From positions 1 to 35,743 of IMG/VR virus record IMGVR_UViG_3300044675_008009: a DNA stretch of 35,743 nucleotides; one strand, 5' to 3'. Origin of the DNA: a virus. Below are positions 1 to 35,743 of the stretch, in pieces. The translations under genes and the position numbers were made by a program. Below the pieces are notes generated by a model. That model saw nothing but the letters and a program-made list of their open reading frames with translations. It was not told where the DNA came from and made no database searches. Position 1 is the first letter of the stretch. Each line of letters begins with the position of its first letter.

Positions 1-365
1 CTGATGTTATCATCTTCATAAACACCTCTGTCTTTGTAATAGACGATGTTTTCACTATTAAGTGAATTAATGATCGGTGACAGGGCATCCAATCTTTCGG
101 TATTATTAACCAAGAAGTCGTGGTTACCGGGAATGATGATTGTTTTAGCGATAGAAGAACATTCTGTTAATAACCATCTAACCATCTCAATAAGTTCAGG
201 TGTCATTTGGTTTTTAGAATGAACCAAATCACCTGTAAAAACAATGCGTTCAGGTTTTAATTCTTTCCATTGTTCAATGGCGGTTTCCAAAATTGATTTA
301 TACAAATCGTGGTCTTTGAAGAGACGGATATGTAGGTCTGAAAAGTGTACTAATTGCTTAATCAT
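1..365 (-). CDS. SbcD/Mre11-type metallophosphoesterase (T4 gp47-like), C-terminus cut by window edge
   Basis: About 121 codons of the N-terminal part are present; the rest lies beyond position 1. The translation opens MIKQLVHFSDLHIR and shows three calcineurin-type metallophosphoesterase motifs in order: SDLH near residue 9, TGDLVHSK near residue 46, and PGNHD near residue 76. These Asp/His/Asn residues bind two metal ions in the SbcD/Mre11 family. In T4-type phages the homologue (gp47) pairs with an SMC-like ATPase (gp46) to resect DNA ends for recombination-dependent replication. The ATG at 363-365 overlaps the last 8 bases of the upstream 82-aa gene, suggesting translational coupling. The partner ATPase gene is not visible; it may lie past the left edge. 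A different phosphoesterase role cannot be excluded from the N-terminus alone. Confidence 0.88.
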   Translation of the reverse strand, partial: MIKQLVHFSDLHIRLFKDHDLYKSILETAIEQWKELKPERIVFTGDLVHSKNQMTPELIEMVRWLLTECSSIAKTIIIPGNHDFLVNNTERLDALSPIINSLNSENIVYYKDRGVYEDDNI

Positions 366-606
366 TTAATTGTTCTTTTGGTCCGCAATATACTTCGTAT
401 GGTGGTTTATAAGGGTCGTCTTGGACGGGGAATGGATTAACCGGTATTGGTATGTGTTGGAAAGGCAACAAATCGCTTTTAGTTCTTTCCTCTTTTACTT
501 GACCCATCTTTCCTTTGATGGTTTCAATATCAACTTGATTGAACGTAGTCCAGTCTCTGTTGGTCATAAATCCATCTAACCAAATGTAAAATTCTTTATG
601 TGTCAT
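358..606 (-). CDS. Small conserved-looking phage protein, 82 aa
   Basis: The product begins MTHKEFYIWLDGFM and ends with a Pro-rich tail (IPIPVNPFPVQDDPYKPP). I do not recognise a named domain, though short phage proteins opening with an EFYxWLxGF motif are familiar from T4-type and other phages; that resemblance is from memory. It is soluble, with no membrane segment or signal peptide. Its ATG (604-606) overlaps the TGA of the preceding 48-codon gene in an ATGA arrangement, and its own end overlaps the start of the metallophosphoesterase by 8 bases. It therefore sits inside a compact replication/recombination operon and is probably an accessory protein of that module. An overlapping plus-strand reading frame at 370-579 is most likely a shadow. 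Confidence 0.75.
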   Translation of the reverse strand: MTHKEFYIWLDGFMTNRDWTTFNQVDIETIKGKMGQVKEERTKSDLLPFQHIPIPVNPFPVQDDPYKPPYEVYCGPKEQLND

Positions 607-749
607 AACGTATCATTTGAATATAAATTTGCGAGGATCATTCTTGCAAATTTGAAGTGTTTAACTTTTCCCAAGTTTAGACCATAAAGCAACGCAATAC
701 TCTCCAAGTATGGTTCAGCTTCACTTATAGTCATTTTACCTATTTCCAT
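603..749 (-). CDS. 48-aa small protein in the replication operon
   Basis: This short frame begins MEIGKMTISEAEPYLESIAL, continues with LYGLNLGKVKHFKFARMIL and ends NDTL. No known domain is recognised; it is basic in the middle and predicted helical. It is called because both ends are locked to its neighbours: the ATG (747-749) shares a base with the TAA of the zinc-ribbon gene (TAATG), and the TGA (603-605) overlaps the ATG of the 82-aa gene (ATGA). The same junction types occur elsewhere in the operon, and without this gene there would be an unusual 140-base gap. A second in-frame ATG lies at 732-734. Function unknown. Confidence 0.65.
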   Translation of the reverse strand: MEIGKMTISEAEPYLESIALLYGLNLGKVKHFKFARMILANLYSNDTL

Positions 750-967
750 TAGTCTATGAATAATTCAAAGTCCTCATTAACGTGTCCACACTCATTACAC
801 ATGTAGGTAGGGAATGGTACAATCGTGTCTTCAGCACTTCCTGTTAATAATGCCGGTACTTTTTTAATCATAGTTACTTCTTTGAAGAACTTTGATTCAC
901 ATTTTTCGCACTTGATAGTTTGTTGTTCTTTCAAGTTAATTTTTGGTCTGATGATATCGTCGCTCAT
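749..967 (-). CDS. Zinc-ribbon protein, 72 aa
   Basis: Two CxxC knuckles are visible, CEKC at residues 20-23 and CNEC at 57-60, the spacing of a single zinc ribbon. The linker (about residues 33-55) is hydrophobic and Pro-containing. The C-terminus is acidic. Small zinc-ribbon proteins are common in T4-type phages and may act as transcription or replication accessory factors; none has a role I can assign here. The gene ends in TAATG with the 48-aa gene downstream and begins in ATGA with the possible 30-codon gene upstream, so it is translated as part of the primase-nuclease operon. The zinc ribbon is clear; the biological role is not. Confidence 0.82.
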   Translation of the reverse strand: MSDDIIRPKINLKEQQTIKCEKCESKFFKEVTMIKKVPALLTGSAEDTIVPFPTYMCNECGHVNEDFELFID

Positions 968-1056
968 TTTATTATATAATTTCCGTTTATTTTAATCGGT
1001 AATAATTGGTCCCAACTAGTTGTTGTTACCCAAGTGGGTGTAATTGTTAATGTCAT
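964..1056 (-). CDS. Possible 30-aa micro-gene
   Basis: A frame of 30 codons reads MTLTITPTWVTTTSWDQLLP and ends KINGNYIIK. Its TGA (964-966) overlaps the ATG of the zinc-ribbon gene in an ATGA junction, and it starts 13 bases after the nuclease gene stops. That fit, and the lack of any other explanation for the roughly 100-base gap, are the only support. The Thr/Trp-rich composition is unlike the neighbouring soluble proteins and recalls beta-rich structural proteins. It could be a leader for translational coupling or chance. Confidence 0.4.
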   Translation of the reverse strand: MTLTITPTWVTTTSWDQLLPIKINGNYIIK

Positions 1057-1069
1057 ATCCAATAATAGT

Positions 1070-1933
1070 TTATTTCTTAAGTTTAGTCAAATATTGTTTT
1101 ATATCCATATCTAAGATTGTGTTCATAGTTTTTTTAGACACTCTATATTCGTGATACTCCCTTTCATCTGTAATCAAAACGACGATACACCCTAAAAGTT
1201 GTATATCCTCATATTTTGATCCCTCCAACATTTTTAGAAGTAACCTACCATAAAAAGGTAATTGAGTATTGTAGTGACCTAAAGCATTATCAGGTAAATC
1301 TTCAAATGGTTTTTTCATTTTTTTAGTATAACGAGTAACCGCAAAGTTCTTCGGTTTATTTGATTTCCAATCTGTTATTAGAATACCAACATTACCATTT
1401 GTTCCAATAACCAACCATACCTTATCGGGTTGACCTGTATATTCAAGATCAGGATGCCCTAAAACCATCTCCGTATCAATCAGTTCACATCCTCTTTCTT
1501 TGAGAAGTTCAATGTAATGTTTACCAGCCATGATCATCGTATCACTTTTGATGATCTGTTCCGCATCACAATCGAATATTGGTTGACGAACAACTTTATC
1601 AATCCCAAATTCTTTTAATGTGTGTTCTTCCAAGAAGAAGTGACAACGAGACCCCAAGTTTGTTGATTTCCTACCTAATTCCGCCCATTCTTCCATTAAT
1701 CTTTCGGCCTCATCAGGATCACCACCAGCTTTACTATAGGCGGCTTGTTCGGTTGGAAAGTCATCATAGAATATCTTCATTACTTTGGATACTGATGGGA
1801 AGTCCGATCGTAAATTACCGTTCTTATCCAACATAGTATATTTATGACTTTCCTCCTCAAAGGTGAGTTGGAATTCTTTTTGTTTCTCAGAAATAATATC
1901 CCTTATTTCTTGTGCTATTTTTTTTAAATCCAT
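1070..1933 (-). CDS. PD-(D/E)XK nuclease, RecB/Cas4-like, 287 aa
   Basis: Motifs of the PD-(D/E)XK exonuclease superfamily appear in order: GSRCHFFLEEH at residues 94-104 with the conserved His98, an acidic TEMVLGHPD around 154-162, GQPD ending at Asp170, the catalytic DWK at 188-190, and QLPFY at 224-228, matching the QxxxY motif of the RecB/Cas4 branch. The expected activity is metal-dependent DNA end processing. No iron-sulfur Cys cluster is seen, unlike true Cas4. The ATG (1931-1933) shares a base with the primase stop (TAATG), tying its translation to primase. With a metallophosphoesterase in the same operon it probably works in recombination-dependent replication or host DNA breakdown. 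An antisense frame at 1579-1836 is a shadow. Confidence 0.85.
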   Translation of the reverse strand: MDLKKIAQEIRDIISEKQKEFQLTFEEESHKYTMLDKNGNLRSDFPSVSKVMKIFYDDFPTEQAAYSKAGGDPDEAERLMEEWAELGRKSTNLGSRCHFFLEEHTLKEFGIDKVVRQPIFDCDAEQIIKSDTMIMAGKHYIELLKERGCELIDTEMVLGHPDLEYTGQPDKVWLVIGTNGNVGILITDWKSNKPKNFAVTRYTKKMKKPFEDLPDNALGHYNTQLPFYGRLLLKMLEGSKYEDIQLLGCIVVLITDEREYHEYRVSKKTMNTILDMDIKQYLTKLKK

Positions 1934-2832
1934 TATTTTATTATATGATAATATTCATCTTTTATTTCACCTCTTAGATCGGCAATATCTTTCTCGTCGG
2001 GTAATTTTATTAACTTTATTCTACCCCATAGTTCACCACCATTCAATTCGTGATAAAGTTTAACAGAGTTCCCCCAAGCATCGGCATCCAAACATATTAT
2101 GATATTTCCTTTAGCGTTGCGATATATTGTCTCAAACAAAAGTTCTGACATATGTTTACCTAACATTGGTATAGGGTTATTTAAAAACAACCCATCAAAA
2201 GCACCTTCAACCAAATAAACATCTTTCTTCCAATCAATTAGATTTTCCCAAAATATAATTTTGTCTTTTTCGGCTTCAGGGTTCTTATATTTTGCTCGGG
2301 ACATCGGGTTCCAACTCCTTGCAATATAGTAGTTCAACTCACCTTTTTTATCGTAGGATGGGATCACAATACGTCCAGCATGGTCTCCTTTATCACAAAA
2401 CCCAATCCCAAATCTTTCAATCATTTCATCTGTAATCCCACGACTTTTGAGGTAATTCATTGCCTGTCGTCTAACAGGATATACTGTACTTGAGTCCTTG
2501 AATAAGGTAAAACCTTCAGGTAATCTGAGTGTTTTTTTCTTTTTTTCTCGTTTTACAACCGTTTCTGGTTTGAAGACCTCATAAAGTTTTTTTTGTTTCT
2601 TGTTTCCGTATTTGTCAAATATCCTACCCAAAGGTCCGTGTGTACCCTCACTATCACCGCAAGACCAACACTTATAAACATTGTCTATATAATTGACCTC
2701 CAAATTGTGTTTATTCCTCCCATCGTCACATACGGGGCAGTTGAAGGATATTTGTCCACGATTGGGGTAGTGAAGTCCGTGATCACCAAGAACATCTTCC
2801 AATAACTCAACTAAAGCATCATTTTCATCCAT
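1933..2832 (-). CDS. DnaG-type DNA primase (T4 gp61-like), 299 aa
   Basis: An N-terminal zinc-binding domain has CPVC at residues 32-35 and CWSC at 55-58 (CHC2-like, here four cysteines). A Lys-rich linker near 94-100 leads to the catalytic core. The TOPRIM fold is marked by VYLVEGAFDG around 205-214 (Glu209) and ICLDADAWGNS around 246-256 (Asp249, Asp251). These acidic residues bind the metals for RNA primer synthesis. At 299 aa it is short, like T4 gp61, and it lacks the C-terminal helicase-binding domain of bacterial DnaG. The likely partner is the replicative helicase at 33901-35283. It is the first gene of the leftward operon and overlaps the nuclease start (TAATG). GGGG directly precedes the ATG. 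Confidence 0.92.
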   Translation of the reverse strand: MDENDALVELLEDVLGDHGLHYPNRGQISFNCPVCDDGRNKHNLEVNYIDNVYKCWSCGDSEGTHGPLGRIFDKYGNKKQKKLYEVFKPETVVKREKKKKTLRLPEGFTLFKDSSTVYPVRRQAMNYLKSRGITDEMIERFGIGFCDKGDHAGRIVIPSYDKKGELNYYIARSWNPMSRAKYKNPEAEKDKIIFWENLIDWKKDVYLVEGAFDGLFLNNPIPMLGKHMSELLFETIYRNAKGNIIICLDADAWGNSVKLYHELNGGELWGRIKLIKLPDEKDIADLRGEIKDEYYHIIK

Positions 2833-2907
2833 CCCCTATAATATAAACATAAACTTTCAATACATCAACTACACAAACTTTTGAGTTCTTTTATATTTAT
2901 TAATGAT
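2833..2907. promoter_or_regulatory. Divergent intergenic region between primase and the plus-strand cassette
   Basis: This is the only divergent gene junction in the window, so it should carry promoters in both directions. Rightward it holds a TATTTAT box (2894-2900) 7 bases before the ATG at 2908. Leftward, the minus strand reads TTTG (2877-2874) and TATGTTTA (2851-2844), loosely like the Bacteroidetes housekeeping elements TTTG and TAnnTTTG, but the 22-base spacer is longer than the usual roughly 19. The leftward promoter is therefore weakly supported. Confidence 0.45.
2894..2900 (+). promoter_or_regulatory. TATTTAT box before 2908 gene
   Basis: TATTTAT with 7 bases (TAATGAT) to the ATG at 2908. 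It has the same sequence and spacing as boxes upstream of minus-strand virion genes. It is proposed as the core of a late promoter; the role is inferred. Confidence 0.5.
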
Positions 2908-3129
2908 ATGCCAACACAAATCACTATTTCAACTTTAACAGGGGCTCAACCATTTGACGTTTATTCTTGCGATGACACATACAACAATTGTATATACGTA
3001 GCAACAATCACATCAGGTCAGGTTCCCTATAATTTTGATTTACCTTTTATTCAAGAAGGTATGTCTTCAGTTGGAATAAAAGTGGTCGATAATAATGGTT
3101 GTATTGAGGAGTCTAATGTTGTAATATAA
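2908..3129 (+). CDS. Small Cys-containing virion-like protein, 73 aa
   Basis: I start it at the ATG of 2908 (MPTQITISTLTGAQPF) rather than an upstream TTG at 2881, because the TATTTAT box would lie inside the longer form. The product looks like a single beta-sandwich: CDDTYNNCIYV in the middle and KVVDNNGCIEES near the end, a layout like one SprB/PKD-type repeat. It is clearly related to the 97-aa protein at 11384-11677 on the other strand: both have TI.T.T, PF, CD, NNC.YV, a later P..F.LP and D..GC in the same order. Only one base separates it from the next gene, so the two form an operon. A small accessory fibre or decoration protein is the best guess; no enzyme motif is present. Confidence 0.75.
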   Translation: MPTQITISTLTGAQPFDVYSCDDTYNNCIYVATITSGQVPYNFDLPFIQEGMSSVGIKVVDNNGCIEESNVVI

Positions 3130-3130
3130 T

Positions 3131-4417
3131 ATGTGTCTTAATTTAGGTCTTTGGGTTTATAGTGGTACTTCGGTTGGTTTATGTAATGAAACACCAAACT
3201 TAACTTTATACGGTAATAATGTATTTTCTGCAGAGCCGGTATTCAGTGGTTCAGGATGTAATAATCCTGCGGATTTGATTGCAACAGGATTTTATTCAAA
3301 TGGTAATTTAACTTTTGAATTTTCATTTTTATTCGGACAATATTATGTAAGTGGTATTTCAGGTTGTACGACTGGTGGTGATTTATATTGTATACAAAAT
3401 GAACCAGGTTATAATGACACATATTTACTAGTTGGTGTTCAGGATGATTACCCACTCTACACATCTGTAACCAATAATACGTGTATTTATTATTCAACAG
3501 TAGAAACAAGATGGTGTTTAGCAAGTAGTGTTGGATCTCCGTGTGTTCAATTTGGTCCTTTTGCAAGCACAAGTTCGGAGCCAGATTTTGATATAACTGT
3601 TGGGTATCCAGGTTTATGCGTAACACCCCCAGCACCACCTGTAGACCCGTGTTTAACAATTGATTTTAGTGCGGTGTTTGATTGTTTAGTACCATCATCC
3701 CCAACACCAACACCTACTATTTCAGTAACACCAACACCAACACCAACTCCGTCCGCATCAAATCCATGTGGAGGTATATCTATGACGGTGACTTCGAGTG
3801 GTTACACCCCAACCCCAACCCCAACAATGACACCCACACCTACACCATCACCACAAGTCACAAGACCTTGTAATTTTTCAGGTGAGGTTATATTCAACGC
3901 ATTTACCGAATACTTACAATGTGGTAATAGTAAGAAATTCAAAGATTGTTTTACAGGTATCGATTACTATAGTTCTGACGTTATTTTTGTTTCAGGCACA
4001 ACATTACCTAACGAAGGTTATGTTTATAATGCAACAATTAATGGACAAGGTTATTGTGTCATATATGAAGGGTTAGTTGACAACATAAGTGGTGTTGATA
4101 ATATCTCATTAACTAATGAGATCGGGTCTTACGTTGATGGAGCTTGTATAGATTGTTTACCAAACTTAACATCAACTCCAACCCCTACACCAACATTAAC
4201 ACCAACACCAACTCCGAGTTTATCACCTTGTGTTAGTTTATCATACAGAATAACTAATGAAAGCCCCGCACCAATTAAATTTGATTATACCAATTGTAAT
4301 GGATCTCAATCTCAAAATTTACCTGGGTTCTCTTCAATCATTATTTGTGCTTCGGTTATACCAACAACAACATCACCTAACATACAGATAGATCCTTTAG
4401 GTTCAACTTGTCTATAA
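3131..4417 (+). CDS. Multi-module Cys-rich adhesin-like protein with Pro/Thr linkers, 428 aa
   Basis: Four globular Cys-rich modules are joined by Pro-Thr tracts at about residues 189-209, 225-243 and 345-365 (PTPTPT type). Module 1 (about 1-185) contains a Tyr/Trp/Cys pattern (YPLY, TRWCLASS, GYPGLC) also seen in the 550-aa protein at 7665-9317. Module 3 (about 244-344) has paired cysteines ending in CIDCLPN. Module 4 (about 366-428) reads YRITNESPAP, YTNCNG and IICAS. Proline/threonine linkers of this kind act as stiff, often O-glycosylated spacers between binding domains. No signal peptide is seen, so a virion protein attached to the tail or capsid is more likely than a secreted one. It is the second and last plus-strand gene and converges on the resolvase gene. 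Confidence 0.75.
   Translation: MCLNLGLWVYSGTSVGLCNETPNLTLYGNNVFSAEPVFSGSGCNNPADLIATGFYSNGNLTFEFSFLFGQYYVSGISGCTTGGDLYCIQNEPGYNDTYLLVGVQDDYPLYTSVTNNTCIYYSTVETRWCLASSVGSPCVQFGPFASTSSEPDFDITVGYPGLCVTPPAPPVDPCLTIDFSAVFDCLVPSSPTPTPTISVTPTPTPTPSASNPCGGISMTVTSSGYTPTPTPTMTPTPTPSPQVTRPCNFSGEVIFNAFTEYLQCGNSKKFKDCFTGIDYYSSDVIFVSGTTLPNEGYVYNATINGQGYCVIYEGLVDNISGVDNISLTNEIGSYVDGACIDCLPNLTSTPTPTPTLTPTPTPSLSPCVSLSYRITNESPAPIKFDYTNCNGSQSQNLPGFSSIIICASVIPTTTSPNIQIDPLGSTCL
3700..3853 (+). repeat. Pro/Thr codon microsatellites
   Basis: ACACCA/CCAACA-type codon repeats at about 3700-3750 and 3809-3853, with a third patch at 4163-4215, encode the Pro-Thr linkers of the 428-aa protein. Such tracts change length easily by slippage, so linker length may vary between relatives. 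Confidence 0.7.
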
Positions 4418-4447
4418 AAAAAAATATCACCTAAAAAGACGATATTT
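4416..4447 (-). terminator. Intrinsic terminator of the resolvase gene
   Basis: On the minus strand a 10-pair stem (plus-strand arms 4422-4431 and 4438-4447, two G-U pairs, 6-base loop) is followed by about nine U residues. It lies 25 bases after the resolvase stop codon. Its A-run reaches into the stop of the convergent plus-strand gene. In the plus direction no U-run follows; a weak stem TATCGG/CCGATA at 4453-4472 is the only candidate for the plus-strand transcript. Confidence 0.75.
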
Positions 4448-4472
4448 CCAATTATCGGTATTTTACCCGATA

Positions 4473-5081
4473 TTAACTCCAAATCTCTTTTAATCTCATA
4501 AATCCTAATACACAACTATAAGCATCTGTTTGATCGAAATTTTCTTTCTTAAGTGTGTTATTTTTGGTGTATAACCATTTAATTTGAGGTTCTCTTTTTG
4601 CGACTTTTTCCCAAATAACCATTTTCTTATCAATGTCTTTTGGTAGTCCACCAAACAATACAAATTTTTTCTTATCGTTCTCTTGTACCAAATCAGGAAA
4701 AGCAAACTTTCTTGAGTTATATGTTGAAATGAATTCAGGTACAATTCCTAATATATTATATATTTCTTTGAAGATAAAACTATTAAATCTTAATAGTGTT
4801 TGGATCGTATAAACGTTATTTGAATTAAGTAGTGGTTCTTCTATTACCACCCTAACAATTCCAAGATCTTTATACTCTTTTAATTTCTCGGCAAAAATTT
4901 CTGATTTTAACAATAACTCTTTAAGTTTATCATCTTCATTTTTATCCATCTTTGGTCTTGGTGAAATGTGTGTAAGTTCCAACAATTCTTGTGTCTTTAT
5001 ATCGAATAGTGCCCAACCGATTGTTCTTGTAGAAACGTCCAAACCTAACACTTTGGGTGAATTTTTTAAATTTTTTGCCAT
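4473..5081 (-). CDS. RuvC-like Holliday junction resolvase, 202 aa
   Basis: The RNase H-like fold of RuvC is shown by GLDVSTRTIGWALFD (first catalytic Asp15), VRVVIEEP (Glu81/82) and FDQTDAY near the C-terminus (Asp183, Asp186). These acidic residues match the four metal ligands of RuvC-type nucleases, which cut four-way junctions. The length fits the family. T4 itself uses an unrelated enzyme (endonuclease VII, gp49) for this step. I start at the ATG of 5079-5081 (MAKNLKN); a TTG two codons upstream is less likely. A TATAAT hexamer at 5104-5099 on the minus strand, 17 bases before the ATG, could be its promoter, and a strong terminator follows, so it may be a one-gene unit. The probable job is debranching replication intermediates before packaging. 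Confidence 0.85.
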   Translation of the reverse strand: MAKNLKNSPKVLGLDVSTRTIGWALFDIKTQELLELTHISPRPKMDKNEDDKLKELLLKSEIFAEKLKEYKDLGIVRVVIEEPLLNSNNVYTIQTLLRFNSFIFKEIYNILGIVPEFISTYNSRKFAFPDLVQENDKKKFVLFGGLPKDIDKKMVIWEKVAKREPQIKWLYTKNNTLKKENFDQTDAYSCVLGFMRLKEIWS

Positions 5082-5087
5082 AAACAA

Positions 5088-5134
5088 TAATGTTTTATAT
5101 TATAATAAACTAAAACAATAAAAATTGTAGTTTT
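5088..5134 (-). promoter_or_regulatory. AT-rich gap before the resolvase gene
   Basis: On the minus strand this gap shows a weak ACAAT/ATTGT stem with a TTTT loop after the 833-aa gene, which may slow transcription, and a TATAAT hexamer (5104-5099) that could drive the resolvase gene. Neither is strong. Confidence 0.3.
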
Positions 5135-7636
5135 TTAGAAATCTAACTTAATAACGTACTGTTGAATACCTTGTCTTAGTACCGGTGATTGTAATTTAGA
5201 CATCACCAAAATATCTTGGTTTTCATCTAGCAAAGCAATCTCCGTAACATATGATTGCGTACCAAATGTCCATGTTGGGTTCTGTGAAACTAAGAACTCG
5301 TTAAAACTTAAGTTGATCTTATATTTCATTTCGTAAATGGTCGCTTGGATGTCAGTTTCCAAATTACCGTAGAAATAATACTCATCACCGAAATTAAGTT
5401 GTTGTCCTGTTGCTCCGTTTTGTACTAATTCAACATAGTTATTCAAATTATAGTATGGTGCCGAATTGTAATTTTCAGCAGTTACCGTAAACGTACTTGC
5501 GGTTAGTGATTGTTGTGTAACATATCCATTAAGGAATAAGTCACTAATTTGATCTGTAAAATCAATCAATCTCCATTGTGTTGGGTCTGGTCTCTGACCT
5601 GCAATTGTTCTCTGAGCCAACACTTGAAATTGTGTTGCGTAGAATCCAGCGGGAACAGTACAAGTAGGACAAGATGTTGTTGTAGTTGTTGTAAACGGAC
5701 TAATAGTCGTTGTTGTCGTAGTACTTGGCGAAGTTGTTGTTGTTGTGGTTGTTGGATTAAATCCTGGTTGTACCAAACAATTAAATTCCGCACCAAATCT
5801 AACTGCTACATTCTGTGGAGTATCAGGTGTACAAACATTTGCCGTACCAACAACACTTGTATAGTAATTACTGTGTAACGAATTAGTAAATGTGTCAGTA
5901 TTTGATAAACGATAAGTTACCCAAAGAGTTTCTCCACCACCAGTTAACACTCCCGTTGAACTTGAAACTCCGCAGGTGTTTGGTGTGATTAATGAAACTT
6001 GTGGAGCCGGTAACGTCCAGTTTCTATTTGATTTATATGATAACGCCGCAACAATTTCTTCGTCATCAATAATAATCAATTTAGAATCAGGGAATACTTT
6101 ACCAATTCTACTTGGTAATCCGTTAGGTTGTGCAAATGTATCCCAAAGGTTATAATATCTCAAACCAGGTTGGTTCATATTATCAGAAATACTTGATTTG
6201 ATGTATTGTACTTGGAATAAGTTTTTACCATCAAACCCTGGAGGGTCAACCCAAAAAGTTTGTCCGAAACAACATTCAGGGTTTTTGTGCCACATCAAAG
6301 TTGGTATATGTAATTTAAAGTTTCTTGCTTGTCCTTGAGTGTTATCAGGATTTTGAGTATCGTAAGGTTCTAACGCAAATTTTTCTCCATAGAAAAAATC
6401 TATTGTTTGATTTGTATAGTGAATAATAGCAATTGCTTTTTGTTCTTCCGGTGTTACAACAATTTTCTCACCAAATGAATTATAATAATAAACAGAATCT
6501 GTTGATGTCTGAGCATTTGAGTTGGTATAACCAAAGTATTCTTTTTGACCTATATATTCAATAGATCCAAATTTAGTATAATCTTGGTATGTACTTGAAT
6601 TTAATCCAGCAGGACTCTCAGTCCAAGGAATATTCATATTCCATATTTTAACATCAAATTGATCGGTATCACAAACCGATTCAAAATCAATAACACTTTG
6701 ACTCCAATGTGGTTCAGGTGTAAAACTATCATACAATGGAACCATTTGTGGTGGGTAGATCAAAGTTCTCGCAAGACAATCTGACGCTAAATTTGTAAAG
6801 TCAGGTGTTGGTCTATCTAATGTTAATAAATCACCACAAACCGCAACAATTCTATAAGTAAGAATTGAGAAACAACTAATAACGTCTTTATTACAGTCAG
6901 GCGCCGGTGGTAATGGACACTGTGGTGTGTTTGAAGGCGTTAAACACGGTGTATGTGTTGGTGTTGGTGTTGGGGTCGCCGAAGCACATGGGTTTGAACT
7001 TGTTGTGCTTGGTGTTGGTGTTGGAGTGGGTGTTTGACCTACTGATGCGGTTGGTGTTGGTGTTGGTAAATTACTACATGAACAATCAGTCGCTGCTCTA
7101 CCATCATAATATATTGTAATAAAGTCACCCACACTTGGTGTGTTATTATTTTGACTATTACAATCCATTCTTTGAACACTAATTTCGTTCGTACCATTTA
7201 AGGTAGACATATTAACAATATAATTAGGAGTGATAACATAATTGTTGTTAACAAGTGCTTTCCAATCTACTGTTGTTGCTGTTGTGTTTCCTGAGAAGAA
7301 CCCTCTCATTGCCGCTCTATTATAAACTGACTCAATACCCGAATCCATGAATGGAATACCATAAATATTTGTTTGACCTTCATCAACTAAATAAGGGTAT
7401 TTTATATACTGTCTATTAGATTCAGGAACACCAGAACTATTCTGAGCGTTAAATTCAGGTTCTAAAATAACCGTATTTGCTTGATTGTAAGTGTTCGGTA
7501 ATTCATTGTATGAAACCTCACTATCCCCTAAAGCAAAATATGATATCCTAAAATTACCCTCAGATAATCTTTGTCTACCTGTGTCAGTAACACGAGTGTT
7601 AACTAATCCTGACGTATTTTTAATTATATATCCCAT
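5135..7636 (-). CDS. Tail-fibre/baseplate-like protein with Pro/Thr and poly-Thr insertions, 833 aa
   Basis: The N-terminus (GLVNTRVTDTGRQRLSEG then ISYFALGDSE) resembles the start of phage tail-collar fibre proteins, in which a TDxGRxxL segment precedes an ALGD motif. The C-terminus (YVTEIALLDENQDILVMSKL, then SPVLRQG) resembles the end of the same class. Between them lie a Pro-Thr tract at about residues 189-227 with several cysteines, and a poly-Thr tract at about 624-655 (runs of 6-7 Thr). The two tracts look like spacer insertions into a conserved fibre shell. A TATTTAT box ends 7 bases before the ATG, so it probably starts its own transcript. Most likely it joins the baseplate or tail to host-binding parts. 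Attachment and receptor are unknown. Confidence 0.7.
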   Translation of the reverse strand: MGYIIKNTSGLVNTRVTDTGRQRLSEGNFRISYFALGDSEVSYNELPNTYNQANTVILEPEFNAQNSSGVPESNRQYIKYPYLVDEGQTNIYGIPFMDSGIESVYNRAAMRGFFSGNTTATTVDWKALVNNNYVITPNYIVNMSTLNGTNEISVQRMDCNSQNNNTPSVGDFITIYYDGRAATDCSCSNLPTPTPTASVGQTPTPTPTPSTTSSNPCASATPTPTPTHTPCLTPSNTPQCPLPPAPDCNKDVISCFSILTYRIVAVCGDLLTLDRPTPDFTNLASDCLARTLIYPPQMVPLYDSFTPEPHWSQSVIDFESVCDTDQFDVKIWNMNIPWTESPAGLNSSTYQDYTKFGSIEYIGQKEYFGYTNSNAQTSTDSVYYYNSFGEKIVVTPEEQKAIAIIHYTNQTIDFFYGEKFALEPYDTQNPDNTQGQARNFKLHIPTLMWHKNPECCFGQTFWVDPPGFDGKNLFQVQYIKSSISDNMNQPGLRYYNLWDTFAQPNGLPSRIGKVFPDSKLIIIDDEEIVAALSYKSNRNWTLPAPQVSLITPNTCGVSSSTGVLTGGGETLWVTYRLSNTDTFTNSLHSNYYTSVVGTANVCTPDTPQNVAVRFGAEFNCLVQPGFNPTTTTTTTSPSTTTTTTISPFTTTTTTSCPTCTVPAGFYATQFQVLAQRTIAGQRPDPTQWRLIDFTDQISDLFLNGYVTQQSLTASTFTVTAENYNSAPYYNLNNYVELVQNGATGQQLNFGDEYYFYGNLETDIQATIYEMKYKINLSFNEFLVSQNPTWTFGTQSYVTEIALLDENQDILVMSKLQSPVLRQGIQQYVIKLDF
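5670..5765 (-). repeat. Poly-Thr codon repeat
   Basis: Runs of GTT/TGT on the plus strand encode three blocks of consecutive threonines broken by Ser-Pro in the 833-aa protein. It is a likely slippage-prone, mucin-like spacer. Confidence 0.7.
6954..7070 (-). repeat. Pro/Thr codon repeat in the 833-aa gene
   Basis: GGTGTTGGTGTTGG-type repeats on the plus strand encode Pro-Thr tracts on the minus strand, interrupted by Cys-containing segments. It is the same type of linker as in the plus-strand 428-aa protein. Confidence 0.7.
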
Positions 7637-7643
7637 CTAACTG

Positions 7644-7650
7644 ATAAATA
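7644..7650 (-). promoter_or_regulatory. TATTTAT box before the 833-aa gene
   Basis: The minus strand reads TATTTATC; 7 bases (CAGTTAG) separate the 7-mer from the ATG at 7636. Candidate late promoter core. Confidence 0.5.
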
Positions 7651-7664
7651 TTCTGTTAATCATT

Positions 7665-9317
7665 TTATATTACAACAGGTTGAGGTGGTGTTGGATTTAC
7701 AACACTTAACTCACAACAACCACAATTATTAATTGAGTTGTTTGTGATAGTAAGTTGATAGTATCCAGCAGCAAGTTCACAAGGACCTGTTGGGTTATTT
7801 ATTACGCTATTAGTTATGGTACCACTAACCGTTTGGTTACTACCCATAGTAATAGTGTTTGTGTAAATATTGTTTTGTTGTGTTACCGTTATTGGACTAT
7901 CAGCAGTACACGGACCTCCAAGTGGGTATGTATTTAACGACGTACTTGACAATGTCATTGGTCCAGTACCGGTGATCGTTGTAGTATTATTATACGTAGG
8001 TAAAGGAGATAGAGTTGTTGGGTAATAATTAAATGTTGATGAGTGAACTAAATCGAATGTTAACGTAACCCCCGGAGGTAATGGGGGTGCTGTTATTGTA
8101 AATGTATTTAATGAATAATCAACATTCAATCCCAAATAATATGTCGTACTTGGGGTTGTCCCTATAACAACATTTCCCACACTTCCAATTGTTGTATTAA
8201 CATCCCTTACAAAAACACCGTAATTACCATTTGTAAGTCCGTTGAATATTGGTGATGATTGGTAAGTTGCTCCCCCGTTTATTGAATATTCATATGGTGG
8301 TTGTCCTCCCGATGCTGAAACAATAATACTACCATTAGTACCACAAACTGCGTTATTTACATTCACACTTACCGACACCGTATAAGCTGTCGAGCATTGT
8401 CCTTCGATAACATCCAAACTATATACCGATGGTGTTCCCAAAACTTGCCAGTTACTTATTGGTGGATCGGAAGGGTCGTTATTTATTAATAACACAGAAG
8501 GATTTGAATATCCTGTCATTGTCCATTGAGACGGTGTTGATCCTGTATTCCAATAAATAACATATTGTCCTGTTGATGAACTCCAACTTGGTTGACCGTT
8601 TATTTCATTACTTGGGTCTAAATCAATTTGTATTGCTTCTGTTACTTGACCTATCTTTGTACTTCTAACAACCAGTGTTGCACACAAAGGACCATTCACT
8701 TTAGGTATAAATGGTATGTTACAATTACCTGGGTATGATTCTTCAATAAAATAATTAGTACTACCACTAACCGTCCAAGTGTCCCCCGAAGGATATAGAC
8801 CACTATTACTTAACGATTCATAAAATGATCCTTGACAATCTAAACTTTCACAGAAAATCCAAACACCTTGTGATTGACTCCAAAATACGTAACCCAACTC
8901 GGTAATACCGTACTGTAATTTATAATATGGTTTACCATTTTTTAACCCTAAACTACTTGTTGAGATGTAAACCAAAGTATCTTCAACAACTCCTGATACA
9001 ACAAAACAAACACCAGAAAAAGTTGTGGTTTCAGCTGTTAAAACACAAGTTGTAATTGCCGTAAAATCTTTATAGTAATCAGTAACAGTCGCTTGATATG
9101 CTCCAACACCTAAGTTAGTTAAAGCCGGAGCAAAACTACCTACCTCCCAAAAAATAGTATAAGGTGGTGTACCACCTGTTATAATTAAAGCGGTTGCGCC
9201 ATCGAAAGATATATCACTTGAGGGTTGTAAAACCGAGCAACTTACTCCCAATGGGAATATTGTAATGACATCACATTCATTTGGTCGGTTAGTACTTTGT
9301 ATTGTAGAATTTCCCAT
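7665..9317 (-). CDS. SprB-repeat-containing virion adhesin-like protein, 550 aa
   Basis: Two repeats of the SprB/PKD-like type are visible: one near residues 20-100 (GGTPPYTIFW, then GVGAYQATVTD) and one near 324-376 (CGTNGSIIVSASGGQPPYEY, then GLTNGNYGVFVRD). Between them, residues about 122-182 hold a Tyr/Trp/Cys module (NGKPYY, FWSQSQGVWIFCES, SYPGNC) related to module 1 of the 428-aa protein. The C-terminus is Asn/Thr-rich and ends with a CGCC cluster and a Pro-rich tail. SprB-type repeats are best known from cell-surface adhesins of gliding Bacteroidetes. No signal peptide is present, which fits a virion protein. A TATTTAT box lies 7 bases before the ATG, just after the glycosyltransferase stop codon. 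Receptor binding is inferred. Confidence 0.72.
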   Translation of the reverse strand: MGNSTIQSTNRPNECDVITIFPLGVSCSVLQPSSDISFDGATALIITGGTPPYTIFWEVGSFAPALTNLGVGAYQATVTDYYKDFTAITTCVLTAETTTFSGVCFVVSGVVEDTLVYISTSSLGLKNGKPYYKLQYGITELGYVFWSQSQGVWIFCESLDCQGSFYESLSNSGLYPSGDTWTVSGSTNYFIEESYPGNCNIPFIPKVNGPLCATLVVRSTKIGQVTEAIQIDLDPSNEINGQPSWSSSTGQYVIYWNTGSTPSQWTMTGYSNPSVLLINNDPSDPPISNWQVLGTPSVYSLDVIEGQCSTAYTVSVSVNVNNAVCGTNGSIIVSASGGQPPYEYSINGGATYQSSPIFNGLTNGNYGVFVRDVNTTIGSVGNVVIGTTPSTTYYLGLNVDYSLNTFTITAPPLPPGVTLTFDLVHSSTFNYYPTTLSPLPTYNNTTTITGTGPMTLSSTSLNTYPLGGPCTADSPITVTQQNNIYTNTITMGSNQTVSGTITNSVINNPTGPCELAAGYYQLTITNNSINNCGCCELSVVNPTPPQPVVI

Positions 9318-9324
9318 TATCTAT

Positions 9325-9331
9325 ATAAATA
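9325..9331 (-). promoter_or_regulatory. TATTTAT box before the 550-aa gene
   Basis: The minus strand reads TATTTATA; 7 bases (ATAGATA) lie between the 7-mer and the ATG at 9317. It sits in the 15-base gap after the glycosyltransferase gene. Candidate late promoter core. Confidence 0.5.
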
Positions 9332-9332
9332 A

Positions 9333-10313
9333 TCAAATATTGTATTTTTGAATATAAGATTTCATATTCTCCATATATTTTATTGTTGAACTATCCTTAT
9401 TTATATAATCAAAGTGATTGGGGTTCTCTCTCATTTTTAATATTGGATCAATATTAATATAGTCCCCTTTATAGAATTTTGTAGTTTTTAAATTATCGGT
9501 AACTCCAGCCATGTGTAATATTGGGTGTTGTTCGTATTTTTTAATGTCATCAGTTGCCCAAGAAAAACTTATTTCATCCGTTATTTTTGTTTCAAATCCG
9601 TACATCCATAAGTTCCAAAGAAGTGCCCACATTTCAGCAGTCCAAAATTGTATTTGACCAGGACTAATTGGGAATCTTTTTTGGTAATTCAACATTTGAT
9701 CGTACAACTTAATTGAATCTTTATAGATCTTATCCCAAAGTTCACAATTAGAATTCTTGATGAGGTATTGTCCTCCACCTGAATTTTTTTGATTGGTTTT
9801 AATTATGTCAACGTCAACACCAATCACTTCAGACATTTCACTTATAAGTTGTCCCTTTTCGGTGTTTGGGTGTTTTTGTTCATATCTTCTACAACAATCC
9901 ATTATATATTCATATCCAATATATCCTATTGTGTCAGATAAGTAACAAGTATCGTCATTTAATAATTCTTCAAAATTTGGTAGATCTCTAAAAATGATAT
10001 CAGCATCATGTAGGAAAAAAAGTTTACCAAATTCAGGATTTGATTGTATCCACTTTGAAATTAGAAATGGTTTGATACTCGGTATATAATGTTTCTTAAC
10101 TCTCTCATCAACAAAGTAATGCACATTAACCCCTAATTCTTTTAATTGTTCGGATTGTTTGGATGGTTTGGTGTTCCCTTGAACTAAACCTAAAACCACG
10201 TGTATTTTATTTGGGTTGATACCTTTCTCAATAAAATTGTGAACATACAATTTTATTTGCCATATAAAGTAGGGTACATCTGGTTGCGCCGAAACAAATA
10301 ATATGTTTTCCAT
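9333..10313 (-). CDS. Glycosyltransferase-like protein (DxD motif), 326 aa
   Basis: The protein has the look of a nucleotide-sugar transferase of GT-A type: a beta-strand start (ENILFVSAQPDVPYF), FFLHDADIIF with the metal-binding DAD at about residues 102-104, an NSGGGQYLIKN segment typical of the acceptor-side loop, and a late conserved His (ILHMAGV, about 265-271). The overall pattern recalls plant-type peptidyl hydroxyproline or serine glycosyltransferases, but I cannot fix the family. It is cytosolic, with no membrane segment. It lies directly downstream of the Ser/Thr/Gly-rich collagen-like fibre gene and among genes for Thr/Pro-linker proteins, so modifying virion fibres is the most economical role; modifying host surface sugars is an alternative. 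A TATAAATA octamer lies 41 bases upstream on the coding strand. Confidence 0.7.
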   Translation of the reverse strand: MENILFVSAQPDVPYFIWQIKLYVHNFIEKGINPNKIHVVLGLVQGNTKPSKQSEQLKELGVNVHYFVDERVKKHYIPSIKPFLISKWIQSNPEFGKLFFLHDADIIFRDLPNFEELLNDDTCYLSDTIGYIGYEYIMDCCRRYEQKHPNTEKGQLISEMSEVIGVDVDIIKTNQKNSGGGQYLIKNSNCELWDKIYKDSIKLYDQMLNYQKRFPISPGQIQFWTAEMWALLWNLWMYGFETKITDEISFSWATDDIKKYEQHPILHMAGVTDNLKTTKFYKGDYINIDPILKMRENPNHFDYINKDSSTIKYMENMKSYIQKYNI

Positions 10314-10354
10314 AAAGGAAAATTAAGTCGTATTTTTCTAAAGTGAATTAAACT

Positions 10355-10362
10355 TATTTATA
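10355..10362 (-). promoter_or_regulatory. TATAAATA octamer upstream of the glycosyltransferase gene
   Basis: The octamer equals the T4 late promoter consensus and points toward the glycosyltransferase ATG 41 bases away. It overlaps the stop codon of the fibre gene. It is the only such copy I noticed in the coding orientation of a downstream gene, so it may be chance. Confidence 0.3.
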
Positions 10363-11362
10363 CTTGAGTTACCGTCACAATTACAGAAGGAATAGCGGGT
10401 CTAGTTGGGGTAATTTGAGGTCCATCATAAGCAAATCCTAATCTAACATCACTAACCCTATATTTTAACTCCATGTAGTCACCAGCATTTAATGGTTCTA
10501 CAAAGTTCCATGCCGCAACACTTCTACCATTATTAGAATTACCTACAACTTGTGTATTTGAATTTGCAACATTATTTCCATTTATTGCTAACCATATATC
10601 CATAGTTTGAACACTTCCTCCACCCGTTGACTCTATTTGACAAGAAAATTGTAGATTGTATGTTCCCGCACTTGCAACAACAAATCGTGTATCCGCAGAA
10701 ACAATAACACCATTTCCTGATGTTTGTGTTGCGGCACTCATTGAATATGCGGTTGTAGTACTTGTTACATATTGACTAACAGTAGAAACAAACCCCCCCC
10801 ATGCAGAACCACCACTCGTTCCTGAACTTCCACTACTTCCTGATGAACCGCTTGTTCCAGAACTTCCGCTAGTTCCTGTTGAACCTGAACTTCCGCTAGT
10901 ACCACTTGTTCCTGACGATCCACTTGACCCCGCAGACCCACTACTTCCACTTGTTCCTGTAGAACCTGAACTACCCGATGAACCACTAGACCCTGCAGAA
11001 CCTGAACTACCTGATGTCCCACTTGATCCACTAGTCCCCGTTGAACCTGAAGAACCACTAGACCCTGCAGACCCGCTACTTCCTGATGAACCACTAGACC
11101 CTGCAGATCCTGTACTACCTGATGTCCCACTTGATCCACTAGTCCCCGTTGAACCTGAAGAACCACTAGACCCTGCAGACCCGCTACTTCCTGATGTACC
11201 ACTAGTACCTGTTGTACCTGATATTACTTGCGCAACTTGTTGAATTGTCGCTTTAAATGAAGATCCCGCAGGATTTTGTGATGTATCACCTGTGATTACA
11301 ATGTGAATTAAATCGTTCAAAGAAACACCTGTTGCTAATATTTGGTCCGTTAGTAATGCCAT
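10358..11362 (-). CDS. Collagen-like tail-fibre protein with jelly-roll-like tip, 334 aa
   Basis: Three parts: an N-terminal attachment segment (about residues 1-48, starting MALLTDQILATGVSLNDL); about 45 Gly-X-Y triplets (about 49-185) in which X and Y are almost only Ser, Thr or Ala; and a C-terminal beta-rich domain of about 145 residues (AYSMSAATQTSGNGVIVSAD, then AGTYNLQFSCQI and LNAGDYMELKYRV) resembling the C1q/TNF-like trimeric heads found on phage fibres. Gly-X-Y rods in phages form trimeric collagen-like shafts; this one lacks the usual proline, so its stability may depend on glycosylation or neighbouring domains. The gene carries a near-perfect 108-bp tandem duplication. A TATTTAT box lies 8 bases before the ATG. 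The glycosyltransferase gene follows it. Confidence 0.82.
   Translation of the reverse strand: MALLTDQILATGVSLNDLIHIVITGDTSQNPAGSSFKATIQQVAQVISGTTGTSGTSGSSGSAGSSGSSGSTGTSGSSGTSGSTGSAGSSGSSGSSGSAGSSGSSGSTGTSGSSGTSGSSGSAGSSGSSGSSGSTGTSGSSGSAGSSGSSGTSGTSGSSGSTGTSGSSGTSGSSGSSGSSGTSGGSAWGGFVSTVSQYVTSTTTAYSMSAATQTSGNGVIVSADTRFVVASAGTYNLQFSCQIESTGGGSVQTMDIWLAINGNNVANSNTQVVGNSNNGRSVAAWNFVEPLNAGDYMELKYRVSDVRLGFAYDGPQITPTRPAIPSVIVTVTQV
10983..11198 (-). repeat. 108-bp tandem duplication in the collagen-like gene
   Basis: Two head-to-tail copies (10983-11090 and 11091-11198) differ at only about three positions by eye. Each encodes 36 residues (12 Gly-X-Y triplets), so the frame is kept and the shaft lengthens by a whole number of triplets. 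The near identity points to a recent duplication. Confidence 0.85.
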
Positions 11363-11370
11363 ATCGTATA

Positions 11371-11377
11371 ATAAATA
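11371..11377 (-). promoter_or_regulatory. TATTTAT box before the collagen-like gene
   Basis: The minus strand reads TATTTATT; 8 bases (TATACGAT) remain to the ATG at 11362. Candidate late promoter core. Confidence 0.45.
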
Positions 11378-11383
11378 TTTTGG

Positions 11384-11677
11384 TTACTGGAAATTGAACT
11401 GTACACCATCCATAAAGAAGAAATATTCCAAATTTTGGAATTGTTTTGGTGCACCCTCAAGGGTACAATAGATCGTCTCAGTTATCGTACAACCTAAAGA
11501 ATCAGTAAGTGTTAATTGTAACACAGGTGCAGAATTAAATTGTGATGGTAAATAAAATGTCACAGGGAAAGTAGTTCCACTACCAACATATGAACAGTTG
11601 TTACCAAAAAAATCACATGCAGTTCCACTAAACGGAGGTGTTATAGTTGTTGCTGTATATATAGTAACATAATTCAT
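11384..11677 (-). CDS. Small Cys-containing virion-like protein, 97 aa, paralogue of the 2908 gene
   Basis: The first 70 residues align by eye with the 73-aa plus-strand protein: VTIYTATTITPPF, then CDFFGNNCSYVG, then a LP and a SLGC in register. The fold is probably one beta-sandwich repeat with paired cysteines. It has an extra C-terminal tail (APKQFQNLEYFFFMDGVQF) rich in Phe and Tyr that the paralogue lacks and that could serve for docking. It sits between the 972-aa SprB-repeat protein (16-base gap) and the collagen-like fibre gene, so a linker or cap role in the same appendage is plausible. No enzyme motif is present. Confidence 0.72.
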   Translation of the reverse strand: MNYVTIYTATTITPPFSGTACDFFGNNCSYVGSGTTFPVTFYLPSQFNSAPVLQLTLTDSLGCTITETIYCTLEGAPKQFQNLEYFFFMDGVQFNFQ

Positions 11678-11693
11678 ATTCTAAAAATCACAT

Positions 11694-14612
11694 TTATAGT
11701 GGTGGTGCCGAAACAGTAAGTACTGGTGAATTAATTTTCATTTTGAATGTCACCCCAGGTCCTCCTCCGTAACTAAAATTATGAGTATAATAATCACCTC
11801 CTGCTCCTGTACAAGGATCACCAAAGACTGATAAAGATCCTCTACTTTGGTAAATTAAAGTAGAATCATCGGTTCTTAATTGTATGTACACAAAAGGTGA
11901 ACCTAAAGATAACGGAATAAAACCAACAAAAATTTCTGAGTTACACTGAGGAGCTAAAGTTAATGAACCTAATTGTATCCATGTTAACCCTATAGGATAA
12001 GGTTGAGTTCCGTTGAGAGAAACTGATGTTGCATACCACACTGTACCTGATGTTGGTGGTAAACTACTATCTACCGCGATTTGTAAAGTAATAAATTCAG
12101 TAGGTACCAAAGTCGGCGTTACACTTGGTGTTACAGTATTAGTTGGGGTATTTGTAGGAGTTTCAGTAACTGTAGGTGTTGGGGTTTCTGTATTAGTTGG
12201 GCTAATAGTATTTGTTGGAGTAAAGGTAGGAGTTGCTGTTGGTGTTTTGGTATTTGTAGGTGTTACAGTAGGTGTTTTGGTATTTGTAGGTGTTACCGTA
12301 GGTGTTTTGGTATTTGTAGGTGTTACAGTAGGTGTTTTGGTAACACTTGGTGTAACATTTGGTGTAAGACTAATTGTTGGTGTAACTGTTGGTGTTACAG
12401 ATGGTGTTGGTGGTGGACAATATACACAAGATATATCATAATCAATTACAAGATTTACAATAACCTGAGTATCTTGTAATGGATTAACTGGTTCTATAAT
12501 ACAATTTTTTGGGACATCTTCACATGTTGTGTAAATTTGTACTCTGTTATTAGTGATATCAACTGTTGTTCCACTAATACCATAATAAGAATCCAAAGCG
12601 TCTGTAATTGTTTGTGCCCAAACTATGTCACTTGGATAGTCAGTTGAACCTGATGAAGTATAAAACTCTGTTTGTGCGGATTGTGATCCTACTTGGGTAT
12701 ATATTGAAAATATTGCTTCATTTATTATACAATTAGTATTACCACTTGCCAAATCCGTAAAACCTTCAAGGTACATTGACCTAACATTTCTTTTAGTTAT
12801 TAGACCACTGTTTTCAAATTGGTCGTCACAAACATTAAAATATCTGTAATTTGAATATTTTTTAGTTCCTGTAAGAGTTGTGAACTTTGTATATGAACAA
12901 TTGTCAGCGTCTGTTACTGTTAATGAATAGGTTCCTGCCGTTAAACCTGTAACAGTACTTCCTGTTTGAGATCCTGCAGTACCTCCTGACCAAGTGTATG
13001 TAAAAGGTGGTTCACCATTGGTTATATAAGCGGTGATTGATCCGTCATTTCCAATAACAGGTTGGGATGTTAACAAGTTAAAATAGACATTAGAACTTGT
13101 GTCTATGAATATCGGGTATGATTGTACACAAGCCGGTGAACTTGAGTCTTGTACAGTAAGTATATAGTTACCTCCAGCTAAATTGGTGAAGGTACTTAAG
13201 AATGTTGTTACCGAAACAGGATTAGGTCCAAGTGGACCATTTAATGTATAAACATAGGGAAGTGTTCCTCCTGTTGAAGGTGTAACTTGTAATATTCCAT
13301 TTTTCAATCCACAAGTTGTACCAGTTGTAGAAGCAGTAACAGTAAACAAATCAACAGAGTCTATTGTTGTAATAGCGGTGTAAGTACATCCAACCGAAGT
13401 TACCGTTACAATATAATCACCATTTGGTAACCCAACAAATGTTTGTGTTGGTGAACCTATCGTTCCAACTTGTTGTGTACCTGATGTTCCTGAAATTGAC
13501 ATCAAAAGATTAGGATTGTTGATAAGTCCACCATCAACTATTACCTGTATCGTTCCATCGTTTGCCGAACAATATGATGGTGTTGTATTTACTTGTACTG
13601 TCGTAAATGAGTTTGGTGTACCTACAGAAATTGAGTCAAATATTGTGCAGAGTCCGGCATCAGTTGCCGAAAAATTGTAACTACCTGAGGATAAACCTGA
13701 AAATACTGCCGATTGACTAAAAGTTATTTCAACTTGTCCAGTTGATGCACTAAAATAGTAAGGTGCGGTTCCACCACTAATTATGAATTCGACTTCACCA
13801 TCACTTCCAAAACATGCAGGTTGTGTTATTACAATAAATCCTGCGGATCCAATAGGGTCTACAGTGGTTATTGTAAATGACTCGTCTGCTTGACAACCAT
13901 TTGGATCAGTAATCTCAACATTGTAAGACCCTGATGTTAGGCCTGTTATTGTAGTACCAGTCTGTCCATTAACATTTGTTAACCAATTGATTGTGTATGC
14001 CGATACAGGAAATGTAAGTCCTGTTAAAAATATTTTACCACTTGGTCCACCTATACAACTTCCATCATCAACAACATAAGCACCAAAGGTGAAAGCGTTT
14101 GATGGATTCACTACTACAGATGCTGTGATACCAGTACAACCTCCCCCATCATTAGCAACTATATAATAAGTCCCCGCTGATAACCCTTGAAAATTATAAT
14201 AATTGTTTGGCGTATCCGCTGAAACAATAAAATTATCATCCCCGTCAAATAACGCAAACTCAGCTTGACCATAGACACCACTTGTAAATCCTGTAACAGA
14301 ACCATTACTAAGACCACAATCGGTATCTGTTGAATCTATTGTTGTTGTAGTTCCTGAAGATATATAAACACTTTGTAGATAACTGTTGGATGCTCCGTCT
14401 TTGATTTCTAAAAAATATGTGTCCGCTGACAGTCCATAATATGAAAAGATATATGGTGGTCCTGAAACAATTGTTGGTGGAATAACACAAGATGTGTTTA
14501 GACAACTTACAACAAAACCTGGTGTTGTTCCTGAAATTTCGAAAAATACGGCTCCTGTGATTGTATTACTACAATCCCCAGTTACATTATAATTAGACAA
14601 AACGATACTCAT
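11694..14612 (-). CDS. Large SprB-repeat adhesin-like fibre protein with Thr/Pro stalk, 972 aa
   Basis: Residues about 1-580 form roughly seven tandem repeats of about 80 residues of the SprB/PKD-like type. Each tends to show an early Cys, a GG.PPY/GTAPY-like turn, then GLSxGxY or GLTAGTY followed by V.D..GC; the seventh ([26 protein letters not shown]) is the clearest. A distinct domain (about 581-730) has paired cysteines and ends YCPPP. A Thr/Pro/Val stalk follows (about 734-837) with three perfect 10-residue repeats, then a C-terminal domain of about 130 residues. The repeats belong to a family typical of Bacteroidetes surface adhesins such as SprB. The gene starts with a TAATG overlap with the gpI-like baseplate gene, so the product is made with the baseplate. 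Host adhesion is inferred. Confidence 0.78.
12241..12330 (-). repeat. Three tandem 30-bp repeats in the Thr/Pro stalk
   Basis: Units at 12241-12270, 12271-12300 and 12301-12330 are identical except for one base, followed by a partial fourth. Each encodes 10 residues of the [10 protein letters not shown] type. There are no spacers, so this is a coding tandem repeat and not a CRISPR array. Confidence 0.85.
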
Positions 14613-17599
14613 TATTGATTACAGTATATTTCGAAGTTTATTCCAACATTGATTTGAAGATCATCAAAATTTGGTAGACAGTTATTATTAAATATAATTA
14701 TTTCGTCTGTACTCTCGTCTATATTATAACCATAACCAGATGTTTGTAAACTTTGGAATGTAGTTGTTAACGCTGTTAACCATTGTTGAGAAGTAGGGTA
14801 TTGACCCGTACCAATTCCTTGATAGAACAAGTCTTCAGCAATTATATTTCCGTTTACTCTTATGTCAACATACCAACTACTAACGGTACTATTTAACTGA
14901 CAACTATTAATATTTACACCTTGGGAAATAAAAAATTCATTCATGGTAGTATTCAGTAGAACTCCAAAGTTTGTTATATTAGGATCTGTATTCCATGGGT
15001 AAATAACACAAGTTACTTGTTGTACAGGACAGTCCAACACATAAAGTTGAGTTGTTAAACTACAAGGTTTACAAGGAATTGGAATAAACTTACAACCTTC
15101 TTGTCTTCTCCATACAAATTTTTGTCTATGAAAAATCGAGTTTTCCAATCTAACTCCTGTGTTCCATATAGTAGTTGCAGGAACCATCTGTTCAACCATT
15201 CTGATCCAATAATCGCCCATCCCATTTACAAAATCTATCATGGTTTGGTATGTGTAATTATTATTTGGTATTCCAGCATTAGTTAAAGACTCCAAATAAC
15301 TCCAATAAATTGATTGTAGAGTTGGGTAACCTCCCGTTTTTCCATCCGTAATAAATTGACGGTTGCGAGTGTTAATCATGTTTCTCCAAAATGTTTGAGC
15401 AAATTCAAAGAATGTTTTTGTTTTTGGTTTTGGTACTATAGTTGTCCAATCTACACCACCTAATTTTGGATATGGGTTTGGTATATTACATGGTGAAGGT
15501 GGTGTGTAAAATAATCCTTGTTCAGGAATTGGGTAATTAGTATCTCGGGACATCGACCATACATCATAAACTAAACCTTGAGCAGGATTCATCATGATGT
15601 CAACATTTTTAACATTTAACACTAAACATTCTTCACCAACACTATAATAAGCATTGAAGTTTCCTTCAAAACTACTTCTTAAAAATGGTGTGGTATCTAC
15701 CCAACTTTTTTTGTTTTCGGCTACTTTTCTTAATTTGAATCCTAAATCCATGTAAGGAAAATATCTGTATCTATACAAATATTCTTCTCCATAGTTGAAT
15801 GGTAATAATTGTGTTTGATAGTTAGGGTTGTTACCTGTAAAAACTTGATTTGTTGGGACAGCAAACTCAGGCATTCTATGTTGTGGTGTTGATTCAAACC
15901 ATCCACCTCCTATTTGGAAAAAATAACTCTCTGACGGGATTGGCATTCTTGGACATCCAAACTCGTCAACAGGAAAATCGTTTCTTGTCGCTAATACAGT
16001 CAAGTTTGTTGAAGAAGTTGTAAATCCTGTATACTGCATACCCTGTATTGAAAATACATTATTTGTCTGAAGTACTGGTATTTGTTGAAGTACCACTCCT
16101 GTACTAATTTCTGCAAACTGTTGATCAAACTCAAACATGTTAATTCTTTGGTCTGCAACATAAACATATTCATTAAAATCAATCAAAGCTTCAGGTGCTC
16201 CTGCCATTCTCAATAGACACTCAATAGATTTTCTTGTACCTTTCGATTTGAAAAGGTAGGCAGAGTTCAGAATTAAATTTCTGTAGAACTGATAGTTGAT
16301 CTCTTCAGGTGTTGGTCCTAATTGTAGACCAGGAAATGTGTTGGGTTGTGTTGTAAATACAGCTTGTAAAAGTTCTTCTTGAGATATAGGAGAAAAGTTT
16401 GTAACCCAACCTAATGTTTGCGCTAAGTTTTTTAATAACTGTGAAGGTATATCATTTTGTACTGTGTAGTGTATGCTATTGATGTTACCCAAAGCACCTA
16501 TGAATGCCTTCGTTTCATCAAAGCTTCTACCATAAAGTTGTATTAACTTTTCAAACTTTTGATCAGGAGTATCAAATTCTTTTAAAGCACCAGTGGTTAA
16601 AAATCTTGAAATAATATTTGTGCTGTACCCATCTAAATTAACCGCAAAATCATTTATTTGAGCCAAGTAATTGTCAAATGATACTGAACTAATATCTAAA
16701 TTCCATAATCCAACTCTTGGCCAAGTTACTAATTCTGTTGTTAAAATATATGAACCGTCTTCTTGTTCTCTTGGAACAGTAAATTGTGCAGTATAAGGGG
16801 GATTAATTTGTCTATTTAAAAGAAATTTTTCAACAGGATCAAAATCTAAATTGAAAACTTTGTTACTTTCGAAATCATTTGGTCTAATAACTAAATAATC
16901 ACTCGATGTTTGAGCACCACTAAAAGGATCACCATCAACTATTAGTTTTAATGTTGTTGACGAACTGTTTGTTGGATATAAATAATTTACAGGATATTGA
17001 GATCCATTTACATATAATACATATTTTTTGTAAAACAACTTCATGTTTCTCAACGGCGAAACTTGCATTTCATTAAATAACATATTTGTTTCTGCACTTT
17101 CAGAGTAATCTAGTTCAAAAGGGTTTTGTATGGATTCAAGATATATTTCAAAAGTTGTATCATTTTCTACTGAATCGTATTGTATATTAATAGCGGTTGG
17201 TTGAGTTATAAATTTTGGTGTTTTGGAATTAATCTCTAAACCACCAGGAAAATAATTTATAATTTTGGTTATAGATACTGAAAATCTCTTAACCAAAGAA
17301 CCATATTGTGTAAAGTTTGTAACCTGAGATAAATCGTAATTTGGATAAACTCTATAATTATTCGCCAGTATGTCAGCTGCCTCGGCGTTTGTTTCTACAT
17401 TAATACTCTCAAGATTGATTGGGTCGGAAAAACTACCTATAGTAAAAGTCCTATTTTGTTTTTCACTTATACCAGTTGTGAACTGAAAATTTGCTTGCGT
17501 TAGACCTCCACCTGTAACTAACTGTACACCAACTAAATTATTGGAGAAGCTGTTAGCAGCACTACTTTGAGGTGGGCAAGTAAATTTATTTGTCGCCAT
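14612..17599 (-). CDS. Baseplate wedge protein with P2 gpI/T4 gp7-like motif, 995 aa
   Basis: The region around residues 445-475 reads [20 protein letters not shown] and continues [15 protein letters not shown] similar stretch (Tyr-Leu-x-x-x-KGT followed by an amphipathic helix) is typical of phage tail protein gpI of P2, whose equivalent in T4 is part of gp7 and in type VI secretion is TssG. Together with gp25- and gp6-type proteins this would complete the conserved wedge core. The preceding 440 residues are beta-rich, and the C-terminal 250 residues include a Cys-rich patch ([11 protein letters not shown]). The gene overlaps both neighbours by TAATG (17599 and 14612), so it is translated with the 301-aa and 972-aa proteins. 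The wedge role is well supported by context; the exact T4 equivalence is inferred. Confidence 0.68.
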
Positions 17600-18504
17600 T
17601 AAGCCGTTATGTTATTAAATGCCTTTGAGAAGTCGATATTTTCACCACGATCTTGTCTAACTTCATAAAGAAGAGTATTGAACTGATCTTTAATCTCGTA
17701 CAAGTTGTACTGTTTGTAAATGTTGTTATTAGCATCGTAGATAGTGTAAATACCATCTTCCATAGATTTAGTTTGATTACCATAAAGTGCAATTGCAAGT
17801 GTTGAAATATCTTGATCGACTATTTCTATTTCCGTTGTTATTGGATTAAAATATGTGTTTGTTATGATAATACTTTGGTTTGGTTGTCCAATGTATGGAG
17901 TCGCACTTGGTTTGTTTGTAGGCGAAGATGAAGGTGAAACTGTGCAAAAAAGTAAGTTCGTTGCACCTTGCACATACCTATATCTAATTGATTTCTGAAT
18001 AGTGTTGGTAAGATTTTGTACTACAGGTTCACAATAAAATGAAGAAGTTATGATTCTAAAAAAGTTTGGTATTTTTGTCCCATCAGAATTCAAGTACTCC
18101 ACTCTAAACCCTACCAACCCTTGATTAACAAATTTATTTTGATATTCGGCGGGTACATTGTTCAAGTCTATAACAATACCCTTAACATTTGGGAGTGAAG
18201 ATAAAACACCGCAGTCAGTAATTATAGTTCTAATCTCTGCTGGTCTTATCATTAAAGTATAGATACCTAACTTAGTGAACTGATCTGCAGGAAGTTTCAA
18301 ATTATAAAGACCACCCAAAATTTCTACTGAACTTCCTCCAGTATCTTGGTTATTGAAGTAAGGTCTCAAAACATCTTGAGCATCAAGTGTTGTAAGGGTA
18401 AAGTTTTGAGTATCGTCTCTAGACTCAGTATATACCATTACTATCTGTACATCCTCGGGACTAACATCTGCCGGTCTTATCGTTCCGTAATTTCCTGTTG
18501 CCAT
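17599..18504 (-). CDS. Baseplate-region structural protein, 301 aa, unrecognised
   Basis: The product begins MATGNYGTIRPADVSPEDVQ, has a mixed alpha/beta first half and a short Ser/Pro/Thr linker (SPSSSPTNKPSATP, about residues 190-203) before a C-terminal domain that ends with an amphipathic segment. No named family is recognised. Its length is near that of T4 gp8 (334 aa), a wedge protein, but I see no sequence motif that proves this. The stop overlaps the gpI-like gene start (TAATG). A TATTTAT box lies 20 bases before the ATG, so a promoter may begin the downstream part of the baseplate operon here. The placement among wedge genes makes a virion role likely. Confidence 0.65.
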   Translation of the reverse strand: MATGNYGTIRPADVSPEDVQIVMVYTESRDDTQNFTLTTLDAQDVLRPYFNNQDTGGSSVEILGGLYNLKLPADQFTKLGIYTLMIRPAEIRTIITDCGVLSSLPNVKGIVIDLNNVPAEYQNKFVNQGLVGFRVEYLNSDGTKIPNFFRIITSSFYCEPVVQNLTNTIQKSIRYRYVQGATNLLFCTVSPSSSPTNKPSATPYIGQPNQSIIITNTYFNPITTEIEIVDQDISTLAIALYGNQTKSMEDGIYTIYDANNNIYKQYNLYEIKDQFNTLLYEVRQDRGENIDFSKAFNNITA

Positions 18505-18524
18505 ATTATCTTATAATCTTTTAA

Positions 18525-18531
18525 ATAAATA
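18525..18531 (-). promoter_or_regulatory. TATTTAT box before the 301-aa gene
   Basis: The minus strand reads TATTTATT in the 28-base gap between the 391-aa and 301-aa genes, 20 bases before the ATG at 18504. The longer spacing would leave a short leader. Weaker than the copies with 7-base spacing. Confidence 0.35.
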
Positions 18532-18532
18532 T

Positions 18533-19708
18533 TTATGTGGACACTTTTTCAATAATAAAATATTTGTATCCGTATTTTCCTAAATCTCCCACATTATCAA
18601 CCTCACCTAACCTCATCACATTTTCCAAAGGAGAATTTTTACCTCTCTCAATAAAAACATTGGTAACTACTTCAAGTTGATCGACGACATTTATGAGAGC
18701 CTCATTTTTGGTTATGGCCGTCAATTCTATTTCACCTGGTACTAAACCGTATGAATCAACAAAATATATTGTGTAATTTTCATAATCATGATAAATAACC
18801 CCATTAATTGTATAAGCGGTATATGTGTTTGTAATGTCAGGACCGTAAAAAGTTCCAACAACACCTGTTTGACCTGTTACCTGTATACCCAATTTGAACT
18901 TACCATCGTACAAATTGGTTTTTGGGCCAAATTGAGTTAAATCATTGACAGTTGATTCTGTTATTCCTGTAACAGGAAAAGGGACTGTGGTGTAATTATA
19001 AGAATAATAATCTGTGACATTAGTATTAGAATCTCCTGTAAAAATATAATCATAACTTATCGGTGTTGCCGACCAACTAGCTCCAGCAGGATAAAATGTT
19101 AAGTTACCTAGAGGATTGTTTATGGTAACAGCACTATATGGGGTAGTGATTGTTTTTTGTACTGTTGATATTCCCCAAGGTGAGTTTGCGGTTAGTGTTA
19201 TTACATAATTAGTATTCGCAGTTGGGTAGGTGTGTGTGACAGGCGTAATCCCTAATAAGACTTGTGTTGGTGTTCCATCCCCCCAATCCAATGTGTAAGT
19301 CACTAATTGTAAAAACTTAATAAACTCTAAATCTGATGTATTATAAAACTTAAAAGTATATGGGTTAATAGTGTCTGCGGTAACTATAAAATTGTTCAAA
19401 ACATCTAACTGAACCACTAAACCGTCAAAAGGTGTATAATATCCCAAATCAACCGCAGATTCAGTAATCATAATGTTAACTGATAATCCCGTAAGAAATG
19501 ATGTACCACCTGTGTTTCCACTTAACAAATAAGACATAGGTAAATAAACACCTGTTGTACCTGTAGTTGTTGCACTTATTGTAGTGGCAGTCAAACAACA
19601 CGGATCAATAATTGTAGTAACATCAGTTTCGCCAGTATATGGAACAAAAACTAAATCACTTTTGATGTTCTCAGGTGATATAACAAATTTATATTCTTGT
19701 AATTCCAT
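18533..19708 (-). CDS. Baseplate-region protein with PKD domain, 391 aa
   Basis: A PKD-type beta-sandwich is visible at about residues 135-190: YTLDWGDGTPTQV is the hallmark WGDG motif, followed by VTHTYPTANTNYVITLTAN, the usual HTYP..G-Y-V-LT pattern. PKD domains mediate protein or carbohydrate contacts in surface proteins. Flanking regions are Thr/Gly-rich beta structure. The last 50 residues (VFIERGKNSPLENVMRLGEV, then YGYKYFIIEK) look compact and conserved and may dock onto the baseplate. It is translated with the 268-aa gene upstream through a TAATG overlap at 19708. It is therefore probably a virion protein that carries an adhesive domain on the baseplate. PKD is confident; the rest is not. 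Confidence 0.75.
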   Translation of the reverse strand: MELQEYKFVISPENIKSDLVFVPYTGETDVTTIIDPCCLTATTISATTTGTTGVYLPMSYLLSGNTGGTSFLTGLSVNIMITESAVDLGYYTPFDGLVVQLDVLNNFIVTADTINPYTFKFYNTSDLEFIKFLQLVTYTLDWGDGTPTQVLLGITPVTHTYPTANTNYVITLTANSPWGISTVQKTITTPYSAVTINNPLGNLTFYPAGASWSATPISYDYIFTGDSNTNVTDYYSYNYTTVPFPVTGITESTVNDLTQFGPKTNLYDGKFKLGIQVTGQTGVVGTFYGPDITNTYTAYTINGVIYHDYENYTIYFVDSYGLVPGEIELTAITKNEALINVVDQLEVVTNVFIERGKNSPLENVMRLGEVDNVGDLGKYGYKYFIIEKVST

Positions 19709-20514
19709 TATGGGTTAACATATTCATACCAAGTTATCGGTGTTAACAAATCTCCAACTCTAAGATTGGTTGATGTTGAAAACACTTCGTAAGTTTTTGT
19801 ATTATAATCTAAGTCTACTCTATAGTAATTGTATTGTGAATGATCGTAATTAAATTTATCAGGAGTTAGAAGGTCTTGTCTTGTATTTGTCATCTGTTTG
19901 AAGACTCCTGTTATTGCATCAAAAAATTGCGCGGACATGTAAAAAGTATTAATGTCTATAATTTCTCTACTTCTCAACCAATAGATATAGTAACCCTCTT
20001 TATCATTACCTATGGAATCCAAAACCATGTTAGGTTTTTTTATTTCTATTGGTGGAAGTGTTGGTGATAAACTAGCTGTTTGTGTTAAACCTTGTTGTAC
20101 GGGTAATATGATTGAAACAAATAATTGGCGAGTTGCATCATCATCAGTATCGTATAAATCTAATTTGAAAAAAGAATTAGTGAAAGATTTAGAAAAATAA
20201 TAAACATCAGTAACTGAAAATCCGTTGTTGAGATAGTTTACAGTCCAGTTACCAACTGTGTTTGCGGTGATTGGTTGTGAATAATCATAAAAATTAAAAA
20301 CATAATTTATTTCTGTATTTATGTTTGGAAATATATTATGTGCAAATCTTATAATTTCGAAATCTTGAGGTGAACCAATAACCTCTTTAACGGCTTCAAC
20401 TTCATATACTTGAATGCTATCGTCTCTTCCCATAAAGTCCCATTGCATGTTAATTGGTATATTAACAAACTTATCAATGTCATCTTTAACTATTTTAATT
20501 CGTGTAAAATCCAT
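19708..20514 (-). CDS. Baseplate-region structural protein, 268 aa, unrecognised
   Basis: The product begins MDFTRIKIVKDDIDKFVNIP and contains a Pro/Ser/Thr turn (LSPTLPPIEIKKP) near residue 150 and an aromatic stretch (YYIYWLRSREIIDINTFYMS) near 170-190. It is beta-rich, soluble and lacks known motifs. The stop overlaps the PKD protein start (TAATG) and the ATG immediately follows the stop of the 631-aa gene, so three structural genes are made as one set. No family can be named. A wedge or peripheral baseplate component is the best inference from its place between gp6-type and gpI-type genes. Confidence 0.65.
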   Translation of the reverse strand: MDFTRIKIVKDDIDKFVNIPINMQWDFMGRDDSIQVYEVEAVKEVIGSPQDFEIIRFAHNIFPNINTEINYVFNFYDYSQPITANTVGNWTVNYLNNGFSVTDVYYFSKSFTNSFFKLDLYDTDDDATRQLFVSIILPVQQGLTQTASLSPTLPPIEIKKPNMVLDSIGNDKEGYYIYWLRSREIIDINTFYMSAQFFDAITGVFKQMTNTRQDLLTPDKFNYDHSQYNYYRVDLDYNTKTYEVFSTSTNLRVGDLLTPITWYEYVNP

Positions 20515-22410
20515 CTATTGATTATTTGGGTTTTGATTATTTGGGTTAGTTCCTATGTCAAACAATATCTGACCTACATCACAACCATCACTAGAAGGTG
20601 CCGCAATAACAGTCAAATCAACAGGTACTTTACCACCTTGATAAAGACTTAATTCATTTGGATTTGTTGGTGTTGCGTAATCGCTTGCTGTATTATAGTT
20701 TTCAGGTGTGATTCTAAAAATTGTGTCAACAAAAGGATAGTGAGCATTATTCAAAAACGGATAGTCAAGACCAACACCATCACCACTGATGAACCCATAA
20801 GGATAAAGGTCTCTCCATCTAAAAGAAGAATTCAATGTTGAGTAATAAGCATACTCAGGAAGATCAACAATATTCTGATCGGTTGATTCTTCAATGTACT
20901 CAGAAAATTCTCTTATCCCTATTTGGTTGTGGGGTTGGTAAAAATAACCAAACAAATTTGTTGGGTTTAAAGTTGGAAAATTTAAACTAAACCAATTGTT
21001 GTTATATGTAATTTTGTGTTGATAAACGGAAAGTGTTCTTTCTATTTGTTCAAAATTATTCCATTCACAAAAATCTCCATCTATAGTATCACCTGAAGTT
21101 AACAAATCATTATAAAAAAAAGGACCTTGATTTACTAAAGATGTATATTGAGATTGATTTATTGTTGTATTAGAATCTAAATTGTTTTGATCCCACCATA
21201 CTTGTGGTTTTCCAACATCTAAATATGTGTTAAATTCCCAACCTTGTTTCAACTTTTGTGTCCAACCAAAATAACCTCTCCAAATTGTTGTAAAGTATAA
21301 TTTACTGATTGGTCTGTTTTGATTATCTAATAAATTTCTTAAATTGACATCACAATTGAATGACAATGTATAAGATCTTGATCCTTCTTTTACAGAAGTT
21401 CTTTTAACTTGATTAGGTGTTAGAGGTTTGATTTCACACTTTGTTTTGTCATTATAAACATTTTTTTCATATCCCGCATTAACTAATACCGCACAATCTG
21501 AATCTGTAAGTATTCGATGTCTTCTTACATAGTAAGTACTTATTGTATCGTTTAAATTTGTTTTATCTAAAACTCTTCTAAATGTTCCTTGATTTAGAGT
21601 CACAAATGTTGTTCCAGTATATCCCACATTTTGGATACTAAATATGTATTCTTCGGATCCTGATCCACCATCTCCCAAACCATCCACTTGAAATATTGAG
21701 TTGTTGTTGTAGTTTATAGATAACAAAACAAACTGTCCTACACTTAAATTGTGTTTGATTGGACACTTAAAAGTAATTTGATTAGTTATGAGTTCACTAC
21801 CCCTTACAATGTAAAAAGGTATTCCATCAGATGCAATCCAATTCCAAGATATTTGAGTTTGTGGTTCGACGGCATACATTTTTTTATTCGGGTCATTCGA
21901 ATAAGCATAACTTAAGTAATGTGACCAGTTGTAAGTAGTTGCACTAACTGATTTAAAATCTAAATGTCTTCCTGACCCTATCGTATACCCTTGTACAGAA
22001 TTGTCGGTTCTTATGAAATCAAATTCAGGGTACTGAGGAAAACCATCCCAAGGTACTGTTTGATCTGTTGGTTGTGGGGGAACAGATGGTACATTACCTG
22101 TGGGATAATATGAAATTGCATTTTGGAGAGCGTTAGTATAATATAGGTTGTCTCTATAAGGTACATATGTTGTTGATCCAGTCAAAGCATTCTCAAATAA
22201 AATTGTAAACTTTGTAACAGGTCTAAAAATCGTTGATTGTTGTCTTTCTTCATCGAACACTTCAAGTAAACTAAGATCAGTTGTGCGATCAAATTCAACC
22301 AATTCTTTCATTGATTGTTTCAAAGGTACATTAATAAACTGATCACTCAAAGGTGCCGATTTGTACCTTTGTGTTGATTCAATTATTCTTGTTGATGGAT
22401 CTACATTCAT
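20515..22410 (-). CDS. Baseplate-region structural protein, 631 aa, unrecognised
   Basis: The product begins MNVDPSTRIIESTQRYKSAP. It has an internal segment (KCPIKHNLSVGQFVLLSINY, about residues 215-234) that looks like a small beta-barrel, a long Tyr/Asn/Trp-rich middle, and a C-terminal region containing FRITPENYN. It ends in an exact repeat NPNNQNPNNQ encoded by a 15-bp tandem duplication. No named family is recognised. It abuts the 1874-aa gene upstream (1-base gap) and the 268-aa gene downstream (no gap). The size and position between gp6-type and gpI-type wedge genes suggest a major baseplate component. Confidence 0.65.
   Translation of the reverse strand: MNVDPSTRIIESTQRYKSAPLSDQFINVPLKQSMKELVEFDRTTDLSLLEVFDEERQQSTIFRPVTKFTILFENALTGSTTYVPYRDNLYYTNALQNAISYYPTGNVPSVPPQPTDQTVPWDGFPQYPEFDFIRTDNSVQGYTIGSGRHLDFKSVSATTYNWSHYLSYAYSNDPNKKMYAVEPQTQISWNWIASDGIPFYIVRGSELITNQITFKCPIKHNLSVGQFVLLSINYNNNSIFQVDGLGDGGSGSEEYIFSIQNVGYTGTTFVTLNQGTFRRVLDKTNLNDTISTYYVRRHRILTDSDCAVLVNAGYEKNVYNDKTKCEIKPLTPNQVKRTSVKEGSRSYTLSFNCDVNLRNLLDNQNRPISKLYFTTIWRGYFGWTQKLKQGWEFNTYLDVGKPQVWWDQNNLDSNTTINQSQYTSLVNQGPFFYNDLLTSGDTIDGDFCEWNNFEQIERTLSVYQHKITYNNNWFSLNFPTLNPTNLFGYFYQPHNQIGIREFSEYIEESTDQNIVDLPEYAYYSTLNSSFRWRDLYPYGFISGDGVGLDYPFLNNAHYPFVDTIFRITPENYNTASDYATPTNPNELSLYQGGKVPVDLTVIAAPSSDGCDVGQILFDIGTNPNNQNPNNQ
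20518..20547 (-). repeat. 15-bp tandem duplication at the 3' end of the 631-aa gene
   Basis: TTGATTATTTGGGTT occurs twice in a row on the plus strand, giving two NPNNQ units just before the stop codon. Probably replication slippage in a tolerant C-terminus. Confidence 0.8.
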
Positions 22411-22411
22411 A

Positions 22412-25400
22412 TTATAATTCGTTCACAACATATAGTTTAAAGAATCTGTCGATCGCAGTCTTACCGTTATTTAACCCAAAATAGAAATGATATGGTGCAC
22501 CAACTATAATAGAATCCAAGAACGATGTGCTTGGTGATCCTTGTGTCACATTTGAGGATGAGTACTGTGGTACACCATTTACATAATTACTTATGAAACC
22601 GTTTTGAGTTGTTGTCGTCCTATATTTTTCACCACCAGTTACGAAATCTAAATCTTGATACTTTTTGAAAAAGAATCCCTGTGAGTTATTATTAGGTGTT
22701 AAAACCGGATATGTCGTGGTGAACCAATTGTTATCCTCCGAACCAAATATGTTTGGGGTTCCTGCATATACAGTTGGTATTCTAACTTGCCATCTATAAT
22801 GCGGGACTTCCTGAGATTTAGGATATCCAAAGTCTTCCTCAATTAGTGGGTTAAAATTGTAAGTTTCGATTCCCGGAGACATTATTTTTCTATAGTAAGT
22901 TTCATCGTCATTTACTTGGAAAAACAATCCCATAATAGGTTTGATTTCATCTCCGGAGAGTGTTGTTGTTCCGTTATTGTTATCACCAAAATAAATGTAA
23001 ACATTAGGGTTAGGTTGTGGTAAGTTTTCTGTAATGAATGGTAAAACTTTCCATTCAGAATTAATTGATAACATCTGAGCCCAATCACCATCTATACGAT
23101 AACCACCTCTTGTACTATTGAAGAATTGAATTATTCCTTTTCCTTCGGAACTATCACCTCCGTTTGTTATTGGTATAATTCTTTGTCTAACACCTTCATT
23201 TAATATTCTCGACAAAAACCCTAATTGGATGATATCTGAGTTATCTTGGTATGATGTAGTTTTGAGTTGGTTAGCATAATAAGATCCAAATCCATCTTCA
23301 CCAGATGAACAACAAATTTGATTAATAAAATAATCTCTTGGTCCTAAATCAGTAATGGTTGTTGGAAATTGTATTTGTTTTACATTATATCCAAAACCTG
23401 GAAAAGTTACTCCAACGGCATTAGGATTTATTTGTGGTGAGTCTTTACCAATAAACCTTTCGGTATTTTGATCCCAAGGAGATGATCTATAAAAGAAGAC
23501 ATTTGTTATGTCGTTGAACATAATCACATCATCACAATAATCGTAAACCGGATTTGCAAATGCGTCAAAGGTTGTTTGTTTATTAAAGTTAAACATATAT
23601 AAGACACCATTGATCCAGTTGTTTTGGAATACTTGTCCAAATACTCCTCTACAAGCGGCAAAGTTCATTGTAAATCTAACCTTCCATTCTAAAAATAATC
23701 TAGCATCCGCACCATATTCAAATAAATAAGTCTTGTTCAATAAACAATAACATCCATTTATCATTCTGTTTTCAGGAATTGAGCATTGACCTGTGGGTAA
23801 TACACCAACATTACCACCTGAACCTGAGTAACATTCCAAAGGTACCATACCTTCACAACTTAATGTTTCGGTAAGTGCTTGTGTTGTTGGGTCATCATCT
23901 TGACTATCACCACTATAAAGATCACCACCTGCGGTAATAAATGGATAAGCTGCGCCTCCCGATGGTGAGAATACCGCAAAGTTATCATTTTGATGTAAGG
24001 CAAATCCTGTGTTAGTTCCTGAAGCACCATTTTGTACTGTTGTAGAAGTTGGTAATCGATCACTTCTCATAACAATATTTGTTGAGTTTGAGAAGTTAAC
24101 ACCGTTGAGTGAGTATCTATAATAGGCCGGTGAATAAAGTGCGGTCAAATTACCCGCAGAATTGATTCCTGTGTAAAAAGTCGATCCTGTGTTAAAATAT
24201 TCCATATTTTGACAATCCTGATCACAAGATGGTGAACTGTTGTTATTTCCAGTTTGTAACAACATTTGATAACTATTAGTTAAATTAGTGTTAACCCATC
24301 TAATATATGTTCCTCCAACCATGTAAGCCGACTGATTCAGAGGGAGGGATCGGTTAGAAGGATTTGTTAAAATTTGGTTACTTGCTAAGTTGTTTACTTG
24401 CCATTGTCCTGGATATGGATTATAAGTACTAGAGATAGAATCGTCAGTACTTGCATAGTAATAAGGGTAATCAGAAGTAAATCCACTATAATTTCCTGGT
24501 GTAGAATCAATTGTAAATGTGAATGATGGGAAATACAAATTATTTAAAACATTTGTAAGTGTGTTGTGTGTAAGTGGTTTGTATCCCGTACCTGTTGTTG
24601 GTTGGATTGGTCTGTTGAGGTAATAACTTCCACTGATTATTGGACCTTGTCCATATGACTTACCAAACAATCTTGATAAATCATATTGAATTGTTGGTTG
24701 TTTTGCCGTGTGTGGATCGACTCCTCTTACAAAGATACAGATTTCAAAGTTTTGAAAGTCTGTCATTGTTGTAATAATGTTGTTATATGTCAGATTTGAA
24801 ACACCACAAAAATTTACACCAATTGTAACATCATGTAACAAATATGTAGAAGGGAAAAATCCAGTATTGCCGGTATTTGAATTGGCAATAAATTCATTAA
24901 AAGTAACCCCAGTAACTAATTGGAAATATTCCATATCAGTAGGATATTGGAGGTACGATTGCTCCGCACTTGGATTACCAATCACAGGTTGTTGTGAAAC
25001 TTGAGGTGAAACAACGATTATATTAGCAGCTGGTGAAGCATAGGATGTTGGTGAGTTCGGACTAGCATAAGGCACTTGTACGGGAATTGTGTTTCCTGTA
25101 ATTGTATAACCTGTTACAGCGTTATTTTGAAATTGGTTGGTGGTTGCACCTGTTAGGTTTGTTAATCTATTTACAGGTGTTGCAAGAGTTGGGTTTACAT
25201 AATTTGGGTTCTGAAAAGTAATTAAATTTCCAACACCTAAACTTGATGTAGTACCTTTATTCATTAGAATTACAAGAACTTGATCTTCATATGCTGTTGA
25301 CCCTAAAGTTGGATTTACAGTTGTTTTAATTCTGTTTACCCCTGTTCCATTTGACGCCGATGGTGAACTTTTGAAATATTTATCTCGAGTATTAAATTCG

Positions 25401-28036
25401 TTTAATTTTTGACTTAAGGTAACACTTTTTGGCCAAGCGAATCCCCTCAAATCTGTAATTGAGTTTAAATAAAGTGGTGCCCTTCTTTCTCCCACAAATA
25501 AGAAAGGTTGGGGAGCTTTTAAGAGATATTGTGGGTTTGGTATGTATTTGTTAGGTGATGTAGATGTTAAAACATCATATCCCGAAAATAACCTTCTGAA
25601 ATCTAATGCCGCCCTAACCGCAACCGATGAATCTAAACCGTTTTGTTGTCCCATCAAAGTACCCAAACTATCACAAGGGTGATATGGTCCTTCATTATCT
25701 TCATTGACCGTTAGATTTGGGTGTTCGACATTATATGACCCTGAATAGTTTACAGGGGCAACAGCAGTCTTAGGTATCGATAAAACTTCTTCACCACCTT
25801 GTGAAGCGGTACCGGCTTCATTAATTTGTTGGTTTATAGAACTTTCATCAAAATCATCATCCATTTCGGCACTTTTACAATCACAATCACAACTTGTACA
25901 ATCAGGATATGAAATCATAGGAAGTCCAATTCTTGGAAAACCTTTTATTCGTCTTGCAGCTACAATGGCAACTGCGGTGAATGCAAGGGCCAAACCTAAT
26001 TTAAATGTCGCAATCGCAACTTGACCGATCCCCCATAGAATCAACCTGACCGCTTCTAAAATGTTACCAACATTCACCACAGGACCAGCTAAAGATGCAC
26101 TTATGATTCCTGATGCAACATTAATCGCGGCTGCAGCTGTCTGAATTGATTCAATTAATGCAACTGTTGCCTCATATGAAAAATAAATTCCTAAAGCTAT
26201 AAGAACATACTTCAGAAGTGGCCACATAAATGAAATAAAGTGGGCTACAAATAATAATGTTAAGATTGGGAATGTAAGTATGTTTATAAGGATGTTGAAA
26301 ACAAAGAAAATAAAATCAAAATTTCTTATAACATCATTAACAGGAAATGTATTTACAGTTGACTTACAACTTCTGTTGTCAATTTCTTTTATACCTAAAT
26401 GTCTTGCTCTTCCTATACCGTTTTTGTATCTATCTAAGAACATTGCAGTCGTATACACTTTATTGTACTTGAACTCATAGAAAGTGTCCTTACAATCGAT
26501 AGCGTCTTGTGCGTTTGCATAATCATCCCAATCCGTACTGAACGCATATGATTTATAAACATCAAACAAGTCTTGAGGAACAAAAGTAAAATCAATATTC
26601 TGTGGTTGTTGATCATCCAAAGGACTTGCAACTATCAGTAATGTGCCTCCCGCACTAAAATCAATAGACTCAGGAGATCCAAAGTATTGATTCCCATTTA
26701 CAAAAATGGTGTAACTTTCAACATTGTAGAATACAGGACTTATTAACCCTCCAGAAGTTATTAACACAGTTTGACCTGATATTGAACCTGCAGGAATTTG
26801 GGGATAATTATATGTGTATGATTGAGTTGGGTCGAATGGATCGTTTCCTGAATTGGTCCATCCATACTCTTTAATATTTGGCACTAAAAAATCAGCTCTT
26901 AAGAAACTACCTTGTAATCCTTGTGATGTTTGCCATCTAAACTTGAATCTATACTTTCCTTTTGTTGGTACACCTACCGCAGGATCGGCAGATAAAACTT
27001 GTTGTCCAAACTCATTTGTTGTAACATAATCCAAGTTCATTGGTACATTAACCAAATAAGTTCCGTCACCATCAATAACTTTACCCGCTTGTTCTATATT
27101 CCATCTTTCAAGGATTGGTAAACCATTTGTATCTGAAAAAATTGTTTGTCTTATACCTTGTATTTCTCCTTGTCCAGCAATCAACTCACAAAGATTACCT
27201 GTATTATTTTTTGGTTTACATTTTACTTTCAGAGCATCATCATCAGTAGTTGAGATTATTGATCCCATGAAGATTGCTGTAGGTTGGATATTAATATTTG
27301 CTTGTTTTGTTAAATCAAAGTCAACTCTTGTAATTCCAATTTGACAAAGATCCTCACTTCCCCAAAACGGTCTAACATTTACAGTATAAATTAGGTTTTT
27401 GATTTGTGGTAACTCTCTTAAATTTGTAGAAGATTTGAATCTTGCTCCGTCGACTTGAGTTTCGGTTGCCAAACCTTGTTGTATTAAATCTTGTGGTGAC
27501 AACGAAAAACATCCAATGTCTGATAAGTCAACATCCATTACGATAGTTTGTTCACCAGTTGGTACCCCAAAAATCATAAAGTCTCCACTCTCATTTGTGG
27601 TCACTGTAAATCTATAATACTTGTCATATACCTCAATATATGATTCATCCATTAGAACATCCCCTTTGTTAGGAAATGAACCTGTGGACACATGTCCATT
27701 ATATGAGGGTAGTTTTGGGAGTAAATTATATCGGTAACCCTCTTCAGTGGTGTCATTAATAGTTTTGAACGGGTATATTTCTGAAATAACCGGATCTAAC
27801 TCATCTGTGTCAGTCAAAGGAATAAAAATAGACACCTTAGCATTTGGTAATCCAAAACCTCCATTGACAAATACACGACCCGTAACAACACCGTAATCAG
27901 CACAAAATCGAGTGTAAATATTATTAGCAAGAATCTTTAGAGACAATATCTCAAGTTGTTCCCAGTCTTGTTCTAAATTTACATTTATGTATTTGTCGAC
28001 ACCAACCTGTGTCCTTATTCTATATGATTTAGACAT
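22412..28036 (-). CDS. Giant baseplate-operon protein with CnaB-like domain and central membrane-like helices, 1874 aa
   Basis: This is the largest gene of the window. Residues about 48-180 resemble a carboxypeptidase-regulatory/CnaB-like beta domain (VVTGRVFVNGGFGLPNAKVS, later NESGDFMIFGVPTGEQT). Residues about 570-700 are strongly hydrophobic with several candidate membrane helices (FVFNILINILTFPILTLLFV; PLLKYVLIALGIYFSY; LALAFTAVAIVAA), ended by a basic ARRIKG and a Cys-rich CTSCDCDCK near 712-720 and an acidic patch. The remaining 1150 residues are Asn/Thr/Tyr-rich beta structure with scattered cysteines. It follows the gp6-type gene in the position gp7 holds in T4, but shows no gp7 motif. 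A TATTTAT box lies 17 bases before the ATG. It could contact or cross the host membrane during assembly or infection. Function is unknown. Confidence 0.7.
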   Translation of the reverse strand: MSKSYRIRTQVGVDKYINVNLEQDWEQLEILSLKILANNIYTRFCADYGVVTGRVFVNGGFGLPNAKVSIFIPLTDTDELDPVISEIYPFKTINDTTEEGYRYNLLPKLPSYNGHVSTGSFPNKGDVLMDESYIEVYDKYYRFTVTTNESGDFMIFGVPTGEQTIVMDVDLSDIGCFSLSPQDLIQQGLATETQVDGARFKSSTNLRELPQIKNLIYTVNVRPFWGSEDLCQIGITRVDFDLTKQANINIQPTAIFMGSIISTTDDDALKVKCKPKNNTGNLCELIAGQGEIQGIRQTIFSDTNGLPILERWNIEQAGKVIDGDGTYLVNVPMNLDYVTTNEFGQQVLSADPAVGVPTKGKYRFKFRWQTSQGLQGSFLRADFLVPNIKEYGWTNSGNDPFDPTQSYTYNYPQIPAGSISGQTVLITSGGLISPVFYNVESYTIFVNGNQYFGSPESIDFSAGGTLLIVASPLDDQQPQNIDFTFVPQDLFDVYKSYAFSTDWDDYANAQDAIDCKDTFYEFKYNKVYTTAMFLDRYKNGIGRARHLGIKEIDNRSCKSTVNTFPVNDVIRNFDFIFFVFNILINILTFPILTLLFVAHFISFMWPLLKYVLIALGIYFSYEATVALIESIQTAAAAINVASGIISASLAGPVVNVGNILEAVRLILWGIGQVAIATFKLGLALAFTAVAIVAARRIKGFPRIGLPMISYPDCTSCDCDCKSAEMDDDFDESSINQQINEAGTASQGGEEVLSIPKTAVAPVNYSGSYNVEHPNLTVNEDNEGPYHPCDSLGTLMGQQNGLDSSVAVRAALDFRRLFSGYDVLTSTSPNKYIPNPQYLLKAPQPFLFVGERRAPLYLNSITDLRGFAWPKSVTLSQKLNEFNTRDKYFKSSPSASNGTGVNRIKTTVNPTLGSTAYEDQVLVILMNKGTTSSLGVGNLITFQNPNYVNPTLATPVNRLTNLTGATTNQFQNNAVTGYTITGNTIPVQVPYASPNSPTSYASPAANIIVVSPQVSQQPVIGNPSAEQSYLQYPTDMEYFQLVTGVTFNEFIANSNTGNTGFFPSTYLLHDVTIGVNFCGVSNLTYNNIITTMTDFQNFEICIFVRGVDPHTAKQPTIQYDLSRLFGKSYGQGPIISGSYYLNRPIQPTTGTGYKPLTHNTLTNVLNNLYFPSFTFTIDSTPGNYSGFTSDYPYYYASTDDSISSTYNPYPGQWQVNNLASNQILTNPSNRSLPLNQSAYMVGGTYIRWVNTNLTNSYQMLLQTGNNNSSPSCDQDCQNMEYFNTGSTFYTGINSAGNLTALYSPAYYRYSLNGVNFSNSTNIVMRSDRLPTSTTVQNGASGTNTGFALHQNDNFAVFSPSGGAAYPFITAGGDLYSGDSQDDDPTTQALTETLSCEGMVPLECYSGSGGNVGVLPTGQCSIPENRMINGCYCLLNKTYLFEYGADARLFLEWKVRFTMNFAACRGVFGQVFQNNWINGVLYMFNFNKQTTFDAFANPVYDYCDDVIMFNDITNVFFYRSSPWDQNTERFIGKDSPQINPNAVGVTFPGFGYNVKQIQFPTTITDLGPRDYFINQICCSSGEDGFGSYYANQLKTTSYQDNSDIIQLGFLSRILNEGVRQRIIPITNGGDSSEGKGIIQFFNSTRGGYRIDGDWAQMLSINSEWKVLPFITENLPQPNPNVYIYFGDNNNGTTTLSGDEIKPIMGLFFQVNDDETYYRKIMSPGIETYNFNPLIEEDFGYPKSQEVPHYRWQVRIPTVYAGTPNIFGSEDNNWFTTTYPVLTPNNNSQGFFFKKYQDLDFVTGGEKYRTTTTQNGFISNYVNGVPQYSSSNVTQGSPSTSFLDSIIVGAPYHFYFGLNNGKTAIDRFFKLYVVNEL

Positions 28037-28053
28037 TAATTTTTCTTTTTTTG

Positions 28054-28060
28054 ATAAATA
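28054..28060 (-). promoter_or_regulatory. TATTTAT box before the 1874-aa gene
   Basis: The minus strand reads TATTTATC, 17 bases before the ATG at 28036. It lies immediately downstream of an 8-bp hairpin. It would give the giant gene its own promoter with a short leader. Inferred. Confidence 0.4.
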
Positions 28061-28068
28061 GTTTATTT

Positions 28069-28090
28069 CCTATTTTCAATAAAAAATAGG
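28069..28090. repeat. Inverted repeat between the gp6-type and 1874-aa genes
   Basis: CCTATTTT (28069-28076) and AAAATAGG (28083-28090) form a perfect 8-bp stem with a 6-base loop. No U-run follows on the minus strand, so it is not a standard intrinsic terminator. It may be an RNA processing site, a weak attenuator or an operator next to the TATTTAT box. Confidence 0.5.
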
Positions 28091-28113
28091 TTTCTTTCAA
28101 AAAAAATAAATCA

Positions 28114-29955
28114 CTAAGAGAAATTAACAGACTTAAGATTAAGAACTCTAATATTAATGTCTTTGTTTGGATATCTAACTTGGTAGATCTGAGTCGGTGT
28201 TGCAAATAAAGTGTCTGCAACTGGTTGGATTTGTCGTGTTACGGGGTCTAGATAACTCATTGAGGTTTGGGTTGATGAGTATTGACCTCCAACTTGATTA
28301 AAAAATAAAACATCTGATACTGAAACAATTCCGTTTTCAGACTGTATGAGTCTTCTTAACTCAGATATATTAACATTCTGTCCTAAATTTCTAACTAAAG
28401 GATTGAAGAAGTCTGTAACTATTTCGATTGTTTTTGCAATTATTGCTCCTTGGTTCTGACTGTTGTCAAGTACAACATCAACAGTTACGGCCAAGTCTAT
28501 TGTTTCAGCCGCCTCTATTGATATATAATCATTTATCATTCTAAAGTTAGAAAGGTAATTTGCAACATTTTGTTTCAATGTGTTCGAAACTACATTAGTT
28601 AAAACCCCACTCGAATCGTAAGACAACATCTTAATTCTTATTTTGTTGTTTTCTTCGGTTATGGCAACTTTAGCAGGTGCACCAAACTGAGCGGGCATAG
28701 TTCTTAAAATTGAATTGTAGTCATTTACAGTTACTGCTCTGTTTTGTGCCGCAAAATTAAAAGAGACCATGTTTCTAACATCTTCGGTTGTTGGTGGATT
28801 AGCTCCTCCGATTGCGGCAGTGACATTATTACATTGAAGGCTGTTGGTCACACTTACATTTGCACTTGCTGATGGACCATTTACTGCGAATGAAACAGTG
28901 CCAATTTGATTGATTGTATTGATACCAACATTACTTGATAATCCACCCCCTATTCTGTACTGAACAAATAAAGTTGTGTTAGGTGAAAGAGCCGCCCCCA
29001 TTGCATAGTTATTTGTATAACGACTAAGATCAAAACCTTTACCGTCTCTTGCGAATTCTTTTAACTGTTCATCAGCCGAAATATTACCACCACCAAAAGT
29101 TATTTTACAAAAACCTTGTGGTGTATATTCAGAAATAAACTTATTCGATGTTGTTATATATACCCCCACTTTGATACCAGGTTGGTCTGATGTTTTAGTT
29201 GGGTCTTCAACAAAAACTCTATCTTGTACTAAAGCATCTACCTCAAACCATCTATCAGGTCCTAAAGTAATAAAGTCTTGTGGGTTTGGTATTGTTGAAT
29301 ACTGTGTACCCGATTTTAATAAAACACTTGTAATACCTAAAACATTTTTTTCAGGTAAAAATAATTCCAAGTAAGGTTTACTATCGTTTGGTGTTATTAC
29401 TCTTTTGAATACTTTTGTAATTCCATTCACAACTACTTCTCTTTTTGTAATTGTGTAATTTACTAACTTACCACTAGCATCGAAGTTTGGTGTTTTTATT
29501 CTATTGGGTGATCCTTCAGCGTTAATTGGTGATGCAAAATCAATATCATAAACAGTTTCGAAAGGTTGTCCCCCACCATTAACTTGAGATCCTCTTCTCA
29601 ATATTCCACAATATCTTAAGTCTTCTCTATCACCAAAAGCAGGAACTGTAATTGAGAAGTCAACTAATGCAACTGAAGGTCTTTGACCTGGTACTTTTAA
29701 ACCGTAGGTTCTTGCAATATTGTAAACAGAATTTTTTTGTTGTGCAAACTGTAAAACAGTTTCTTGGATACTTCTATCAATTTGATAATTTAAGTTATCT
29801 GTTACCGCAGCGTTCAAATCTAACATTACAGAAAAAATACCTGCATCGTTAAAGTTTTGAACTAAGTCAGGATAGTAAGTTCTTGTAAAATTAATTAACT
29901 CAGTTCTAACTCCTTGAAAGTCCCTTACTGTATAGGAAATCTTTTTTTCTGCCAT
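28114..29955 (-). CDS. Baseplate wedge protein, T4 gp6/P2 gpJ-like, 613 aa
   Basis: The N-terminus follows the gp6 pattern: YTVRDFQGVRTELINFTRTY, then YPDLVQNFNDAGIFSVMLDL and a TDNLNYQIDRSIQE segment leading to ARTYGLKVPG. This is the helical part that in T4 gp6 dimerises to form the inner baseplate ring. The middle carries the beta-rich Baseplate_J type domain; the C-terminus (NVNISELRRLIQSENGIVSV) matches the usual alpha/beta end of gp6/gpJ proteins. The length is close to T4 gp6 (660 aa). It follows the gp25-type gene by 6 bases, the same order as in many contractile tail systems. Identification is strong by motif and synteny. Confidence 0.9.
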   Translation of the reverse strand: MAEKKISYTVRDFQGVRTELINFTRTYYPDLVQNFNDAGIFSVMLDLNAAVTDNLNYQIDRSIQETVLQFAQQKNSVYNIARTYGLKVPGQRPSVALVDFSITVPAFGDREDLRYCGILRRGSQVNGGGQPFETVYDIDFASPINAEGSPNRIKTPNFDASGKLVNYTITKREVVVNGITKVFKRVITPNDSKPYLELFLPEKNVLGITSVLLKSGTQYSTIPNPQDFITLGPDRWFEVDALVQDRVFVEDPTKTSDQPGIKVGVYITTSNKFISEYTPQGFCKITFGGGNISADEQLKEFARDGKGFDLSRYTNNYAMGAALSPNTTLFVQYRIGGGLSSNVGINTINQIGTVSFAVNGPSASANVSVTNSLQCNNVTAAIGGANPPTTEDVRNMVSFNFAAQNRAVTVNDYNSILRTMPAQFGAPAKVAITEENNKIRIKMLSYDSSGVLTNVVSNTLKQNVANYLSNFRMINDYISIEAAETIDLAVTVDVVLDNSQNQGAIIAKTIEIVTDFFNPLVRNLGQNVNISELRRLIQSENGIVSVSDVLFFNQVGGQYSSTQTSMSYLDPVTRQIQPVADTLFATPTQIYQVRYPNKDINIRVLNLKSVNFS

Positions 29956-29961
29956 ATATCA

Positions 29962-30420
29962 TTAAATATTAAGTATTATAAAATCTTGAGATTCAAAAGC
30001 TGAGTCTGTAATTCTGTAGTCAATTTTTATTTTGGCGGTATGTTCTAATGTTGCAATATTAGTAACTGTGAATTCTCTTTCTCCATTCTTGTTAATTGTA
30101 TAACCTTTGTCTTCTAATCCCATAGAGGCATCTTCGACTGTTATATTAGTGACTTGTAAATTTGGCATATAGTTTCTTACAGTATCTCTGATTTCATTTT
30201 CTATGTCAGAAAATGTTGGTCCATCTAATGGTTCAAATATATATTCATATAGTCTTGTACCAAAATCAGGTAAAAAATATCTACTACCTTTTCTTGTTAA
30301 TAATAAGTGCACAAGATTTGCCCTAATCTCCCCTTCGGTACTATTAGTAACATCGAGATATCTTCCTGTGAAAGAATCTACAAAAGGAAAAGCAATTCCA
30401 TAAGTTATACCATTAGCCAT
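29962..30420 (-). CDS. Baseplate wedge protein, T4 gp25/P2 gpW-like, 152 aa
   Basis: The signature of the GPW/gp25 family is seen at about residues 33-70: RANLVHLLLTRKGSRYFLPD, then FGTRLYEYIFEPLD, followed by an amphipathic helix (IENEIRDTVRNYMP). The family was once described as lysozyme-like but acts structurally as part of the wedge core that binds the sheath and gp6/gp7; type VI TssE is a relative. The C-terminal 50 residues finish a beta-sheet ending DFIILNI. It is the first gene of the baseplate operon. A TATTTAT box lies 7 bases before the ATG, right after the region of the nrdA terminator. Confidence 0.93.
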   Translation of the reverse strand: MANGITYGIAFPFVDSFTGRYLDVTNSTEGEIRANLVHLLLTRKGSRYFLPDFGTRLYEYIFEPLDGPTFSDIENEIRDTVRNYMPNLQVTNITVEDASMGLEDKGYTINKNGEREFTVTNIATLEHTAKIKIDYRITDSAFESQDFIILNI

Positions 30421-30427
30421 ATCACAT

Positions 30428-30434
30428 ATAAATA
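30428..30434 (-). promoter_or_regulatory. TATTTAT box before the gp25-type gene
   Basis: The minus strand reads TATTTATA; 7 bases (ATGTGAT) lie between the 7-mer and the ATG at 30420. It follows the nrdA terminator, so a new transcript must start here for the baseplate block. This is the best-placed copy of the box. Confidence 0.55.
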
Positions 30435-30455
30435 TAACTTACAGTTTTTTTAAGT

Positions 30456-30485
30456 AAAAAAAAATCACTGATTTCTCAGTGATTT
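30456..30485 (-). terminator. Intrinsic terminator after nrdA
   Basis: A perfect 10-bp stem (30462-30471 and 30476-30485, loop of 4) is followed on the minus strand by a run of about eight U residues. It begins 5 bases after the nrdA stop codon. It separates the nucleotide metabolism/replication unit from the baseplate operon. Confidence 0.88.
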
Positions 30486-30490
30486 AAATT

Positions 30491-32920
30491 TTAGGAAGAA
30501 CACCCAAAACATTCAAAATCAGAATCTTCTGGTCTTGGTGGTAAATTCAAGTGAGAATAATCAACTTTTGGAGGTTCGGGTGTTGTTTTAGGTTTTTCTC
30601 TTTTTGACATGTCGAGTGCCAAATGTTTAGCTCCTGTTGAAATTGCCTTTGTTCTAACATAATAACAAAGAGTTTTTAATCCTTTTTCCCAAGAATAAAA
30701 ATGTGATGAAGTAATCTTTGATAATGTTGGATTACCCATATAAATGTTCATTGATTGAGATTGATCAACAAATGGTGCTCTGTCCGCGGCCATGTCGATT
30801 AGCTCTCTTTGAGATATTTCCCAAATAGTTTTGTACTTAGGAAGTAAGTGTTCAATTCTTTTAACTTTTTTATTATAGTTTTTATCTTCAGGGTCTAAAT
30901 AATTATTGAAGTTAATATTTTGAATTGATCCTTCATTTAAAATGATTTCATTTTTTAAATCCTCACACCAAATTCCAATTTTTTCAAAGTCATAAATTAA
31001 GTACTTATTTACAATCATAATTTCACCACCAACAACTCTCCTATTAAAAATTGCGGAGTGAGCTGGTTCCGTCATTTCGTATGAACCTGTGATTTTAGCA
31101 GAAGACGCAACAGGCATTTGTGCTGTGAACAATGAGTTACAAACACCATACTCAATAACGCTTTTCTTTAGTTTTGCCCAATCCCACATTCCTGAAAGTT
31201 GTGATTCATCTAATCCCCACATATCAAATTGGAATGCTCCTTCTGACATAGGTGACCCTTTAAAATAGGTATAAGGTACTCGACCACCTTTAATACAAAG
31301 TTGATTACTTTCATATATTGCGGCGTAGTAAATAGTTTCAAAAATATCTTTGTTTAATTTACGAGCTTCGTCTGATGTAAAAATATAGTCCATTAAATAG
31401 AATACATCTGCCAAACCTTGAGTACCGATCGCAATTGCTCTTTGTTCAAAACCACCTTTTTTTCCTTTACTAGTTGAGTAGTTGTTAATATCGATAACTT
31501 TATTTAGCGAACGAACAACTTTTCTAACTTCACTAAATAAAAGTTCAAAATCAAACTTACCTGATTTAATAAAGTTTTTCAAAACCATCGAAGATAAGGT
31601 ACAAATTGCGGTTGTGGATTCATCTGTATATTGATATATTTCGTTACACAAATTAGATTGTTTTATCACCCCAATATTTTGATGATTTGATTTTTTGTTT
31701 GCGTTATCTTTAGAACATAAATAAGGAACTCCAGTTTCAACTTGAGACTCTACTATTTTAGTCCAAATATCTTGTGCTTTGACTTTTTTACCTAAACCGA
31801 TTGATACCGCTTGGTTATATACCATCTCGTACTCATCACCATAACATTCTTGTAGTGGTTTCAATCCGGCTTTTACAATATCATTAGGACAAAATAAATA
31901 CCAATCTGCATTATTTTTAACTGCCCGCATAAAGTTATCGGGTATCCAAAGAGCGGTAAACAAATCACGAGCTCTAAGTTCTTCTGCACCTGTATTCTTT
32001 TTTATGTCTAACAAATCAAAAATGTCTTTATGCCAAGGCTCAAGATAAATCGCAGCACTACCAGGTCTTCTACCTTGTTGGTTAAAAAATCTTAAAGACT
32101 CATTTACAATTTTTAAATATTTTAACAATCCGCCAGCATATCCACCTGAAGTTGTAATTCTACTTTCTTTACTACGAATATTAGACAATGATAATCCAAT
32201 ACCTGCAGCATCAGATGAAAATGTTGAGATATCATTTAAAGTATCCAATAGTCCTTTTCTTGAATCTGAGTTGTTATAATGAAGTACACAAGAAGCCAAC
32301 TGTGGAACTTTTGTACCAGCGTTGATCATGATTGGTGTTGCCTTAGAAATCAATTGATTTGAAAGGGATTGGTAATATTCAAGTGCGTCTGTAATATTTG
32401 TTGTAACCCACAAAGCAACTCTCATATACATATGTTGTGGTCTTTCAATTACTTTGCCGTTTGGTTTTTTTAACAGGTACATTTCTTGTAATGATCTCCA
32501 AGCAAAATAATCAAAGTTGTAATCATTATCATGATTGATTGCAACATCAATTGTATCTTCACCATACTCTTTTATCACTTCTATTAATTTTTCATTAATG
32601 ATACCATCTTTATAAAGTTCCATCATAGTCTCTGAAAAACTATCTTTGGTTTCTTTATGATATGATGATATAGCAACTGAAGATGCTAATCTTGAATAGT
32701 CGTGATGACTACCCGTATAAGAAGCCGCTATTTCATAAACTAATTTATCTAGTTCTTTTGTGGTTACTTCACCTTCTGTTGGTACTGAAGTAATAACTTT
32801 AATAAAAATCTCATCCGAGTTTACATTTAAACCTTTTGCCGATCTTTTAACTCGGTTGTATATTTTTTGTGGGTTGAAGGGTGCAGTCTCACCACCTCTT
32901 TTAATAATTTTTAGTGACAT
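30491..32920 (-). CDS. nrdA: Class Ia ribonucleotide reductase large subunit (NrdA), 809 aa
   Basis: The protein reduces ribonucleoside diphosphates to deoxy forms with NrdB. An N-terminal ATP-cone (about residues 1-90, starting MSLKIIKRGGETAPFNPQKI) indicates allosteric activity control. Core motifs include LASCVLHYNNSD (redox Cys near 209), SNLCNEIY (near 423, the Asn-x-Cys-x-Glu active site) and AICTLSSM (partner Cys near 440), plus SSAKITGSYEM near the C-terminal core. The end DFECFGCSS supplies the mobile Cys pair (804, 807) that is re-reduced by thioredoxin or glutaredoxin. The length is typical of class Ia. It lies 10 bases after nrdB and is closed by a strong terminator. All expected residues are present, so it should be active; it supplies dNTPs for phage replication. 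Confidence 0.96.
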   Translation of the reverse strand: MSLKIIKRGGETAPFNPQKIYNRVKRSAKGLNVNSDEIFIKVITSVPTEGEVTTKELDKLVYEIAASYTGSHHDYSRLASSVAISSYHKETKDSFSETMMELYKDGIINEKLIEVIKEYGEDTIDVAINHDNDYNFDYFAWRSLQEMYLLKKPNGKVIERPQHMYMRVALWVTTNITDALEYYQSLSNQLISKATPIMINAGTKVPQLASCVLHYNNSDSRKGLLDTLNDISTFSSDAAGIGLSLSNIRSKESRITTSGGYAGGLLKYLKIVNESLRFFNQQGRRPGSAAIYLEPWHKDIFDLLDIKKNTGAEELRARDLFTALWIPDNFMRAVKNNADWYLFCPNDIVKAGLKPLQECYGDEYEMVYNQAVSIGLGKKVKAQDIWTKIVESQVETGVPYLCSKDNANKKSNHQNIGVIKQSNLCNEIYQYTDESTTAICTLSSMVLKNFIKSGKFDFELLFSEVRKVVRSLNKVIDINNYSTSKGKKGGFEQRAIAIGTQGLADVFYLMDYIFTSDEARKLNKDIFETIYYAAIYESNQLCIKGGRVPYTYFKGSPMSEGAFQFDMWGLDESQLSGMWDWAKLKKSVIEYGVCNSLFTAQMPVASSAKITGSYEMTEPAHSAIFNRRVVGGEIMIVNKYLIYDFEKIGIWCEDLKNEIILNEGSIQNINFNNYLDPEDKNYNKKVKRIEHLLPKYKTIWEISQRELIDMAADRAPFVDQSQSMNIYMGNPTLSKITSSHFYSWEKGLKTLCYYVRTKAISTGAKHLALDMSKREKPKTTPEPPKVDYSHLNLPPRPEDSDFECFGCSS

Positions 32921-32930
32921 AATATATAAT

Positions 32931-33878
32931 TTAAAAATCTTCTGTAAATGTTATGGTTTCGTTTAATTTTGCTTTTTGATATTCCATGGTTCTTGATTCA
33001 AAGAAATTCCCTTTCGTTTCAACTGCAATTTGTTCCATAAACTTAAATGGTTGGTCTACATTGAATTCTTTACTACATCCCATTTTTACCAACAATCCAT
33101 CGACAACAAACTCCAAATATTGTTTCATTAAATTAGAGTTCATTCCAATAAGTGAAACCGGTAGAGATTCGGTGATAAATTCTTTTTCGATTTCTAAAGC
33201 CGATAATAGAATTTGTTTAATTCTTTTTTCAGATGGTTTGTTTTCTAAGTGATTATTTAGTAAGTGAATTGCAAAATCACAATGTAAGTTTTCATCTTTA
33301 AAAATTAGTGAATTTGCGTTACATAAACCTTGCATAATTCCTCGTGACTTTAACCAAAAAATTGAACAAAAGGATCCTGAAAAGAAAATACCTTCTACAG
33401 CCGCAAAAGCCACTAATCTTTCAGCAAAAGACGCTTTCTCAATCCAATCCAAAGCCCACTTAGCTTTCTTCTGTACTGCAGGTAATCTGTCAATTGCATT
33501 AAAACATTCGTCTTTCTCCTTAGGGTTACTGATGTAAGTATCTATAAGAAGAGAATACATTAAGGAGTGAATATTCTCCATTGCTAACTGAAATCCATAG
33601 AAGAACTTTGCTTCAGGATATTGAACTTCTCGGTAAAAATTTTCCGCCAAGTTTTCATTAACAATTCCATCAGAAGCCGCAAAGAACGACAATACATTCT
33701 TAACAAAGTATTGTTCATTTTCTGTAAGTTTTTCCCAATCCCTGATGTCGTTAGTTAAATCCACCTCTTCTGCAGTCCAAAACGCCGCTTGGTGTTGTTT
33801 GTAAAATTCCCATATATCATTGTGCTCAATAGGGAAGATGACGAACCGACCAGGATTTTCAACTAGTATTTTTTCCAT
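32931..33878 (-). CDS. nrdB: Class Ia ribonucleotide reductase small subunit (NrdB), 315 aa
   Basis: The di-iron/tyrosyl-radical subunit that generates the radical used by NrdA. All ligands can be placed with the spacing of the E. coli enzyme: Asp70, Glu101 and His104 ([15 protein letters not shown]), Glu162 (VEGIFFSG), Glu196 and His199 (DENLH), with the radical Tyr108 seven residues after Glu101. The start ([20 protein letters not shown] then TAEEVDL) resembles the RRM2-like branch. The C-terminal ITFTEDF is the tail that docks into NrdA. It lies between the helicase (22-base gap upstream) and nrdA (10-base gap), with an A/T-rich leader and no Shine-Dalgarno. Confidence 0.96.
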
Positions 33879-33900
33879 TTTCTTTAAAATTTAATTATTA

Positions 33901-35283
33901 TTAATTTGTTTGAGTTTCCTTTTGTTTTCTCTTCTCGAGAAGTTCACGAACTCTTTGTCTTTGTCTTTCTTCTTTTTGTTCCTCAAGACCTAAGAAAGTC
34001 ATTGAGCTTTCAGTATCTATTTCAATCATTGCATTGTCAAACTTACAGTTTTCGAACACAACACCATCATCTCCAATACGAGACTTTGTAATTGCAATTG
34101 TGGCTAATTTTAACTCTTTTTGTTGTAATGTTTTTGCTACCGATATAATAACATGTCCCACCTGAGCCTTTTTAATTGATCCACCCATTTGATCTGTTGT
34201 CACTACCTCTGAAGATATAGATGATCTGTTACCTTGTGTTGCGGTCCAACCTACAATATTCATCTCATGACACATAGCCTCAAAAGCCCTCATCACAGAT
34301 CCTTCACTTTTCCATTCATCCCCCAAATTTTTATCAGGAACAATACAATCAATGTAATCTAAAACGATCATATCAACTTTAATCCCATCTGAAACCATTT
34401 TTCTAATTTGGTTCTTAATTTGTAACATAGTCATTGTATCTGAAGGTAGTTTTTTCAAAATCAACTTGTTAGGCATCGACTCCTCAATTTCAATAACTCT
34501 CTTCATAACTTCTTCTTTTTTCTCTGACAAATCGTCAGGATGAATCTTAGTCCATAATGTGAAGTGTTTTCTTTGTATAACCTTTGGGTTATCTTCAAAA
34601 AATATCTGAAGTACATTAAACCCTAAATTGAATGCGTGGTTTGAAATCTTTGTCAAAACTGTTGATTTTCCAACACCTGTAGGTGCTAAGATAACTCCAA
34701 TTTCTCCTTTTGCCAAACCTCCTTTCAATAATCTATCGATACCAGGTATTCCCATAGGAATCGGATGTCGGTAATCATCCTCGAGAACTTGATCAAGGTT
34801 TGAAAATACATCCAACATTGAGGTATCTTTAGCTCCAACTTGAAGTGCTGTTTTAACCATTTCTTCAAGGGTATCGTAATTTTCAAACTCACCACCATCG
34901 ATAATCTTTTGTGCCTTTCCCATCACCTTTTGTAGTTCTTGTTGTTTACAAAATTTGAGGGCCTTTTCCTGTACAAAAAGTACTCCGTCAATAGGTGCAT
35001 CCTTAATTTTTTTAATTGTATCTAAAACAATTTTTGATGCGGTTGCTTGTTGTAATTCAGATTTTGTAACCTGTTCCAGTGTTTCGAAAGATGGTGTGTG
35101 ATCGTACTTTAAATAATACTCTTTTACCATTTGCATAATTATTTTGAAGTACTTGTTTTCAAAATAATTATTTTCGATTACATCAAGAATAGAATGTGAA
35201 AAATCTTTGTCTACAATGATTTGATTTAATAATTGTAATTGAAATGTGTTCCCTAAATATTCAAAATTTTTACTAGTCGCCAT
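33901..35283 (-). CDS. Replicative DNA helicase, DnaB-type (T4 gp41-like), 460 aa
   Basis: An N-terminal helical domain of about 150 residues is followed by a RecA-like motor: Walker A APTGVGKST (about 200-208, Lys206), an acidic FFEDNPKVIQRKH segment around 228-240, Walker B MIVLDYID (Asp309), and a TATQGNR sensor region near 348-354. The Arg/Lys/Glu-rich C-terminal tail may bind the primase or a loader. The overall length and motif order match T4 gp41, the hexameric 5'-3' helicase that pairs with the gp61-type primase (here at 1933-2832). The helicase and primase are split between two ends of the window. A TATTTAT box lies 24 bases before the ATG. It is the likely head of the helicase-nrdB-nrdA unit. 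Confidence 0.93.
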   Translation of the reverse strand: MATSKNFEYLGNTFQLQLLNQIIVDKDFSHSILDVIENNYFENKYFKIIMQMVKEYYLKYDHTPSFETLEQVTKSELQQATASKIVLDTIKKIKDAPIDGVLFVQEKALKFCKQQELQKVMGKAQKIIDGGEFENYDTLEEMVKTALQVGAKDTSMLDVFSNLDQVLEDDYRHPIPMGIPGIDRLLKGGLAKGEIGVILAPTGVGKSTVLTKISNHAFNLGFNVLQIFFEDNPKVIQRKHFTLWTKIHPDDLSEKKEEVMKRVIEIEESMPNKLILKKLPSDTMTMLQIKNQIRKMVSDGIKVDMIVLDYIDCIVPDKNLGDEWKSEGSVMRAFEAMCHEMNIVGWTATQGNRSSISSEVVTTDQMGGSIKKAQVGHVIISVAKTLQQKELKLATIAITKSRIGDDGVVFENCKFDNAMIEIDTESSMTFLGLEEQKEERQRQRVRELLEKRKQKETQTN

Positions 35284-35307
35284 ATTTTTTTTCTCTTGTT
35301 AGTAAAG

Positions 35308-35314
35308 ATAAATA
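35308..35314 (-). promoter_or_regulatory. TATTTAT box before the helicase gene
   Basis: The minus strand reads TATTTATC in the gap before the helicase, 24 bases from the ATG at 35283. This is the longest spacing of the set and the only copy at a replication gene, so it may be chance. Confidence 0.3.
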
Positions 35315-35317
35315 GTA

Positions 35318-35728
35318 CTAGTTTTTGATAAATTCGGGGTAAAAATAATTAAATTTTTGACCTGAAAAAATGTCAGTCAACTCCGCCATGATTGCTTTTA
35401 ACTTTGGGCGTAGGTCTACAGTGTATCTGACCTTTGGGGGGTATGGTTTAGCGTCAAACTGCCTATGACAAATTGTCATATCTCCAACCTTAATAATTAG
35501 GTTAAAATTTTCAGGTCCATCAGTAATTGATGTATTTAGTAACTCAGGGTTCTCTAAAATATCGTATTGATTATCCAACATATAAACCACTGATCTCATC
35601 TTTAAATCGTACTTGAGTTCACGACAAAGACTATCAATATGATAAAAAAATTCTTCTGATTTGTGAGCGTTTTTGTTGAAACCTCTAACATTGAAAAATC
35701 GTTGAACTACGATGTTATCATTGCACAT
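35318..35728 (-). CDS. Unrecognised protein of about 136 aa, possibly cut at the window edge
   Basis: From the ATG at 35726-35728 the product reads MCNDNIVVQRFFNVRGFNK and ends FSGQKFNYFYPEFIKN. The frame stays open to the last base of the window, so the true start may lie further upstream. It appears to be a soluble alpha/beta protein with two cysteines near the N-terminus (Cys2 and one in DSLCREL) and a third at ICHRQF. I do not recognise a family. It ends 34 bases before the helicase gene, on the same strand, suggesting a replication-linked accessory role, but nothing in the sequence shows this directly. Confidence 0.6.
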   Translation of the reverse strand: MCNDNIVVQRFFNVRGFNKNAHKSEEFFYHIDSLCRELKYDLKMRSVVYMLDNQYDILENPELLNTSITDGPENFNLIIKVGDMTICHRQFDAKPYPPKVRYTVDLRPKLKAIMAELTDIFSGQKFNYFYPEFIKN

Positions 35729-35743
35729 TAACAAAAATTCTAC

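Follow-up and report, generated by a model that had tools for sequence, protein, structure and literature searches.

A 1874 amino acid protein at the gp7 position of a phage baseplate operon carries a conserved hydrophobic block that may contact a membrane

The window analyzed here is the whole of a 35.7 kb virus record (35,743 nt), and its minus strand encodes a 1874 amino acid protein, termed here the giant protein. This protein occupies the T4 gp7 position in a baseplate operon and belongs to a family in which a long hydrophobic block in the middle of the chain and adjacent cysteine residues are conserved. We see an even chance that it serves as a wedge protein in the place of gp7 and contacts a membrane by means of a membrane-competent helical module, a reading drawn from sequence data. 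A buried packing core is the main alternative and is judged to be less probable.

Gene order in the baseplate operon

The genes of the operon in the window are as follows.

29962–30420, minus strand, gp25-like wedge protein (GPW_gp25, E 1.5e-12)
28114–29955, minus strand, gp6/Baseplate_J-like wedge protein (phrog_219, E 1.7e-19)
22412–28036, minus strand, giant protein, 1874 aa, start codon ATG at 28036, T4 gp7 position, uncharacterised family
20515–22410, minus strand, p631, 631 aa, invariably downstream of the giant gene, gp8 position
19708–20514, minus strand, p268, 268 aa, conserved downstream of the giant gene
18533–19708, minus strand, p391, 391 aa, conserved downstream of the giant gene
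17599–18504, minus strand, p301, 301 aa, conserved downstream of the giant gene
14612–17599, minus strand, p995, 995 aa, conserved downstream of the giant gene

The order gp25-gp6-giant-p631-p268-p391-p301-p995 is constant in 50 listed loci longer than 12 kb, within the reach of each contig. A sequence-only reading of this DNA had placed the giant gene in a baseplate operon directly after a gp6-type gene, and both placements hold. The p631 protein is without a database match. The giant protein is alone among the tail-operon members in having a long membrane-like block. Its open reading frame is intact across dozens of independent contigs (102 near-full-length open reading frames in one set and 201 in another), which rules out a gene fusion, a frameshift or an assembly artefact.

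In T4, gene 7, which encodes the wedge initiator, comes next after gp6 (GenBank AF158101). The giant gene shares this position, as it is directly downstream of gp6 and in an operon with gp25 (the T4 and S-SM2 gene orders were compared).

A similar short motif is found at the N-termini of the giant protein, p631 and p268, i.e. DKYINVNLEQDW, DQFINVPLKQSM and DKFVNIPINMQW, respectively. The resemblance is a tentative look-alike, and the motif is perhaps a common docking peptide. Elsewhere in the window, a 334 aa protein amid the tail genes (10358–11362) contains an extended array of collagen-like repeats of the GTSGSSGSAGSSG type. Mucin-like linkers of the TPTPTPT type are present in three proteins (3131–4417, 5135–7636 and 11694–14612), and the gene at 3131–4417 is on the strand opposite to nearly all others. 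The nrdA and nrdB genes (30491–33878) are flanked by the replicative helicase gene on one side and the baseplate genes on the other, a linkage that is kept in many relatives.

The giant protein family

Four scans of IMG/VR yielded several hundred relatives of the giant protein. Clustering gave 65 non-redundant near-full-length relatives and these, with the giant protein of the window, make up the 66 sequences compared below, which are 45%–100% identical to the window's protein. The family has at least 66 non-redundant members, all of which are on uncultured viral contigs. A tblastn search of 50,697 INPHARED phage records showed no relative in cultured phages at E ≤ 1e-5, and a permissive search of the same records gave just two matches, with E about 4. 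GTDB genomes were scanned as a possible clue to the host and no relative was confirmed in them. No Pfam or PHROGs family matched the giant protein at E ≤ 0.1, and PDB profile searches with the family were empty. The family is new to Pfam, PHROGs, PDB and INPHARED and is abundant in uncultured jumbo phages, as a structural component that has so far lacked annotation.

The hydrophobic block

The principal features of the giant protein, in order along the chain, are as follows.

27197–28036, minus strand, residues 1–280, highly conserved N-terminal part with a weak CnaB/transthyretin-like beta-sandwich signal
26366–26368, minus strand, Cys557, invariant in 66/66 sequences, 18 residues before the block
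26213–26314, minus strand, residues 575–608, first part of the block, essentially without D, E, K and R in 66 homologues
25952–26209, minus strand, residues 610–695, second part of the block, hydrophobicity kept and sequence not kept
25931–25951, minus strand, residues 696–702, conserved basic stretch [KR]xKxFPR at the end of the block
25877–25900, minus strand, residues 713–720, cysteine cluster C-x-x-C-x-C-x-C that follows the block
22415–25789, minus strand, residues 750–1874, C-terminal part, beta-rich in the model

The membrane propensity of the block was judged by two hydropathy scales, Kyte-Doolittle and Wimley-White. The block comprises residues 569–695 (bases about 26332–25952), close to the bases 25945–26325 at which a hydrophobic mid-protein region had been noticed earlier. 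Only here do Kyte-Doolittle means over 19 residues exceed 1.6; the maximum elsewhere in the protein is 1.13. The best 120 aa mean hydropathy of the giant protein is 1.60, versus 1.00 for the highest value among 2000 shuffled versions of the protein. Single 19-mers this hydropathic do arise in the shuffled sequences (maximum 2.9), and thus the block is non-random by virtue of its length and not of one peak.

On the Wimley-White scale, residues 575–593 (−16.0) and 594–612 (−12.9) alone clearly exceed everything outside of the block. Segments were counted relative to the best segment outside of the block, and a permissive cut-off was dropped because it gave many false segments there. By the relative count the 66 homologues have one to five non-overlapping segments, three being the commonest number. 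Four or so helices had been proposed from the sequence alone; their number is uncertain, and only the first two segments are clear in the giant protein itself. In all 66 homologues the best 19-mer of the block is more favorable to membrane insertion than any 19-mer outside of it, by at least 6.9 kcal/mol (median 9.9).

The first part of the block displays 65% identity and is never lost in the 66 homologues. H599 is invariant, while N581, N585, P590, W605 and P606 are near-invariant, and a conserved, near-invariant K609 follows directly. The hydrophobic moment in the mid-region of this part is 0.07–0.18, thus it is not an amphipathic helix, and an amphipathic coiled coil is disfavored for the block by the same low moment. 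Hydrophobic segments that are charge-free, conserved and long enough to span a bilayer, as would be expected of an integral membrane protein, are present.

The second part averages 35% identity to the window's sequence and has a mean Kyte-Doolittle value of 1.34. Equally variable regions of the protein outside of the block have mean hydropathies of −0.9 to 0.2. This part has been shortened in two lineages, to 15 residues in five sequences and to 39 residues in two, and the two lineages without most of it show no visible damage. As the second part is reduced in seven sequences, the minimal unit that is never lost is the first ~40 hydrophobic residues. Conservation of the block in homologues had been put forward as a check, and the outcome differs for the two halves: the second is dispensable, with two separate reductions, but the first has been retained in every sequence.

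Cysteines and basic flanks

The cysteine cluster CTSCDCDCK, which had been read at about 25880–25905, is at residues 713–721 (bases 25900–25874). C713, C716 and C718 are present in 66/66 homologues and C720 in 59/66. A basic flank of the block had also been noted and is indeed present, VAARRIKGFPRIG. Basic residues are kept before the block at R543, R545, K550, R555, K558 and R571, and after it at positions 696, 698 and 702. The invariant C557, C713, C716 and C718, on the two sides of the block, probably clamp it at its base, via zinc or another metal or via disulphides.

Predicted structure

An AlphaFold model of residues 1–1000 has a mean pLDDT of 65, with the linkers on either side of the block unresolved. 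The block is modeled as two long helices, residues 575–641 and 656–696, with pLDDT mostly about 67–77. The first of these is 67 residues in length, which exceeds the thickness of a bilayer. A CnaB-like N-terminal domain had been proposed. The best Foldseek matches of the N-terminal part do include the CnaB/transthyretin-like beta-sandwiches SpaA, BcpA and PA1324, but none is at E ≤ 0.001. The model of residues 690–1874 has a mean pLDDT of 71 and a confident beta-rich core at about residues 750–1360 (pLDDT mostly 75–96). It has no significant match in PDB or BFVD. With the two partial models, which are of moderate confidence, the best 50 Foldseek matches in PDB contain no gp7 chain and none at E ≤ 0.001.

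Histories of different segments of the protein

On an IQ-TREE tree of residues 1–560, the seven sequences with a short block require at least four changes, which would represent scattered reduction of the block. Trees of separate segments replace this with a single event in a five-member group, plus recombination. Segments 281–560, 500–610, 700–1000, 1001–1300 and 1301–1600 each group the short-block proteins of this five-member set in a single clade, and the same five are dispersed on the trees of residues 1–280 and 1601–1874. In this subgroup the ancestry of residues 1–280 differs from that of the middle of the protein. The disagreement of the segment trees indicates that the middle (about residues 281–1600, with the block) has been exchanged as a cassette between phages. 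Such exchange suits a modular structural protein, both ends of which would be docked in a conserved baseplate.

Relation to T4 gp7 and to other proteins at the gp7 position

A profile of the 66 giant sequences was compared with a five-member gp7 alignment by hhalign, with a probability of about 0 and an E-value of 0.84, and hmmsearch gave no significant match between the giant family and any gp7. The equivalence to gp7 suggested here is one of position, and membership in the gp7 family is not claimed.

T4 gp7 resembles the giant protein in that its gene is directly after gp6, the protein is large and it has a conserved, strongly hydrophobic segment. This segment, at residues 886–904, VGFGFIAITLLTMFINVGL, has a Kyte-Doolittle value of 2.07 and is kept in four distant relatives, as far as Vibrio phage K491 (31% identical over gp7). 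The surrounding residues 880–910 (AF158101 gene 7, 8061–11159) form an almost invariant hydrophobic stretch, RFVHPVGFGFIAITLLTMFINVGL. The GenBank note to T4 gp7 reads “C-terminus is predicted integral membrane domain”; no paper that follows up this prediction was found in the open-access literature searched. T4 gp7 has been solved within baseplate structures (PDB 5iv5, 5iv7 and 5hx2). Thus membrane-like segments are not unheard of at this position and may occupy a soluble particle. Unlike the giant protein, T4 gp7 is 1032 aa in length (versus 1874 aa), has a single short segment near the C-terminus in place of a 120-residue block in mid-protein, and displays no cysteine cluster by the hydrophobic segment within the stretch compared.

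The proteins right after gp6 in S-SM2 (4156 aa), PA5oct (3857 aa) and CBB (3340 aa) are larger than the giant protein, thus its size is not unusual for the gp7 position. Large proteins are also found near gp6, right after it or some genes further on, in immuto (1265 aa) and Mel-JY01 (1336 aa). Unlike the giant protein, none of these five has a comparable block, as their maximum Kyte-Doolittle values are 1.1–1.65, and none matches the giant protein in sequence. No homology to the giant protein was found in the gp7-position proteins of immuto, Mel-JY01, LR756508 and T4. It had been stated that membrane segments are normally absent from baseplate proteins; this needs qualification, as T4 gp7 has a membrane-like segment, while the S-SM2, PA5oct and CBB proteins at the gp7 position lack such a block. 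Mass spectrometry has detected the PA5oct protein in virions, according to an ESI-MS/MS annotation of its record.

Phage lineage and likely host

Three relatives that carry the giant gene, on contigs of 273–296 kb, encode a gp23-type capsid protein. The 272,576-base relative (L262) also encodes a portal protein, a contractile sheath and a DNA polymerase. The best reading is that the phages are uncultured, aquatic, contractile jumbo phages of the T4 superfamily. The capsid protein is closest to that of the uncultured huge phage LR756508, followed by the cultured Microcystis phage Mel-JY01 and Flavobacterium phage immuto, and the latter two are also the nearest cultured phages by gp6. The ribonucleotide reductase NrdA is closest to those of Cellulophaga and Tenacibaculum phages. 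The host is likely to be a member of the Bacteroidota. Moraphages are a published lineage of jumbo phages from freshwater, the hosts of which are predicted to be Bacteroidota (PMC12619734); likened by description, they are similar to the phages with the giant gene in size, habitat and gene set.

In L262, 2349 aa and 1699 aa proteins (99121–106170 and 106486–111585) are encoded near a 1116 aa sheath gene. Family matches of the two are absent or weak and they are candidates for a tape measure protein or for further components of the tail. Elsewhere in this genome, phrog_4200 gives a weak tape-measure match.

Possible function of the block

The giant protein would take the place of T4 gp7, the wedge initiator, in the baseplate of a contractile phage of the T4 superfamily. 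Its N-terminal beta-sandwich and large beta-rich C-terminal part would be soluble and structural, and a membrane-competent helical hairpin, of two long hydrophobic helices or of three to four short ones, would lie between them. The basic flanks would keep the two soluble halves from ending up on opposite sides of the membrane. While the tail is being assembled, the module may tether newly forming wedges to the inner membrane at its cytoplasmic face. Equally compatible is a module that stays covered in the virion until the baseplate has docked and then enters the outer membrane. Tethering during assembly needs no rearrangement and suits two basic flanks and an even number of helices. Both release of the block to form a pore in the inner membrane and anchoring of baseplate assembly at the membrane had been raised in the sequence-only reading. 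Anchoring fits better, and a baseplate-made pore in the inner membrane is the least probable of these versions, since in T4 contraction leaves the baseplate on the outer surface and it is the tube that extends to the inner membrane (T4 anatomy; PMC3004832).

A broader proposal, which we regard as doubtful, is that integral-membrane wedges are a property of the whole lineage of aquatic T4-superfamily jumbo phages, with one cysteine-clamped transmembrane hairpin per wedge. The baseplate may then be built on a host membrane, or may insert a ring of hairpins into it, which would make it the phage equivalent of injection systems that are anchored in membranes.

The alternative that survives best is a buried packing core, in which the helices of the six copies are packed together, or onto gp6 or the downstream proteins, with no contact with lipid. 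We hold this to be quite possible, if less probable than membrane contact. The first half of the block is conserved in sequence, and the 65% identity, H599 and N581/N585 exceed what a plain lipid anchor needs and thus suggest specific packing. T4 gp7 is part of solved baseplate structures despite a conserved segment with a Kyte-Doolittle value of about 2, and AlphaFold predicts long helices for the block. However ~34 charge-free and ~85 hydrophobicity-only residues far exceed the single 19-residue segment of T4, the variable second half is without sign of specific packing, the hydrophobic moment is low, and the proteins of S-SM2, PA5oct and CBB manage at the same position without a block. Contact with a membrane is favored because the block is several times longer than the T4 segment and its second half looks lipid-like and not packed. 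Even if the block is a buried core, the confident C-terminal prediction of the family matches nothing in PDB or BFVD.

It is improbable that the giant protein is a membrane-bound accessory outside of the virion, e.g. a scaffold for assembly that stays behind when the cell lyses, and that it shares no more than an operon with the baseplate proteins. Its standing as the one tail-operon member with such a block would agree with this, but its place between the wedge genes is invariant, its size and beta-rich content look structural, and the same-position protein of PA5oct is a virion component.

Least probable by a slight degree is a tape-measure-like pore, ejected from the baseplate on contraction as an inner-membrane channel for DNA or proteins: five transmembrane helices are predicted in the tape measure protein of diffocin, which is a proposed inner-membrane pore (PMC10996793), and an aquatic lineage of jumbo phages that looks related is without a recognised tape measure gene (PMC12619734), but the giant protein is gp7-positioned, 1874 aa in length and mostly beta-rich in its models, lacks an extended helical or coiled-coil make-up and a PHROG tape-measure match, wedge proteins are located outside of the tube, and the 272 kb relative has its weak phrog_4200 match elsewhere.

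Comparison with other membrane-linked contractile systems

The diffocin tape measure is like the giant protein in being a tail protein with several predicted transmembrane helices; it differs in its location inside the tube and in its gene position.

In the thylakoid contractile injection system, baseplate and fibre extensions anchor the machine in the membrane (PMC8894136). As proposed for the giant protein, parts attached to the baseplate have extensions that hold to a membrane, i.e. the Cis12 extension and the Cis13 transmembrane helix. However, as compared by description, it is a tail-fibre-like protein that penetrates the thylakoid membrane, and Cis12 has just a putative amphipathic helix. 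CisA of Streptomyces (PMC12237407) and TssN of the Bacteroidota type VI secretion system (PMC10781749) also link a contractile baseplate to a membrane, which is the role proposed for the giant protein; they are separate membrane proteins and not a module within a wedge protein.

If the giant protein does contact a membrane, the unexplained GenBank note on T4 gp7 becomes testable in a model phage. Contractile phages would then have membrane-anchored baseplates of their own, which would link their tails to the type VI and thylakoid injection systems.
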